A DNA stretch of 64,000 nt from Faecalibacterium taiwanense (lineage in GTDB: Bacteria; Bacillota; Clostridia; Oscillospirales; Ruminococcaceae), in NCBI RefSeq assembly GCF_036632915.2, contig NZ_CP155552.1, positions 1,674,001 through 1,738,000 of the forward strand, written 5' to 3'. The notes under the pieces were generated by a model, which did no database searches, was not told the DNA's origin, and saw nothing but the letters and a program-made list of their open reading frames with translations. Positions 1 through 64,000 of this stretch are shown in pieces. Numbering within the stretch: the first letter of the stretch is position 1; each line of letters begins with the position of its first letter. The position numbers and the translations under genes are program-made.

Positions 1-2629
1 CTGCCCGGCGGTTCAGTTCATTGCCATGCATCCGCTTGCAGAAATCGTACAGGCTGGTGTAAGGCTTCTTCTGCCGCCCCTTCACCACATTCTCGATCAG
101 GTTGCGGCCCACATTTTTGACCGCATTCAGGCCAAAGCGGATCTGACCGCTTCCATCCGCCGTGAAGCCGCCGTTGGAAACATTCACATCCGGCGGCAGC
201 ACCTTGATGCCAAGGCGGGCACACTCGCCGGAATATTCAATGACCTTATCCGTGTTATCCAGCACACTGGTCAGCAAAGCCGCCATGAACTCACTGGGAT
301 AATGGCACTTGAGGTAGGCCGTCTGGAATGCCACATAGGCATAGCAGGCCGCATGGCTCTTATTGAACGCATATGAAGCGAAACTGGACATTTCATCGTA
401 GATCTCATTGGCCACTTTCTCAGAGATGCCGTTTGCCACACAGCCGGGACATTCGTTGCCGGGATCGGTGCAGCCGTACACAAAGTGCTCCCGCTCGGCC
501 TCCATGACGGCATGTTTCTTTTTGCTCATGGCACGGCGGACATTGTCTGCCTGACCAAAAGAAAAACCTGCCAGCTCCCGGAAGATCTGCATGACCTGCT
601 CCTGATAGACGATGCAGCCATTGGTCACATCCAGAATGTGGGCCAGCTGTGGGGTCTTATAGCTGATTTTGTCCGGCTCGTGGCGGTTGCGCAGGTAGGT
701 GGGGATCGAATCCATGGGGCCGGGACGGTACAGGCTGATCAGAGCGATAATGTCTTCTAGGTTCTGCGGCTGCAGGCCCACAAGCACCTGCTTCATGCCG
801 GAAGATTCCAGCTGGAACACACCCTCGGTGTCTCCCTGCCCCAGCATCCTGTAGGTGTCCGGGTCGTCGTAATCCAGCTTCTGGATGGAGAACTCCGGGT
901 GGTGCTTCTGCACAGCAGTTTCCGCGTCATGAATGACGGTCAGCGTGCGCAGGCCCAGAAAGTCCATCTTCAAAAGGCCAAGTTCTTCGATCTCGGTCAT
1001 GTTGAACTGGGTCACAGGCAGGCCGTCGTTGGTGGCCAGCGGCAGATAGTAGTCCGTAGGCTCCGGGGTAATGACGACACCCGCCGCATGGGTGGAAGCA
1101 TGGCGGGGCATGCCCTCCACCTTCAAGGCCGTGTCGATCAGCTCTGTGACCTGCGGGTCGGTATCGTACATCCGCTTAAGTTCCGGCGATACCTCCAACG
1201 CACGCTTCAGCGTCATTTTCAGCTCCATGGGCACCTGCTTTGCCACAACATCTACCTGCTGATACGGAATGCCCATCACGCGGCCCACATCGCGGATGGC
1301 GTTGCGGGCGGCCATGGTGCCAAAGGTGACGATTTGAGCCACATGGTCTGCACCATATTTCCGGTTGACGTAATCGATCACTTCCTGACGGCGCTCGTAG
1401 CAGAAGTCCACATCAAAATCTGGCATACTGACGCGCTCCGGGTTCAGGAAGCGCTCAAAGATCAGGTTATAACGGATGGGGTCGATATCCGTGATGCCCA
1501 CGCTGTAAGCCGCAATGCTGCCTGCGCCGGAGCCACGGCCCGGGCCTACCGGGATACCCTGACTCTTGGCGTAGTTCACGTAGTCCCACACGATAAGATA
1601 GTAGTTCGTGTAGCCCATCTTTTTGACCACGCCGATCTCGTATTCCAGACGGTCTTTGTTGGCCTGCGGAACATTGGGGCCGTAGCGGCGCTCCAGACCT
1701 TCCCAGCAGAGCTTTTCAAAAAACGCCTGATTATCCATACCGTTCGGCGCTTTGTAATATGGAATTTTAGTATGTCCAAAATCAAAATCAAAGTTACACT
1801 GTTCGGCAATTTTGGCGGTATTCTCGCAGGCTTCCGGCACCATGGAGAACAGCTCGTACATTTCGTCTGTCGTTTTGACATAGAACTCGTCGGTCTGGAA
1901 CTCCATTTTATCCGCATCCTGAATGGTCTTTCCGGTCTGGATGCAGAGCAGGATGCCCTGCATTTTGGCATCCTCCTTGCGCAGATAGTGGGAGTCGTTG
2001 GTGGCTGCCATGGGAATGCCGGTCTCCCGTGCAAGCTTGATGAGCTGCGGCAGCACAGTATTATCCTCTTCCAGACCATGGTCCTGAAGCTCGATATAAT
2101 AGTTTTCCTCGCCGAAGAGGTCTCGATACCACAGCGCTGCTGCTTTGGCGCGCTCATAATCGCCCGCCAGAATGGCCTGTGGAACTTCGCCTGCCAAACA
2201 GGCCGACAGACAGATCAGACCTTCGTGATATTTTTCCAGCAGTTCCTTATCAATGCGGGGCTTGGAATAAAAGCCCTCCACAAAGGCGGCCGACACCATT
2301 TTGATCAGGTTTTTGTAGCCGGTCTCATTTTTGCACAGCAGGATCAGGTGGTTGTTGCCGTCGATCTTATTTACCTTGTCAAAGCGGGTGCGGGTGGCCA
2401 CATACACCTCACAGCCGATGATGGGCTTGATGCCAGCCTTTTTTGCAGCCTTATAAAACTGCACGCAGCCGTACATCACGCCGTGGTCGGTGCAGGCAAT
2501 GGCGGTCTGTCCGCACTCTTTTACGCGATCCATCAGCTGGTCAATGCGGCAGGCACCATCCAGCAAGCTGTACTCTGTGTGGATGTGCAGATGGACAAAA
2601 GGCCGGGTATTGGCTAATGCTTCGCTCAT
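1..2629 (-). CDS. dnaE: DNA polymerase III alpha subunit DnaE (3' end outside window)
   Basis: Replicative DNA polymerase of the DnaE type. About 876 N-terminal codons are visible and the frame is open to the left edge, so the C-terminus is missing. The PHP domain begins with HLHIHTEYSLLDG near residue 13, and the polymerase core shows the acidic PDFDVDF motif near residue 400 and GPGRGSGAGS before it. The start is an ATG at 2629 with an AGGAGG ribosome binding site. It overlaps the stop of the upstream whiA by an ATGA, so translation is probably coupled. DnaE rather than PolC is indicated by the N-terminal PHP domain with no exonuclease insertion in the visible part. Placement after hprK-murB-rapZ-whiA is common in Clostridia. 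Confidence 0.97.
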   Translation of the reverse strand, partial: MSEALANTRPFVHLHIHTEYSLLDGACRIDQLMDRVKECGQTAIACTDHGVMYGCVQFYKAAKKAGIKPIIGCEVYVATRTRFDKVNKIDGNNHLILLCKNETGYKNLIKMVSAAFVEGFYSKPRIDKELLEKYHEGLICLSACLAGEVPQAILAGDYERAKAAALWYRDLFGEENYYIELQDHGLEEDNTVLPQLIKLARETGIPMAATNDSHYLRKEDAKMQGILLCIQTGKTIQDADKMEFQTDEFYVKTTDEMYELFSMVPEACENTAKIAEQCNFDFDFGHTKIPYYKAPNGMDNQAFFEKLCWEGLERRYGPNVPQANKDRLEYEIGVVKKMGYTNYYLIVWDYVNYAKSQGIPVGPGRGSGAGSIAAYSVGITDIDPIRYNLIFERFLNPERVSMPDFDVDFCYERRQEVIDYVNRKYGADHVAQIVTFGTMAARNAIRDVGRVMGIPYQQVDVVAKQVPMELKMTLKRALEVSPELKRMYDTDPQVTELIDTALKVEGMPRHASTHAAGVVITPEPTDYYLPLATNDGLPVTQFNMTEIEELGLLKMDFLGLRTLTVIHDAETAVQKHHPEFSIQKLDYDDPDTYRMLGQGDTEGVFQLESSGMKQVLVGLQPQNLEDIIALISLYRPGPMDSIPTYLRNRHEPDKISYKTPQLAHILDVTNGCIVYQEQVMQIFRELAGFSFGQADNVRRAMSKKKHAVMEAEREHFVYGCTDPGNECPGCVANGISEKVANEIYDEMSSFASYAFNKSHAACYAYVAFQTAYLKCHYPSEFMAALLTSVLDNTDKVIEYSGECARLGIKVLPPDVNVSNGGFTADGSGQIRFGLNAVKNVGRNLIENVVKGRQKKPYTSLYDFCKRMHGNELNRRA

Positions 2630-3555
2630 GCTTTTGCCTCCTGTTCCAGATTCTGCCGCAGATTTTCGGCCAATGCCTCCAGCTTCTTCATCCGGTGCGA
2701 CAGGCCGGATTTGCTCACGGGTGGCTCAAAGCAGCCGCACAGCGCTGTGAGCGAAAGATCCGGGTACTGCATCCGCTTGGCAGCGGCCTCCTGCAGTACC
2801 TCCGGCAGAGTGCTAAGGGCATCCTGCTCTTCCAGAAAGCGGATGGCCTTCAGCGTCTGCGCATTGGCACGGGCCGTTTTGCCAAGGTTTGCCGTATCAC
2901 AGTTGGTCTGTCGGTTGGTCTGGTTGCGCACCTGTTTGAAGGCTTTTTGTGCATGCATTTCCTCTGCAGCGTTTCCAGCGCCCATAAAGCTGAGCAGACG
3001 TTCCACATTGGCCCCGGTCTTGACGTAGATCAGGTTCACGCCGTTGCGGCGGGTGCGGTGCGGTGCAAACTCATGCTCTGCCAGCAGCGCTTCAAAGTCC
3101 CGTGCCAGATTGGTGCGGGAGGTAAGAAATTCCAGATTATATTCTTTCTGCGGATCAATGACCGTTCCACTGCACAAAAAAGCTGCGCCAATGTACGCAC
3201 TGACGCAGGTCTGACAGCGGATAAGGCGGGGATCGATCTGCAGGCTGGTCTCGCTGCCCGTGGTGCCGAACAGCTCGTGCACCCGGGCCACCTGCTCCGG
3301 TGCGCGGATGTTGAATTCATACAGCACGCCGCTGGGCCGCTGCTTGTGCAGGATCTCGCCCTGCACGCCGCAGCGTGCGAACAGCTGCTGGGCAGCCTGC
3401 ACCGTCTCCTGCTGCTCGGTTTGCACCACCAGACCCTTTGCATCAAAATATTTGGCAAAGCACGCAATGCCATAAGCTGCCGCACGCACACAGCAATCCT
3501 TCTGGATACTGCGCTGCGCGATCTCCTCCCGCGCGCGGGATGCAAAACTACTCAT
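2626..3555 (-). CDS. whiA: WhiA, sporulation/cell-division regulator homologue
   Basis: About 309 residues, the usual size for WhiA, a protein that joins a degenerate LAGLIDADG homing-endonuclease fold to a C-terminal helix-turn-helix. In Bacillus it affects division and chromosome segregation; in Streptomyces it is a sporulation regulator. The C-terminal part carries the conserved LSLTALCG and SKSGLSHRMKKLEALA helix-turn-helix region. The frame extends upstream, but the ATG at 3555 (MSSFASRAREE) matches the family N-terminus and has a GAGGAA site; an alternative ATG at 3585 overlaps the end of rapZ and has no clear site. It lies 16 bases after rapZ and overlaps dnaE by ATGA. Confidence 0.93.
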   Translation of the reverse strand: MSSFASRAREEIAQRSIQKDCCVRAAAYGIACFAKYFDAKGLVVQTEQQETVQAAQQLFARCGVQGEILHKQRPSGVLYEFNIRAPEQVARVHELFGTTGSETSLQIDPRLIRCQTCVSAYIGAAFLCSGTVIDPQKEYNLEFLTSRTNLARDFEALLAEHEFAPHRTRRNGVNLIYVKTGANVERLLSFMGAGNAAEEMHAQKAFKQVRNQTNRQTNCDTANLGKTARANAQTLKAIRFLEEQDALSTLPEVLQEAAAKRMQYPDLSLTALCGCFEPPVSKSGLSHRMKKLEALAENLRQNLEQEAKA

Positions 3556-3571
3556 ACTTCCTCGAATTCTG

Positions 3572-4435
3572 TCAGCGTTTGACATCACGGTGCTGCACGC
3601 CCGGCTCGTAGCCGAGTTGCGTGCAATACTCCGCGATCTTACGCGCAAATGTAATAGAACGGTGCTTGCCGCCGGTACATCCCACCGCAATGGTCAGCTG
3701 GCTTTTGCCCTCCTTGACGTACAGCGGCAGTGCATACTGCAAAAAGTTCTCATACCGCTTGAGCAGTTCCTGCGCTTCCGGGTGGCTCATGACAAAATCC
3801 ACCACATCCTGATCAAGGCCGGTCTTATGCTTGAGTTCCGGCACGTAGAAGGGATTGGGCAGGCAGCGCACATCCAGCACAAGGTCTGCCTCCGGCGGGA
3901 TGCCGAATTTGAATCCAAAGGACATCACGGTCAGGCGCATGGCGCCCTTGGCTCCGCCATTTTTTGCAAAAAGATCGCAGATGCGTTCTTTGTTTTGTGC
4001 TGTAGAAAGCAGGGCGGTATTGATGACGTAATCTGCACGCTCCTGCAAAGGCTTCAATATTTTGCGTTCCTTTGCAAAGGCCTCCCGGGTGGAAATGCCC
4101 TCGGCAATGCTGATGGGGTGGCGGCGGCGGGTCTCGCTGTAGCGGCGCATGAGTACATCGTCCGGGGCATCCAGAAATAGAATTTTATAATCCACACCCT
4201 GCTCATCCAGCTTGTCGAGCGCACGCTCGATCTCTTCGCTGGTGCGGCAGCCGCGCACATCCATGGAAAGAGCCACCCGCTCCAGCTGGCTGTCGCCTGC
4301 TTCCGAGAATGCAGTGATGCTGGGCAGCAGTCCGGCCGGAACATTATCTATACAGAAAAAACCGATATCTTCCAGCGCATTCATAGCCACCGACTTGCCT
4401 GCACCGGAAAGTCCGCTGACGATCAACAGCTCCAT
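3572..4435 (-). CDS. rapZ: RapZ/YvcJ-family nucleotide-binding protein
   Basis: P-loop protein of about 287 residues. The N-terminal Walker A is GLSGAGKS within the first 15 residues, and the C-terminal part carries VGCTGGKHRS, the signature of the family. In E. coli RapZ controls the small RNA GlmZ; in Firmicutes YvcJ binds nucleotides and its role is less clear, so only the family can be stated. The chosen start is the ATG at 4435, which gives the typical N-terminus MELLIVSGLSG. The nearest purine-rich site (GGAG) lies about 14 bases upstream, which is long. The hprK-murB-rapZ-whiA order is a conserved Clostridia cluster. Confidence 0.93.
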   Translation of the reverse strand: MELLIVSGLSGAGKSVAMNALEDIGFFCIDNVPAGLLPSITAFSEAGDSQLERVALSMDVRGCRTSEEIERALDKLDEQGVDYKILFLDAPDDVLMRRYSETRRRHPISIAEGISTREAFAKERKILKPLQERADYVINTALLSTAQNKERICDLFAKNGGAKGAMRLTVMSFGFKFGIPPEADLVLDVRCLPNPFYVPELKHKTGLDQDVVDFVMSHPEAQELLKRYENFLQYALPLYVKEGKSQLTIAVGCTGGKHRSITFARKIAEYCTQLGYEPGVQHRDVKR

Positions 4436-4469
4436 AATCTGATCTACCGCTCCTTTTTTGCTTTTTCCG

Positions 4470-5366
4470 TTATCGGACGACCCGGATCTCTTTTTCAAGG
4501 TCGTAGCCCGTCTTTTCCTTTACGATGGCGCGCACCTCGTCACAGAGTGCCAGCACATCAGCACAGGTAGCGCCGCCAAGGTTTACCACAAAGCCGCAGT
4601 GCTTATCGCTGACGGCTGCGCCGCCGTGGCGGTAGCCGCGCAGGCCGCACTGGTCGATCAGCGCAGCCGCAAAAGCACCCGCCGGGCGCTTGAAGGTGCT
4701 GCCGGCGCTGGGCTTATCCAGCGGCTGCTTTTCCACACGCTTGGCCATCAATTCATCCATTTTTGCACGGATGTCCGCTGCGTTTCCGGGCTGCAGATGG
4801 AACTGTGCCGAGAGGATGCAGCCGCTGTTCTCTTCAAAAATGCTGTGGCGATAGCGGAGATCCAGCTCTGCGGCAGGCACTTCTCTGACCTCGCCTTCTG
4901 CCGCCAGATACCGCACTGTGGTGAGCACGTCCTTCATCTCGCCGCCGTAGGCACCCGCATTCATATACACTGCGCCGCCCACCGTGCCGGGGATGCCGTA
5001 GGCAAATTCCAGCCCGGACAAGCCATGCTTCAGTGCCGCCTTACACAGTGCCGCAAGGCGGACACCTGCGCCTGCGGTCAGGACTGTATCTTCCACCGCG
5101 ATCTCTGCGTCCAGTGCCGAAACATCGATCACCACGCCGGAAAAGCCTTCGTCCGCAAACAGGATGTTGCTGCCGTTGCCCAGCAGGTAATAGCGGACAG
5201 CCTGCTCCTTGCAAAGCGCAACTGCACTGCAGAGCTGCTGCTCGTTTTCCGGCATGACAAACAGCTGTGCCGGGCCTCCGATTTTAAAGGTACAGTGCGC
5301 CGCAAGCGGTTCATTCTCCCTGAACGGGATCGCCGCTGCCTGCAGTTTCTGCTTGAATCGTTCCAT
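4470..5366 (-). CDS. murB: UDP-N-acetylenolpyruvoylglucosamine reductase MurB
   Basis: FAD- and NADPH-dependent enzyme that reduces UDP-GlcNAc-enolpyruvate to UDP-MurNAc in cytoplasmic peptidoglycan precursor synthesis. The 298-residue protein has the FAD-binding LGNGSNIL segment, GIPGTVGGAVYMNAGAYGGE, and PSAGSTFKRP, which holds the catalytic serine of type II MurB enzymes (the common Gram-positive type). The ATG at 5366 has an AGGAG site 9 bases upstream. It sits between hprK (28-base gap) and rapZ, consistent with one transcript from the hprK promoter. Confidence 0.97.
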   Translation of the reverse strand: MERFKQKLQAAAIPFRENEPLAAHCTFKIGGPAQLFVMPENEQQLCSAVALCKEQAVRYYLLGNGSNILFADEGFSGVVIDVSALDAEIAVEDTVLTAGAGVRLAALCKAALKHGLSGLEFAYGIPGTVGGAVYMNAGAYGGEMKDVLTTVRYLAAEGEVREVPAAELDLRYRHSIFEENSGCILSAQFHLQPGNAADIRAKMDELMAKRVEKQPLDKPSAGSTFKRPAGAFAAALIDQCGLRGYRHGGAAVSDKHCGFVVNLGGATCADVLALCDEVRAIVKEKTGYDLEKEIRVVR

Positions 5367-5394
5367 GATAACTTGCTCCTTTTGCGGTGTGGGA

Positions 5395-6330
5395 TCAATC
5401 CATTTTATCGTCCAGACCCAGACGGATCAGCAGTTCACGCGCTGCGTTGTAACCCATCTTCTTCTGGCGGTTGTTGATGGCTGCAGTTTCCAGCACGACA
5501 GCCAGATTGCGGCCCGGTGAGACCGGAATACTGGTGCTGGGAATGCTGACGCCAAGAATGTCGTAGTATTCGTTTTCCAGACCGGTGCGCTGGTAGTTCT
5601 TAGTGGGGTCCCATGCTTCCAGCTGAACCACAAGGTCAAGGCTTTCGCTCAGTTTGACCGCGCCCACGCCGTACACACGGGCCACATTGATGATGCCAAT
5701 GCCGCGCAGCTCAATGAAGTGGCGGATATTCTCCGGGGCAGTACCCATGATCTGGCGGTTGGACACCTTGCGCAGCTCCACCGCATCATCTGCCACAAGG
5801 CGGTGGCCGCGCTTGACCAGCTCGATGGCAAGCTCGCTTTTGCCAATGCCGCTGTCGCCCAGGATCAGGATGCCTTCGCCGTACACTTCCACCAGCACAC
5901 CATGGCGGGTGATACGCGGTGCCAGTTCCAGATTCAGCACACTGATCAGGCTGCCCATCAGAGTGCAGGTGGTCTCATTGGAGCGCAGCAGTGCAACACC
6001 ATGCTTCTGGGCCAGCTCCTGCATCTCCGGGAAAGGAGTCAGTTCTTCGCTGCGGCAGACGATAACAGCCGGCGGCTGCTGACGGAACAGCTGATCCAGC
6101 GCCTCGTAGCGTTTTTCCGGTGAAAGGCCGGACAGAAAGTTCATCTCGGCCAGACCCATGATCTGCAGACGCAGCTTATCAAAATAATCATAATAGCCCG
6201 CCAGAAACAGACCCGGGCGGTTCACTTCGGCGATCTCCACACAGATCTGATCCAGTTCCTTCGGCGTATAGACAACTTCCATACTGACACGGTCGGTCAG
6301 CGTTTTGAGCGAGACATTGAATGTGCCCAT
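5395..6330 (-). CDS. hprK: HPr kinase/phosphorylase
   Basis: Bifunctional enzyme that phosphorylates and dephosphorylates Ser46 of HPr, the central switch of carbon catabolite repression in Firmicutes. The 311 residues include a P-loop GDSGIGKS near residue 155 and the family signature ELRGIGIINV near residue 205. The ATG at 6330 follows an AGGAGG site. It is the first gene of the minus-strand operon hprK-murB-rapZ-whiA-dnaE, with a well-formed promoter upstream at 6406-6434. Confidence 0.97.
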   Translation of the reverse strand: MGTFNVSLKTLTDRVSMEVVYTPKELDQICVEIAEVNRPGLFLAGYYDYFDKLRLQIMGLAEMNFLSGLSPEKRYEALDQLFRQQPPAVIVCRSEELTPFPEMQELAQKHGVALLRSNETTCTLMGSLISVLNLELAPRITRHGVLVEVYGEGILILGDSGIGKSELAIELVKRGHRLVADDAVELRKVSNRQIMGTAPENIRHFIELRGIGIINVARVYGVGAVKLSESLDLVVQLEAWDPTKNYQRTGLENEYYDILGVSIPSTSIPVSPGRNLAVVLETAAINNRQKKMGYNAARELLIRLGLDDKMD

Positions 6331-6405
6331 TCTTGTTCCTCCTGTGCTCCCTTTTGCTGCACAGCCCTGCCTGCTGTCAGGTACCGTGCAGGATTCCTTC
6401 TTATT

Positions 6406-6434
6406 ATTATAATAGAACGATCGGTAAAAAACAA
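6406..6434 (-). promoter_or_regulatory. Sigma-A type promoter of the hprK operon
   Basis: On the minus strand, TTGTTT (6429-6434) and a perfect TATAAT (6406-6411) are separated by 17 bases, about 75 bases upstream of the hprK start codon. The rest of the 297-base divergent region to 6628 holds the regulatory region of the opposite gene. Confidence 0.75.
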
Positions 6435-6501
6435 TATTGTGCGGGCGGCTTTTTCGCAGCCCGGCAAGAATGCACGCAGCAGCGCAGCCATGTACTGATT
6501 T

Positions 6502-6573
6502 TTTACATTTTTCTTACCTTTACACGGATTTTACATTCCCTCGATTTTGGATTTTACATTGCATCTGTATACT
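6502..6573 (+). promoter_or_regulatory. Candidate PhoP-box repeats and -10 of the phosphate operon
   Basis: TTTACA occurs at 6502, 6519, 6530 and 6553, with a degenerate CTTACC at 6513. Two of the intervals are 11 bases (6502 to 6513, 6519 to 6530) and 6530 to 6553 is 23, close to two turns. This resembles the direct TT(A/T/C)A(C/T)A repeats bound by Bacillus PhoP. A TATACT -10 follows at 6568-6573 without a good -35, as expected for an activator-dependent promoter. The operon downstream encodes a phosphate transporter and a PhoB/PhoR-like pair. Binding is inferred. Confidence 0.5.
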
Positions 6574-6627
6574 CAAAATCAGGAGAAACACATCAAAAAC
6601 ACGTCAAACAAAAGTGAGGAAATCTTT

Positions 6628-8415
6628 ATGACCATCTTCAATGTCTTTTCCCTGCTTGGAGGTCTTGCCCTGTTCCTGTTCGGCATGGACATCATGGGCA
6701 AAGCACTGGAAAAGCAGGCCGGCGGCCAGCTGCAGAAGATCCTGAGCAAGCTGACTGACAACCCCCTTAAAGGCTTTTTCCTTGGCCTGTGCGTCACCGC
6801 TGTGATCCAAAGTTCCAGCGCTACCACGGTCATGGTGGTCGGCTTTGTCAACAGCGGCATCATGGAGCTGCATCAGGCCATCGGCGTGATCATGGGCAGC
6901 AATGTGGGCACCACTGTCACCAGCTGGATCCTGAGCCTTTCCGGCCTGCAGGGCGACAGCCTCCTCATCAATCTGCTCAAACCCACTTCTTTCAGTCCTT
7001 TGCTTGCATTTATCGGCATTTTGCTGTATATGTGTAAGAGTGAGAAGAAAAAAGGCGTGGGTACCATCCTCATCGGCTTTGCCGTGCTGATGACTGGCAT
7101 GACCACCATGTCTAACGCCGTCCTGCCCCTGCAGAACGAGGCATGGTTCACCAGCCTGTTCACCCGCTTTTCCAACCCCCTTCTGGGCGTTCTGGTGGGT
7201 GCCCTTGTTACCGGCATCATCCAGAGCTCCAGCGCCAGCGTGGGTATTCTGCAGGCGCTGAGCGCCACCGGCGTGATCACCTACGGCAGTGCCATTCCCA
7301 TTATCATGGGTCAGAACATCGGCACCTGCGTTACCGCGTTGATCTCCTCTGTGGGTGCCAACAAGAATGCACGCCGTGCTGCCATGGTCCATCTGTACTT
7401 CAACATCATCGGTGTGACCATCTTCCTTGTCGGCTTTTACGGCCTGAATACGGTCTGCCACTTTGTTTTTGTGAACACCACCATCGAGGCATGGGGCATC
7501 GCTGTGGTGCACTCGGTGTTCAATATCGTGGCAACGCTGGTGCTGCTGCCCTTTGCAAACCTGCTGGAAAAACTGGCCATCCTCACCATTCCGGATTCGC
7601 CGGAAAAGGAAAGCTTTGCGCTGCTGGATGACCGCCTGCTGAACACCCCTGCCGTGGCCGTAGAACGTGCACGCTCTGCAACTGCTGAAATGGCAGAGCT
7701 TGCCCGTGTGGGCGTGATGCAGGCCATGAGCCTGACCCATGAGTGGAACGATACACTTGCGCAGAAGGTCCGCGAGGAAGAGACGCAGGTAGACCGTTAC
7801 GAGGACGCTCTCGGCACCTATCTCGTCAAGCTTTCCAGCCGTGAGCTGAACCATGCCGACAGCCAGAGCGTAAATACCCTGCTGCACACCATCAGCGATT
7901 TTGAGCGCATCAGCGACCATTCCGTAAACCTGATGGAATCTGCCGAGGAGATGCACACCAAAGAAATCCAGTTCTCGCAGGATGCCCGCGACGAGCTGCA
8001 GGTGCTGGAGGATGCGGTGCAGGATATTCTGAACCGCACCACTGATGCTTTCCGCAAGGGTGATCTGCATCTTGCCAGCAAGGTGGAACCGCTGGAAGCC
8101 GTGGTCAACGAGCTGGTACGTGCCATCAAGGCCCACCACATTGCCCGCCTGCAGGCCGGCAGCTGCTCCATTGAATATGGCTTTGTGCTGGACGACCTGC
8201 TGACCAACTATGAGCGTGTGTGCGACCACTGCAGCAACGTAGCCGTTGCACAGATCGAGGTTGCACAGGACAGCTTTGATACCCACGCATACCTCAACGA
8301 GCTGCGTCACGGCAATGACACCAAGGAAAGTGAGGAATTCCATCGCCGTCTTGACCGTTACCGTGAACGCTATCTCTTCCCTGAAAATCAATCTGCGGAG
8401 GATTTTGACAAATGA
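6628..8415 (+). CDS. Na+/phosphate cotransporter (NptA/YjbB type) with PhoU domain
   Basis: Integral membrane transporter of about 595 residues. The first half has the two inverted-repeat signatures QSSSATT (about residue 60) and QSSSAS (about residue 198), each preceded by glycine-rich membrane helices; these are diagnostic of the Na/Pi cotransporter family. From about residue 350 the protein is soluble and helical, resembling PhoU. The ATG at 6628 has a GAGGA site; an upstream in-frame ATG at 6547 would add an unlikely polar tail and lies inside the promoter. The gene overlaps the response regulator by ATGA, tying phosphate transport to phosphate signalling. Some family members export rather than import Pi, so direction is not settled. 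Confidence 0.92.
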   Translation: MTIFNVFSLLGGLALFLFGMDIMGKALEKQAGGQLQKILSKLTDNPLKGFFLGLCVTAVIQSSSATTVMVVGFVNSGIMELHQAIGVIMGSNVGTTVTSWILSLSGLQGDSLLINLLKPTSFSPLLAFIGILLYMCKSEKKKGVGTILIGFAVLMTGMTTMSNAVLPLQNEAWFTSLFTRFSNPLLGVLVGALVTGIIQSSSASVGILQALSATGVITYGSAIPIIMGQNIGTCVTALISSVGANKNARRAAMVHLYFNIIGVTIFLVGFYGLNTVCHFVFVNTTIEAWGIAVVHSVFNIVATLVLLPFANLLEKLAILTIPDSPEKESFALLDDRLLNTPAVAVERARSATAEMAELARVGVMQAMSLTHEWNDTLAQKVREEETQVDRYEDALGTYLVKLSSRELNHADSQSVNTLLHTISDFERISDHSVNLMESAEEMHTKEIQFSQDARDELQVLEDAVQDILNRTTDAFRKGDLHLASKVEPLEAVVNELVRAIKAHHIARLQAGSCSIEYGFVLDDLLTNYERVCDHCSNVAVAQIEVAQDSFDTHAYLNELRHGNDTKESEEFHRRLDRYRERYLFPENQSAEDFDK

Positions 8416-9101
8416 TCTATATTGTTGAAGACGATGCCGCCATCCGGGAGCTGGAACAGTATGCCCTGCAGTCCAGCGGATACGAAGTGACCAGCTTTGA
8501 AAGCTCTGAGCCGTTCTGGCAGGCCATGCACGCTGCAGAGCCGGAACTGGTGATCTTAGACGTGATGCTGCCCGGTGAGGACGGTTTTTCCATCCTGAAA
8601 AAGCTGCGCAACACCCCTTCCCTGCGCAGGCTGCCCATCATTATGGTCACGGCTAAGTCCAGCGAGCTGGACACCGTGCGCGGGCTGGACTGCGGTGCCG
8701 ATGATTACATCTCAAAGCCTTTTGGCATCATGGAATTTTTGAGCCGGGTGCGCGCCGCCTTGCGCCGCTCGGCTCCGGAAGCACGTCCCAACGTACTCAG
8801 CTTTCACGAGATCCTGCTGGACAATGCCCGTCACAACGTGACTGTGAGCGGAACGCCGGTGGAGCTGACCTACAAGGAGTACAGTCTGCTGCGTTTGCTG
8901 CTGGAAAACACCAATCTGGTGGTGACACGCGAGACCATTCTGCAGGTGGTGTGGGGCACCGACATTTCGGTGGAGAGCCGCACTGTAGATATGCATATCC
9001 GCACCCTGCGCAAAAAGCTGGGGGATGCCGGCAAATACATCTGCACTGTGCGCAAGGTGGGTTACAAGCTGACCGATGAAGAGGAGGCCGGTGAAGAATG
9101 A
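8412..9101 (+). CDS. PhoB/OmpR-family response regulator
   Basis: Receiver domain with acidic pocket EDD at residues 6-8, phospho-acceptor Asp50 in LVILDVMLPG, and the conserved Lys in SKPFG near residue 102. A C-terminal winged helix follows, with YKEYSLL and VRKVGYKL typical of the OmpR/PhoB family. The 229-residue length is normal. It overlaps the transporter upstream and the sensor kinase downstream, each by ATGA, so all three are probably made from one mRNA. The most economical role is phosphate-starvation control, possibly including its own operon through the TTTACA repeats at 6502-6558. Confidence 0.93.
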   Translation: MIYIVEDDAAIRELEQYALQSSGYEVTSFESSEPFWQAMHAAEPELVILDVMLPGEDGFSILKKLRNTPSLRRLPIIMVTAKSSELDTVRGLDCGADDYISKPFGIMEFLSRVRAALRRSAPEARPNVLSFHEILLDNARHNVTVSGTPVELTYKEYSLLRLLLENTNLVVTRETILQVVWGTDISVESRTVDMHIRTLRKKLGDAGKYICTVRKVGYKLTDEEEAGEE

Positions 9102-10447
9102 AGCTGCGCAGCATGGAAGAAAAGATCAGCTACCGCCTGTTCCTGATGGGCTTCCTTGGTCTGCTGTTCACGGCGGCGCTTTGCATCTTTGTTTTTCACA
9201 AGGCATTCACGGCTCAGGCATGGACCAGCCTTGAGCGGGAAGCCGATCTGGTAAGCGCCGGTTATGATTTGGTGCAGGACCCGCAGCAGCTTTCGTCCTT
9301 TGTTACCAATAATCTGCGCATCACCCTGATCTCGCAGGACGGCAGCGTGCTGTTTGAATCTGCTACCGATCAGCCCATGGAGAACCATCTCTCCCGCCCG
9401 GAGATCCGTCAGGCCATGACCGAAGGTGTGGGCCGGGACATCCGCGATTCCCATACCATGGGCTACGAGACCTATTACTATGCCGTACTGTTGCCCAACG
9501 GTGAGATTTTGCGCATGGCACAGGATGCAGAAACGGTCTGGTCTATTTATGATTCGACCCTGCCTGCCATCGTGCTGAGCTGCGTTGCACTCATGCTGGC
9601 CGCCGCTGTGCTGGCAGCTCTGCTCACCCGTGCATTGGTCTCCCCTGTGCTGAGCATGACCGAAGATCTGGATCATATTCAGGACAATGTTCCCTATAAG
9701 GAGCTTGTCCCCTTTGCCGAAAGCATCCACTCTGACCGCATCCTCCGTGAGAACAATGAAAAGATGCGGCAGGAGTTTACTGCCAATGTCAGCCATGAGC
9801 TGAAGACCCCGCTGACCAGTATTTCCGGCTATGCGGAGCTGATCGAGACCGGCATTGCAAAGCCTGAGGATGTGCCGGGCTTTGCCCAGAAGATCCATGT
9901 GGAGGCCAGCCGTATGATCCAGCTGGTGAACGATATCCTGCAGCTTTCCAGTCTGGACAACGCCAGCGAAGCCGGTTCTGAGCCGGAGATGGAGACAGTG
10001 GATCTGCTTACCGTTGCCAAGGACTGCGTAGAGCGCCAGAAGCTGAATGCCCGCCGGGCATACATCTCGCTGAACTGTCTGGGCGAAAGTGCTCTTGTGC
10101 ACGGCAACCGTGCCCTGCTGGACGAGCTATGCCAGAACCTGTGCGATAATGCGATCCGTTATAATCGTCCCGGCGGTAAGGTACAGATCACCACAGCCTG
10201 CAGCCGCGACGGACACTGCACCCTGACTGTGGCCGATAACGGCATCGGCATCCCGAAAGAAGCACAGTCCAGCGTGTTTGAGCGCTTCTATCGTGTGGAT
10301 AAGAGCCGCAGCAAGGCTACCGGCGGTACCGGTCTGGGCCTTGCCATCGTCAAGCATATCGCACGCATCCACAACGCACGCATCAAGCTGGAAAGTCAGG
10401 TGGATGTGGGCACTACCATTACTGTCACCTTCCCCACTGCCAACTGA
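9098..10447 (+). CDS. PhoR-like sensor histidine kinase
   Basis: Membrane histidine kinase of 449 residues with an N-terminal membrane helix (about residues 10-30), an extracytoplasmic sensor segment, a second helix near residues 150-175, the HisKA motif NVSHELKTPL with His near 232, and HATPase motifs NAIRYN, DNGIGIP and GGTGLGLAIVKH. No clear HAMP motif is seen between the second helix and the H-box. The overlap with the response regulator gene supports a cognate pair. A strong terminator follows the stop. Confidence 0.93.
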   Translation: MKLRSMEEKISYRLFLMGFLGLLFTAALCIFVFHKAFTAQAWTSLEREADLVSAGYDLVQDPQQLSSFVTNNLRITLISQDGSVLFESATDQPMENHLSRPEIRQAMTEGVGRDIRDSHTMGYETYYYAVLLPNGEILRMAQDAETVWSIYDSTLPAIVLSCVALMLAAAVLAALLTRALVSPVLSMTEDLDHIQDNVPYKELVPFAESIHSDRILRENNEKMRQEFTANVSHELKTPLTSISGYAELIETGIAKPEDVPGFAQKIHVEASRMIQLVNDILQLSSLDNASEAGSEPEMETVDLLTVAKDCVERQKLNARRAYISLNCLGESALVHGNRALLDELCQNLCDNAIRYNRPGGKVQITTACSRDGHCTLTVADNGIGIPKEAQSSVFERFYRVDKSRSKATGGTGLGLAIVKHIARIHNARIKLESQVDVGTTITVTFPTAN

Positions 10448-10448
10448 A

Positions 10449-11420
10449 TCACATCGGTAAAAATCTCACGTCTGCCTGCAATTGCGGGCAGGCGTTTTTT
10501 ATTGTTATCTTTTCTCTGCCCACACCGTTCTGCAATGCACTGCGCTGCTGCAGATGCACAAGGTCGATGCCCTGCTGCCAGAAAGACTGCACCGTCTGCG
10601 TGCACAGTTCTGCCAGCTGTTCGCACTGTGCGGCGCTTGGCTGCGGCGTATCATAGCTGCGCTGACAGTCCAGCCACAGACTGGCAGTTTCTTCCCGCAG
10701 GGTGACAGACACGCTGCATCGGCGAACCGTTACCGGCTCACCTTCCAGCCAGAAAGTATGCACGCCTCCCATTTCCAGCAAAAGCCGCGCTGTTTCCGCC
10801 TGCCGGGCCTCCAGCTCAATGCTGTTTTCCACTCGCCAGAGGATGCTTGTATCTGCAAGTGCCACTTCCTGTTTCTCTGCCCGCAGCTGCGGCAGAAGCA
10901 TTCCGTCCTGATACTGGTAAAGCCTCGGCATCTGGTCTGTGCACTGCTTGAGCAACTCAAGCAGTTTGTTCGGAAATTCCTGCTTTTCCGCTGGAAGTTC
11001 CTCCAAAAATCCATCGTCCATCTCCAGCACAGAAACTTTTGCCGATACCCTGCCCTGCCTGTTTTCCAGCACCGTACGCTCATACGCTGCAAGCAGCTCT
11101 GCCGATGCATCTTGATCGATCAGCAGATAATCGCACAGACGGTAATCCGCCTTTTGCGGCAGTTGCTTTTGCGCCGCCGCCAGCGCTTTTGCCAGCGTGT
11201 CCGCCTGCGCCAACTGCAGCTGCACAGCCCCAGAAGCCTCGGATGCATCGGCGGCAGCTTCCGGAGCCTGATACAGCAGCCCTACGGTGATGGACTGTTC
11301 CTTCTGAGCAAGATACAGCGCACGAACCATGCTTTTTTCGGTGGTCTCGCAGCGCAGAAAAATCAGGCACCACCCGATCAAAAGCATCGCACTGAGAGAG
11401 CGCAGTTTCTTCTGCTTCAT
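10449..11420 (-). CDS. gerAC: GerAC-like spore germination lipoprotein-type protein
   Basis: About 323 residues, starting at the ATG at 11420 with an AAGGAGCGG site. It has a hydrophobic N-terminal signal segment ending in a cysteine near residue 24, but the residues before it (IFLR) do not form a standard lipobox, so lipidation is doubtful. The body resembles the C subunit of GerA-type germinant receptors. Identity rests largely on position as third gene after gerAA and gerAB. The last roughly 16 codons lie inside the terminator of the convergent phosphate operon, so the extreme C-terminus may not be conserved. Confidence 0.75.
   Translation of the reverse strand: MKQKKLRSLSAMLLIGWCLIFLRCETTEKSMVRALYLAQKEQSITVGLLYQAPEAAADASEASGAVQLQLAQADTLAKALAAAQKQLPQKADYRLCDYLLIDQDASAELLAAYERTVLENRQGRVSAKVSVLEMDDGFLEELPAEKQEFPNKLLELLKQCTDQMPRLYQYQDGMLLPQLRAEKQEVALADTSILWRVENSIELEARQAETARLLLEMGGVHTFWLEGEPVTVRRCSVSVTLREETASLWLDCQRSYDTPQPSAAQCEQLAELCTQTVQSFWQQGIDLVHLQQRSALQNGVGREKITIKNACPQLQADVRFLPM
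10469..10500 (+). terminator. Rho-independent terminator of the phosphate operon
   Basis: An 11-base-pair stem (10469-10479 with 10484-10494, two G-T pairs) with an AATT loop is followed by six T residues. It lies just after the kinase stop. The minus-strand gerAC frame reads through the same bases, so its last codons are embedded in the terminator. Confidence 0.9.
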
Positions 11421-11421
11421 T

Positions 11422-12246
11422 TTACCGCTCCTTTCCCGCACTGCACCGCGCGCTGCCACACGGTACGCACTGCACCGCGCGCTGCCACACGGTACGCACT
11501 GCCGCGCAGAGAAAGCCGGTGCGGAAGATCGCGCAGGTGAGCCAGATGAGCAAAAGCAGCGCATCCATGCGGGAGAAAACATCTGCACTCCATGCCCGCA
11601 GCAGTTCCTGTTCCGGGTAATCCGCTGCGCCAAATACGAGGCACATCCCGGCAGTAAGACCCGCCTGTGCCAGAAAGGTGAGCCATGGCAGCCAGGACAT
11701 GCTGCGCGGCTCTTCATAACCTGCAAGAAGCGGCCAGAACAAATACTCCGCATACAGCGGAACACGCGGCCAGCGGGCCAGTTGCACAGCATCTGCCGTC
11801 AGCAGGTGCGCCCAGTCCATCTGCCCGGCAAGCCCTGTCAGACAGACCAGCCCACCCAGCAGCACGAACCACCACAGCACCCGTGCCGGAGCATCCCAGC
11901 CGGAAGGCGGAATACACCACCCTGCCCAGAGCAAAAGCGGCAGCAGGCCGATCAGCGCCATGGAGCGGAACTCCTGCTGGCAGATGTTCTGGGCCTGCAT
12001 TACGGTTCCAAACAACTCTGCCAGAAACCATGCTCCTGCGGAAAACAGCCAGATCCACTGCATGGCTGCCCGCTGCCAGCAGGCAGAGAACACCCCACTG
12101 ATGCATGTGAGCAAAAGAGCCTGAACCGCTCCATGAATGATCATCCCACGCGGAGAGATACCGGTCTGCATTTCTTCTGCCAGCGCAGCTGTCCACACGC
12201 TCAGTGCCAGCACGGGAGCAGAAAAGCCTTTCTGTTTTTGTATCAT
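11422..12246 (-). CDS. gerAB: GerAB-like permease of the germinant receptor
   Basis: Membrane protein of 274 residues with many hydrophobic helices and the length and position of GerAB, an amino-acid-permease relative that contributes to germinant recognition in the spore inner membrane. The usual family length is about 360, so this copy is short. The ATG at 12246 overlaps the gerAA stop by ATGA. Its 3' end crosses a 29-bp tandem duplication (11438-11495). With only one unit the frame would end at 11417 as an ATGA overlap with gerAC; with two units it ends at 11422 and the last residues are altered. Function of this version is uncertain. Confidence 0.75.
   Translation of the reverse strand: MIQKQKGFSAPVLALSVWTAALAEEMQTGISPRGMIIHGAVQALLLTCISGVFSACWQRAAMQWIWLFSAGAWFLAELFGTVMQAQNICQQEFRSMALIGLLPLLLWAGWCIPPSGWDAPARVLWWFVLLGGLVCLTGLAGQMDWAHLLTADAVQLARWPRVPLYAEYLFWPLLAGYEEPRSMSWLPWLTFLAQAGLTAGMCLVFGAADYPEQELLRAWSADVFSRMDALLLLIWLTCAIFRTGFLCAAVRTVWQRAVQCVPCGSARCSAGKER
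11438..11507. repeat. 29-bp tandem duplication inside the gerAB 3' end
   Basis: Two identical 29-base units, 11438-11466 and 11467-11495, are followed by a partial third copy that diverges after about 7 bases. The unit is not a multiple of three, so it shifts the gerAB reading frame. No spacers are present, which excludes a CRISPR array; replication slippage is the likely origin. Confidence 0.92.
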
Positions 12247-13703
12247 TTTCCCTCCCGTTTCTGCCAGATATTAAAGTCGTGCGCTGAAAGACGGCGGTAG
12301 TTGCGGCGGATGATGCCATCCTCTGCCATGGGCCGCTGTGGGAACGGATGCGCCGCCAGATATGGCACCTGCAGGCAGGCTGTGCCGGAAAGACTGAGCA
12401 GAACTGCAAAAAAAGCCCCCGCAAGGCCCACCGGCCCGGCAAGACCTGCAGCCAGCACCACACCCAGACGCAGCAGCGTAGCAGGCTCGTACAAAGAGGG
12501 CGTGACGAACACCGCGATGGCCGTGATGCTTGCCACAAAGATCACCGGCGTGCTCATAAGCCCGGTGGCAATGGCAGCATCGCCGATGATCAACGCGGAC
12601 ACCAGACTGACCGAATGTCCCAGCGACTGCGGCATCCGCAGACCTGCTTCCCGGATGACCTCCAAAATGAGTATGACCAGCAGCATTTCCGCAAACAGCG
12701 GCAGCGGTGTGGCCTTCTCCGCCGCTTCGATCTTGTACAGAAGCTGCGGTGGGATCAGCTCCGGCAGGTAGACCGCCAGACAGACGAACACACCCGGCAG
12801 AAATACTGTGAGGTAGAACGAAACATATTTGAGGATGCGCAGAAAAGAGGAAAACACGGCGGTGGATGCATAATCGTCCAAGCACTCAAAATTTTCGCAG
12901 AAAAGAGCCGGAAGCACCATGGCAGAGGGACTTCCGTTGACCAGCACCACGATCTTGCCCTCACAGATCTTTGCCGCCGCCACGGCAGGCCGCTCGGTGT
13001 AGCTTACCGGCGTGAACAGCCGCGCCTTGCCCGGCAGCAGCCACGGCACAAAGTAACTGGAATCCAGCAAAAGCTCCGGCTTTGCAGCGGCAAGCGCTTT
13101 GCGCACACGGATCACCATGGCGGAGTCTGCCCTGTTTTTGCAGTAGCAGATGGCGTATTCCGTTTGCATTTCGGTATCGGCCTGCGCCACCTCCTGCACC
13201 AGATGTTCGGTACGGATGAGCCGCCGCAGCAGGCTCAGATTGACCCGCAGCAGGTCGGCAAAGCCTTCGCGGGAGCCGCGCAGATTGCCCTCCCCGGAAG
13301 GCTCGTCTACCGAGCGGAACTTCAGTCCCTGCACCGAGAAGGCAATGCCCTTTGCGCAGCCGTCCAGCAGTAAGACCGCCATGCCTGCCGTCATTCGTTT
13401 GATCAGATCAGCCAGATCTGTTACCGGCTCACTTTCTGCCGGAAAGGCTGAGCCGTGCAGGATCAGCTCAAAGACCTGCGGCCCGGTGCAACGCTGGCCT
13501 GCCTGCTGCGGCGGTGCCTGACGGCTGGCCGCATCCAGTAAAAGCTCCCACAAAGAATCCAGGCTTGCCATGCCGTCAAACAGCAGGATACTTCCCCTGC
13601 AATGATAAATCGTGATCTCCTTGGCATAATAATCCGCAGAGGTGCCAAACATTTTGTCCAGCACCGCAAGATTTGCCGCAAGGCTCTGTGATAACTGCCG
13701 CAT
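12243..13703 (-). CDS. gerAA: GerAA-like spore germination protein
   Basis: About 486 residues, typical of GerA-family A subunits. A soluble N-terminal domain is followed by membrane helices from about residue 290. Family-type segments include DGCAKGIAFSVQG, GKIVVLVNGSPSA and LIGDAAIATGLMS-like motifs. The ATG at 13703 follows an AAGGAG site; the upstream open frame is unrelated. With gerAB and gerAC it forms the tricistronic germinant receptor operon, which in spore formers is expressed in the forespore and located in the spore inner membrane. It is divergent from the DUF421 gene with 78 bases between the starts, so control sites for both must be in that gap. Confidence 0.88.
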   Translation of the reverse strand: MRQLSQSLAANLAVLDKMFGTSADYYAKEITIYHCRGSILLFDGMASLDSLWELLLDAASRQAPPQQAGQRCTGPQVFELILHGSAFPAESEPVTDLADLIKRMTAGMAVLLLDGCAKGIAFSVQGLKFRSVDEPSGEGNLRGSREGFADLLRVNLSLLRRLIRTEHLVQEVAQADTEMQTEYAICYCKNRADSAMVIRVRKALAAAKPELLLDSSYFVPWLLPGKARLFTPVSYTERPAVAAAKICEGKIVVLVNGSPSAMVLPALFCENFECLDDYASTAVFSSFLRILKYVSFYLTVFLPGVFVCLAVYLPELIPPQLLYKIEAAEKATPLPLFAEMLLVILILEVIREAGLRMPQSLGHSVSLVSALIIGDAAIATGLMSTPVIFVASITAIAVFVTPSLYEPATLLRLGVVLAAGLAGPVGLAGAFFAVLLSLSGTACLQVPYLAAHPFPQRPMAEDGIIRRNYRRLSAHDFNIWQKREGK

Positions 13704-13781
13704 CCAACCACTCCTTTGCACAGCAGTATGCCCGGCTGCAGCGGCATCCATTCCGCCAGAAACGACAGGAGGTCTTGTTAC

Positions 13782-14474
13782 TTGAAGCTTCTGATCTGCC
13801 GCACTATCATCATTTATCTGTGCGTTCTGTTTGCCATGCGGCTGATGGGCAAGCGCCAGCTGGGCGAACTGCAGCCCGAAGAACTGGTGTCCACCATTCT
13901 CATTTCCAATCTGGCATCCATCTCCATTGAATCGGAAGAGGTGCCCATCACATCCAGCCTGATCCCGCTGTTTCTCATTGCAGCGCTGGAACTGCTGGGC
14001 TCCGTGCTGAGCTTCCGCAGCCAGAAATTCTTCAACTTTCTTTCCGGCAGACCAAAGACGGTGATCTTGGACGGGCAGATCGATCAGAAAGCCTTGCGGA
14101 TGCTGCGGCTGACCACAGCTGACCTGATGGAAGCGCTGCGCGGTAAAAATATTTTTGACCCACGGGAGGTCTCCTACGCGGTGATCGAGACGAACGGCAC
14201 CCTTTCGGCAGCACTGCGGCCAGAAAAAGAGCCAGCCCGTCTTGCTGACCTGCAGCTGAAGGTGACCCATACCAACGCCACCATTCCCTTTGTGCTGGAC
14301 GGACAGGTGCTGGAAGACAACCTGCGCTGGTGCGGCAAGGACCGCACGTGGCTGGAACGCACGGCGCAGGCCAACACCCTGCTGCCGGAAGAAATTTTGC
14401 TGCTGATCGGCAACGAGACCGAGGATTATTTTTTGCTAAAAAAAGAGAACCGCCGTGCCGGCGGCTCCCATTGA
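13782..14474 (+). CDS. DUF421/YetF-family membrane protein
   Basis: About 230 residues, starting at a TTG at 13782 placed 9 bases after a perfect AGGAGG; no upstream ATG has a site. The N-terminal region has membrane helices with the family-type segment MRLMGKRQLGELQPEELV, followed by a C-terminal soluble domain with VILDGQI and the LMEALRGKNIFD motif. Members of this family (YetF, YdfR, YkjA relatives) are common in spore formers and some are found in spores, but biochemical function is unknown. Its partner is the next gene, 9 bases downstream. Confidence 0.85.
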   Translation: MKLLICRTIIIYLCVLFAMRLMGKRQLGELQPEELVSTILISNLASISIESEEVPITSSLIPLFLIAALELLGSVLSFRSQKFFNFLSGRPKTVILDGQIDQKALRMLRLTTADLMEALRGKNIFDPREVSYAVIETNGTLSAALRPEKEPARLADLQLKVTHTNATIPFVLDGQVLEDNLRWCGKDRTWLERTAQANTLLPEEILLLIGNETEDYFLLKKENRRAGGSH

Positions 14475-14483
14475 GGTGAGCGG

Positions 14484-14852
14484 ATGAAGCGGATCTATGC
14501 ATGTATCGCCATTGTGGCCGTACTGTTGAGCGTGGCCTTTTACAGCAGCTGGAAGGTGCAGAGCTTTGCGGATGTGATCTCGGCAGACCTTGACACCGCC
14601 GCCGAAGCCATCCGCAATGCCGACTACCCTGCCGCCCGGCAGGCGCTTGCTGATGGTGCCGACCGGTGCGACCAAATGCGCACCAAAATGAACCACCTGC
14701 TGCGCACCGCAGATTTTACCGAGCTGGAAGCTGCACTGCGGGCGGCGGACGGACACCTGGAAATGGGTGCCCCAGAGGAAGCCTTTGGTGAGCTGCGCCG
14801 CGCACAGGTACAGGTGGAAACACTGGAATGGCTCTCGCACCGGCTGGTATAA
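14484..14852 (+). CDS. DUF4363-like small membrane-anchored protein
   Basis: A 122-residue protein with one N-terminal membrane helix (about residues 4-22) and a helical remainder, starting at an ATG after a GAGGTGAGCGG site. The size, single anchor and position immediately after a DUF421 gene fit DUF4363, which often accompanies DUF421 in Clostridia. No enzymatic motif is seen. Its function is unknown; co-occurrence suggests a complex with the YetF-like protein. Confidence 0.65.
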   Translation: MKRIYACIAIVAVLLSVAFYSSWKVQSFADVISADLDTAAEAIRNADYPAARQALADGADRCDQMRTKMNHLLRTADFTELEAALRAADGHLEMGAPEEAFGELRRAQVQVETLEWLSHRLV

Positions 14853-14893
14853 ACAAAAACACCGGCCCTGCCCCATTGGGCAAAAGCCGGTGT
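14853..14893 (-). terminator. Terminator of the secDF-nrdR operon
   Basis: An 8-bp outer stem (14859-14866 with 14886-14893) and an inner TGCCC/GGGCA pairing are followed on the minus strand by a T-rich run (TTTTTGTTT). It lies just after nrdR; no T run follows on the plus strand, so it serves the minus-strand operon. Confidence 0.8.
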
Positions 14894-14904
14894 TCTGATG
14901 CAAA

Positions 14905-15375
14905 TTATTTCTGTGGTTCCTTGCGGTCGCCCATCAGCTTTTTCAGCTCATTGAAAAAACTCTCCACATCAGCGAACTGGCGGTAGACGGAGGCAAAGCG
15001 AACATATGCCACTTCGTCGATCTTCTTCAGTTCCTGCATGGTCAGCTCACCGATGCGCACGCTGGGGATCTCACGGTCGTAGGAGCTGAGCAGCGTCTGC
15101 TCAATGCTGCTTACCGCACGCTCCAGCGATTCGTAGCTGACCGGCCGCTTGGCGCAGGCACGCACCATGGCGTTGAGCAGCTTCTGCCGGTCGAACGGCT
15201 CACGGGAGCTGTCCTTTTTGATGACCACAAGCGGAACAGTCTCCACGACCTCATAGGTCGTAAAGCGCATATGGCAGCTCAGGCATTCGCGGCGGCGGCG
15301 GATGCGCTCACTGTCTTCGGTGGGGCGGGAATCGATCACTTTGGATTCCTCGGCTCCGCAATAGGGACACTTCAT
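14905..15375 (-). CDS. nrdR: Transcriptional repressor NrdR
   Basis: Zinc-ribbon/ATP-cone regulator of ribonucleotide reductase genes. The 156 residues begin CPYCG and continue to CLSCHMRF, giving the four zinc cysteines, followed by an ATP-cone domain (VVIKKDSSREPFDRQKLL). The ATG at 15375 has AGGAGG 8 bases upstream. It follows secF by 38 bases and ends at a terminator, so it is the last gene of the operon. No nrd gene is nearby, so its targets lie elsewhere. Confidence 0.97.
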   Translation of the reverse strand: MKCPYCGAEESKVIDSRPTEDSERIRRRRECLSCHMRFTTYEVVETVPLVVIKKDSSREPFDRQKLLNAMVRACAKRPVSYESLERAVSSIEQTLLSSYDREIPSVRIGELTMQELKKIDEVAYVRFASVYRQFADVESFFNELKKLMGDRKEPQK

Positions 15376-15413
15376 GTTCTGTTCCTCCTGTCCGGTCTGA
15401 CCGGGCTGTGTTT

Positions 15414-16322
15414 TTAGGCTTTGGTCTTGGGCTTGCGCTCACTCCACAGCACCCACGCAGAGGTGGAAACGCACAGCGAAGTGTACACGCCGCTGATCAT
15501 GCCCATCATCAGCGGGAACGCAAAGGTAAAGATGCTGTCCAGACCATACAGCTTTGCCACGATGCACATAACGCCCAGCGCCATCACCGTGGTAATGGTG
15601 GTGATCAGGGTGCGGCGGGCGGACTGGTTCACCGAGTGGTTCACCAGCTCTTCAAAGGATGCCTTTTTACCCATCAGGGTGCGGTTCTCGCGGATACGGT
15701 CGTAGACCACAACGGTATCGTTGATGGAGTAGCCAAGGATGGTAAGCATGGCGGCAATGAAGTTGCCATCCAGCGCAGTGCGCAGCAGCACGAAGGTGCC
15801 AAACACCACCATCAGGTCGTTCACAAGCGCCAGCACTGCCATCATGCCGCCGGTCAGGCCGCCGATGTTCTTGAAGCGCAGGGCGATGTACAGCAGAATC
15901 AGCATCAGTGCAAACACCACGGCAACCAGACTCTTCTGCAGGAACTTGGTGCCCATGGCAGCGCTGACGTTGCTCAGCGACAGCTGTTCAAAATTGTTGT
16001 CCGGGCAGCTTTCGTTCAGGCTGTCCAGCAGCTTGGCCACCTGCTCGGTAGTCACTGTTTCGGTACCGGGCATCGAGATTTTCAGGGTCTGGCCACCGGT
16101 AGCAACATTCTCGCCGGTCTGCAGGGTCAGGCCGTTATTCTCCAATGCAGAGGATGCAACCTTCTGCACATCCGACATGGTAAAGCTGCCCTCGTAGCTC
16201 AGGGTGATCATGGCACCGCCGGTGAACTCGGTATCCAGATGGACACCCAAAACCACTGCGCACAGCACGATGGCTGCCATCAGGCAGGAGGAGATCGTCA
16301 GGAAGCGCTTGCGCAGGCCCAC
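15414..16322 (-). CDS. secF: SecF part of the SecDF translocase (frame-broken from SecD)
   Basis: Membrane subunit that assists Sec-dependent export using the proton motive force. The roughly 300 residues contain the family-type N-terminal helix, the FTGG periplasmic motif and the conserved membrane segment GYSINDTVVVYDRIREN. The apparent start is a GTG at 16322 with no ribosome binding site, inside the secD frame. The same frame continues upstream as KKPIDFVGLRKRF, and one extra A in a five-A run (T run 16346-16350 on the plus strand) would join SecD and SecF into one SecDF protein. It should therefore be read as the C-terminal half of a SecDF fusion with a frame break. Confidence 0.85.
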   Translation of the reverse strand: MGLRKRFLTISSCLMAAIVLCAVVLGVHLDTEFTGGAMITLSYEGSFTMSDVQKVASSALENNGLTLQTGENVATGGQTLKISMPGTETVTTEQVAKLLDSLNESCPDNNFEQLSLSNVSAAMGTKFLQKSLVAVVFALMLILLYIALRFKNIGGLTGGMMAVLALVNDLMVVFGTFVLLRTALDGNFIAAMLTILGYSINDTVVVYDRIRENRTLMGKKASFEELVNHSVNQSARRTLITTITTVMALGVMCIVAKLYGLDSIFTFAFPLMMGMISGVYTSLCVSTSAWVLWSERKPKTKA

Positions 16323-17749
16323 AAAGTCGATGGGCTTCTTCTCGGTTTTTCCTTGCCGGGCTTTTCAGCGCCGTAAAGCCAAGGATTGCGCAGTGCCTTG
16401 ATGGATGCCGCACCGCGGATCATCACACGGGTAGCAAACACGCCAAACACAAAGTTCAGCAGCACGCCGGTGAGCAGCGTGTAACCGAAGGCATAAATAG
16501 TGCCTGCGGTGGAGGGGCCAAAGGCAAAGAACACAAAGTGGAGTGCCTTTGCAAACATGCCGTCCGAGGGGCCAAAGGCACCCATCAGCACGATGGCCAC
16601 GATGACGATGGTCACGTTGCCGTCAACGATGGGGGTCAGGCCGCGGGCAAAACCGCTCTTGAGCGCTCCATCCAGAGACTTGCCGTTTTTCAGCTCTTCC
16701 TTGATGCGTTCTGCCGTGATAACATTGGCATCCACGCCCATGCCGATGGCAAGGATGATGCCTGCGATGCCGGGCAGGGTCATGGTAAAGCTTTCAAACA
16801 CCGGGAAGTAGCCGGAAACGAACGCCAGCGTTGCTGCCACCTGACCAGCCAGTGCAATACATGCAAGGAAGCCCGGCAGACGGTACAGCATCGTCATGAA
16901 CACCACGATCAGTGCAAAGGCGATCAGGCCGGCCAGAACCATGGCGCTCAGGCTGTTCTCGCCCAGACTGGGGCTGACGGTGGAATAGCTGTCCACCGTC
17001 AGTGCAAAGGGCAGTGCGCCGGAGTTGATCTGGCGGGCCATCTTGACGACCTGCTCCTGCGTGAAAGGATTGGAAGCCGAGCTTGTAATGATGGCAGAGC
17101 CATCGGTAATAGCGGTGTTGACCGTGGCCGTGCTCACGTTTTCATCGTCCAGCCAGATGCTGATGGTGCCGCCCGATGCAGCCAGCTTTGTGGTAGCATC
17201 GCCAAATGCCTTGGCACCGTCATCGGTGAACTTCAAGGAGACGAAATATTCCGAAGCACCGCCATTACTGACGGGGCCATACTGAGCTGCGGCGCTCTCG
17301 ATCATGGAGCCGTCCAGGATCAGCTCACCGTCCGCACTGCTTCCCTCGCGGAAGGTCAGATAGGCGGTGGTGCCGATCTCATCGATCGCAGCTTCCGGGT
17401 CAAAATCTGTCTCACCGGACTGCCACGGGAACTCCAGGATCAGACTGTCGGAATTGTTATCCACATACAGCTCATAGTCGGTCACGTTCAGCGCCACGAG
17501 ACGGTTCTCAATGACGAGCTGGGCTGCTTCCAGCTGTTCTTCGGTAGCATCGTAGCCATCCGACGGCACAAAGGTGACGTTGACACCGCCCTTGATATCC
17601 ACACCGAAGCGGATATCCTTTGCACCTTTGATGTAGGTCGTGGTCGTATCGCCGTACTTGGCATACACACCGAAGAACGCAGTATACACAAATACCACGA
17701 TCAACAACACTGTGGCGATCAGATGCCATGCTTTGCCTTTTGTTTTCAT
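16298..17749 (-). CDS. secD: SecD part of the SecDF translocase
   Basis: Export accessory protein with an N-terminal membrane helix, the D1 signature RFGVDIKGGVNVTF near residues 47-60, a large extracytoplasmic domain and five C-terminal helices including the ILAIGMGVDANVI motif. As read, the 483 codons end in a basic, out-of-character tail (RRSPSTLWACASAS) produced by a frame change after KEK; the true frame probably continues into SecF. The ATG at 17749 has a GGAGG site about 13 bases upstream, which is long but is the only one. No yajC precedes it. Confidence 0.88.
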   Translation of the reverse strand: MKTKGKAWHLIATVLLIVVFVYTAFFGVYAKYGDTTTTYIKGAKDIRFGVDIKGGVNVTFVPSDGYDATEEQLEAAQLVIENRLVALNVTDYELYVDNNSDSLILEFPWQSGETDFDPEAAIDEIGTTAYLTFREGSSADGELILDGSMIESAAAQYGPVSNGGASEYFVSLKFTDDGAKAFGDATTKLAASGGTISIWLDDENVSTATVNTAITDGSAIITSSASNPFTQEQVVKMARQINSGALPFALTVDSYSTVSPSLGENSLSAMVLAGLIAFALIVVFMTMLYRLPGFLACIALAGQVAATLAFVSGYFPVFESFTMTLPGIAGIILAIGMGVDANVITAERIKEELKNGKSLDGALKSGFARGLTPIVDGNVTIVIVAIVLMGAFGPSDGMFAKALHFVFFAFGPSTAGTIYAFGYTLLTGVLLNFVFGVFATRVMIRGAASIKALRNPWLYGAEKPGKEKPRRSPSTLWACASAS

Positions 17750-17847
17750 AAAATTCAGGGAACCTCCAAAAGCAGCAGTTCTTGCAGCTGCCGCCCGTAT
17801 TCTAGTGCGGACCGCCTGCTCCGGCGGGCCTTATCATTTCCGCAAGG

Positions 17848-17893
17848 GGGCCGTCGTGCCGGCTTTCTTGCGACAAAACTCCCCTGACGGCCC
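17848..17893. repeat. Intergenic inverted repeat between aspT end and secD
   Basis: GGGCCGTC (17848-17855) and GACGGCCC (17886-17893) form a perfect 8-bp inverted repeat, and other short GC-rich palindromes lie on either side. On the minus strand it follows the aminotransferase and precedes secD. No long T run follows, so it is not a standard terminator. Its role is unknown. Confidence 0.4.
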
Positions 17894-17929
17894 AGACGGG
17901 CCGCACAGAGGAGATAAAATCAAAAAATG

Positions 17930-19213
17930 TTAGTCTGCCTTGTCAGCCAGCAGTTTTTCTGCCACAGCCAGACGCACACAGATGCACAGCAGTTCGGAAG
18001 CGGTTTCCACCTCGTCCAGACTGGGATAGGTGGGCGCAATGCGCAGGTGAGAATCCTCGGGGTCCTTGTGATAGGGATATGCAGAACCGGCACCGGTCAG
18101 GGTCAGACCCGCATCCTTGCACAGACCCGCCACGCGCTTTGCACAGCCGGGCATCACATACAGGCTGATGAAGTAGCCGCCCTTGGGGTCCGTCCAGTGG
18201 GCAATATCCCCGCAGGGGATGAGGTTGTTCTTGAACGCGGTCTTGACGGCATCAAAGCAGGGCACCAGACGACGACGGTGCTTTGCCATGTGGGCCAGCA
18301 CACCTTCCTTGTTCTTCAGGAAGCGGACGTGGCGCAGCTGGTTCATCTTGTCGTAGCTGATGATCATGACCGAGAAGCGCTTGCAGATATACTTCATGCT
18401 GCTCTCGCTGCAGGCAATGGCAGAGACGCCTGCGCCCGGGAAGGTGATCTTGCTGGTGGAAGTGAACATGAACACACGGTTTTCGTTGCCGTACTTCTTG
18501 CTCTCGTTCAGCAGCACCGGAGTCTCGATGATCTCATCGGTCAGGTGATGGACGATATAGGCTTCATCCCAGAAGATCTTGAAATCAGGCGCAGCGGTCT
18601 TCATCTTGGCAAAACGCTCGATGGTCTCATCGCTGTAGGTGTAGCCATCGGGGTTGGAATACTGCGGCACACACCAGATGCCCTTGATGTCAGGATCCTC
18701 GGCCACCAGCTTTTCCACAATGTCCATATCCGGGCCATTGGGGGTCATAGGCACACTGATCAGCTCAAAGCCAAACTCCTCGGTAATAGCAAAGTGACGG
18801 TCATAGCCGGGCACCGGGCAGAGGAACTTGCGCTTCTCCACCTGAGACCAGGGGCACGGAGACTCCGGGAAACCGAACACATAGCCGATATTGACGAGGT
18901 TATACATCAGCTGCAGGCTGGAGTTGCCGCCCACGAACACTTCCTCCGGCTTTACGCCAAAGACATCCGCAAACAGCACGCGGGCCTCCTGCAGGCCTTC
19001 CAGCTCGCCATAGTTGCGGGCATCCGTGCCAGCATCGGTGGTGTAATCATTCATCTTCAGCAGGTCCATGGCCAGATCCATCTGGTGAGGGCCGGGCTTG
19101 CCGCGGGCCATATTCAGCTTGAGGCCCTTGGCCTGAAATTCCTTGTACTTTGCTTCAAGCGCTGCCTTTTCGGCAGTGAGTTCATCACGATTCATTGCAA
19201 GATAATTTGCCAT
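17930..19213 (-). CDS. Aminotransferase class I, AspT-like (type Ic aspartate aminotransferase family)
   Basis: PLP-dependent enzyme of about 427 residues. It shows the ARGKPGP and GGNSSLQLMYN segments of the AspT subgroup, YSNPDGYTYS, the FWDEAYIVHHL aspartate region and STSKITFPGAGVS, where the lysine after STS is the expected PLP-binding residue. The likely reaction is aspartate + 2-oxoglutarate to oxaloacetate + glutamate; substrate choice is inferred from family. The start is taken as the ATG at 19213 with a GGAG site 10 bases upstream, not the in-frame codon at 19222. It has its own promoter at 19321-19349. Confidence 0.9.
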   Translation of the reverse strand: MANYLAMNRDELTAEKAALEAKYKEFQAKGLKLNMARGKPGPHQMDLAMDLLKMNDYTTDAGTDARNYGELEGLQEARVLFADVFGVKPEEVFVGGNSSLQLMYNLVNIGYVFGFPESPCPWSQVEKRKFLCPVPGYDRHFAITEEFGFELISVPMTPNGPDMDIVEKLVAEDPDIKGIWCVPQYSNPDGYTYSDETIERFAKMKTAAPDFKIFWDEAYIVHHLTDEIIETPVLLNESKKYGNENRVFMFTSTSKITFPGAGVSAIACSESSMKYICKRFSVMIISYDKMNQLRHVRFLKNKEGVLAHMAKHRRRLVPCFDAVKTAFKNNLIPCGDIAHWTDPKGGYFISLYVMPGCAKRVAGLCKDAGLTLTGAGSAYPYHKDPEDSHLRIAPTYPSLDEVETASELLCICVRLAVAEKLLADKAD

Positions 19214-19320
19214 TAGAAACACACTCCTTTATCGTACTTCCTGTTACCCATAGCGCCAGAGCGGCATTTTGCGGAGCATTCCTGCCAGGGAGCGTTCCCC
19301 ATGCCATTCCAGACCTTAAT

Positions 19321-19349
19321 ATTATAGTACATTTTGCCCTCAGAAACAA
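19321..19349 (-). promoter_or_regulatory. Promoter of the AspT-like aminotransferase
   Basis: TTGTTT (19344-19349) and TATAAT (19321-19326) are separated by 17 bases on the minus strand, about 110 bases before the start codon. Between this and the clpX stop a small CAAAAGC/GCTTTTG hairpin (about 19370-19390) probably ends clpX transcription. Confidence 0.8.
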
Positions 19350-19443
19350 GAATAATAAAGCAAAAAGCCCTGCCAAAAGCAAAAAGCTTTTGAAACAGAG
19401 CTTGAATGCCGGGTCTTTGCTCCCCTGCTGTACGCTAAAAGCG

Positions 19444-20766
19444 TCAGCTCAGAGCGACCTGATTTTTATAGCGCTTGCGCACCGCGCCGTATTCCAGATG
19501 TGCTTCGCCGCCTTCCACGGTATCTTCATCCACAGTTACGCGGATGATGGTAGCATCGGTGGGCACCTCGTACATGATGGGCAGCAGAATGCTTTCCATC
19601 ACGCTGCGCAGGCCGCGGGCACCGGTCTTGCGCTCGATCGTCTTGCGGGCAATGGCGTGGAGCGCTTCATCCGTGAAGTTCAGTTCCACATTATCCATGC
19701 TCAGAAGTTCCTTATACTGCTTCACAAGGCTGTTGCGCGGCTCCTTGAGCACGCGAACCAGAGCGTCCTCGTCCAGATCGTCCAGCACGGTAATGACCGG
19801 CAGACGGCCGATCAGTTCCGGGATCAGGCCGAACTTGACCAGATCGTGGGGTTCCACCTTGCGCAGCAGAGCCTTCTCTGCTTCGCTGGAATTATCCTTC
19901 AGGCTGCTGCCGAAGCCCAGTGCGGACTTATCGGTGCGGCGCAGGATATACTTATCCAAGCCATCAAATGCACCGCCGCAGATGAACAGGATGTTGGTGG
20001 TGTCGATCTGGATGAACTCCTGCTGCGGGTGCTTGCGGCCGCCCTGCGGAGGAACATTGCTCACAGTGCCCTCCAAAATCTTCAACAGGGCCTGCTGCAC
20101 GCCCTCACCGCCCACATCGCGGGTGATGGAGGGGTTCTCACTCTTGCGGGTGATCTTGTCGATCTCGTCGATATAGATAATACCGATCTGTGCCTTCTGC
20201 ACATCAAAATCCGCTGCTTGGATCAACTTGAGCAGAATGTTTTCCACATCCTCGCCCACATAACCGGCTTCGGTCAGGGTGGTGGCATCGGCAATGGCGA
20301 AGGGAACGCCCAGCATTTTTGCCAGAGTCTGTGCCAGCAGGGTCTTGCCCACGCCGGAAGGACCCAGCAGCAGCACGTTGGACTTCTGCAGCTCCACATC
20401 GCTGCCCTTGCCGCTGAGGATGCGCTTGTAGTGGTTGTAGACCGAGACGGCCAGCACACGCTTTGCCTCGTCCTGACCGATCACATACTGATCCAGACCT
20501 TCCTTGATCTCAGCCGGGGTCAGGATGTTGATATCCAGATTGTCCGCAGGCTGGATGTGTGCACGGTTTGCACCGCGGGCCGGTCGGGCGCTTTTGGGCT
20601 GATCCGGCTTGTCGGAAAGCAGGTCGTGGCACAGGCCGATGCATTCGCTGCAGATATTGACACCGGGGCCGATGATCATACGCTCCACTTCGTCCTGATG
20701 CTTTCCGCAGAAGCTGCAGACCAGATCCTTTTCGTTTTTGTCTCTGCCGGAATTGTTATTTGCCAT
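19444..20766 (-). CDS. clpX: ATP-dependent Clp protease ATP-binding subunit ClpX
   Basis: AAA+ unfoldase that recognises substrates and feeds them to ClpP. The 440 residues start with the zinc-binding domain (CSFCGK, CSECI), followed by Walker A GPSGVGKT near residue 127, Walker [10 protein letters not shown] and the ClpP-interacting region. The length matches the family. It lies 41 bases after clpP on the same strand. Confidence 0.98.
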
Positions 20767-20807
20767 AGCTGTTTTTCCTTATCCTGGGTAAATTAAATGT
20801 CGGCGGC

Positions 20808-21404
20808 TCAGCGGTGGGCAATGACCTCATCGATCAGGCCGTATTCCTTTGCCTGCAGTGCGGACATATAGTTGTCGCGCTCGGTATCCAGCTGGATCTT
20901 TTCCAGCGGCTGGCCGGTGTACTCGCTGAGCATGCGGTTCATCTTATCGCGGATATACACCATGTGCTCGGCATGGATCTTGATATCGGTGGTCTGGCCG
21001 GAAAGGCCGCCGCCCTGCCCGCCAATCAGCGGCTGATGGATCAGAATTTCCGAGTTGGGCAGTGCAAAACGCTTCCCCTTGGTGCCGCTTGCCAGCAGGA
21101 AGGCACCCATGGAAGCTGCCATGCCCATGCAGATGGTGGAAACATCGCACTTGATATACTGCATGGTATCGTGGATGGCCATGCCGGCGCTGATGGAGCC
21201 GCCGGGGCTGTTGATATACAGGCTGATGTCCTTGTCCGGGTCCTGCCCTTCCAGATACAGCAGCTGTGCCACAACAAGGCTGGCGGAGGTATCGTTGACA
21301 TCCTCGCTCAGAACGATGATGCGATCGTTCAAAAGACGGGAGAAAATATCATAGGAACGCTCGCCATGGGACGACTGTTCCACAACGTAAGGAACAAAAC
21401 TCAT
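20808..21404 (-). CDS. clpP: ATP-dependent Clp protease proteolytic subunit ClpP
   Basis: Serine protease of 198 residues forming the tetradecameric chamber. The catalytic serine lies in GMAASMGAF, the histidine in LIHQPL and the aspartate in DTERDNY. The ATG at 21404 has a perfect AGGAGG site. It is flanked by tig upstream, separated by a 17-bp inverted repeat, and by clpX downstream. No CtsR box or CIRCE element was found before it. Confidence 0.98.
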
Positions 21405-21439
21405 AAAGTTCGCCTCCTGAAATGGAATATAGTATTTGC

Positions 21440-21490
21440 AAAATTGACCGATACGGTTTCCCTGCCGGTTCTGCCGTATCGGTCAATTTT
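21440..21490. terminator. Perfect 17-bp inverted repeat between tig and clpP
   Basis: Bases 21440-21456 and 21474-21490 are perfect reverse complements, with a 17-base loop and A/T-rich ends, so either strand would give a GC stem ending in U residues. On the minus strand it lies after tig and before clpP and probably limits read-through or protects a processed 3' end. An operator role is also possible. Confidence 0.7.
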
Positions 21491-21550
21491 TACAACCTTT
21501 GATTGAAACCGTGCAGCATACTGCCCGCTTCAAAGGAACACAGGAGCTGA

Positions 21551-22867
21551 TTACTCAGCGTCTGCAGCCTTCTCTTCCTCAGCAGCCTTCTCCACGATGT
21601 TTGCGTGGCTCTTGATGAAGTCGATGGCCTTGTTGATGGCCAGATCCTTCTTCAGGTCGTCAACATTGACCAGCTCACGAACCTTGTCCTCTTCCATCTT
21701 GTACTGGTCAGCGATGCGCTTGATCTCAGCGGAAACTTCCTCCTCGGAAGCCTCGATGTTCTCAGCAGCAGCAACAGCCTCCAGAGCCAGACGGATCTTG
21801 ACCTGCTTCTCAGCCTGCGGCATGAAGGAAGCGCGGAACTGCTCCATAGTCTGGCCCATATACTTCAGGTAGTCCTCGAGGCGCAGGCCCTGCTGCTCCA
21901 CGCGGAATGCGAAGTCGTTGACCATCTCGTCCATGCGGGCATCATACATTGCCTGGGGGATCTCACCCTCCATGCTCTCGATGACCTGATCCACCAGAGC
22001 GTTCTCAACAGCCAGATCGTCCTGCTTGTCCAACTGCTCCTGATTGTTCTTGCGGATGGAAGCCTTGAACTCGTCCAGAGTGTCGTACTCAGAGCAATCC
22101 TTAGCCAGCTCGTCATCCAGAGCAGGCAGCTCCTTGTACTTCACTTCGTGCAGCTTGATCTTGAACACAGCAGCCTTGCCAGCCAGTTCGGCAGCCTGAT
22201 ACTCGGTGGGGAAGGTAACATTCACGTCGAACTCTTCGCCAGCGGAGTGGCCCACGATCTGATCCTCAAAGCCGGGGATGAAGCTGCCGCTGCCCAGAGT
22301 CAGGCTGTAGTGCTCAGCCTTGCCGCCCTCGAAAGCCACGCCATCGACGAAGCCCTCGAAGTCGATATCAGCGATGTCGCCGTTCTCAGCAGCGCCCTCA
22401 CGGGTCAGCTCACGGGCATTGCGCTCCTGCACACGCTTCAGCTCAGCTTCAACAGCCTCGTCAGAAACAGTATGGACAGTCTTTTCAACTGTCAGACCAT
22501 TGTAGCTGCCAATCTTGACTTCAGGCTTGACAGCGACCTTGACGGTCAGGGTGACACCGTTGGTCTCATCAGCAGAGTCAACAGTGACCTCCGGACGGCC
22601 GACCGGCTCAACGCCAGCTTCCTTGACAGCAGCCTCGAAAGCCTCGGGGAACAGCTCATTGATGGCATCATAGGTAAAGACATCAGCGCCGTACATCTTC
22701 TCGATCAGAGCGCGGGGAGCCTTGCCCTTACGGAAGCCGGGAACAGCGTACTTCTTGCCTTCCTTCTTGAAAACATCGGCAACAGCCTTCTTGAAAGCCT
22801 CTGCGTCGATGGAGAACTGCAGTTCTGCCATGCTCTTCTCGAGCTTTTCACACTTGATGAAATTCAT
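21551..22867 (-). CDS. tig: Trigger factor (ribosome-associated chaperone)
   Basis: Folding helper at the ribosome exit tunnel. The 438-residue protein has an N-terminal ribosome-binding domain with PGFRKGKAPR (signature GFRxGxxP), a central FKBP-type PPIase domain and a helical C-terminal domain. The start used is the ATG at 22867 with GGAGG 8 bases upstream; an ATG 5 codons earlier has no site. It ends in a Glu/Ala-rich tail. A -10 TATAAT at 23014-23019 with a weak TGGCAA 17 bases upstream forms a probable promoter. Confidence 0.97.
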   Translation of the reverse strand: MNFIKCEKLEKSMAELQFSIDAEAFKKAVADVFKKEGKKYAVPGFRKGKAPRALIEKMYGADVFTYDAINELFPEAFEAAVKEAGVEPVGRPEVTVDSADETNGVTLTVKVAVKPEVKIGSYNGLTVEKTVHTVSDEAVEAELKRVQERNARELTREGAAENGDIADIDFEGFVDGVAFEGGKAEHYSLTLGSGSFIPGFEDQIVGHSAGEEFDVNVTFPTEYQAAELAGKAAVFKIKLHEVKYKELPALDDELAKDCSEYDTLDEFKASIRKNNQEQLDKQDDLAVENALVDQVIESMEGEIPQAMYDARMDEMVNDFAFRVEQQGLRLEDYLKYMGQTMEQFRASFMPQAEKQVKIRLALEAVAAAENIEASEEEVSAEIKRIADQYKMEEDKVRELVNVDDLKKDLAINKAIDFIKSHANIVEKAAEEEKAADAE

Positions 22868-23013
22868 TTGTTTTTCCTCCACTCAAAAATTCTATTGCGC
22901 AGGGCAGGAAGTTTTTGCCCTTTGCAACCGCGCACTGCGTCCTGGATGAACTTGCTTTTGCAATATGCGGGGACGCGCGCGCTCAATTGGGTGCAACAAT
23001 CGCGTCAAAAACT

Positions 23014-23042
23014 ATTATAGCACGCTCCTGACACAATTGCCA
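23014..23042 (-). promoter_or_regulatory. Probable promoter of tig
   Basis: A perfect TATAAT at 23014-23019 on the minus strand, with TGGCAA about 17 bases upstream as a weak -35. It lies about 150 bases before the tig start, leaving a leader with a GGGCA/TGCCC hairpin. Confidence 0.6.
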
Positions 23043-23076
23043 GCCCAAATTGTTAATTTTTATTGGTTTTAACGGT

Positions 23077-23760
23077 TCAATTGATGCGGTACGGGCAAAA
23101 ACGCAGCCCATCGGCACTGACCAGCTTGTAGTGGATGCCATCCACATCGCCCTGCACCGCATAGCGGATGGCATTGCCGTGCAGATGGCCATAGTAGCAG
23201 GTCCTGATGCTGTATTCCTTTAAGGTGGCTACGATCTCCGGCGCACTGGTGCCGGTATACACCGGCGGATAGTGCAGGAACACCAGCTTTTCCAGCCCGG
23301 GTTCGGCGGCATCCAAGCTCATGCGCAGCCGTCCGATCTCGCGGTTCATCACCTTTTCGTCGTGGGCCTCGCCTGCATCAAACAGCCAGCCGCGGGTACC
23401 GCACAGTGCATACCCCTCTACACTGTAAGAGTTGTTGTGCAGAATGTGCAGGGTATCAAAGCCTTCTGCTTTGAGGTAGGCATTCATCTTGTTCACGGTA
23501 GACCACCAGTAATCGTGGTTGCCCTTCATGATGATCTTCTGCCCGGGCAGGCTCTGCAGAAATTCAAAATCCTTACGGGTATCGGTCAGGCGCATGGCCC
23601 AGCTGATATCGCCCGCCAATACAATGGTATCCTCTGGTTTGATGAGCTTGCGCCAGTTTTTCTCAAGGCGCTCCACATAATCATTCCAGCCGGGAAAAAT
23701 ATCCATCGGCTTGGAAGCGCCCAGAGAAAGGTGGGTATCGCCAAGCACAAAAAGTGCCAT
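23077..23760 (-). CDS. Calcineurin-like metallophosphoesterase
   Basis: A 227-residue protein with the metal-binding motifs of the superfamily in order: GDTHL, GDISW, GNHDYWW, and GHLHG near the C-terminus. These coordinate two metals for phosphoester cleavage. No signal peptide is present, so it acts in the cytoplasm. The substrate cannot be predicted. The ATG at 23760 has an AGGAG site; it lies 34 bases after thrC and is probably the last gene of that operon. Confidence 0.88.
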   Translation of the reverse strand: MALFVLGDTHLSLGASKPMDIFPGWNDYVERLEKNWRKLIKPEDTIVLAGDISWAMRLTDTRKDFEFLQSLPGQKIIMKGNHDYWWSTVNKMNAYLKAEGFDTLHILHNNSYSVEGYALCGTRGWLFDAGEAHDEKVMNREIGRLRMSLDAAEPGLEKLVFLHYPPVYTGTSAPEIVATLKEYSIRTCYYGHLHGNAIRYAVQGDVDGIHYKLVSADGLRFCPYRIN

Positions 23761-23794
23761 GTTTTTTCTCCTGTTCTAAATGCAGCAGGATGCG

Positions 23795-25255
23795 TTATTC
23801 CTGATAGCCCAGCGCCACCTCGGCGATCTGCGCAGGATCGATCACGGTGTTAAAGCGCTCCGGCTTCTGGCGCAGCGCGGCAAGGCTTGCCGGTGCGGTA
23901 TGCGCGGTAGCTGCTTCCAGCTGCTGCATTGCTTCAAAATCATTTTCCGGGGCGGTGCGGCCCAGTGCTTCCAGCACACTGCGCGGGAACTTGAAGGGAG
24001 ACGCGGTGGACAGCACCACCATGGGCACGCCCTCGCGCTTTTTCTGCGCTGCCACATGGAACGCAACGGCGGTGTGGGTATCACACAGGTAATTGTCCTT
24101 CTCGTAGCGGACACGGATCTCCCCTGCCACTTCTTCCTCACTGCTCCAGCCGCAGGAGAAGTTCTCCTGAATGGCAGCCAGCGTCTCCGGACGCACAGTA
24201 TAGCTGCCAGTCTCGGCAAGGCTCTTCATCAGGCCCGCCACCTCGGCATCACTGCCGGTGACATGGTACAGAAGGCGCTCGAGGTTCGAGGACACCAGAA
24301 TGTCCATGCTGGGCGAGGTGGTCTTGAAGAACTCCCGCTTTGCGGTGTAGGTGCCGGTGGTGAGGAAATCGGTCAGCACGTTGTTCTCATTGGAAGCGCA
24401 GACCAGCTTGCCTACGGGCAGGCCCATGCGCTTTGCATAGTAGCCTGCCAGAATGTCGCCGAAGTTGCCGGTGGGTACGCAGAAGTCCACTTCATCGCCG
24501 AAGGTGATCCTGCCCGCCTTGAGCAGCTGGGCATAGGCGGCAAAGTAATAGACGATCTGCGGCACCAGACGGCCCCAGTTGATGGAGTTGGCGCTGGACA
24601 GGCGGATGTTCCGCTTGGCAAGCTCTGCTGCAATGGCAGTGTCACCAAAGACCTTCTTCACACCGGTCTGTGCATCATCAAAGTTGCCGCGCACAGCGTA
24701 CACTGCCACGTTGGCGCCCTCCTGCGTTGCCATCTGCAGGCGCTGGATCTCGCTGGTGCCGCCCGTGGGATAGAACACTGCGATCTCCACGCCCGGGATA
24801 TCATGGTAGCCGTCCAGAGCTGCCTTTCCGGTATCGCCGCTGGTCGCCACAAGGATCAGGGTCTTTTCCGTGCGGCCCAGATTCTTTTTGGCTTCCACCA
24901 GAAGCTTCGGCATCAGCTGCAGAGCATAATCCTTGAATGCACAGGTAGGGCCATGCCACAGCTCTAAGGCATAGGTGTCCCCTTCCACCGGGGCAAGATA
25001 GCCTGCCTTGCCGCCAAAGGCCTCTCCGTAGGTCTTGTGGGCAGCTTCAGTCAGGAAATCCTGCGAGTAGTCGGTCAGATATTCTTTGATGACGGCAGCT
25101 GCCATGGCCGGGTAGTCCAGCTCGCACAGTGCCTTCACATCCACCTGCGGAAAGCTTTCCGGTACAAACAGACCTCCCTCGTTGGACAGGCCCTGTGCGA
25201 TTGCTTCCGAGGAAGTCACTTTGCGGTTTTGGTCTCTGGTACTAAAAAACTGCAT
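23795..25255 (-). CDS. thrC: Threonine synthase
   Basis: PLP enzyme converting O-phosphohomoserine to threonine. The 486 residues begin QFFSTRDQNRKVTSSEAI-like, typical of the long ThrC class, and carry the PLP lysine in CAFKDYALQ near residue 110 and the phosphate-binding loop ATSGDTGKAA. The chosen start is the ATG at 25255 with AAGGAG, 26 codons inside the longest frame. No other thr genes are adjacent. Confidence 0.96.
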   Translation of the reverse strand: MQFFSTRDQNRKVTSSEAIAQGLSNEGGLFVPESFPQVDVKALCELDYPAMAAAVIKEYLTDYSQDFLTEAAHKTYGEAFGGKAGYLAPVEGDTYALELWHGPTCAFKDYALQLMPKLLVEAKKNLGRTEKTLILVATSGDTGKAALDGYHDIPGVEIAVFYPTGGTSEIQRLQMATQEGANVAVYAVRGNFDDAQTGVKKVFGDTAIAAELAKRNIRLSSANSINWGRLVPQIVYYFAAYAQLLKAGRITFGDEVDFCVPTGNFGDILAGYYAKRMGLPVGKLVCASNENNVLTDFLTTGTYTAKREFFKTTSPSMDILVSSNLERLLYHVTGSDAEVAGLMKSLAETGSYTVRPETLAAIQENFSCGWSSEEEVAGEIRVRYEKDNYLCDTHTAVAFHVAAQKKREGVPMVVLSTASPFKFPRSVLEALGRTAPENDFEAMQQLEAATAHTAPASLAALRQKPERFNTVIDPAQIAEVALGYQE

Positions 25256-25354
25256 TGTTGTCGCTCCTTTTTCGCCGTAGAACGTGCAAAGCACGCTCTT
25301 CTGCTGTGGCAGAGAAGCCCTCTGCCCGTACATTTTCCCACCGGGGCCGTTGCT

Positions 25355-25717
25355 TTACGTGAGAAAAGCGCCCCTTATAATATGTACCATCCAGCGCCCG
25401 CTGTCAAGAGGGAACACTTCTGCCACGTCAAATCGCACCGGTGCATCGCTCAGGCCATTCTGCTGCAGATAACACTGTGCTGCACGGATCAGGCGGCGCT
25501 GTTTGGGCCGGTCCACCGCTTCTGCCGGGCTGGCCAGAGAGCCTTCCGCACGGGTCTTGACCTCACAGATGACAATGGTCCCATCCGGCTCCTGCACCAC
25601 AACATCCAGCTCACCCATCCGGGTGTGGAAGTTGTGTGCCAGCAGCCTGCAGCCCTGCTTCTGATACCAGCGGGCCGCAGCAGCTTCTCCCCTGCGCCCT
25701 GTCTCGGCGCGGTTCAC
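25355..25717 (-). CDS. yraN: YraN/UPF0102 family nuclease-like protein
   Basis: A 120-residue protein with the family core GELDVVVQE and VICEVKTR (restriction-endonuclease-like D-ExK pattern). The start is a GTG at 25717 that overlaps the rnhB stop (GTGA). The family commonly neighbours rnhB and is thought to be a DNA-processing nuclease; activity is inferred from the fold. Confidence 0.9.
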
Positions 25718-26361
25718 TTTCCGTTCTCCGGCCAGTAGCCCTGCTTTTTGAGGAAGCTGCGGCGGTAGAACGGCTGGATGCCGTACTGGGCGATCAGCTC
25801 ATAGTGGAGCTTGGTCGGGTAGCCCTTGTGCTTTGCCAGCTGATACTGCGGATACTGTCTGTCCAGTTCCAGCATATAGCGGTCACGGCTGACCTTGGCA
25901 AGGACGGATGCTGCGCCGATGCTGGCACTGGTGGCATCGCCCTTGACCACCGGCTGTGCCGGGACCAGCAGCCCTGCCGGGGTGCGGTTTCCATCCACGA
26001 GAACAAGGTTCGGCACGATGTCCAGCTCTTCCACAGCCTGCTTCATGCCGCCCATGGTGGCGTTGAGGATGTTGTCCCGGTCGATGATCTCCGGCCCCAC
26101 AAAAACAATTTTGTAGGCCAACGCCTTTTCAATGATCTCATCAAACAGAGCTTCCCGCTTTTTCTCGGTAAGCTTTTTGGAGTCGTTGATGCCAAAGACC
26201 GGATTCTCCGGGTCCAGAATACAGGCCGCTACGCACACCGGGCCGCACAGAGGGCCGCGTCCGGCTTCGTCCACGCCTGCAAAGCAGCCATACTGACTGC
26301 GTACAGCGGCATCGTACTCATACAGCGGAGCCGAGATCTCCTCGTCGGAACGGCGCTTCAT
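25714..26361 (-). CDS. rnhB: Ribonuclease HII
   Basis: Removes RNA from RNA-DNA hybrids, including single misincorporated ribonucleotides. The 215 residues contain the signature [14 protein letters not shown] with the D-E catalytic pair near residue 30, and VLVDG further on. It overlaps rbgA upstream (ATGA) and yraN downstream (GTGA). Confidence 0.96.
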
Positions 26362-27281
26362 TCGTCATCCTCCTCGGCAAAATCAGCCAGATCATCCCGC
26401 TGCGGCGGACGCTCCAGCGAGATGCGGCCCCACTTGCAGGCGCGGAACTCGTCCACCAGCATAATGGCGCAGCGCTCGGTGTTCACCTCGCCGCCGCGCA
26501 CCAGCAGACCGCGCTTGCGGCCGATGGCTTCCATCAGCTCGTAGGGCGGCAGGGCCAGCGTTTCGGCATCCAGCTTGTAGCGCTGGGCCACAAGGTCGGG
26601 GTAGTTGCGGCGCACCTCGTCCAGCAGGTTCATGGCCAGCTCTTCCACATCCAGAATATCATCCTTGATGGAGCCGATAAAGGCCAGATTGGACGCAATG
26701 GTCTTGGAGTCAAACTTCTTCCACAGTACGCCGGGCATATCCAGCAGATCAAATTTGTCGGTGCTGACCCACTGTTTGCCCTTGGTTACGCCCGGGCGGT
26801 CTGCCGCCTTGGCGCGGGCAGAGCCTGCAAAGGTGTTGATGAAGGTGGATTTGCCCACATTGGGGATGCCGCACAGCATCACCTGTGTTTTGGCACCGCC
26901 CATGCCGCGGTTCTGGCGGCGTTCCAGCAGGCCCGCCAGTTCTTTTTCAATGGCAGCCTTTACCGCATTGGCACCGCCCTTCTGCTTGGCGCTGATGGCC
27001 ACACAGCCGGCATCTGCCGCACGGAAATACTTGATCCACTCTTCCGTTACAGCCGGGTCTGCCAGATCGGCCTTGTTCAGCGCGTATAGTTTCGGCTTGC
27101 GGGCCGTGATGCGCTCGATCTCCGGGTTCAGGCTGGAAAGCGGGATGCGGGCATCCAGCAGCACAAGGCTGGCATCCACGTGCTGGATCTCCTGCTCCAT
27201 CATGCGCAGGGTCTTGGTCATGTGGCCCGGGAACCACTGAATATTGTACTGGTTTGCAAAGCGGGTATCCATTTCGTTCAT
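26358..27281 (-). CDS. rbgA: Ribosome biogenesis GTPase RbgA (YlqF)
   Basis: Circularly permuted GTPase needed for late 50S assembly. The motif order is G4 (NKAD) near residue 70, then G1 (GIPNVGKST) near 130 and G3 (DMPG) near 180, which is diagnostic. About 307 residues from the ATG at 27281 (GGTGG site); the ATG overlaps the lepB stop. Synteny with rplS, lepB and rnhB matches Bacillus. Confidence 0.95.
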
Positions 27282-27826
27282 TTTACCACCCCAAAATCTG
27301 TAAAGGGCATAAAGCACACAAGCACCTTGCCCAGAATATCCCGTTCATCGATGCAGCCCACATAGGTGGAACGGCTGTCCAGTGATTGGTTGCGGTTATC
27401 ACCCATCACGAACACCGTGCCCTCCGGCACCGTATACGGGAAAGTTACATCATAGCCAAGATAGGTAGGCTCTGCAATGTAGTCCTCCTGCAAGACCTCG
27501 CCGTTCACCGCCACGGTGCCGGTCGCATAATCGATGGAGACCGTATCGCCGCCTTTGGCGATGACACGCTTGACCAGCGGTTTACCGTAGGAGGTATAGC
27601 TGTCCACAATGACCACGTCACCACGCTGCGGTGTATAGCCTGCTCCCCACACGATGAGCTTATCACCGTTCACCAGTGTGGGCACCATGGAGCTGCCGTC
27701 CACCTGAATGATGCGGAAGAAAAACGAAAAGATCAGCACCAGCACCAGCGCTGCCGAGATCAATGCCTCGTACCATTCCAGCAGGTTCTGCCCACGCACG
27801 GGCTTTGCCTGTTCCTGTTTTTCCAT
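27278..27826 (-). CDS. lepB: Signal peptidase I
   Basis: Membrane protease that removes signal peptides from exported proteins. The 182 residues have one N-terminal membrane helix, the catalytic serine in GSSMVPTL near residue 46, and the general-base lysine in VKRVIAKGGD near 87, followed by MGDNRNQSLDSR. Length and single anchor fit the Gram-positive Sip type. It precedes and overlaps rbgA. Confidence 0.97.
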   Translation of the reverse strand: MEKQEQAKPVRGQNLLEWYEALISAALVLVLIFSFFFRIIQVDGSSMVPTLVNGDKLIVWGAGYTPQRGDVVIVDSYTSYGKPLVKRVIAKGGDTVSIDYATGTVAVNGEVLQEDYIAEPTYLGYDVTFPYTVPEGTVFVMGDNRNQSLDSRSTYVGCIDERDILGKVLVCFMPFTDFGVVK

Positions 27827-27867
27827 ATCCGGTACACCTCACCTTCTGGTTTTACACTGCTGACCCG

Positions 27868-27897
27868 ATTATACCGCAGCCGACAGGCTCTTCGCAA
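27868..27897 (-). promoter_or_regulatory. Promoter of the lepB operon
   Basis: TTGCGA (27892-27897) and TATAAT (27868-27873) are 18 bases apart on the minus strand, about 40 bases before lepB. This sits after the rplS terminator, so lepB-rbgA-rnhB-yraN forms a separate transcript. Confidence 0.7.
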
Positions 27898-27944
27898 GAA
27901 CGGTGCCTGCAAAAAGCCGCATTTTTTCCGAAATTTTGATAAAG

Positions 27945-27975
27945 AAAAAAGGGACAACAAGGTTGTCCCTTTTTT
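27945..27975 (-). terminator. Rho-independent terminator of rplS
   Basis: A GGGACAA/TTGTCCC stem flanked by A and T runs gives a symmetrical hairpin with a U tail on either strand. It lies about 20 bases after the rplS stop. Confidence 0.88.
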
Positions 27976-27996
27976 CCCGTTTCAAATCGGGGATGA

Positions 27997-28338
27997 TCAA
28001 ATATCGCTCTTGACCTTGGCAGCCTTGCCCGTACGACCACGCAGGTAGAACAGCTTTGCGCGGCGAACCTTGCCCTTGCGGACAACGGTGACCTTCTCAA
28101 CGAAGGGGCTGTTGATGGGGAAGACACGCTCGATGCCGACACCGTAAGCAACGCGGCGAACGGTGAAGGTCTCAGCAACGCCGCCGTGCTTCTTTGCGAT
28201 CACAGTGCCCTCAAAGGCCTGAATGCGCTCACGGTCGCCTTCCTTGATACGAACATCAACGCGGACGGTATCGCCAACGTTGAACTGAGGCTTTTCAGCC
28301 TTGATGCTGCCTTCAGAAATAATCTTCAGTGCGTCCAT
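27997..28338 (-). CDS. rplS: 50S ribosomal protein L19
   Basis: A 113-residue ribosomal protein with the family signature [15 protein letters not shown] and a basic C-terminus ([14 protein letters not shown]). The start used is the ATG at 28338 with GGAGG 8 bases upstream, not the in-frame ATG 5 codons earlier, which overlaps the site. It has a good promoter and a structured leader, and a terminator of its own, so it is a single-gene transcript. Confidence 0.98.
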
Positions 28339-28373
28339 TTTTGAATCCTCCATTTGTTTTTAGACGTTCATAC

Positions 28374-28442
28374 ACGGCACTTTGCCGTCAGAGGACCGCC
28401 CGTTTAATGATATTGTCATTAACCCCGCTGTGGTCTCAGCGG
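28374..28442 (-). promoter_or_regulatory. Structured 5' leader of rplS (candidate r-protein leader)
   Basis: Three tandem hairpins lie between promoter and start: CCGCTG/CAGCGG (28425-28442), TTAATGA/TCATTAA (28404-28422) and ACGGCA/TGCCGT (28374-28388). The arrangement is like an autoregulatory ribosomal protein leader. L19 leaders are known in Firmicutes; a match to that class is inferred only from position. Confidence 0.5.
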
Positions 28443-28458
28443 ACACTAACGCCTAAAT

Positions 28459-28487
28459 AGGATATCACAAAACCTGCGTGAATGCAA
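28459..28487 (-). promoter_or_regulatory. Promoter of rplS
   Basis: TTGCAT (28482-28487) and TATCCT (28459-28464) are 17 bases apart on the minus strand, about 120 bases upstream of rplS, leaving a leader long enough for the three hairpins. Confidence 0.65.
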
Positions 28488-28553
28488 GCGTTCTGACCAA
28501 AATAAATGCAAAAATTTTCTGTTTTGCCCAACAGACGGTCTTTCACGCTCCGA

Positions 28554-29199
28554 TCAGACAAACAGCTGCTTATCTGCCGTCAAAAACTTTTTGCGCAGGA
28601 TGTTGGCGCTGACGGCAGGCAGGCCGAATTTTTCTTCCAGAAAGCCGGTCAGCAGCGAGGGGTTCAGGTTCAGTTCCTGTGCGGCCGGCATGCACAGATC
28701 AATGTGCAGGCTGTCCCCCTCCGTGGTGTACTCCACCTGCGGCGATGTAATCCTTCAGCTCAATGATCTTGTTGCCTTTTTTGCCGTGCTTTTCCACCGG
28801 AGCGCTTTCCAGCGCATTGTACGCATCCAGCGCCGCAGCCGCTGCCGCCGGGTAGGTGATGCGATAGCATGCGTAGGCAATGAGGTCCGCCTTCATCTGC
28901 ACCGGGCCAACGTGCGTGATCACGATGCCTGCGGGCATGATGGCATTGAGGGCCGCTTTCCACTGCTCAAAATCCGGGGCTTCCGCTTCGGTCTTGACAT
29001 CCACGCACTCGCACTCGCTCTCCTGCCCCAGCGAAAGCGGGCAGGCAAAGGTCATATAGATGTGGGGGTTGAAACCCAGCGTATGCCACACCGGCAGGCC
29101 GCTGCGCTTGAGCACCCGCTGCATCACCCGCTGCAGGTCCAGCAGGGAGATGTAGGAGGCCTCATTCTTTTTCTCAAACGAGATTCTGACTGTAATCAA
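28554..29199 (-). pseudogene. DUF2344 / TIGR03936 radical SAM-linked protein, frameshifted
   Basis: The frame starts at a TTG at 29199 with AGGAGG 8 bases upstream, inside the end of the radical SAM gene. It encodes a DUF2344 protein (ISFEKKNEASYISLLDLQRVMQR, GFNPHIYMTFA). At about 28736-28737 one extra G moves it out of frame; removing it restores DYIAAVEYTTEGD and continues to NILRKKFLTADKQLFV with a stop at 28554, giving about 215 residues, the usual size. As read, the first part stops at 28699. The partner gene upstream is intact, so this may be a sequencing indel. The family probably supports the linked radical SAM enzyme; its function is unknown. Confidence 0.8.
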
Positions 29200-31036
29200 A
29201 GCAGGGACCTCCTAACAGATGATTTGCGCCGCAGCCGTGGCAGGCACGGTTGCAGGGCTGGGTGGTCTGGGCGGCAAGAGCCTTTTGGTACTCCCGCACC
29301 AGATATTCGTGGGTAACACCGTAGTCCATATGGGACCAGGGCGTCACTTCGTCCAGACCGATGGGCCGCTGGCAATAGAATGCCGGGTCGATGCCCAAAT
29401 CGGCAAAGGTCTGCAGCCAAGTATCGTACTTGAAGCACTCCTCCCAGCCGTCGAAGTAGCAGCCGCGCTTGTAGGCTTCCACAATGACCGGTGCCAGACG
29501 GCGGTCGCCCTTGGCGAACACGCCCTCCAGAAAGCTGGTGGTGCTGTCGTGATAGTTGACCTTGATCTTGCGGCTGCGCACACTTTCCAGCAGGTGCTTC
29601 TGCTTGGCGCGCAGCATTTCTTCAGTGTCCATGGGCACGAACTCAAACGGCGTATGGGGCTTGGGCACAAAGCAGGCACAGCTGATCGTCACCTGAACGC
29701 CCTTTCCCTTGCCGCGCTTGGGCAGAGAATAGTAAAGATCGACCACCTTCTGCGCCGTCTCTGCGATGCCCTCAATGTCCTCCATGGTCTCGGTGGGCAG
29801 GCCCATCATGAAGTAGAGCTTGACCGAGGTGTAGCCCGCGTTGAATGCAATGGTGCAGGTCTTTTCGATCTCATCCCATGTGACATTCTTGTTGATGACG
29901 TTGCGCAGGCGCTGGGTGCCGGCTTCGGCGGCGAAGGTCAGGCCGCTCTTGCGCACCTTGGTGGTCTTTTCAATGAGGCTCTGGGAGAAATTGTCCACGC
30001 GCAGCGAAGGCAGTGACAGACTCACATGCTCCTTGGGTGCCCACTCGTTCAAATCGTCCAGCAGCTCTTCCAGCTGGCCGTGGTCAGAGGTGGACAGGCT
30101 GGAAAGGCTCAGTTCTTCATAGCCGGTGTTGGCGCACAGCTCCTGCGCCGCCCTGTTCAGAAGGCCCGCGTCACGCTGGCGCATGGGACGGTACAGAAAG
30201 CCCGCCTGACAGAAACGGCAGCCACGCACACAGCCGCGCAGCACCTCAATGCTGGCGCGGTCCTGAATGGCACCCACCATGGGCACCACGAAATTCGTAG
30301 GCGGGGCAAACTCGTTCAGGTCCTTGATGATCGCCTTGGTGATGCGCGCCGGGATGCCCGGCTCATTGGGGGTGATGGCCTTGACCCGGCCATCTTCGTA
30401 ATACTCCACATCGTAGAACGCCGGGATATAGACACCGGGGATCTTTGCAATGCGCAGCAGCAGCTCCTTTTTGGAGACGCCGCCCTCCTTCTTGGCCTTT
30501 TCGATCTCGGCGCAGATGCCGGGCAGCTGGTTTTCGCCCTCACCCAGCTGGACCACATCAAAAAAGTCCGCAATGGGTTCCGCGTTGCAGGCGCAGGGGC
30601 CACCCGCCACGATCAGCGGCCAGCTTTCATCGCGATCCTTGGAATAGAACGGGATGCCCGCCAGATCCAGCATAGCCAGAATATTGGTATAGGAAAGCTC
30701 GTACTGCAGGGTGAAGCCCACTGCATCAAAAGCGGTGAGCGGATCCTTGCTCTCCATGGTGTAGAGCGGCAGACCAAGACGCTCCATCTCGGCCTTCATA
30801 TCCAGCCACGGCATAAAAGCACGCTCGCACCACCAGTTTTCGTGGCTGTTGAGCAGCTCATACAGGATCTTTTCGCCGAGGAAGGACATACCTACCTCAT
30901 AGGTGTCCGGAAAGCAGAACGCAAAGCGGACATCCACTTTTTCTTTGTCCTTATATACACTGCCGGGTTCTCCGCCGGTATAACGACCAGGCTTCTGTAC
31001 CCGTCCCAGTGCTTCTTTCAGTTTTGGATCAAACAT
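29174..31036 (-). CDS. TIGR03960-family radical SAM protein with B12-binding-like N-terminus
   Basis: About 620 residues. The N-terminal third resembles a cobalamin-binding domain (AFCFPDTYEVGMS, IVAGGPCACNAEPIADF), followed by a radical SAM core with RGCVRGCRFCQAG near residue 280, the CxxxCxxC cluster motif. The C-terminus has a further cysteine pair (CNRACHGCGA). The ATG at 31036 follows GGAGG. Family members sit next to DUF2344 and upstream of rplU in many Clostridia; the reaction is not established. It probably works with the DUF2344 protein, with which it overlaps by 26 bases. Confidence 0.88.
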   Translation of the reverse strand: MFDPKLKEALGRVQKPGRYTGGEPGSVYKDKEKVDVRFAFCFPDTYEVGMSFLGEKILYELLNSHENWWCERAFMPWLDMKAEMERLGLPLYTMESKDPLTAFDAVGFTLQYELSYTNILAMLDLAGIPFYSKDRDESWPLIVAGGPCACNAEPIADFFDVVQLGEGENQLPGICAEIEKAKKEGGVSKKELLLRIAKIPGVYIPAFYDVEYYEDGRVKAITPNEPGIPARITKAIIKDLNEFAPPTNFVVPMVGAIQDRASIEVLRGCVRGCRFCQAGFLYRPMRQRDAGLLNRAAQELCANTGYEELSLSSLSTSDHGQLEELLDDLNEWAPKEHVSLSLPSLRVDNFSQSLIEKTTKVRKSGLTFAAEAGTQRLRNVINKNVTWDEIEKTCTIAFNAGYTSVKLYFMMGLPTETMEDIEGIAETAQKVVDLYYSLPKRGKGKGVQVTISCACFVPKPHTPFEFVPMDTEEMLRAKQKHLLESVRSRKIKVNYHDSTTSFLEGVFAKGDRRLAPVIVEAYKRGCYFDGWEECFKYDTWLQTFADLGIDPAFYCQRPIGLDEVTPWSHMDYGVTHEYLVREYQKALAAQTTQPCNRACHGCGANHLLGGPCFDYSQNLV

Positions 31037-31101
31037 CGAGTCCTCCAATAAACAGTCCATTTTTACACGTCATTTTATTGTACCCGAAATGAGCTGTTTT
31101 T

Positions 31102-31587
31102 TCAATCATTTCCCTTAAACTTTTTGCCTGCACGCCGCATTTCGCACAGGCAGGATGCCAGCTGCGCCCCATCCAGCGGTGGAACGGGCAGCAGATTGAA
31201 TCCCCCGGTCAGCAGATTTGCCGCCCAGAAGGCACTGCCGCGGATGGTCAGTTCCTGTTCCAGCCGCAGCGCCCAGATGCCTGCCAGCATGAAATTGACC
31301 GCCGGGCCTGCAGCAGCCAGCCAAAAGAGCCGCCCCGGTGAAAGGCCCCGGGCCGGAGCGTCCATCCGCATACAAAAGCCGGTCATGGTCACCTCAATGA
31401 CCGGAAAGCGGCGCAGAAACACACAATACACCAGAATGTGCCCGCACTCGTGCAGGAACGCCGCCAGCAACCCCAGCCGCAGAAAGCCGCTTGCATCAAA
31501 GTAGAGCAGAAAATACAGTGCGCTACACAAAAGCAGCGGGTCGCGGAACACCAGCGGCCCCAGCTGCCGGGAATCATGCAGCTTCAT
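31102..31587 (-). CDS. SpoIVFB-like M50 site-2 metalloprotease
   Basis: A 161-residue membrane protein with HECGH (HExxH) near residue 46 and NLLPVPPLDG near 133, the two zinc-site motifs of site-2 proteases. It is shorter than Bacillus SpoIVFB (about 290) and has no CBS domain, but M50 cores of this size occur. It overlaps the M23 gene upstream (ATGA), and the M23-M50-radical SAM-DUF2344 order is typical of the spoIVF locus in Clostridia. In spore formers this protease cleaves pro-sigma-K in the mother cell. Role here is inferred. Confidence 0.75.
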   Translation of the reverse strand: MKLHDSRQLGPLVFRDPLLLCSALYFLLYFDASGFLRLGLLAAFLHECGHILVYCVFLRRFPVIEVTMTGFCMRMDAPARGLSPGRLFWLAAAGPAVNFMLAGIWALRLEQELTIRGSAFWAANLLTGGFNLLPVPPLDGAQLASCLCEMRRAGKKFKGND

Positions 31588-32114
31588 GAGGAAAGGCCCA
31601 GCGCATCCGCCGGGTCACAGGCTGTTCCCTGCCGGTACAGTTCAAAATGCAGGTGTGCTCCCGTAGCGCGCCCGCTGCGCCCTGCTGCGCCCAGCAGCTG
31701 CCCTGCTTCCACCACCTCGCCCGGGCGGACATAGGCGTACTGCAAATGGGCGTAAAGTGACTCGCTGCCATCTGTATGGAGAACACGCAGACAGGTGCCA
31801 TAGCTTGTGCTGCGGTATGCCTGCACCACCGCACCGCCTTCCGCAGCAAGCACTTCTGTTCCCTCTGCACAGGCAAGATCAATGCCCTTATGGAACGTCC
31901 TTTCCCCGGTAAAAGGATCCTGCCGCCAGCCGTATCCGTCCGAAACACGGTACTGTGTGGTGTCCAGCGGGAAACAGAGCTTCCCCGTTTTTTTCTGCGC
32001 CCGCACCGGAAGCACCACGCACACCAGCAGTCCGGCTAAAACTGCCAGAAAAATCACCCTCCGTCTGGGCTGCTCCCTGCCGTGCCCGGCTCGTCCCCAT
32101 CGCTTTGCCCGCAC
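31584..32114 (-). CDS. SpoIVFA-like M23/LytM metallopeptidase
   Basis: About 176 residues from a GTG at 32114 that has a GGGAGG site 6 bases upstream; the frame extends to 32162 without a site. It has a basic start, one membrane helix (VIFLAVLAGLLVCVVL) and a LytM domain with HKGIDLACAEGTEV and GAHLHFELY, the conserved zinc residues. In SpoIVFA the domain is catalytically degenerate; here the HxxxD and HLH residues are kept, so activity is possible. Overlap with the M50 gene suggests a regulator/protease pair. Confidence 0.72.
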   Translation of the reverse strand: MRAKRWGRAGHGREQPRRRVIFLAVLAGLLVCVVLPVRAQKKTGKLCFPLDTTQYRVSDGYGWRQDPFTGERTFHKGIDLACAEGTEVLAAEGGAVVQAYRSTSYGTCLRVLHTDGSESLYAHLQYAYVRPGEVVEAGQLLGAAGRSGRATGAHLHFELYRQGTACDPADALGLSS

Positions 32115-32163
32115 CTTCTGCCTCCCGCCTTCCGTTTGCTTTTTATTTATGCAGGCAAACACG

Positions 32164-32201
32164 CAAAAAGACCCGGCAGAGGGTTTGCTCTGTCGGGTCT
32201 T
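32164..32201 (-). terminator. Rho-independent terminator of ppk1
   Basis: A 14-bp stem (32168-32181 with 32188-32201, one wobble) is followed on the minus strand by TTTTTGCG. It lies just after the ppk1 stop. Confidence 0.88.
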
Positions 32202-32208
32202 GCAAATA

Positions 32209-34596
32209 TTATCTGCGTAACTTGAAAAAATCCAAAATCCGTTTCAGGCGGCTTCTGGGGGCGGGTGTCTCCACCACCACCGGCTTTATCGGCTTGGCTG
32301 CAGGGGCAGGCTGCGGCTCTGTACGCTTTTTATGATTGACCATCTGTTCCAGCTGGTCAAAGCGGTCGCCGCTTTCCGGTGCCGCAGCAGATTCCGGGTG
32401 AGAAACTTCTGCCTGTTTTGCAGCGGGAGCCGCTTCCGTTTTCGCAGGTTCTGGCTTTTCTGCTTCGGCAGAAGGTTCAGGCTGTTTTTCCTGCACAGCG
32501 GCAGAAAGCTTCCAAGGCTCCGGCTGCGTCCAGTCATTTTTCAACAGCTCATACATGCCCATCTGGCCGTTCACCAGTGCTTCGCCCTCAGCGGGCTTTA
32601 CCTTCTGGTAGCTGCCGTCCGGGCGCATCTCGCGGGCATTGACATTATCCCGCAGCTGCAGCTGCAGAATGTCGGTAAGCTTCCGCACCAGCACGGGATC
32701 CTCCACGCGCACGCCCACCTCCACGCGGCACTCGGTGTTGCGGGTGAGGAAATCGCCGGATGCAATATAGATGCGGGTATGTGCACCATCGAAGAAGCTG
32801 TAAATGCGGCCATGCTCCAGATAACGACCCACAAGGCTGCGGATATGCAGGTTCTCCGTCTTGCCGGGCACGCCGGCGCGCACGCAGCAGATGCCGCGCA
32901 CGATCATATCAATGCGCACACCGGCACAGCTGGCTTCCTGCAGCTTGAGGATGATATCCCGGTCGCTGATGGAATTGTTTTTCAGGATCATGGATGCCGG
33001 ACGGCCCATGCGGGCGGCGGCAATGACACGATCCATCTCTTCCAGCAATACGCTCTTGAAGCGCAGCGGTGCTACCAGCATCCGGTCGCTCTCCTCAGTC
33101 AGCTTCTGCACAGCAAGGTTCTGGAACACATTGGAAGCTTCCTCGCCAATGCCATGGTCTGCCGTAATGAAGGAGTAGTCCGTGTAAAGCTCACTGGTCT
33201 TTTCGTTGTAGTTGCCGGTGCCGATCTGGGTGATATAAGAGTAGCCCTCTTTGCTCTTTTTGGTGATAAGGGTCAGCTTGGAGTGCACTTTGTAATCATC
33301 AAAGCCATAAATGACCGTACAGCCTGCGCTTTCCAGCTGCTTCGACCAGTCGATATTGTTCTGCTCGTCAAAGCGGGCGCGCAGCTCCACCAGCGCCACC
33401 ACCTCTTTGCCGTTCTCAGCGGCTTCCATCAGCGCCTGCACGATCTGGGACTCCCGCGCCATACGGTACAGTGTCATTTTGATGGAAATGACCTCAGGAT
33501 CATGGGCAGCCTTTTTGAGCATGGCAATGAAGGGCCGGATGGACTGGTACGGGTAGCTGAGCAGCACATCGTGCTTCTGCACTTCAGCGGCAAGGTCGTA
33601 GTCCGGCGGCGGCAGCATGGGCCGTGCAGCCGGGTAGAACAGTTCCGGCCGCCCCTCCGCTTCCATGCGGCCGGTGAGCTTGTAGAAAAAGCTCAGATCC
33701 AGCGGGCTTTTCTGCTCGAACACCCGTTTATGGGTGAGCAGCAGACGGTTGCACAGCAGGCGTTCTACCTCCGGGGCCGGAGCAGGCGTGATCTGCAGAC
33801 GCACCGCAGCCAGCTTACGGCGGCGCTTGAGCAGCTCGGTCATGATCTCGCGGTAGTCGATATCATGATCCATCATGCCCTCTTTTACGTCGATATCCGC
33901 ATTGCGGGTAACGCGGAAAAGACATTTTTCCTGAATCGTCTCTTTGCCAAAGATGCTGGCCGCAAAGTGCAGCACCAGCTCTTCGGTAAGTGCAAACTGC
34001 GTTTCGCCGTCTTTTTTTACAACGTGCATCCGTTCCATCTGGCTGGAAATGGGAATGATTCCAAGGCTCTGCCCTGCCGGGTGTTTTTCCTTGAGCAGAA
34101 CGCCAAGGTAAATCTCCTTATTGCGCAGGAATGGGAACGGATGGCGGTTATCCACGATCTGCGGGCTGAGGATGGGGAACAGCTCCGTTTGGAAGTACTT
34201 CTTCCAGAAGTGCTCGTCCTCCTTGGACAAGTGGTCAAGATCCACCTTGCGCCAGCCGCACTCCGCCAGTGCTTCCAGCGCCTTTGCGTAGTATTTATCG
34301 CACTCCTCCTGCAGCTGTGCCGTTTTGGGCATGATGGCAGTCAGCTGTTCCGCCGCAGACATGTTGGTCTTGTTTTCCCTCTTGACCTTTTTGCCCTGTT
34401 CCTGTTCCAGATTGGCGCGCTCCTGCAGAGAACCCACGCGCACCATAAAAAACTCGTCCAGATTGGAACCGTAGATCGCAAGAAATTTGACCCGCTCTGC
34501 AAGCGGAACATTTTTATCCTTTCCCAGCGCAAGAACGCGCCGGTTGAAATCCAGCCAGCTCAGTTCCCGGTTGATAAAAATGGTATCGTCACTCAT
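32209..34596 (-). CDS. ppk1: Polyphosphate kinase 1
   Basis: Makes polyphosphate from ATP. The N-terminal domain begins FINRELSWLDFNRRVL, and the autophosphorylated histidine lies in YKVHSKLTLI near residue 438; the IGTGNYNEKT and SLVGRYLEHGR catalytic segments follow. At about 795 residues it is some 100 longer than usual because of a C-terminal tail rich in Pro, Glu and Ala that ends in a basic stretch (SRLKRILDFFKLRR). The start is the ATG at 34596 with AGGGGA; an ATG two codons earlier is too close to the site. The tail may be a linker to a partner or membrane. Confidence 0.95.
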   Translation of the reverse strand: MSDDTIFINRELSWLDFNRRVLALGKDKNVPLAERVKFLAIYGSNLDEFFMVRVGSLQERANLEQEQGKKVKRENKTNMSAAEQLTAIMPKTAQLQEECDKYYAKALEALAECGWRKVDLDHLSKEDEHFWKKYFQTELFPILSPQIVDNRHPFPFLRNKEIYLGVLLKEKHPAGQSLGIIPISSQMERMHVVKKDGETQFALTEELVLHFAASIFGKETIQEKCLFRVTRNADIDVKEGMMDHDIDYREIMTELLKRRRKLAAVRLQITPAPAPEVERLLCNRLLLTHKRVFEQKSPLDLSFFYKLTGRMEAEGRPELFYPAARPMLPPPDYDLAAEVQKHDVLLSYPYQSIRPFIAMLKKAAHDPEVISIKMTLYRMARESQIVQALMEAAENGKEVVALVELRARFDEQNNIDWSKQLESAGCTVIYGFDDYKVHSKLTLITKKSKEGYSYITQIGTGNYNEKTSELYTDYSFITADHGIGEEASNVFQNLAVQKLTEESDRMLVAPLRFKSVLLEEMDRVIAAARMGRPASMILKNNSISDRDIILKLQEASCAGVRIDMIVRGICCVRAGVPGKTENLHIRSLVGRYLEHGRIYSFFDGAHTRIYIASGDFLTRNTECRVEVGVRVEDPVLVRKLTDILQLQLRDNVNAREMRPDGSYQKVKPAEGEALVNGQMGMYELLKNDWTQPEPWKLSAAVQEKQPEPSAEAEKPEPAKTEAAPAAKQAEVSHPESAAAPESGDRFDQLEQMVNHKKRTEPQPAPAAKPIKPVVVETPAPRSRLKRILDFFKLRR

Positions 34597-34637
34597 AATC
34601 ATTCCCCTTTTTGCTGCGCCGGGCCGCCGGCTGCGGC

Positions 34638-34997
34638 TCAGCTCACGGTTGCCATTCCTGCCCAGGAATCCACAATGGTCTGTGTCAGGCCCGGAACATT
34701 GGCTGCATCTTCTACCCGTTCAAACGGGCCATTCTGCGTCCGGTAATCCAGAATCGTCTGTGCGCGCTTTTCCCCTACGCCCGGCAGTGTGCACAGCGCA
34801 GAGAGATCGGCAGTGTTCAGATCCACCAGCACATACTGTTCCAGCCCGGTCGTATCCGGCAGGACCTGCGGTTCGGTAGCCTGCAGCGGCACGGCAAAGC
34901 CAAAGGCCAGCACTGTGCACAAAACCACCGCCGCCAGCGACAGCGCAAGAAAGAGTTTTTCCTTCTTTTGCAGGACCAGAAGATGCGTTTCTCTCAT
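34638..34997 (-). CDS. ComEA-like helix-hairpin-helix protein
   Basis: A 119-residue protein with one N-terminal membrane helix (about residues 17-37) and a C-terminal double HhH domain (VDLNTADLSALCTLPGVGEKRAQTI, NVPGLTQTI), which binds DNA backbone non-specifically. ComEA is the surface receptor of DNA uptake. No other com genes are present here. It lies after a terminator and 41 bases before ppk1. Confidence 0.82.
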   Translation of the reverse strand: MRETHLLVLQKKEKLFLALSLAAVVLCTVLAFGFAVPLQATEPQVLPDTTGLEQYVLVDLNTADLSALCTLPGVGEKRAQTILDYRTQNGPFERVEDAANVPGLTQTIVDSWAGMATVS

Positions 34998-35013
34998 TGT
35001 ACCTGACTTTCCT

Positions 35014-35054
35014 CCAAAAAGAAAGGCTTCTGCGAAAGAATTTGCAGAAGCCTT
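35014..35054 (-). terminator. Terminator of the HAD-containing operon
   Basis: A perfect 11-bp stem (35023-35033 with 35044-35054) is followed on the minus strand by TTTCTTTTT. It lies directly after the HAD gene and overlaps the leader of comEA-like gene. Confidence 0.85.
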
Positions 35055-35063
35055 GCACAAATT

Positions 35064-35894
35064 TTACGCCAAATTTTCAGCATCCCGCACCATACGGTAC
35101 AGCACTTCCACTGCAGAACCTGCCGCAGCATCGGTCAAAGTGACCTTTTGGGCAGCAAGACGCAGCTCAGCCGGGGCATCCGCAGCTGCGGTGCTCTGGC
35201 TGGAAGCGCGCACCATGTCCAGCATAGGCAGCCCTCCGGCAAGTACTAGCACATCTTCCGGGTCGATGCCCACCGGCATACACACGGCATCCAGCATTTC
35301 ACGGCCGGAGACGGTTCTGGGGGTCAGGATCAGCGTATCCGCTGCGGCACGCTCGCCCAGCAGCACCGCTGTGCGGTCGCCCAGAGATTTTTCCAGCAGC
35401 GAGATCATGGGCACTGCCTTGCTGTCCTGATACAGCAGCACCCGCAGCACTTCTTCCCCCTTGATGTCTGCCGCGTTTGCCAGCAGATAAGGGGTCCATT
35501 CCTGCCGCAGATGACGTTCCAATGCCTCGCTCATGCGCAGCACGCGGGTAGTACCGTCGGTCATCTGCAGGGCAATGCCCACGCCCTCTGCCACCGGCAG
35601 GCGGGCGAACAGGTCGGCATCCTGCCCGGCAAAGGTGCACAGCGGCTGGCGGGTGCCATCGGAAAAATGGTAGGCCATGGCACCGCCGCACACCAGCGCA
35701 GGAGCGCTGAGCCGTACACTGCCCAGAATGGACCGCACTGCCCGCGGCGTGCGCTGGGAAAACACCGTAAAACGTCCGCCGCGGCGGACGAACAGCTGCA
35801 GCACATCCCGCACCACCTGCGTCAGGTTGCCGTCGGCACCCAAAAGCAGATGGTCCAGATCACACAGTACAAGCGTTGAAGAAAGATGGTTCAT
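35064..35894 (-). CDS. HAD-superfamily (Cof-type) hydrolase
   Basis: About 276 residues from the ATG at 35894 after an AGGAGG site. Motif I is LCDLDHLLL, which keeps the two catalytic aspartates but has His in place of the usual Gly-Thr pair after them. A Cof-type cap region and a C-terminal motif VLVLAGGLPMLDMV take the place of the usual GDxxND; the second Asp of that motif is not obvious. This could indicate altered or lost activity. It overlaps rluD by ATGA. Confidence 0.72.
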   Translation of the reverse strand: MNHLSSTLVLCDLDHLLLGADGNLTQVVRDVLQLFVRRGGRFTVFSQRTPRAVRSILGSVRLSAPALVCGGAMAYHFSDGTRQPLCTFAGQDADLFARLPVAEGVGIALQMTDGTTRVLRMSEALERHLRQEWTPYLLANAADIKGEEVLRVLLYQDSKAVPMISLLEKSLGDRTAVLLGERAAADTLILTPRTVSGREMLDAVCMPVGIDPEDVLVLAGGLPMLDMVRASSQSTAAADAPAELRLAAQKVTLTDAAAGSAVEVLYRMVRDAENLA

Positions 35895-36823
35895 ACCGTT
35901 CCCCTCCTGAGCGTTGCAAGAAAATGAGTGAAGTATTCCGGCAATTCCGAATCGAACCGCAGATGTTCGCCGGTGATCGGGTGCACAAAGCCAAGCGTTT
36001 TGGCGTGCAGGCACTGGCCGTGCAGACTGGTGATGCAGTTGTGCGGGCCGTACACCGGGTCGCCCGCCACCGGGTGCTGGATGGATGCCATGTGCACGCG
36101 GATCTGATGGGTGCGGCCGGTCTTCAGGCGGCATTCCAGCATGGTAAAGTTGTTCAGCCGTTCCAGCACCTGATAGCCGGTATAGGCATATTTGGTGTGC
36201 GGCTCACTGGCCGGGTAGACCGCCATCTTTTTGCGGTCGGTCTTGCTGCGGCCCAGATTGCTTTCCACAAAGCCCTCATCTTGTGCAAAGCCGCCGTACA
36301 CGATGGTGCGATACGCGCGCTCCACACTGTGCACCGCCATCTGTTGGGAAAGGCCGATGTGCGTTGCATCGTCCTTTGCCACCACCAGCAGGCCGCTGGT
36401 GTCCTTATCGATGCGGTGCACGATGCCGGGGCGGATCTCGCCGCCGATACCGGACAGGCTTCCCTTGCAGTGCCACAGCAGCGCGTTCACCAGCGTGCCG
36501 TCCGGGTTGCCGGGAGCTGGGTGCACCACCATGCCTTTGGGCTTGTTGACCACCAGCAGATGCTCGTCCTCATAGACGATTTCCAGCGGGATGTCCTGCG
36601 GCACGGCCTCAATGGGCTTTGCGTCCGGAATTTCCAGAACGATGGTGTCGCCCGCCTTGAGCTTCAGGCTTTTGGCAACCAGCCTGCCGTTGCACAACAC
36701 ATGACCGTCGGCCACCAGCGCCTGCAGAGCAGACCGGGAAAGGCCGGTGTCCTCGCCGCTCAGAAAGCGGTCGATGCGCTGGCCTGCCGTCTCCTGCTCC
36801 ACCACAAATTCACGCTGTTCCAT
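35891..36823 (-). CDS. rluD: RluD-type 23S rRNA pseudouridine synthase
   Basis: Modifies uridines in 23S rRNA. The 310 residues have an N-terminal S4 domain and the catalytic motif HRIDKDTSGLLV near residue 137 with the conserved Asp, followed by KTGRTHQIRVH. The start follows AAGGAG. It lies 3 bases after lspA, a pairing found across Firmicutes. Confidence 0.96.
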   Translation of the reverse strand: MEQREFVVEQETAGQRIDRFLSGEDTGLSRSALQALVADGHVLCNGRLVAKSLKLKAGDTIVLEIPDAKPIEAVPQDIPLEIVYEDEHLLVVNKPKGMVVHPAPGNPDGTLVNALLWHCKGSLSGIGGEIRPGIVHRIDKDTSGLLVVAKDDATHIGLSQQMAVHSVERAYRTIVYGGFAQDEGFVESNLGRSKTDRKKMAVYPASEPHTKYAYTGYQVLERLNNFTMLECRLKTGRTHQIRVHMASIQHPVAGDPVYGPHNCITSLHGQCLHAKTLGFVHPITGEHLRFDSELPEYFTHFLATLRRGTV

Positions 36824-36826
36824 GGC

Positions 36827-37312
36827 TCACTGCTCCTTCGGGGACTGCCCGTTCTCAGCGTGCAGCTCTTCCAGAAAAATTACCAGCACCCAGAGGCCCA
36901 CGCCCACACACACGCAGATATCCGCAAAATTGAACACCGCAAACTGCATGAACAGCAGATTGATGTAGTCCACCACCTCGCCGTTGAGCACACGGTCGAT
37001 CAGGTTGCCGATGCCGCCGGCAAGGATCAGCAGTAGCGCAGCCTGCTGCAGGTATCTGCCGCGGCTGCGGAAGAACAGCCCGTAGGCCACAAAGATCAGC
37101 GCTATGCTGGTAGCGATGATGAGGAACAGCTGCTTGCCGCTGAGCAGGCTGAACGCCATGCCCGGGTTGAGCACGAACCGCAGCTCCACCACATGGGGGA
37201 TCAGCGGCATTGCACCAATGGGCTGCAGCACATTGGTGGCCCACAGCTTGATGGCCTGATCGATGCCAATGAGTGCCGCAGCCGCGAGCAGATTAAAAAC
37301 AACAAATGCCAT
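36827..37312 (-). CDS. lspA: Lipoprotein signal peptidase
   Basis: Cleaves signal peptides of prolipoproteins. The 161 residues contain four membrane helices and both catalytic aspartates, in GNLIDRVLNGEVVDY and FNFADICV. It can process the lipoproteins encoded in this window. It lies between the ileS terminator and rluD. Confidence 0.97.
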   Translation of the reverse strand: MAFVVFNLLAAAALIGIDQAIKLWATNVLQPIGAMPLIPHVVELRFVLNPGMAFSLLSGKQLFLIIATSIALIFVAYGLFFRSRGRYLQQAALLLILAGGIGNLIDRVLNGEVVDYINLLFMQFAVFNFADICVCVGVGLWVLVIFLEELHAENGQSPKEQ

Positions 37313-37338
37313 AGGATACTCCCAAAATCATTCAGTAT

Positions 37339-37372
37339 AAAAAACGGCGCTCCCCGGTATAAGGGAGCGCCG
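37339..37372 (-). terminator. Rho-independent terminator of ileS
   Basis: A 10-bp GC stem (37345-37354 with 37363-37372) is followed on the minus strand by six T residues. It separates ileS from lspA. Confidence 0.88.
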
Positions 37373-37402
37373 CCCTTTAAAACATTGTTTTATGCGGAAC
37401 GC

Positions 37403-40198
<2,796 letters not shown>

Positions 40199-40237
40199 TG
40201 GTTTACACTCTCCTCTACATTTCCTTATGGGGTTGCC

Positions 40238-41071
40238 TTACTCGCTGAACTTGATACCCTGAAAAGCATCGTAGTCCGGCTCGTCCGGCTTAAAATCAGC
40301 AGGAGGCGCGGGCGGCGGGTCCAGCTTGAGCTGGCTCTCATCCTTTGCCCAGAAATCCTCGCTGCTGTCAGCTGCCTTGTCGTCGTCATTTTCAACAACG
40401 GCAGCAGGTTCTGCATCTTCCTGTGCGGGCTGTGCAGGCTCTGCTTCCGGCTCCTGCACGTCCGCTGCCTGCGGCTGGGCTGCAGCGGCAGGCTCACTTT
40501 CCTCTGCAGCAGGCTCTGCCTGTTCGGCATCCTGTGCAGCCGTTTCCTTCTGGAACTCCGGCAGACGGCTCAGCGACTCCACATGGCTGCGGTACAGGTT
40601 GAGCACATCAGACTTGAAGCGGGTCACTTCCAGACGCACGCGGTCATACTCGCGCTCCTCTGCAAGGCGCTTCTCGTTTGCTTCGTTCTCGATCTCGTCT
40701 GCACGGTCGTTTGCCTTCTGCAGCAGTTCGTTGGCATCGCGGATGATATCATCACCGCGCAGATTTGCACGATGGATGATCTCTTCTGCTTTCTGGTTTG
40801 CTTCGCGGATGACATTTTCGCCCATGCGCTGTGCATTGATCAGCGCGCTCTTGAGCATTTCACCATCTGCCTCAAAGCTCTTCAGTTCATCGTGCAGCTT
40901 CTGGTTTTCAGCAGTCAGGTCCGCAATCTGCTTGCGAAGCTGTTCCGCCTGCGCATCGTCTTCCCGCAGCTGTTCTTCCACCTTATCCAGAAAACGGTCT
41001 ACGTCCTCTGTGCGGTAGCCGCGGAGGTTTTTCTCAAATTGCACAGAACGGACATCCTGCGGAGTCAGCAT
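40238..41071 (-). CDS. divIVA: DivIVA-domain protein
   Basis: Scaffold of curved membranes at poles and division sites. The 277 residues start MLTPQDVRSVQFEKNLRGYR, the membrane-binding N-terminus, followed by a long coiled coil (about 30-170) and a low-complexity tail rich in Ala, Glu, Pro and Gln ending before DYDAFQGIKFSE. The start is the second ATG at 41071, with GGGAGG 8 bases upstream; the first ATG is too close. It sits in the conserved sepF-ylmH-divIVA-ileS order. Confidence 0.94.
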   Translation of the reverse strand: MLTPQDVRSVQFEKNLRGYRTEDVDRFLDKVEEQLREDDAQAEQLRKQIADLTAENQKLHDELKSFEADGEMLKSALINAQRMGENVIREANQKAEEIIHRANLRGDDIIRDANELLQKANDRADEIENEANEKRLAEEREYDRVRLEVTRFKSDVLNLYRSHVESLSRLPEFQKETAAQDAEQAEPAAEESEPAAAAQPQAADVQEPEAEPAQPAQEDAEPAAVVENDDDKAADSSEDFWAKDESQLKLDPPPAPPADFKPDEPDYDAFQGIKFSE

Positions 41072-41092
41072 AGTCATTTCCTCCCGTTGCTT

Positions 41093-41911
41093 TTAATATT
41101 GAAAAAATTCGATGATTGACCGATCTTTTCTGCTTTTGCCGGGCAGTGCAGTCAGGTTGAAGCGGCCCTTGCCGCGCACCGTGAACACATCGCCCTCATA
41201 TACCTGCGCATGAGGTTTATCCGCCGGCAGGTGGTTGATCTCCACCCTGCCCGCCTCGATCAGTTCCGAAGCCTGTCCTCGGCTGCAGTGCAGCATAGCT
41301 GCCAGCACAGCGTCCAGCCGCAGGGACGATACCGTTGCACTGTGCATCTCACGCTCCGCCTGCGGAAACTGCGGCACCTCGTCCAGCGTCAGCAGTTCCG
41401 TGGTCAGCTCCGTGTGCCCAGCCTGAAACAGTTCCCGGCAGATCAGCTGTGCTGCCGGTTCCAGCGCAAACACATAAGCTGTGCCCGGCTGATCCTCCGG
41501 CAGAACGATATCTCCCAGCGCCTCGCGCCGCAGCTCAAGGCCCATCAGACTGCCCAGGTAATCCTTGTGGGCGGGCAGCGCAGCCCCCGCCTGTGCACAG
41601 CATTGCAGCCGCACACAGCAGATGGGTGCTTCGCCGCAGCTGTACTCCGGCTCGATACAGAGCACCCTGCGCTCCGCATTCAGCCAGCCGCCCTCAAACC
41701 GGAAGCCCTCCTGCACACCGGCACGGCCCAGTGCCGCGCGGGCCAAGTCTTGCTCGCGGTCACTCAGGAAAGCCGAATACCGCGCAATGTCCCGGGAAAA
41801 GGCCGTGTGGGCCAAGTCCTCGATATGGCGCATGAGATAGCGTTCTTCATCGGTACGCGCAGGGATGAACCCGCGCGCCGCCTTGGGCTGCGGATCAATA
41901 GAACGCGCCAT
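41093..41911 (-). CDS. ylmH: YlmH-family S4 RNA-binding protein
   Basis: About 272 residues with a C-terminal S4 domain (SSLRLDAVLAAMLHCSRGQASELIEAGRVEIN). Bacillus YlmH binds rRNA and stabilises peptidyl-tRNA in stalled ribosomes. The ATG at 41911 has a GGAG site and overlaps sepF by 17 bases. Confidence 0.9.
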   Translation of the reverse strand: MARSIDPQPKAARGFIPARTDEERYLMRHIEDLAHTAFSRDIARYSAFLSDREQDLARAALGRAGVQEGFRFEGGWLNAERRVLCIEPEYSCGEAPICCVRLQCCAQAGAALPAHKDYLGSLMGLELRREALGDIVLPEDQPGTAYVFALEPAAQLICRELFQAGHTELTTELLTLDEVPQFPQAEREMHSATVSSLRLDAVLAAMLHCSRGQASELIEAGRVEINHLPADKPHAQVYEGDVFTVRGKGRFNLTALPGKSRKDRSIIEFFQY

Positions 41912-42359
41912 TGTTCTCCAGCTCGTCCAGCAGATCACCCATGATATCCACGTTGTACGGAGTGATGATGAAGGTGCTGTTGGCCACGCGCTTGATCTGG
42001 CCATTGTTTGCATATGCAACACCGGACAGGAAATCCACCAGACGGCGGGACACTTCCTTGTTGGTGGACTCCAGATTGAGCACCACGGTGCGCTTGTTGT
42101 TCAGGTGGTCAGCAATGGTACTGGCATCCTCAAAACGCTCAGGCTTGACCAGAACGACCTTGAGCTGAGTGGTGGCATTGATGTTGACCACCTTGCCGTT
42201 CTTCTTGGCACCCTCAACAGGCTCTTCATTTTCGTCGTCAGCACCAAGGCCGATGCCATTGTTATTGTTTACCATCTGGGGGCCATCGTCAATGTACTGA
42301 TCCTCGTAATCGTCTTCCTGGTCAAACAGACCTTTCTTAATGCTGTCAAGCAAAGACAT
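41895..42359 (-). CDS. sepF: Cell division protein SepF
   Basis: FtsZ-binding membrane anchor of the divisome. The 154 residues have an N-terminal amphipathic helix (MSLLDSIKKGLF), an acidic linker and a C-terminal core with RTVVLNLE and RRLVDFLSGVAYA. The ATG at 42359 follows AGGAG. A consensus promoter lies just upstream, so it leads the sepF-ylmH-divIVA-ileS operon. Confidence 0.95.
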   Translation of the reverse strand: MSLLDSIKKGLFDQEDDYEDQYIDDGPQMVNNNNGIGLGADDENEEPVEGAKKNGKVVNINATTQLKVVLVKPERFEDASTIADHLNNKRTVVLNLESTNKEVSRRLVDFLSGVAYANNGQIKRVANSTFIITPYNVDIMGDLLDELENNGAFY

Positions 42360-42437
42360 ACAATCTGCTCCTTTCATTCGGGCAGCATGGCGCTGCCTGG
42401 CGTTCTTTGCAAATAGATGCAAATAATAGCTTTATCT

Positions 42438-42466
42438 ATTATCGGATTTTTTGCCTCAGATGTCAA
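42438..42466 (-). promoter_or_regulatory. Promoter of the sepF operon
   Basis: A perfect TTGACA (42461-42466) and GATAAT (42438-42443) are 17 bases apart on the minus strand, about 80 bases before sepF and immediately after the stop of the HlyD-like gene. Confidence 0.85.
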
Positions 42467-42469
42467 TAA

Positions 42470-43783
42470 CTACAAAAGCTTTCCATCATACAAATTTTGT
42501 CCGGAAACGATTATTTCGTCATAAAGCCTCACCTTGCTGACCGAGCCCTCGGTCCCTTCGGGCAGAACAAGGATGTAATCGCCGTCCGTGATGAGGGGAT
42601 GGTCTGCGTCCACCGGGTCGATCGGGCAGAAGCGGGCAATGTTGCCAAGTTTCACGTACACACCTGGAATGTAGTTTTCGCCCTGCGTTTGTGCCTCGGT
42701 GCCATCCTCTTTTAAATAGTGCACAGCCGCAGCAGGCACCCGCAGGCCGCTGCGCTCTCCTACCGAGATGCGTGCTGCAGCCCGGTTCAGGCAAAGCACA
42801 TCGCCGTTGATGGAGTTGCAGGCAAGCACAAAGCGGGCAAGGCCGCTGTCCTGATCGATCTCCACCTCGGTGACGGTGGCCTTGAGGCTGTTTTCCACCT
42901 GACCCGGGAAGCTGATCTCCACCGCTGTGCTCAGCGGCTTGCCGTTCTGACCCAGCAGCTTTTCGCCCTGCTTTGCAGTGCACACGCCCACATAGCGCCA
43001 TGTGAACCCTGCCACGATCTTACCGGCGCAGCCGTCCAGTGCCAGCACTGGGTCGGACTGCAGATAGCCCTGCAGCTCCTGTGCGTTCAGTGCAAGGATA
43101 TCATCGGCACTGGCATTGAGCCGTCCGCTGCTGGAAGAGCGCACAAAATAGCCGGTCTGCGGTGCAGTGATCTGCGCCGGGCTGCCCAGCTGCGCCTGCA
43201 CGCTCTGGGACTGCTGGACCAGCGCAGTGATCTGATCGGTAAAGTTTGCAGCTTCGCCCGTTACCACCCAGAGCTTGTTCTGGGCCAACAGGTAGGCATT
43301 GGCATCATCATCCACCGCTTCATAATCGCTGTCGTCCAGCGTATCCAGCAGGTCATACAGCGCAGAAGAACGTTCTTTTAAAAGGGTATCCAGCTGCAGC
43401 GCAGAAGTGTTCTGCGATTTCTGCAGCAGGTTGATCTGATCATTCAGCTGGTTCAGCTGCAGGCGCAGCGAAGCCTGCGAAGCGTTGCTGTACACCTCTG
43501 CCACTGCGGTGCCCGCTGAAACGCGCTCGCCGTCGGCAGCAAGATATCCAAGGTTTCCGCTGCCTGCCACATAGCTTTCGTCGAACAGCAGAACTCCGTC
43601 GGCTTCCACCGTATCCGAAATGACCGCAGGCAGCGCAGTCTCATAAACATTCTGCGGGAACAGGATATGTGCGGCCTGATACACCACATAAATTGCTGCC
43701 AGCAGCAGAAACGCGATCAGCACGCCTGCCAGAGTGGTAAGCACATGCGGCGCATGGCGTTCCTTCTGGGTCTCATCCGGCAT
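42470..43783 (-). CDS. HlyD-like membrane-anchored adaptor protein
   Basis: About 437 residues with one N-terminal membrane helix (about 17-40), a biotinyl-lipoyl-like half motif (GYLAADGERVSAGTAVAEV), a long helical hairpin (about 100-200) and a beta-rich C-terminus. This is the layout of periplasmic adaptor proteins of the HlyD family, but no transporter gene is adjacent. Position upstream of sepF is common in Clostridia. The start is probably the ATG at 43783 (AAAGGA site); an ATG at 43792 overlaps miaA by ATGA. Confidence 0.75.
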   Translation of the reverse strand: MPDETQKERHAPHVLTTLAGVLIAFLLLAAIYVVYQAAHILFPQNVYETALPAVISDTVEADGVLLFDESYVAGSGNLGYLAADGERVSAGTAVAEVYSNASQASLRLQLNQLNDQINLLQKSQNTSALQLDTLLKERSSALYDLLDTLDDSDYEAVDDDANAYLLAQNKLWVVTGEAANFTDQITALVQQSQSVQAQLGSPAQITAPQTGYFVRSSSSGRLNASADDILALNAQELQGYLQSDPVLALDGCAGKIVAGFTWRYVGVCTAKQGEKLLGQNGKPLSTAVEISFPGQVENSLKATVTEVEIDQDSGLARFVLACNSINGDVLCLNRAAARISVGERSGLRVPAAAVHYLKEDGTEAQTQGENYIPGVYVKLGNIARFCPIDPVDADHPLITDGDYILVLPEGTEGSVSKVRLYDEIIVSGQNLYDGKLL

Positions 43784-43788
43784 ATCGA

Positions 43789-44733
43789 TCATCCTTTCGC
43801 TAAAAATTCGCTAGTTTTGCGGATGGCAGTCTGCACTGCATCCGGTGCACCGGCATCCAGCCAGACCACATCGTCCATATGGCGGAACCAGGTCAACTGG
43901 CGCTTGGCATAGTTGCGGGATGCCTGCTTGAGCTTTTCCGTGCAGGCTTCCAGTGGAGCTGTCTGCTCAAAATACGGAAAGAACTCCTTGTATCCGATGG
44001 CCTGCGCTGCCGTGCGGAAGCTTTCCCGGTTCTGCCAGACATGCTCCGCTTCCTTTATAAGGCCCGCTTCCAGCATTTTGTCCACACGCAGGTCAATGCG
44101 GCGGTAAAGTACCGCGCGCTCTGGGAAATCCAGACCGAGGATCAGGCTGCGGTAGGGCCGCTCCGGTGGGAGAGACTCCGCCTTCTGTTCGCTCAGCTTT
44201 TTGCCGGTGGCACGATAATGTTCGAGTGCGCGCAGCACCCGCACCTGATTGTTCGGGTGGATAGCCGCAGCAGCTTCCGGGTCGGCCTGCTTCAGTTCTT
44301 CGTACATGGCAGCACCGCCTTTTGCAGCCAGTTCCGCCGCCAGTTGCTCCCGCAGACCGGCAGGTGCTTTTTCCTCTGTAAAGCGCACCCCATACAGAAA
44401 GCTCTGAACATACAGCCCTGTGCCGCCCACAAGGATGGGCAGCTTCTTCCGGGCAGAGATCTCTTCTTCCAGCTTTCCGGCCATGGCGGTAAAGTCTGCC
44501 ACGCTGAAAGCCTTGTCCGGTGTAAGGATGTCCACGCCGTGATGCGGGATACCGCAGGTCTCCTCCGGTGTCACCTTTGCCGTGCCTATGTCCAGACCTT
44601 TATAGATCTGCATGGAATCACAGCTGATGACCTCGCCGGAAAAATGTTTTGCAAGTTCTACGCCCAGCGCTGTCTTTCCGGTTGCGGTAGGGCCGACGAC
44701 GGCCACCACGGGATGTTTATACGATGCGTCCAA
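43789..44733 (-). CDS. miaA: tRNA dimethylallyltransferase MiaA
   Basis: Adds an isopentenyl group to A37 of tRNAs reading U-starting codons. The 314 residues include the P-loop GPTATGKTALG near residue 13, SCDSMQIY and the GGTGLYVQ segment. It appears to start at a TTG at 44733 inside the mutL 3' end. With miaB in the same cluster, both steps of ms2i6A37 synthesis are encoded within 8 kb. Confidence 0.95.
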   Translation of the reverse strand: MDASYKHPVVAVVGPTATGKTALGVELAKHFSGEVISCDSMQIYKGLDIGTAKVTPEETCGIPHHGVDILTPDKAFSVADFTAMAGKLEEEISARKKLPILVGGTGLYVQSFLYGVRFTEEKAPAGLREQLAAELAAKGGAAMYEELKQADPEAAAAIHPNNQVRVLRALEHYRATGKKLSEQKAESLPPERPYRSLILGLDFPERAVLYRRIDLRVDKMLEAGLIKEAEHVWQNRESFRTAAQAIGYKEFFPYFEQTAPLEACTEKLKQASRNYAKRQLTWFRHMDDVVWLDAGAPDAVQTAIRKTSEFLAKG

Positions 44734-46858
44734 ACTGCTTTTCCAGCTCCTTCCGGGTCAATTTGAGTACGCAGGGGCGGCCATGCGGGCAGAACGGCGG
44801 CACCTCGCCGGAAAGGATCTTTTCGGCCAGCGCCAGCAGTTCCTGCGGCGAGGACTTGTCCCCCGCCTTGATGGCCGCACGGCAGGAGATAGAATGCAGC
44901 ACCCACTCGGTGTGCTCGTTCAGCGCATCATGGCCGCCCTTGAGCAGCTTATTTGCGATCTCCACCAGCAGGCTTTCGGCATTCTGCGGCTCCACATCTG
45001 CGGGCACCGCGCGCAGCACCACGGTATTGCCGCCAAAGTCCGCGATCTCAAGGCCCGCATTTTCCAGCAGAGGAATGTTATCCAGCAGGGCCTGCTTTTC
45101 CTCCGCAGCAAGGTCGATGGCAGCAGGCTCCAGCAGCATCTGGCTGGGCACATTGCCATAGTTCGCGGCTAGTTTTTCGTACAGCTGGCGCTCGTGGGCA
45201 GCGTGTTTATCGATCAGGCACAGCTCGTCGCCGCGTTCTGCAAGGATATATGTTCTGAACACCTCGCCCACATAGCGCAGCGGTTCCGGCTGATCCGCCG
45301 TCGGATCAAAGTTCATCTGTTCCGGCTCGGCCAGTACAGTTTCCTGTTCTGCCGCTTCCGGCGCATCCGGTTCTGTTTCTGCACAGGGTGCACTCTCAGG
45401 TTCTTCCTTTGGTGCTTCCTGCGCAGGGTTCCACGCTGCCATATGGTCCTGAGACGAATGCAGTTTTGTCTCACCAAATTCCGGTTCCACATCCAGCTGC
45501 GTTTCACTTGCCGCCGCACGGAACGGCTCTGGTGCCTTTGTCGTTTCCAGCTTCGGGCTGTGAAGGGTCACGAATGGATCCAGCATATCCTCGTTCTGAG
45601 CACTGCCTTTCCAGCGCGGCACACTGGGTGCTGTCGGTATTTGCATTGCAGCAGCCGGGGCAGGCTGCTGCGGTGCTGCGGCGGGTTTTGCCGGTTCCCA
45701 ATGCTGCTGTGGCAGAACGCCCGGGTCTGCCTGTCCCCGAATGATCGCAGAAAGGCCTGTAAAGTTATTGTTCTTTACATCATTTTTGATTATATCAGCG
45801 TCTTTTTTTGAATTTTCAGCTTTTTCTTCTTCTTTGTCCGCTTCAAAGGTAAAAAGCCGTTCACCAGTGCCGGGCTGAGCCAATGCCAGCTTGACGGCAT
45901 GATACACCACATCAAAAACATCATTTTCGCGGGCAAAGCGGGCTTCGATCTTGGCCGGATGCACATTGACATCCACAAGGTCGGCCGGCATTTCCAGCAG
46001 CAGAATGCCGCCCGGGAACTTGCCCTGCATCATGGTACCCTTGAACGCCATCTCCATACCGGCCATCATGGTGCGGTTGCGCACATAGCGGCCATTGATG
46101 TAAAAATGCTGCATGCTTCGGCTGGCGCGGCAGCTTTTGGGCGGGGTAATCAGACCGGTGATGCGGTACACGCCCTCCTGATTTTTCAGCTCAATGAGGT
46201 CCCGGCTGAACTCCCGGCCCAGCACCGCATAGGCTGCACCGCGCAGCTGGCCGTCGCCGGGCGTGACATACTGCAGCTTGCCCTCACGGATGAACTTGAC
46301 GCTGACTTCCGGGTGGCTGAGCGCTACATGGGTAACTGTATCCGACACAAAGGTGCCCTCGGAGGAGTCCTTTTTGAGGAACTTCATGCGGGCAGGCGTG
46401 TTGTAAAACAGATCCTTTACCCGGATGGTGGTGCCCACAGCTCTGGCACCCGGCTCACGGGAGACCTCTTCCCCGCCCTCAATGCGGTAGACCGTGGCAA
46501 ACTCGTCCACCTCTGTTCGGGTGGTCAGCTCTACACGGGCCACGCTGGCAATGGATGCCAGTGCTTCACCGCGGAAGCCAAGCGTATGGATGTTGGTCAG
46601 ATCGTCCGGTGTTTCAATTTTGCTGGTGGCGTGGCGGATAAACGCCGTGGAGATATATTCTGCCTCGATGCCGGTGCCGTTATCGCTGATCTCGATCAGC
46701 TTGACGCCGCCGGATTCAATGCTGACGGTCACCTGCGTGGCACCGGCATCAATGGAGTTTTCCAGCAGCTCCTTAACAACGGATGCCGGACGCTCGACCA
46801 CCTCACCGGCTGCGATCAGCTCGGCTGTGTGCTTATCCAGAACATGGATCACTGCCAT
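44717..46858 (-). CDS. mutL: DNA mismatch repair protein MutL
   Basis: 713 residues with the N-terminal GHKL ATPase motifs ELLENSIDAGA, DNGTGIE and GFRGEAL, a long Pro/Glu-rich linker (about 340-520), and a C-terminal dimerisation domain with DKHAAHERQLYE near residue 548 and CPHGRP near the end. These are the metal-binding motifs of MutL nickases, with Lys in place of the usual Gln. The ATG follows AAGGAGG. Confidence 0.97.
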   Translation of the reverse strand: MAVIHVLDKHTAELIAAGEVVERPASVVKELLENSIDAGATQVTVSIESGGVKLIEISDNGTGIEAEYISTAFIRHATSKIETPDDLTNIHTLGFRGEALASIASVARVELTTRTEVDEFATVYRIEGGEEVSREPGARAVGTTIRVKDLFYNTPARMKFLKKDSSEGTFVSDTVTHVALSHPEVSVKFIREGKLQYVTPGDGQLRGAAYAVLGREFSRDLIELKNQEGVYRITGLITPPKSCRASRSMQHFYINGRYVRNRTMMAGMEMAFKGTMMQGKFPGGILLLEMPADLVDVNVHPAKIEARFARENDVFDVVYHAVKLALAQPGTGERLFTFEADKEEEKAENSKKDADIIKNDVKNNNFTGLSAIIRGQADPGVLPQQHWEPAKPAAAPQQPAPAAAMQIPTAPSVPRWKGSAQNEDMLDPFVTLHSPKLETTKAPEPFRAAASETQLDVEPEFGETKLHSSQDHMAAWNPAQEAPKEEPESAPCAETEPDAPEAAEQETVLAEPEQMNFDPTADQPEPLRYVGEVFRTYILAERGDELCLIDKHAAHERQLYEKLAANYGNVPSQMLLEPAAIDLAAEEKQALLDNIPLLENAGLEIADFGGNTVVLRAVPADVEPQNAESLLVEIANKLLKGGHDALNEHTEWVLHSISCRAAIKAGDKSSPQELLALAEKILSGEVPPFCPHGRPCVLKLTRKELEKQFGRIV

Positions 46859-46901
46859 GGTGTTTTCCCTCCTTGTATGGTCTGGGTCAGGTAGAGCAGT
46901 T

Positions 46902-49517
46902 TCATCTGTTCAGGCTGCCCTTCAGGGTCTTTTTCAGCTCGTAGAGGAAGTTCAAAGCCTCAATGGGGGTGAGTGTTTCCACATCCAGAGCTTCCAGCTT
47001 GTCCATCATCTCGCTGGGCACAGCCGGAGAGTTATACTCCTGCAGGGCATCAAAATCCATCTGCTCTACTTTATTTTTAGGTGCAGTTGCTTCCAGCGCG
47101 CGCAGCACCTCATGGGCGCGGCGGGTCACACTGCCGGGCAGGCCTGCCAGCTTTGCCACCTCGATGCCGTAGCTGTCATCCGCCGGGCCGCGCACGATGC
47201 GGCGCAGGAAGGTGATGTCCTCGCCGCGTTTTTTTACTGCAATATTGTAGTTTTTTACGCCGTCCACGCCGCCTTCCAGCTCGGTCAGCTCGTGGTAGTG
47301 GGTGGCAAACAGAGTCTTGCAGCCAAGGCCCTTGGCGGGGTCTGCAATGTGCTCCACTACGGCGCGGGCAATGCTCATACCGTCAAAGGTGGAAGTGCCG
47401 CGGCCGATCTCGTCCAGCACCACAAGGCTTTTGGCGGTGGCATTTTTCAGGATCTCCGCTACCTCGGTCATCTCCACCATAAAGGTGGACTGACCGGCAG
47501 ACAGGTCGTCCGACGCACCGATGCGAGTGAAAATGGCATCCACCACACCCACATGGCAGCTGGAAGCCGGTACAAAGGAGCCGATCTGCGCCATCAGCGC
47601 GATCAGTGCATTCTGGCGCATGTACGTGGATTTACCTGCCATGTTGGGGCCGGTGATGATCAGGCAGCGGTCTGCACCACAGTTCAGGGTGGTATCATTG
47701 GGTACAAACAGGCTGCCTTTCAGCATCTGCTCCACCACAGGGTGACGGCCCTCGGTGATGGTCAGCTCGTCACTGTCGTCCACGATGGGACGGCAGTAGT
47801 TGTTTTCCGCTGCCACCTGCGCCAGCGCCGTGAGCACATCCAGCTGGGCCACCGCATTGGCCGTGCGCTGGATGCGGTCCAGCTGAGCGCTGATGCTTTC
47901 CAGCAGTTCGCTGAACAGGCGGTGCTCCAGCGTGATGAGCCGTTCGTGGGCACCTAAGATCTTGCTCTCCAGCTCTTTCAGTTCCTGCGTGATGTAGCGT
48001 TCGCCGGAAGTCAGGGTCTGCTTGCGGATGTAAGTCTCCGGCACCATGCTCTTATAGGAGTTGCTTACCTCGATGAAGTAGCCAAACACATGGTTATAGC
48101 CGATCTTCAGCTTGGGGATGCCGGTCTCCTGCCGCAGGCGGGCTTCCAGCTGCGCCAGAACGCCCTTGGTATTGTCGCGGATGGAACGCAGCTCGTCCAC
48201 CTCGGCATGGTAGCCTTTGGCAATGACACCGCCATCCTTGAGGGTAGAGGGCGCTTCCGGGTCCACCGCCGCATAAATACGGGCCTTGATGTCCTCCAAC
48301 GGATCGATCTGTACTGCCAGTTCAGCAAGCTCCGGGCAGCCGCAGGCCTCAGCCAGCCTGCGCAGGCCGGGCAGCCGGTCGCAGGTCTGGGCCAGCGTAT
48401 AGATCTCCTTGGGTGTGGCAGAGCCGTAAACCGTGCGGGTCATCAGGCGTTCCATATCCGCAATGTAACCCAGCTCTTCGGTCAGGTCGCCGCGGGCCAT
48501 GGTCTGCTTGACAAGGCTCTCCACAGCGTTCAGGCGGTGGTTGATGAGTGCACTGGAAATAAGCGGCTGCTCGATCCAGCTGCGCAGCATACGCTTGCCC
48601 ATGGATGTACTGGTCTTATCCAGCACCCAGAGCAGCGTGCCCCGCTTTTCGCGGCCGCGCAGCGTCTCGGTCAGCTCCAGATTGGCGCGGGTCACGGGCG
48701 AAAGACGCATGAACTGGGCCTTATTATAGGTTATGACCGTTTTCAGACGTTCCACGCCCTTGATCTGGGTATCGTGCAGATATTCCAGCAGTGCCGCCAT
48801 GGCAAAGCGCACAAGGCCGTCCGCTGCAATGCCGGTGGTCTGCGCCCAGTCGCGGCCAAACTGGTTTTCCAGCGATGCCGCCACAAGGCCCGGTGCATAG
48901 CGCTCCTCTTCGATCAGCTCCACCGAACAAGTCATATTCTTTTTGATGTACGCCGTCACCTCGCGGCAGTCCAGCAGACCCGGATTCATCAGTACTTCGC
49001 TGGGATGGTAGCGGCACAGCTCCGTAATGACCGCCGGGGCGATCTTGTCTGCATTCAGCTCTGTGATATGGGCCGTACCGGTAGAGACATCCGCAAAGCA
49101 CAAACCTGCTTTCTTTCCTTTGAGGAAGATACTGGCAATGTAGTTATTGCGGTCATCCTGCAGCATACTGCTCTCAATGACCGTGCCGGGTGTGACCACG
49201 CGGATGATGTCCCGCTTGACAAGGCCCTTGGCCTTGGCCGGGTCTTCCACCTGCTCACAGATGGCTACTTTGTAGCCCTTGGCGATCAGCCGCGCCACAT
49301 ATCCCTCGTAGCTGTGGAAGGGCACGCCGCACATGGGCGCTCGCTCTTCCATGCCGCACTGCTTGCCGGTCAGGGTCAGGTCCAGTTCCTTGGATGCCGT
49401 CAGGGCATCGTCAAAGAACATCTCATAAAAATCGCCGATGCGGTAAAACAGAATTTCGTCCTTATGTTGTTTTTTGATCTCAAGATATTGCTGCATCATG
49501 GGCGACAGCTCTGCCAT
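46902..49517 (-). CDS. mutS: DNA mismatch repair protein MutS
   Basis: Mismatch recognition ATPase of 871 residues. The Phe-x-Glu mismatch-binding motif occurs in GDFYEMFFDDA near residue 30, the P-loop GPNMAGKST near 620 and VLDEIGRGTSTFDG near 700. The ATG follows GAGAGGG. It precedes mutL by 43 bases and lies downstream of ricA across a hairpin. Confidence 0.98.
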   Translation of the reverse strand: MAELSPMMQQYLEIKKQHKDEILFYRIGDFYEMFFDDALTASKELDLTLTGKQCGMEERAPMCGVPFHSYEGYVARLIAKGYKVAICEQVEDPAKAKGLVKRDIIRVVTPGTVIESSMLQDDRNNYIASIFLKGKKAGLCFADVSTGTAHITELNADKIAPAVITELCRYHPSEVLMNPGLLDCREVTAYIKKNMTCSVELIEEERYAPGLVAASLENQFGRDWAQTTGIAADGLVRFAMAALLEYLHDTQIKGVERLKTVITYNKAQFMRLSPVTRANLELTETLRGREKRGTLLWVLDKTSTSMGKRMLRSWIEQPLISSALINHRLNAVESLVKQTMARGDLTEELGYIADMERLMTRTVYGSATPKEIYTLAQTCDRLPGLRRLAEACGCPELAELAVQIDPLEDIKARIYAAVDPEAPSTLKDGGVIAKGYHAEVDELRSIRDNTKGVLAQLEARLRQETGIPKLKIGYNHVFGYFIEVSNSYKSMVPETYIRKQTLTSGERYITQELKELESKILGAHERLITLEHRLFSELLESISAQLDRIQRTANAVAQLDVLTALAQVAAENNYCRPIVDDSDELTITEGRHPVVEQMLKGSLFVPNDTTLNCGADRCLIITGPNMAGKSTYMRQNALIALMAQIGSFVPASSCHVGVVDAIFTRIGASDDLSAGQSTFMVEMTEVAEILKNATAKSLVVLDEIGRGTSTFDGMSIARAVVEHIADPAKGLGCKTLFATHYHELTELEGGVDGVKNYNIAVKKRGEDITFLRRIVRGPADDSYGIEVAKLAGLPGSVTRRAHEVLRALEATAPKNKVEQMDFDALQEYNSPAVPSEMMDKLEALDVETLTPIEALNFLYELKKTLKGSLNR

Positions 49518-49580
49518 GGTTTACCCTCTCTCCCGTTCTATGGTTCTGTGCACAAGTTTGCGGCTTGTAACCGCTTTTGC

Positions 49581-49620
49581 AAACAAAACGCGGTCTGTTT
49601 TGCACAGCCGCGTTTTGTTT
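49581..49620. terminator. 13-bp inverted repeat between ricA and mutS
   Basis: Bases 49581-49593 and 49608-49620 are perfect reverse complements ending in TTTTGTTT. It lies just after ricA on the minus strand. As there is no further T run it may only partly terminate. Confidence 0.65.
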
Positions 49621-49629
49621 TTGCCGGTT

Positions 49630-50037
49630 TTAGTGGCAGCCGCCGCAGGTGGAGCAGCTGCCGGTGCAGGAAGCAGAAGGCTCCTGTACCGTCATGGGGT
49701 CGCCGCCATTCATGGCAGTGTTGATGATGGCATCGATATAGTTCACGAGGTTCTCGCAGTCACGCTTGGCCTCGTTGTAAGCCACCATGCCCTCGTTGCC
49801 CATGATCTGGCCGTACAGGCTGTTCACCTTTTCGTTCAGTTCGGCGATGCGGGCATCGTTGCGCTCGCTCTTGCCGATCTCATTGTTCAGATCCATGCGG
49901 GCGAGGTTGAACTCGCCGATCAGGTTCTGCAGCTCTTCGTCCTTATCGTTTGCCTTGCGGGTCTGATCCAGAACGAGGTAGCGGCTATCGGTCTGCAGCG
50001 CAACGGCTGCGCGCTTGAAAAGATCAATGCAATCCAT
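49630..50037 (-). CDS. YlbF/YmcA-family (RicA-like) protein with Cys-rich tail
   Basis: A helical 135-residue protein starting MDCIDLFKRAAVALQTD, matching the YlbF/YmcA family; Bacillus members form the RicAFT complex with iron-sulfur clusters, which affects RNase Y and biofilm and sporulation control. The tail CTGSCSTCGGCH has four cysteines and a histidine, suited to cluster or metal binding. It lies between miaB and mutS, as ymcA does in Bacillus. Confidence 0.82.
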   Translation of the reverse strand: MDCIDLFKRAAVALQTDSRYLVLDQTRKANDKDEELQNLIGEFNLARMDLNNEIGKSERNDARIAELNEKVNSLYGQIMGNEGMVAYNEAKRDCENLVNYIDAIINTAMNGGDPMTVQEPSASCTGSCSTCGGCH

Positions 50038-50089
50038 TTGAATGGTCTCCTTCTTATTTATACGTTCAGGGGCACTGCCCCGGAATCAC

Positions 50090-51469
50090 TCAGGCAAGCT
50101 CACCCAGCAGCACAGTCGCCCGTGCGCCCGTGAGATGTACGTTGGCATAGCTGCCCATCAGGGAAGCATCTGCCGTGAACTCCACCGTCAGGTTGTTGTC
50201 CAGACGGCCGGAGAGGGTGCCCTCATTGCGGCCAAAGCCCTCTACCAGTACCTTCACAGTCTGGCCAACCTGCGCCTTGACCAGCGCCATGGCGATCTCG
50301 TCCTGCAGCTTGAGCAGGCGGGTCATGCGGTCGGTCTTTTCCTTGCGGGGGGTGGGGTCCGGCATATCGGCGGCCTTGGTGCCGGTGCGCTTGGAGTAGA
50401 TAAAGGTGAACAGCTGCATATAGCCCACCTTCTGCACCAGTTCCAGCGTCTTTACAAAGTCTGCTTCGGTCTCGCCGGGGAAGCCAACGATGATGTCACT
50501 GGAAAAGGTGATGCCGGGCACCGTTTTGCGAGCGTATTCGATCAGCTCCATGTACTGCTCCACCGTGTAGTGGCGGTTCATCTTCTTCAGCAGTTCATCG
50601 GAGCCGCACTGCACCGGCAGGTGCAGGTGCTTGCACAGCTTCGGCTGGGCGGCAATGGTGTCGATCAGCTTGTGGCTGGCATCCTTGGGGTGGCTGGTCA
50701 TAAAGCGGATGTGATAATCGCCGGGCACCGTGCACAGCAGGTTGAGCAGATCAGAAAAGTCCACCTTTTCTTCCAGACCCTTGCCGTAGCTGTTGACGTT
50801 CTGTCCCAGCAATGTGATCTCCTTATAGCCTGCCTCCACAAGACCGCGGAACTCGGCAAGGATATCGCCGGGCTTGCGGCTCTTCTCGCGGCCGCGCACA
50901 TAAGGCACGATGCAGTAGGTGCAGAAGTTGTCGCAGCCGTACATGATGGGCAGCCATGCGCGGAACTCGCTCTCACGCCGGATGGGGATATTCTCCACGA
51001 TGACCGGGCGCTGGGCGGGCTCCATCAGCACACGCTTATGCTTCTGCAGCTTCTGGGCAATGAGCTGCGGCAGGGTGTCGATGCCGTCCACGCCAAACAC
51101 AAGGTCAACGTAAGGATAGCTCTGGCGCAGCTTTTCTACCACGTGCTTCTGGTTGGCCATGCATCCGCACAGGCCGATGATGAGATCATGCTTTTTTTCC
51201 TTAAGTCCCTTCAGGGCACCTACGTTGCCGAACACACGCTGCTCGGCATGCTCACGCACGGCGCAGGTGTTGAAGAGGATCAGGTCTGCATCCTCGGGCT
51301 TATCGCACAGGCCATAGCCGATGTCCATCAGCACGCCCTTGATCCGCTCGCCGTCGTTCACGTTCTGCTGACAGCCATAGCTGTGCACAAAGGCCAGCGG
51401 CGGCGTATCATAGAACTGCTTTACCAGCTCAGCGGCAATGTTATTATGTTCAAAACTAATGTATTCCAA
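50090..51469 (-). CDS. miaB: tRNA-2-methylthio-N6-dimethylallyladenosine synthase MiaB
   Basis: Radical SAM methylthiotransferase acting on tRNA A37 after MiaA. The 459 residues contain the N-terminal cluster cysteines (HSYGCQQN, FNTCAVRE, GLCGCMAN), the radical SAM motif CDNFCTYC near residue 165 and a C-terminal TRAM domain. It begins at a TTG at 51469 after GAAGGA. Confidence 0.97.
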   Translation of the reverse strand: MEYISFEHNNIAAELVKQFYDTPPLAFVHSYGCQQNVNDGERIKGVLMDIGYGLCDKPEDADLILFNTCAVREHAEQRVFGNVGALKGLKEKKHDLIIGLCGCMANQKHVVEKLRQSYPYVDLVFGVDGIDTLPQLIAQKLQKHKRVLMEPAQRPVIVENIPIRRESEFRAWLPIMYGCDNFCTYCIVPYVRGREKSRKPGDILAEFRGLVEAGYKEITLLGQNVNSYGKGLEEKVDFSDLLNLLCTVPGDYHIRFMTSHPKDASHKLIDTIAAQPKLCKHLHLPVQCGSDELLKKMNRHYTVEQYMELIEYARKTVPGITFSSDIIVGFPGETEADFVKTLELVQKVGYMQLFTFIYSKRTGTKAADMPDPTPRKEKTDRMTRLLKLQDEIAMALVKAQVGQTVKVLVEGFGRNEGTLSGRLDNNLTVEFTADASLMGSYANVHLTGARATVLLGELA

Positions 51470-51550
51470 TCAAACCATCCTTCTCCGCCGGGCCGAAGCG
51501 CCCTGTGCGGCGAAAATCTACTTGCACTTTCTGAAAAGAGCCTTCTCTAT

Positions 51551-51579
51551 AGTATACCCTGTTTATACGCTCCGGGCAA
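51551..51579 (-). promoter_or_regulatory. Promoter of miaB
   Basis: TTGCCC (51574-51579) and TATACT (51551-51556) are 17 bases apart on the minus strand, about 80 bases before miaB. Confidence 0.65.
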
Positions 51580-51603
51580 GAGGTTCCGTGCAAATTTTAT
51601 GGT

Positions 51604-51996
51604 TCAGTGGGCGTTTTCCTGCGCCTGCTTCTCGCAGCAGGCCTCGCATACGCCGATCAGCACAACAGCGCAGTCCTGCACATGGCCCTTCTGGTTTTTC
51701 ACCAGCTTCATTACCTGCTTTTCGTCCACCTCGGCATCGGTCACGCTGCCGCACACAGTGCAGTACAGATGGCTGTGCCAGGGCAGCGTGTGGTCAAAGC
51801 GGTCAGCCTTGCCTGGAATGGACACCCGGCGCACCCGGCCCGCATCCACCAGACTATTCAGGTTACGGTATACGGTGCCAAGGCTCAGGCCCGGGCATTC
51901 CTTGACCGCAGCATCATAAATTTCCTCGGCGGTGGGGTGGTCGCACAGGTTCTGCACCGTCTGCATGACCAGCTCACGCTGTTTGGAATATCGCAT
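51604..51996 (-). CDS. perR: Fur-family regulator, PerR-like
   Basis: A 130-residue regulator with an N-terminal winged helix (SLGTVYRNLNSLVDAG) and two zinc-binding CxxC pairs (CTVCG, CEACC). The metal-site segment DRFDHTLPWHSHLYC keeps the Asp and the two His residues that in PerR bind iron and are oxidised by peroxide. PerR is preferred to Fur or Zur on this ground. It lies 39 bases after rarA. Confidence 0.82.
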   Translation of the reverse strand: MRYSKQRELVMQTVQNLCDHPTAEEIYDAAVKECPGLSLGTVYRNLNSLVDAGRVRRVSIPGKADRFDHTLPWHSHLYCTVCGSVTDAEVDEKQVMKLVKNQKGHVQDCAVVLIGVCEACCEKQAQENAH

Positions 51997-52035
51997 AACT
52001 TCTCCTTTGCTTTCTCCTCATACAAAAGGTCTTGT

Positions 52036-53310
52036 TCAGACGTTCTCTTCGCCCTTGATCTTTGCCCAGTAGGCACGGGCCGCCTGCTCATTTTTGTTAT
52101 CGCCAAAGGTATAATATTTTACGTCCTTGATGGCATCTGGCAGGTACTGCTGCTCCACCCAGTGGTGGGCGTAATCATGGGCGTATTTGTAATTCTGTCC
52201 CTTTACCAGCGCATCCTCACCGTCGTAGTGCTTGTTCTGCAGTTGGCGCGGGATCGGCCCGGTACGGCCCGCCTGCACATCCGCAATGGCCGCGTTGATG
52301 GCATCATGGGCACTGTTGGACTTAGGACTGGTGGCCACCAGAATGACGGCATCTGCCAGCGGGAGCCGTGCTTCCGGCAGGCCCACCATGTTGGCGGCAT
52401 CAATTGCCGCCTTCACAATGGGGATGATCTGTGGATAGGCAAGGCCCACATCCTCGCAGGCACATACCATTAGGCGACGGCAGGCCGAGGGCAGATCTCC
52501 TGCTTCCAGCAGACGGGCCAGATAATGCAGCGCCGCATCCGGGTCGGAGCCGCGCATGGACTTCTGGTAGGCTGACACGATGTCGTAGTGGTCATCGCCC
52601 TCCCGGTCATACCGCATGGCAGTGCGGCGGGTGACCTGCTGGATCATTTCCAGCGTAATGTGCTTTTCCCCATCCTCAATGGGAGCTGCCGTCACCGCAA
52701 AATCAAGACAGCCCAGCGCCTTGCGCAGGTCGCCGCCTGCGCTCTCGGCAAGGTAGGCACAGGCATCCTCATCCATGCAGACCTTTGTGCTCTCCCCTTC
52801 CGAAAGCTTTTTCAGTGCATTGTGCACCCCACGCTCCACATCCGCTGCCGAAAGTGATTTGAACTCAAACACCGTGCAGCGGGACAGCAGCGCATTATAA
52901 ATGTAGAAGTATGGATTTTCGGTGGTGGATGCAATGAGCGTCACCGAGCCGTCCTCAATGCATTCCAGCAGGCTCTGCTGCTGTTTTTTGTTCAGGTACT
53001 GGATCTCGTCCAGATACAGCAGGATGCCTCCCGCACCTGCCAGCGTGCCGATATCCTTGAGCACCGCCTTGATGTCCCCGGTGCCGCAGGAAGTGCCATT
53101 GAGCTTATGCAGCGTCATACCGCTGTTTTCTGCAATGATGCGTGCCACCGTCGTTTTTCCGGTACCGGACGGGCCGTAGAAGATCATGTTCGGGATGCGT
53201 CCGCTCTCGATGGTACGGCGGAACACCCTGCCCGGTGCCAACAGATGCTGCTGACCGCAGACATCTGCCAGTGTTTTGGGCCGCAGACGCTGTGCCAGTG
53301 GTTCGTTCAT
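52036..53310 (-). CDS. rarA: Replication-associated recombination protein RarA (MgsA)
   Basis: AAA+ ATPase acting at stalled forks. The 424 residues contain YGPSGTGKTT near residue 46, Walker B LYLDEIQYL and the typical C-terminal domain (YDREGDDHYDIVSAYQKSMRGSDPDAALHY core). The ATG at 53310 follows GGAGGA. It is divergent from nth. Confidence 0.95.
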   Translation of the reverse strand: MNEPLAQRLRPKTLADVCGQQHLLAPGRVFRRTIESGRIPNMIFYGPSGTGKTTVARIIAENSGMTLHKLNGTSCGTGDIKAVLKDIGTLAGAGGILLYLDEIQYLNKKQQQSLLECIEDGSVTLIASTTENPYFYIYNALLSRCTVFEFKSLSAADVERGVHNALKKLSEGESTKVCMDEDACAYLAESAGGDLRKALGCLDFAVTAAPIEDGEKHITLEMIQQVTRRTAMRYDREGDDHYDIVSAYQKSMRGSDPDAALHYLARLLEAGDLPSACRRLMVCACEDVGLAYPQIIPIVKAAIDAANMVGLPEARLPLADAVILVATSPKSNSAHDAINAAIADVQAGRTGPIPRQLQNKHYDGEDALVKGQNYKYAHDYAHHWVEQQYLPDAIKDVKYYTFGDNKNEQAARAYWAKIKGEENV

Positions 53311-53361
53311 CGTGTTTTCCTCCTCCCGTACCGAGGCGCGATTCCCCCAGCATTTTTCTAT

Positions 53362-53390
53362 AGTATATCGCATTTTGGCAGTAAGAGCAA
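53362..53390 (-). promoter_or_regulatory. Promoter of rarA
   Basis: TTGCTC (53385-53390) and TATACT (53362-53367) are 17 bases apart on the minus strand. Confidence 0.7.
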
Positions 53391-53432
53391 GGTTTTATCT
53401 GAAAATCATTCTCAGATAATTTTTGCTCGCAG

Positions 53433-53461
53433 TTTACAAAAAACGCAAAACATGGTATTAT
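53433..53461 (+). promoter_or_regulatory. Promoter of nth
   Basis: TTTACA (53433-53438) and TATTAT (53456-53461) are 17 bases apart, 32 bases before the nth start. Confidence 0.75.
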
Positions 53462-53493
53462 CGTATCAGCTTTTGTCGATAGGAGTGGATGAA

Positions 53494-54183
53494 ATGCCTG
53501 TTCGCAAAAAAGCACCAGAAGACCTTACTGCAAAAAAGGCGCTGGCGCTGGAAGTGATCGACCGGTTAAAAAAAGAATACCCAGATGCCGGCTGTACATT
53601 GGATTATGACCACGCCTGGCAGCTTCTGGTCAGCGTGCGTCTGGCAGCCCAGTGCACCGATGCCCGCGTGAACATTGTGGTGGAAGACCTGTTTGCTAAA
53701 TATCCCAATGTTGCTGCGCTGGCTGCTGCAGAACCCGAAGACATTGAAGCCATCGTCAAGCCCTGCGGGTTGGGACACTCCAAAGCGCGGGATATCTCCG
53801 CCTGTATGCGGGTGCTGCGCGATAAATACGGTTGTCAGGTGCCCACCACCTTTGAAGAGCTGCTCGCCCTGCCCGGCGTAGGCCGCAAGAGCGCAAACCT
53901 TATCATGGGCGATGTGTTTGGCAAGCCTGCTATCGTAACAGACACCCACTGCATCCGGCTGTGCAACAAGATCGGCCTTGTGGACGGCATCAAGGAACCG
54001 CAGAAGGTGGAAATGGCCCTGTGGAAGATCGTTCCTCCGGAAGAAGGCAGCGACCTGTGCCACCGCTTTGTGATGCATGGTCGGGCAGTGTGCAATGCGC
54101 GCAAACCAGAATGCGAAAAATGTTGTTTGAAGGATATTTGCCGCTTTGCCCGGGAAAACGCCGGGCAGAGCGCAGAGCTTTAA
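53494..54183 (+). CDS. nth: Endonuclease III
   Basis: DNA glycosylase/AP lyase for oxidised pyrimidines. The 229 residues have the HhH motif LPGVGRKSANL with the catalytic Lys near residue 133, the catalytic Asp in VTDTHC, and a C-terminal 4Fe-4S loop with spacing C-x6-C-x2-C-x5-C. The ATG at 53494 follows AGGAG; the frame extends upstream into rarA antisense sequence without support. Confidence 0.96.
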   Translation: MPVRKKAPEDLTAKKALALEVIDRLKKEYPDAGCTLDYDHAWQLLVSVRLAAQCTDARVNIVVEDLFAKYPNVAALAAAEPEDIEAIVKPCGLGHSKARDISACMRVLRDKYGCQVPTTFEELLALPGVGRKSANLIMGDVFGKPAIVTDTHCIRLCNKIGLVDGIKEPQKVEMALWKIVPPEEGSDLCHRFVMHGRAVCNARKPECEKCCLKDICRFARENAGQSAEL

Positions 54184-54203
54184 AATTCAGGAGGTAGAAT
54201 ATT

Positions 54204-54443
54204 ATGTTTGGTTTTATTTTCAGTCTGCTGATCGGCGCTCTGGCTGGTTACATCGCCGGCCGCATTATGGGCAGCGAAACTTCCACCGTGCGCAATATCG
54301 TGCTGGGCATTCTGGGCGGTTTTGTAGGCAGCATCGTGTTCGGCCTGATCGGTCTGAGCGCTACCGGCATCGTGGGTGAGATCCTCGTTTCCGTTGTGGG
54401 TGCCTGCATCTGCATCTGGATCGGCCGTAAGCTGTTCAACTGA
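54204..54443 (+). CDS. GlsB/YeaQ/YmgE-family stress-associated membrane protein
   Basis: A 79-residue protein with three glycine-rich membrane helices and the family pattern GALAGYIAGRIMG and LGILGGFVGS. The ATG follows AGGAGG. Such proteins (formerly transglycosylase-associated) are often stress-induced; function is unclear. It lies 20 bases after nth and may share its transcript. Confidence 0.88.
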   Translation: MFGFIFSLLIGALAGYIAGRIMGSETSTVRNIVLGILGGFVGSIVFGLIGLSATGIVGEILVSVVGACICIWIGRKLFN

Positions 54444-54543
54444 TTTTTCTTGTGTGCAAGGCTGCTCTTCGAGTTTTTCTCGGAGGGCAGTTATATTTTT
54501 GCGTCACAGACTATTTGCACCTGTTCTGCCGCAAAATCAAATC

Positions 54544-54572
54544 TTGACAGCGCACAGGAAGTATGATAGAAT
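54544..54572 (+). promoter_or_regulatory. Promoter of tRNA-Thr
   Basis: A perfect TTGACA (54544-54549) and TAGAAT (54567-54572) are 17 bases apart, 36 bases before the tRNA. Confidence 0.85.
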
Positions 54573-54608
54573 ATCTCTCGTTGCAGAACATGCAAGAAAA
54601 TTTTATCT

Positions 54609-54684
54609 GCTACTGTGGCTCAGCTGGTAGAGCAGCTCACTCGTAATGAGCAGGTCGCCTGTTCGAATCAGGTCAGTAGCTCCA
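54609..54684 (+). tRNA. tRNA-Thr (anticodon CGU)
   Basis: A 76-base tRNA including encoded CCA. The acceptor stem is GCTACTG/CAGTAGC, the D arm GCTC...GAGC, the anticodon stem GCTCA/TGAGC with loop CTCGTAA (anticodon CGU, reading ACG), and the T loop TTCGAAT. Confidence 0.95.
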
Positions 54685-54738
54685 AAAATCCTACGAATTT
54701 ACGTTTAGAATCGTAATTTCGTGGGATTTTTTTATTTA
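54685..54738 (+). terminator. Terminator of tRNA-Thr
   Basis: A 14-bp stem (AAAAATCC.ACGAA with TTCGTGGGATTTTT, one wobble) encloses a smaller TTACG/CGTAA hairpin and ends in seven T residues. Confidence 0.85.
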
Positions 54739-54895
54739 GTCTCGCAAGTTTTCGCAAAACCGCAACATCGCCCACAAAACAAGACAAAATAAAACGCCCC
54801 GTGACACCATTTCATAGGGCGTTATACGCATTTTTATGCTTTCTTGGGGACAGGCTCCTTGAGTTCACAATGTAGGTTTGTCAATGATGAGTTGG
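54739..54895. other. Intergenic stretch after tRNA-Thr with a possible gene remnant
   Basis: Non-coding. It contains an AACGCCC/GGGCGTT hairpin (about 54793-54823). On the minus strand, 54834-54882 reads as a short frame ending LHCELKEPVPKKA and a TAA, which looks like the end of a lost gene. No integrase or transposase is seen. Confidence 0.35.
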
Positions 54896-57844
54896 TCACA
54901 GGATCTTGCGCAGCTCCTGCACAAGGTCGCCGATCACGATGGGTTTGGACAAAAAGCCGGTCATGCCGCTTTCCAAGGCATTGCGGCGGTCTTCATCGAA
55001 TGCGTTGGCAGTCATGGCAAGGATCGGGATCTTTGCCAGTGCAGGGTCGGCCAGTGCGCGGATCTGCCGGGTGGCGGTATAGCCGTCCATCACCGGCATC
55101 TGCACATCCATCAGCACCAGATCATAGCTGCCCGGTGAGGCAGTGCTTACCTTTTCCACCGCCACGGCACCGTTTTCCGCCGTATCGACCCGGAAGCCGT
55201 ACTCCCGCAGGATCTCCTGCGCGATCTCACGGTTCAGCTCGTTGTCCTCTACCAGCAGGATGTGCCTGCCCTTGAAGTTGGTGCTCTTTTTCGGCAGAAG
55301 CTCCTGCGCCGCATCCGTCTGTGTCTGGCCGATGGCGTTCATCAGGGTCTCGCGCAGGTCGGACATGAACATGGGCTTGGAGCAGAAGGCGGTCACACCG
55401 GCAGCCTTTGCCTCCACCTCAATGTCGGACCAGTCGTAGGCAGTCAGGATGATGATGGGCGTATCATTGTTCAGGCTGCGGATCTGGCGGGTGACTTCGA
55501 TGCCGTTCATATCCGGCAAGCGCCAGTCGATGATATAGGCATGGTAAGCATCGCTCATCTCGATGGACTGCCGTGCACGCAGCACCGCTTCCTTGCCGGA
55601 AAGGGTCCACTCGGCACGCATGCCCACCTTGACCAGCATCTTTGTCACGCTGTCGCAGGTGTTGAAATCGTCATCCACCACCAGTGCCTTCAGGCCTTCC
55701 AGTTCGGTGATCTTTTCCACCGGACGGTGCTCTGCCTGCGCACGCATGGGCACACGAATGATAAACTCGCTGCCCTTGCCCTGCGCCGTCTGCACCTCGA
55801 TGGTGCCGCCCATCATATCCACGATGTTTTTGGTAATAGCCATGCCAAGGCCGGTGCCCTGGATCCGGCTTACCGTGGAGGTGCGCTCCCGCTCAAACGG
55901 CTCAAAAATCTTTTTGGCGAACTCTTGGCTCATGCCGATGCCGTTGTCCTTGACGCGGAACTCGTACTGCCCGCAGCCGCGCACCGCTCCGGCAAGCTGC
56001 CGCACCCGCACCGAGACCGTGCCGCCCGCCGGGGTGAACTTGATGGCGTTGGACAGCAGGTTCAGCAGTACCTGATTCAGCCGGGTCTTATCGCAGTAGA
56101 CGTCCTCATCGGTCACATCCATGGCATCCATATAAAGCTCCAGCTGCTTTGCGTAGATCTGCCCGCTGACGATGGTTTTCAGGTCGTGCAGCACATCCGA
56201 AAGGTTGACTTCCACTTCTTCCAGATGGATCTTTCCGCTTTCGATGCGGCTCATATCCAGCACATCGTTGATGAGGGAAAGTAGATGATTGCTGGAAGCG
56301 AGGGTCTTGGCAAGATAATCCTTCACCCGGTCTTTATCGTCAATGTTGCTGAGTGCCAGCGTGGTAAAGCCGATGATGGCGTTCATGGGGGTGCGGATGT
56401 CGTGGGACATATTGGAAAGGAAGGTGCTTTTGGCGCGGTTGGCAGTCTCGGCCGCTGCAACGGCATCCGAAAGTGCCTGATTCACCTGCCTGTCGGCGGT
56501 GCGGTCGGACAAGACAAGGATATACTTGGTCCTGCCCTCTACCTCGCTGCCCATGGCGATGTTATGGAACCAGCGCCGCTCTTTGGTCTCCCGATGCTCA
56601 AACTCGAAATCCCATTCGCGTTGCTGCCCGCTGAGCAGTCCTTCCAGAAAGTTCTTGTCGCGATCCGGGTCATCCTTCGGGTGCAGCGCTGCCAGAGCAC
56701 GGGCATCCTGCCGCACTTCTTTCCACGGGATGCCCAGCAGCCGTTCGACGTTGGGGCTGACATAATCCACCTTGGAGGTCTTTGCGTCCAGCATCAGGAA
56801 AACGTCGTCCACGTTCAGCGAAAGCTTTTGGAACAGCTCGTCCCGGTACAGGATCTCAGTGTCCTTCCGGCGCAGGGTCGTATGGCTTCTGCGCAGGATC
56901 AGCAGGATGATCAGCACAGCAAGGCCAAAGGCGATGCCCGCCACGATCTGCACCGTGTGGAACCACAGCTTATCCAGACTGGCATTGACGATGCTGACCG
57001 GCACAAGCCCCACCATCGTCCAGTTCTGGACCGCGGTATCCTCGTAGACCAGATAATAACTGGTGTCGCCCAGTTTGACCCGCAGGTTTCCGCTGCGGCC
57101 CTGCGCAAAATCATCCGAAAGGGCAAGAATCTGTTCCTCGGAAAGGTCGGAATGGTCGCGCAGCATCGCAATGAAGTTGTAAATAATTTCCTTGCGGTTT
57201 ACGGAATTGTCAATCACCACCCGCCCATCCGGGTAGATCACATAGTTGCTGGCATTGCCCTGAAAAGCAGAGCTGTCCAGCAATCTCAGCACAGCATCAT
57301 TATAATAGGTGATGGCAACGGCATCGTAGGCAAAGCCCCGGTAGCTGCCCTGCGTTTCGGGGCAGATGAACGCAAGCATCGGGGCTTTGCCGGGCAGCGC
57401 CGTATTCACGACGATATCCTCGCCATCGGAGAGCTTTTCGTCCAGATTGGTCTGCAGGCCAAGGTAGCCGGTTTCCCCGGTCACGGTCGTGTAGTTGCCG
57501 TCATAGGAAAGAAAGTAGAAGTTAACAAATCCGGTTGCCTGCTGTGCTTACTCGATATAGGCCTGAATTTCATCCTCATTCGAGGTGTTTTTCAGAAAGC
57601 CGTTGCACAGATGCAGATAGGTCATGTTTTTGCGCACCATCTCTTTCAGCATACTATTGGATTTATACAGCACCTCTTCCAGATGCGAGGTGCTTTCCTG
57701 ATAGATGGTCTGCGACATAAACGAGATGTACCGGACGCTGAAACCGGCTGCCAGAAAGACCAAAAGAAGGATGGCAGCGGCGGCAGGCAGCCACTTGTGC
57801 CGGGAATAGCAGCTGTGTTTGGATTCGTGCTTTTCGTCTGCCAT
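54896..57844 (-). pseudogene. Hybrid sensor histidine kinase with two receiver domains, interrupted by an in-frame TAA
   Basis: The full frame of 983 codons starts at the ATG at 57844 (GAGGTGA site), 5 bases after the lipoprotein gene. Order: membrane helix (about 18-40), extracytoplasmic Cache-like sensor domain, second helix (about 295), PAS domain (about 330-460), HisKA with [16 protein letters not shown] near 478, HATPase (DNGIGMS, GTGLGMAITKN), receiver 1 (Asp in IIDWRLPD, near 773) and receiver 2 (Asp in LMDVQMP, near 911). Codon 99 (57548-57550) is TAA; the frame continues unchanged on both sides (EIQAYIE, then AQQATGFVNF). Downstream a GTG at 57484 could start a product lacking the first helix. 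No HPt domain is present. Confidence 0.85.
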
Positions 57845-57849
57845 TCCGC

Positions 57850-59712
57850 TCACCTCAGTGTCATGTAGTTTTCCGGCTCTGCAAGCGCTGCGCCGCCGGA
57901 GATATAATCGCGCCATGTGTTCTTTACCCACGTATCTTCGCCCACAGACGTGCCGCTATCGCTCGCAAGCAGCGCTTCCATCTGCTTTTCCGTTGCAAGG
58001 CAGGTCACGGTAACGGTGTCGTTATCTCCCAGTGGCTGCCCGTTCCGGGTGATGCCGGTCAGGGTATAGCTGCCGTTATTCTCTTTTACCTCCACAGCAA
58101 TGCCGCTGACCACTGGCAGAGAACCACGGTTGAAGGGCACAAACCCGCCCTCGCAGCCTTCCACAAAGGCGTGGACGGTCTCTTTCAGCTCCGCACCGGT
58201 CATGGTGCGCTGGCGGGACATCAGACCGTTCGGCATGATCATGGAAGCTGCCATTTTCTGGTTATAATCCGCCTGCAGCACACTGCCGGTAAAGCTGTTT
58301 GCGGTGGCAAGCAGTACATCCGTGCCATACACGCCGCGCAGCGTGTTTGCCATCACGGAGAAGGAAGCGCTGCCGCCGTTTGCGTGGAATACGTTGGAAT
58401 AGGCCTTCCCGGAGGTCAGCACGGTCTCGTTGTCGGCAGGCTCCTCATCGGCAAGGAGCTGGGCATTGAAGGCCTGATACGCCTGCTCAGCGGTAAGCTC
58501 GCCTGCGATCATTTTGGAGACCACATCCTTGGAAACGGCAAAGAAATCGTTGGAGGCGATGCGGATATACATGTGGTTTTCTTCCACCACGCTGCGGACG
58601 TCCTTCAGATACTCGGTCAGGCGCAGGGGAACGTTCTGGCTGTAGCTCAGTATGTCCTGCCCCTCCGAGACGATGCGGTTCTGCGCCTGTTCGGAGAGCA
58701 TGACGTTCAGCACCTTCATGGCTTTTTCGCGGCGCGTGGTGTCCTGCTCCAGATCCCGGTTCAGGGCAACTTGGAAATAGGGGGTGGTCATGATCCACGG
58801 TTCGCTGTTCTGGCTGAAGAAGGGCAGAAAGATCGTGTCGATGCCCTCATCCTGAAACATCTTCACGCCGGCAGAGCTGCCAAAGTACATGGCAACTTCT
58901 CCGTTCCGGAACATTCCGGTCACATCGTCGTAATTCAACGCAAGATCATCTGCTGTAAGGTGGGTATCCTGAATGAACTGCTCCATCCGCTCAAACGCCC
59001 CCGGCCATACGGTGTCGTCCAGACCCACCCGCGCGGTGCTGGCGGGGGCGCTGTAGGTAGTGCGCCACTTGCGCCCCGCGGTGGTGGTAAGCTCGGCAGC
59101 GGAAAGCCCCTGCAGGGTTTCCATGCAGGTGTAGTCGTAGGTATAATCGGAGGTAAAGCCGCAGATGCCTACCTTTTCAAAAGCCTGACAGGCAGCTGCA
59201 AAGCTTGCGTAATCGGTAGGCAGGGGAATATCGTACTGCTCAAAAAGGCTGCGGTTGACCACAAAGCCGTGGGCATCCGCGCACACCGGCAGCCAGTTCA
59301 CACTGCCATCCTCGTTTTTGAAGCTGTTGAGGTAGGTGTTGTACACAGCGCCCGCCTCATTGGTCATGGCAAGGTTCATCAGGCTGTCCTTCAACGGTGC
59401 CGCATCGTGCAGCGAGAAGCGGCAGCAGGTGATGATATCCGGCAGACCGCCGTTCTGCTGCAAAAACTTGTAAAAATCCAGATCGTTGTTGCCTACGATG
59501 AATTCAATGTTCACGTCCGGCAGCTGCGCCTGAACATAGGGCGCATAGTTTTCGTACAGGCTGGTGCTCCACAGATACACCTGAATAGTCTGAGCGTCTT
59601 CCTGCTCCTGTGTTCGTTCCGCATTTTTTTCGCTGCATCCGGTGAGCAGGGATAGCCCCATCACCAGTGCCGCAAGCATGGAAAATAGGCGGCGCAATGT
59701 TTTTGTTTTCAT
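57850..59712 (-). CDS. Lipoprotein: solute-binding domain fused to a 5'-nucleotidase-C-like domain
   Basis: About 620 residues from the ATG at 59712 (GGAG site). A lipoprotein signal ends in LLTGC near residue 27. Residues 45 to about 420 resemble a family-1 extracellular solute-binding protein (QTIQVYLWSTSLYENYAPYV, GEVAMYFGSSAGVKMFQ, TRREKAMKVLNVMLSE). The C-terminal 170 residues resemble the 5'-nucleotidase C-terminal domain (DVLLATANSFTGSV, MPNGLMSRQRTMTGAELKE, LPVVSGIAVEV). The metal-binding phosphoesterase domain that normally precedes it is absent. No permease or ATPase genes are near; the next gene is a hybrid kinase 5 bases away. It is therefore more likely a ligand receptor for that kinase than a transport component. 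Confidence 0.75.
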   Translation of the reverse strand: MKTKTLRRLFSMLAALVMGLSLLTGCSEKNAERTQEQEDAQTIQVYLWSTSLYENYAPYVQAQLPDVNIEFIVGNNDLDFYKFLQQNGGLPDIITCCRFSLHDAAPLKDSLMNLAMTNEAGAVYNTYLNSFKNEDGSVNWLPVCADAHGFVVNRSLFEQYDIPLPTDYASFAAACQAFEKVGICGFTSDYTYDYTCMETLQGLSAAELTTTAGRKWRTTYSAPASTARVGLDDTVWPGAFERMEQFIQDTHLTADDLALNYDDVTGMFRNGEVAMYFGSSAGVKMFQDEGIDTIFLPFFSQNSEPWIMTTPYFQVALNRDLEQDTTRREKAMKVLNVMLSEQAQNRIVSEGQDILSYSQNVPLRLTEYLKDVRSVVEENHMYIRIASNDFFAVSKDVVSKMIAGELTAEQAYQAFNAQLLADEEPADNETVLTSGKAYSNVFHANGGSASFSVMANTLRGVYGTDVLLATANSFTGSVLQADYNQKMAASMIMPNGLMSRQRTMTGAELKETVHAFVEGCEGGFVPFNRGSLPVVSGIAVEVKENNGSYTLTGITRNGQPLGDNDTVTVTCLATEKQMEALLASDSGTSVGEDTWVKNTWRDYISGGAALAEPENYMTLR

Positions 59713-59898
59713 CCGATCCTTCTCCTCACACTTCTTGGGCAGCCATCGTTTTGCGGTTGGCTGCTTTGGCTTACTGATCATACATCACCGTCCGCAAGAG
59801 TGTGCGCTGTAAAACCCACCCACGGAAAGGATGCCGCAATTTTTGCGTCTTTTCTGTTTTTACCGCGAAGGGGCACAGAATGACAGAGACATAAAAAT

Positions 59899-59927
59899 AT
59901 TTTACCACTACCATGAAAAATATTCAA
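59899..59927 (-). promoter_or_regulatory. Promoter of the binding lipoprotein-kinase operon
   Basis: TTGAAT (59922-59927) and TAAAAT (59899-59904) are 17 bases apart on the minus strand, about 190 bases before the lipoprotein start. The 442-base gap 59713-60154 otherwise holds only this promoter and the terminator at 60073-60137. Confidence 0.75.
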
Positions 59928-60072
59928 TAAAATTTCATATATTGGTCCATAAAAGCTGTGTGGGATTACAATAGATGTGTCACAAAGTGAAAAAAGACGA
60001 ATGAGCCGTTCTGTGGTACAGTTAAATTGCTACACCAAACATCACAGAAACTGCCGTTCAGGCATAAGAAAT

Positions 60073-60137
60073 AAAGCACCCGCAGAAATTTGCTCACCGG
60101 AGATTCAAAACCTCTGTGGCGCTTGCTGTGGGTGCTT
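60073..60137 (-). terminator. Terminator of the second kinase operon
   Basis: A 13-base stem (AAAGCACCCGCAG, 60073-60085, with CTGTGGGTGCTTT, 60125-60137, one wobble) encloses about 39 bases and is followed by TTATTTCTTA on the minus strand. It lies just after the second hybrid kinase. Confidence 0.7.
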
Positions 60138-60154
60138 TTGCTTTTGGGCGCTGT

Positions 60155-62730
60155 TTATTTCAGTACATCTGCAAGGACCTGCAGCAGGTGCGGAATATCC
60201 AGCGGCTTTGCAATATGGCCGTTCATACCGGCCTTCAGTGCGTTCTGACGGTCTTCCTCAAAGGCATTTGCCGTCATTGCAAAGATGGGGATGCCAGCCT
60301 TTGCGGCATCCGGCAGCGCACGAATCTGCCGCGTTGCCTCGTAGCCGTCCATGTTGGGCATCTGGATGTCCATGAGGATCAGGTCATACTGTCCGTCTGC
60401 CGCCTGCTTCATCTTCCGGACGGCGATCTCGCCATCCTCGGCAGATTCCACCTCAAAGCCCGCTTCCTTCAGGATCTCCACTGCGATCTCACGGTTCAGC
60501 TCGTTGTCCTCCACCAGCAGGATCTTTTTCCCTTTGAAGGCCTCCGCGTTCAGCTGCACCGGCCTGCAGGCAGGCTCTGCACCGAACGGCTCTGCCAGCA
60601 CTCTGCGCAGCTCCGAGAGGAACAGCGGCTTTTCACAGAAGGCGGTAACACCGGCCGCACGGGCTTCCTCTTCAATATCGGCCCAGTCGTAGGCGGTCAG
60701 GATGATGATGGGGCGGCTTTTTCCAATCACCTTGCGGATCTGCCGCACGATCTCGATGCCGTTCATATCGGGGATCAGCCAGTCGATGATGTAAACGCTG
60801 AATTCATCCCCCTGCTCCATGGCATACCGGGTGCGGATCACCGCTTCCCTGCCGGAGATCGTCCACTCCGGCCGCATCCCGATCTTGGACAGCATGGTGC
60901 TGACGCTCAGGCAGGTGTCGGTATCGTCGTCCGCCACCAGTGCCCGCAGCCCTTCCAGCTGCGGGAGCTGCCTGAGCTCCACCTTTTGTCCGCTGAGCGC
61001 AAAGCAGAGATTCACGATAAACTCGCTGCCCTTGCCCGGCTCGCTCTCAATGGCGATGGTGCCGCCCATCAGGTCCACAATGTTCTTGGTGATGGACATG
61101 CCGAGGCCGGTACCCTGAATGCCGCTGACGGTGGAGTTTTCCTCACGGGCGAACTCCTCAAAGATGTGCTTCTGGAATTCCTCACTCATGCCGATGCCGT
61201 TGTCCTTGATGCGGAACTCATAGCAGGCCCGGCCCGCAGGCGCACCGTTTTTCTCAGCAATGCGAATGCTGATCATGCCACCTGTGGGAGTGAACTTGAT
61301 GGCATTGGACAAAATGTTCAGCAGGATCTGGTTCAGCCGCAGCGGGTCGGTGATGATATCCTCGTTCTCCACATCTATGGTATCAATAAAAAGCGACAGC
61401 CGCTTTGCCGAAACATTGGGCTGAATGATGGAGCGCACATCGTGGACGAGGTCCGGCAGATGCACCGCTTTTTCCTCGATCTTTACCTTTCCGCTCTCGA
61501 TGCGGCTCATATCCAGCACATCATTGATGAGGGAAAGCAGATGCTGGCTGGAGGTGGAGATCTTTTTGAGGTAGTCCAGCACCTGTTCCCTATTGTCGAT
61601 ATGGGTCGCAGCCAGCGAAGTGAAGCCGATGATGGCGTTCATGGGGGTGCGGAAATCGTGGCTCATATTGAACAGGAACTCCCGCTTGGCGCGGTTTGCC
61701 GCCCCTCGTGCTGAAGCGCGATCTCCAGCTTGCGGTTCTGTTCCTCCAGCTGGGTCTGGTACTTCCTCTCCTGCTCTTTTTTCTGCAGCTCCATCTCCTG
61801 CGCGGAGCGGCGGCGCAGCAGCTGAAGGATCATTACAAGCAGGATGTAGCCGACCAGAACCGTCAGGATCAGCAAAAGCGCCTCCCGGAAGATTATTTTT
61901 TCATCCGTGTACGCATAGAGATCGAAGGATCTGCCATGGCAGAACATCCCGAAATAGCAGCCGGAGCCGTTCCAGTCCCGGGTATGGGTCAGCTTCTCTG
62001 CGGCCCCGGCTTTGCGGATCCCCTGCGCCAGCGGACTGCCTGCAACATCCTGCCCAATCAGCTCCGGGCGGTTTGCGGCAACGACCTGATTGTTCTGCAC
62101 GATGAACAGCGTGCCGCTGGTTTCTGCCGGGTAGCCATCCAGTATGCTCTGGATGGACAGCGCCGTTTCCTCCACAAATTCCGCCGGGGTGTACCGGTAG
62201 GCAAGCAGGAGCAGCTCTGTGCTTTCTGCCCGGTGTGCCGCAACATCCACAGCAGAGCCATCTTCCAGCAGGACGCGCTTCACATAGGTCTTTCGCGGGT
62301 AAGATAAAACGTCTAGAACAGCGTCATTTTTCAGCTGGTCGCCAAATCGGTCATAGCCGATGCCGTTGGTCGTGGACTCGCACCGGAGCGTGCCATCCGG
62401 TCCCAGAACCGAAATGCCGGTGAGCCAGAGCTTTTCTGTCTGCCTGTTCAGGCACTGCGGGTCGGAGAGGTCAAGCGCAGGATTCTCTGCCAGCTGATGG
62501 GCTGCGACCGCCGTGCGGCGGAGTGCCTTTGCCGTGATGGTATCGTTGTGCTTTTCAAAGCTGGTGGACTGGGATTTGACAAACTCAAGGGTCTGGCAAA
62601 AGCGTTCCTCTGCTGTGCGCATTGCCCGCCAGCTGGAGAAAAAAGCAACACCGGCCATCAAGAGCACGCCGATGATCAGATAGGCTGTCCATATCCTTTT
62701 ATCCGGGGTGGTTCTGTTTTTACGCGCCAA
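60155..62730 (-). pseudogene. Second hybrid sensor histidine kinase with two receiver domains, frameshifted
   Basis: Starts at a TTG at 62730 with GGAGG 9 bases upstream and overlaps the binding-protein stop. The first part (to 61663) has two membrane helices around an extracytoplasmic sensor region (about 38-290) and a coiled coil. In the C run at 61702-61705 the frame is lost; the expected sequence continues as [20 protein letters not shown] in another frame. As read, the first product ends at 61663 and a new ATG at 61666 (ATGA) would begin at the H-box. The second part has HisKA, HATPase ([18 protein letters not shown]) and two receivers (Asp in IIDWLIPD and LMDIQMP). It is a paralogue of the kinase at 54896-57844. 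No HPt domain is present. Confidence 0.83.
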
Positions 62731-63547
62731 TTATGTCCACCTCCAGATACTGCGAAGCATTTTCAAGGTATCGGCCAATGATCCGCTCCAGCGTGCCATC
62801 CGCGCGCATCTGCGCAAGGGTATCGGTCAGCTGGCTGTCCAGCCCGCGGGTGTCGTTCTTGGCAAAGGCGATGCCCAGCCCGGTGACCAGCAGCGGTTCC
62901 TCCAAAATGCGGAAGTCTACGGCATTGTCCTTCATATATTGCAGGATGCCTGTCTCGTGGGCGGCGATGCCGTCCACATAGCCGCAGGCCAGCATTGCGT
63001 ACTGCACACTGCGGTTTTCGATGCTGAGCACCTCCACCGTCTGCGGGATGCGCGGGTCGGAGCCGCTGAGAAAGATCTCTTCCGGCTTGCCGGTGCTCTG
63101 CACGGCGACGGTCTTGCCGGCAAGGTCGCTAAGGGATCGGATGCTGCTGTCGGCATCCACCGCAACCACCTGACGGCTCACCATGTAAGGCCCCGCCCAG
63201 CGGTATACCTCTTCGCGTCCATCCATGGAAAAGCAGCCCCAGATGCAGTCGATGGCGCCGCTTTCCACAAGATTTGTTTTCTGCTCCCAGTTGATCGTTT
63301 CAAACCGGGCAGCATACCCCATGCGGCGGAACGCCTCGGTGGCGATCTCCACATCGATTCCGGTGGGAACACCGTCATTATTCAGATAGATATAAGGTGG
63401 ATAGCTGTCGCTTCCCACAACGATTTGTGCAAGACCGCTGTCTTTCGCTTCCTTTTCTCCGCAGGAAGTCAGACTGCTTACGGCAGCAGCTGCCGCCAGC
63501 AGCGTGCATCCGTTCAGGAATGCACGGCGTGAGATTCTGTGTTTCAT
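62720..63547 (-). CDS. Family-3 extracellular solute-binding lipoprotein
   Basis: A 275-residue protein with a twin-arginine-like start (SRRAF) and a lipobox (LTSC) near residue 29, followed by the amino-acid-type binding fold (IVVGSDSYPPYIYLNNDGVPTG, GIDVEIATEAFRRMGY, LAGKTVAVQSTGK). No ABC permease or ATPase gene is adjacent; the gene overlaps the second hybrid kinase by 11 bases. This suggests a sensor role, as in BvgS-type systems where such domains are fused to the kinase. The ATG has AGGAG 14 bases upstream, a long spacing. Confidence 0.85.
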   Translation of the reverse strand: MKHRISRRAFLNGCTLLAAAAAVSSLTSCGEKEAKDSGLAQIVVGSDSYPPYIYLNNDGVPTGIDVEIATEAFRRMGYAARFETINWEQKTNLVESGAIDCIWGCFSMDGREEVYRWAGPYMVSRQVVAVDADSSIRSLSDLAGKTVAVQSTGKPEEIFLSGSDPRIPQTVEVLSIENRSVQYAMLACGYVDGIAAHETGILQYMKDNAVDFRILEEPLLVTGLGIAFAKNDTRGLDSQLTDTLAQMRADGTLERIIGRYLENASQYLEVDIIGA

Positions 63548-63586
63548 TCGGGCTTTTTATACTCCTGTTTTGATCGCATCCGCAGC

Positions 63587-63734
63587 TCAGTTGTGCTGCT
63601 GTAATTCTTCTTTCAGGGCAGCTTGGATATCCGTCAGGCATTGCGGCAAGAGCGGCTTCCTGTTGATGAAGTTTTTCCAACAGCTGCTGCTCACGCGCTT
63701 TGTAATACTCCTCGATCTCGGAAAGTGTATTCAC
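63587..63734 (-). pseudogene. Small helical protein, probably frameshifted
   Basis: A GTG at 63734 with AGGAGAA 10 bases upstream begins MNTLSEIEEYYKAREQQLLEKL, a charged helix. The frame then leaves coding character near 63660. Another frame carries on as CLTDIQAALKEELQQHN with a stop at 63587, giving about 49 residues if joined. It lies in the operon between the right-edge kinase gene and the family-3 binding protein. Function unknown; existence is uncertain. Confidence 0.4.
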
Positions 63735-63757
63735 GTTCTAATCTTCTCCTGCATCAT

Positions 63758-64000
63758 TCACATCGTTTGTGTGCTTCCTCTGCGGAAACGCGCTTGTCCG
63801 CTATTTATTTTCGGGGGGATAACACGGAAGCGTTTTACCGTCTGCTCCAGCGCAGCAATATCCACAGGTTTGGACAGGTGCTCGTCCATGCCGGCTTCCC
63901 TGCTCTTCTGCATATCCTCAAGGAAGGCATTGGCGGTCATGGCAAGGATGGGAATGATCCTGCCCAGCGGATTCTCGCCGCTGCGGATGCGGCGGGTGGC
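63758..64000 (-). CDS. C-terminal receiver domain of a further (hybrid?) signalling protein, 5' end outside window
   Basis: The frame is open to the right edge and ends at 63758. It holds the last part of a receiver domain: ATRRIR, IIPILAMTANAF and EAGMDEHLSKPVD, with the conserved Thr/Ser and Lys-Pro, and a basic tail. The sequence is closest in style to the second receivers of the two kinases downstream, so it is probably a third hybrid kinase. It lies 23 bases before the small helical frame. Confidence 0.8.
   Translation of the reverse strand, partial: ATRRIRSGENPLGRIIPILAMTANAFLEDMQKSREAGMDEHLSKPVDIAALEQTVKRFRVIPPKINSGQARFRRGSTQTM

Follow-up and report, generated by a model that had tools for sequence, protein, structure and literature searches.

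A solute-binding lipoprotein with a 5'-nucleotidase-C-like domain beside a hybrid sensor kinase in Faecalibacterium taiwanense

Introduction

The window analysed here is a 64-kb stretch (64,000 nucleotides) of the Faecalibacterium taiwanense genome, which is a single contig of 2.96 Mb. On its minus strand, the gene SBP-A (57850..59712) encodes a 620-aa lipoprotein that joins a solute-binding domain to a domain resembling the C-terminal domain of 5'-nucleotidases, and a hybrid kinase gene follows it. This arrangement raises the question of whether SBP-A belongs to an importer or to a sensor, and what a nucleotidase-type domain does on a binding protein. The accessible part of one account describes the activation of sensor kinases by binding proteins as a general mechanism, with only about ten characterised sensor-kinase cases (PMC9602780), and the accessible part of another names LuxP and TorT as such binding proteins (PMC5908839).

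Results

The SBP-A frame starts at an ATG preceded by an AGGAG-like site recognised by eye, and its signal peptide (59635..59712, minus strand), read from the translation and extending to the cysteine of the LTGC lipobox, provides a predicted lipoprotein anchor. The lipobox pattern was present in 30 of the 41 rows of the SBP-A alignment; of the other 11, seven are matches starting past the signal peptide and four have a variant residue before the cysteine. Pfam assigned the solute-binding domain (residues ~38-425) to SBP_bac_8 (E 1.2e-10) and SBP_bac_1 (E 1.6e-8), each over the cut-off, in agreement with the lipobox-bearing, family-1 binding-protein-like frame recognised in the sequence-only reading. 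No other Pfam family matched SBP-A at E up to 1, and NCBIfam gave no useful name. The same reading had noted the lack of a phosphoesterase catalytic domain; Pfam likewise detected no phosphoesterase family in SBP-A, and the solute-binding families occupy the place of the N-terminal metallophosphoesterase domain. The nearest named relative, from Faecalibacterium sp. I4-3-84, was 95% identical. A fold search with the full-length model returned a list of binding proteins only, in which the predicted N domain resembled importer subunits. As this list was filled by one domain, the C domain was modelled separately.

The C-terminal domain (residues ~427-620, 194 aa, coding stretch 57853..58434, minus strand) was not matched by PF02872 (5_nucleotid_C) in SBP-A itself even at E up to 10, and among the matches listed, none of 120 close relatives of the SBP-A type carried a precomputed PF02872 entry. 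To align these proteins, we prepared alignment A1 from 40 of 50 relatives' loci plus the window protein, omitting loci with a broken or joined frame (L011, L028, L039, L047, L051, and L052), partial copies (L043 and L048), and near-identical copies (L008 and L042), and alignment A2 from 35 of the 40 A1 loci plus the window protein and eight rows of a second fusion type, here called B-type. At E up to 10, PF02872 matched 21 of 41 full-length relatives (best 2.1e-5); with the C domains taken in isolation and a limit of E 1, it matched 36 of 44 (best 4.2e-12). PF02872 scores exceeded the cut-off for the paralogue in this genome (47.1 bits) and for two relatives (39.8 and 43.7 bits). Among the 120 B-type matches listed of 1420, 112 carried PF02872, and in 50 of those listed, counted by eye, it occurred together with a solute-binding family; some B-type relatives are automatically named '5'-nucleotidase C-terminal domain-containing protein'. 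A PDB sequence search with the C-domain profile reached UshA at E 1.1 only. The predicted structure of the C domain gave an unambiguous match to the 5_nucleotid_C fold, which appeared fully kept in the model. The assignment is thus made because of the more distant relatives, the profile comparison and the fold, and not by Pfam on SBP-A alone. The earlier proposal that the C-terminal part resembles a 5'-nucleotidase C domain therefore stands on an unambiguous fold match and on profile homology, and SBP-A is a genuine two-domain fusion as well as a lipoprotein.

The adjacent hybrid kinase gene, K1 (54896..57844, minus strand), starts with an ATG at 57844, five bases past the SBP-A stop, exactly as the earlier reading had placed it. 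Its product has a putative dCache-like sensor, a PAS domain, HisKA, HATPase and two receiver domains. HisKA, HATPase and the receivers were found by Pfam in K1 and its relatives; dCache_1 matched below the Pfam cut-off, in the kinases of four relatives only (E 0.0053 to 5.4e-9), and the membrane segments were recognised by eye. In NCBIfam, K1 came closest to two hybrid kinases, TorS and LuxQ, both far under their cut-offs.

At 37 of 50 loci drawn from a species-representative collection, a K1-orthologous kinase (~49-96% identity; some truncated at contig ends, and that of L026 in two frames) follows SBP-A, either directly or behind a B-type fusion gene. Genera with the fusion and the kinase include Faecalibacterium, Gemmiger, Agathobaculum, Blautia, Coprococcus, and Anaerobutyricum. 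The intervening B-type gene was found at eight of the 37 loci (L029, L031-L034, L040, L044, and L053); such tandem A-type then B-type fusions before one kinase could indicate a receptor that is heteromeric or has two ligands. The downstream kinase was missing at 13 loci. Four of these reach the contig end (L043, L049, L051, and L052), at L045 a related kinase lies upstream and a fusion of the third type downstream, L018 has only a receiver remnant in the kinase place, and at L025 GGDEF and receiver-EAL-GGDEF genes come after SBP-A. At the remaining six (L017, L023, L028, L037, L039, and L041) there was no kinase downstream, with a kinase core on the opposite strand at L039 and an HD-GYP-like fragment, recognised by eye, at L023. 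L011, L028, L047, L051, and L052 have a disruption in the SBP-A frame itself.

SBP-A might instead be an ordinary importer subunit, that is, an orphan ABC binding protein for an unlinked sugar permease, with the kinase as a neighbour that regulates expression. The N-domain model resembles such subunits, some relatives are automatically named 'extracellular solute-binding protein', and the genome holds 30 matches to the permease domain PF00528. None of these lies in the 64-kb window, however, the nearest being ~115 kb off. Among the 50 loci, a tblastn search with 26 own-genome permease domains as queries found a permease in the locus DNA analysed at one (L040), where it belongs to a unit that includes a separate SBP_bac_3 and an ATPase, against a conserved kinase neighbour at 37. 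Moreover, the additional C domain, about one third of the protein, lies outside the listed importer structures, whose matches to SBP-A end by residue 428. We therefore regard the importer explanation as quite improbable. The absence of a nearby ABC permease, already remarked on from the letters of the window, thus extends to the relatives apart from L040; among them the same two-domain order occurs beside hybrid kinases, and a consistent association with permeases was not obtained. Because a sensor kinase and not a transporter adjoins the gene in many related gut bacteria, SBP-A most likely forms the extracellular half of a signalling receptor.

Pairs of an SBP_bac_3 protein and a hybrid kinase occurred near the module at 12 of the 50 loci. 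The window likewise has an SBP_bac_3 lipoprotein gene (62720..63547, minus strand) adjoining a second hybrid kinase gene, HK2 (60155..62730, minus strand), the next kinase gene upstream of SBP-A. At L012 (13113-16022), beside the two-protein version, a neighbouring hybrid kinase carries SBP_bac_3 domains as an N-terminal fusion.

Three fusion-kinase units are present in the genome, two of them with lesions. The B-type fusion shows 36-37% identity to SBP-A over nearly the whole length; its own-genome copy (2909966-2911704) is frameshifted and is followed by a frameshifted kinase (fusion and kinase region, L089 4961-9423) and then by a GGDEF-receiver-HD protein. The third, diverged fusion, immediately right of the window (L088 14091-15878), is intact and 595 aa long, with PF02872 below the cut-off (E 0.0076); the hybrid kinase that comes after it (L088 11759-14155) is likewise intact and has 798 aa. 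Some of the clusters to which close relatives of this third fusion belong comprise thousands of member sequences.

A match to SBP-A at E 1e-20 was present in 11 of 31 genus genomes and in 3 of 148 class-sample genomes, the own genome being counted in both; the gene is therefore accessory. In the tree, a nine-row group (support 100/100), of which eight rows are labelled Lachnospiraceae, joins a seven-row side of Faecalibacterium, Gemmiger, Agathobaculum, and Pseudoflavonifractor to form a 16-row group (100/100). The fork of these four genera had a support of only 92/38, and three other Oscillospiraceae rows stand apart from the 16-row group. This topology of the SBP-A tree would fit transfer between gut families. 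Among plasmids there was one record, with a 46% partial match. Copies at L011 and L049 lie on contigs labelled Collinsella and Eggerthellaceae, reflecting either transfer or a binning error.

The enzyme reference set for the nucleotide pocket consisted of C domains from 15 of 19 fetched loci, aligned with hhalign after the four without a GNH(E/D) motif were dropped; two of the 15 domains come from one protein. According to the accessible part of the UshA literature, the base is stacked between Phe429 and Phe498, and enzyme C domains have their own substrate site (PMC7922932). In the larger alignment, with the 15 enzyme domains as reference, the Phe429 column was aromatic (Phe or Tyr) in 14 of the 15 enzyme domains, but in none of 36 A-type and none of eight B-type fusions, where it holds Asn (36/36 A-type) or Asn, Ser or Gly (8/8 B-type). 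The smaller alignment, with two own-genome enzymes as reference, gave Asn in 41 of 41 A-type sequences. The Arg410 column holds Thr or Ser in all 41 A-type sequences, although Thr also occupies this column in one of the two own-genome enzymes. The residues in the Phe498 column depended on the alignment: no A-, B- or C-type sequence was aromatic there with the two reference enzymes, and 14 of 36 A-type and all eight B-type sequences were aromatic with the 15 enzyme domains. A loss of both stacking aromatics, considered at one stage, was accordingly withdrawn for Phe498, as the column had shifted. Since the aromatic residue at Phe429 is lost, at least one side of the classical base sandwich is missing, and judged from the alignments the C domain, besides having no enzyme partner, has probably lost at least part of the nucleobase pocket. 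Because the Phe429 position is never aromatic in the fusions, the nucleoside-like ligand named in the sequence-only reading is unsupported, and a nucleoside receptor was rejected as the leading reading on the same column (0/44 fusions aromatic).

These columns also bear on a dual-ligand receptor, in which a sugar would be sensed by the binding-protein domain and another small molecule, nucleoside-like or not, by a second, separate site retained in the C domain, giving the kinase two simultaneous signals. The substrate site reported for enzyme C domains, the fold that appears fully kept in the model, and the aromatic residues at Phe498 in the larger alignment speak for such a receptor. The Phe429 column, the Arg410 column with the reservation just given, and the lack of any aromatic residue at Phe498 in the smaller alignment speak against it, and we consider it unlikely. 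A more elaborate version, in which the sugar-binding and the former nucleotidase domains bind different ligands and one hybrid kinase reads their combined state, together with that of a tandem B-type fusion, into c-di-GMP, seems a long shot; if it were true, gut Clostridia would detect two cues jointly, a polysaccharide product and another metabolite.

No output domain besides the two receivers was found in K1. The single Hpt match in the genome is a stand-alone 115-aa protein (L107 4437-4784), and the genome also has receiver-containing GGDEF/HD proteins (by Pfam; in L108 by eye). At L010, the K1-type sensor domain recurs on an adjacent GGDEF protein (phmmer E 7.9e-30 in a five-sequence search; blastp 2.4e-23). 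A phosphorelay from K1 to c-di-GMP enzymes may be proposed from these genes. The lone Hpt protein may serve several hybrid kinases as a common hub.

We compared the evolutionary distances of the two SBP-A domains with those of the kinase sensor in 27 pairs. The partial r was 0.40 for the N domain and 0.23 for the C domain, and the kinase PAS region, used as a control, correlated as well or better. The comparison either leans against the C domain as the kinase contact or is uninformative.

The K1 frame in this genome, in a way that had gone unnoticed in the sequence-only reading, is interrupted by an in-frame TAA (57548-57550) at codon 99, which severs the first membrane segment, recognised by eye, from the rest. 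HK2 is frameshifted near 61700 into 355- and 503-aa frames, with one base deleted in comparison with a copy from the same species whose frame runs to ~890 codons. With the frameshifts in the B-type fusion and its kinase, the genome has four receptor-gene lesions. The flank 42000-50000 is 99% identical to the same-species genome G175 (L005), with one 3-base indel, and 50000-54893 differs from L005 by one 1-base and one 12-base indel. Because the flanks are near-identical to the same species, base errors of the assembly look rare, although an error at the K1 or HK2 lesion is possible. The segment 54906-60051, containing SBP-A and K1, is inverted relative to L005 7651-12810, with sharp ends, one of which sits at the last codons of K1. 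No inverted repeats were found at the breakpoints, and therefore we do not claim an invertible switch.

The lesions and the inversion would suit a decaying gene, that is, a receptor locus on its way out whose protein has no present function in this strain, an explanation compatible with the others. The SBP-A frame, however, is intact, and its dN/dS (NG86) against the L005 copy was 0.25 (N domain 0.24, C domain 0.29), and both domains have been under selection. The part of K1 past the stop gave 0.19 (residues 100-330) and 0.20 (330 to the end), and the first 98 codons, a short stretch with few changes, gave 0.82. Decay here would also say nothing about the relatives, in which the kinase was uninterrupted in eight of eight checked. 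We consider the absence of function rather improbable; as SBP-A is intact with a dN/dS of ~0.25 and K1 past the stop has ~0.2, any loss is recent. The pathway has probably been broken recently in this strain, and because its partner kinase is interrupted, the receptor may not work here.

Discussion

We think it somewhat probable that SBP-A and the K1-type kinase form a two-protein sensor, with SBP-A as the extracytoplasmic receptor that binds a solute, docks, and alters the kinase. The membrane-anchored lipoprotein would bind a solute, most likely an oligosaccharide, in the cleft of its family-1 binding-protein domain, and the loaded protein would dock on the dCache-like outer domain of the downstream hybrid kinase and change its activity, by a logic like that of LuxP/LuxQ and TorT/TorS. 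A K1-type kinase with HisKA, HATPase and two receivers would pass phosphate to the single Hpt protein, which in turn may pass it on to receiver-linked c-di-GMP enzymes. The C domain might now serve as a coupling or docking module between the binding protein and the kinase, a role that we put forward tentatively.

SBP-A/K1 shares the pairing of an extracytoplasmic binding protein with a sensor kinase with LuxP-LuxQ, TorT-TorS, AioX-AioS, and BctC-BctE. LuxP and TorT belong to a different binding-protein family, whereas SBP-A, a predicted lipoprotein, is of the SBP_bac_1/8 families and additionally bears a 5'-nucleotidase-C domain. Unlike the 5'-nucleotidases UshA, NadN, and CD73, which have this C-terminal domain, it lacks the metallophosphoesterase domain, and the aromatic residue at the Phe429 position is lost in 44 of 44 fusions. 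Unlike the family-1 oligosaccharide-binding proteins of ABC importers (3quf, MsmE, and RafE), it has no linked permease, an extra C domain, and a kinase neighbour. The thiosulfohydrolase SoxB, unlike SBP-A, is an enzyme with a catalytic domain; by analogy it hints that the 5'-nucleotidase-C fold may serve non-nucleotide partners.

Of the surface receptor that was to present its ligand to the kinase, the fusion, the lipoprotein and the hybrid-kinase association have held up, and the nucleoside-like ligand has not. The design had also been taken as one not described. The partnership of binding protein and sensor kinase is a known mechanism, as the accessible parts of two accounts state (PMC9602780, PMC5908839), but we found no paper on a solute-binding/5'-nucleotidase-C fusion in literature searches that covered mainly openly available papers. 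The novelty is the 5'-nucleotidase-C domain on a kinase-linked binding protein, with PF02872 already annotated automatically on B-type proteins.

A domain that determines substrate specificity in enzymes has thus moved onto a solute-binding protein and, in several gut clostridial families, been kept beside a sensor kinase, not a transporter. Should the C domain be a docking or second-ligand module, it would offer a concrete element for explaining communication between binding proteins and kinases. These results suggest that receptors are among the proteins of Faecalibacterium, Gemmiger, and Blautia catalogued as importer subunits under the name 'extracellular solute-binding protein'.
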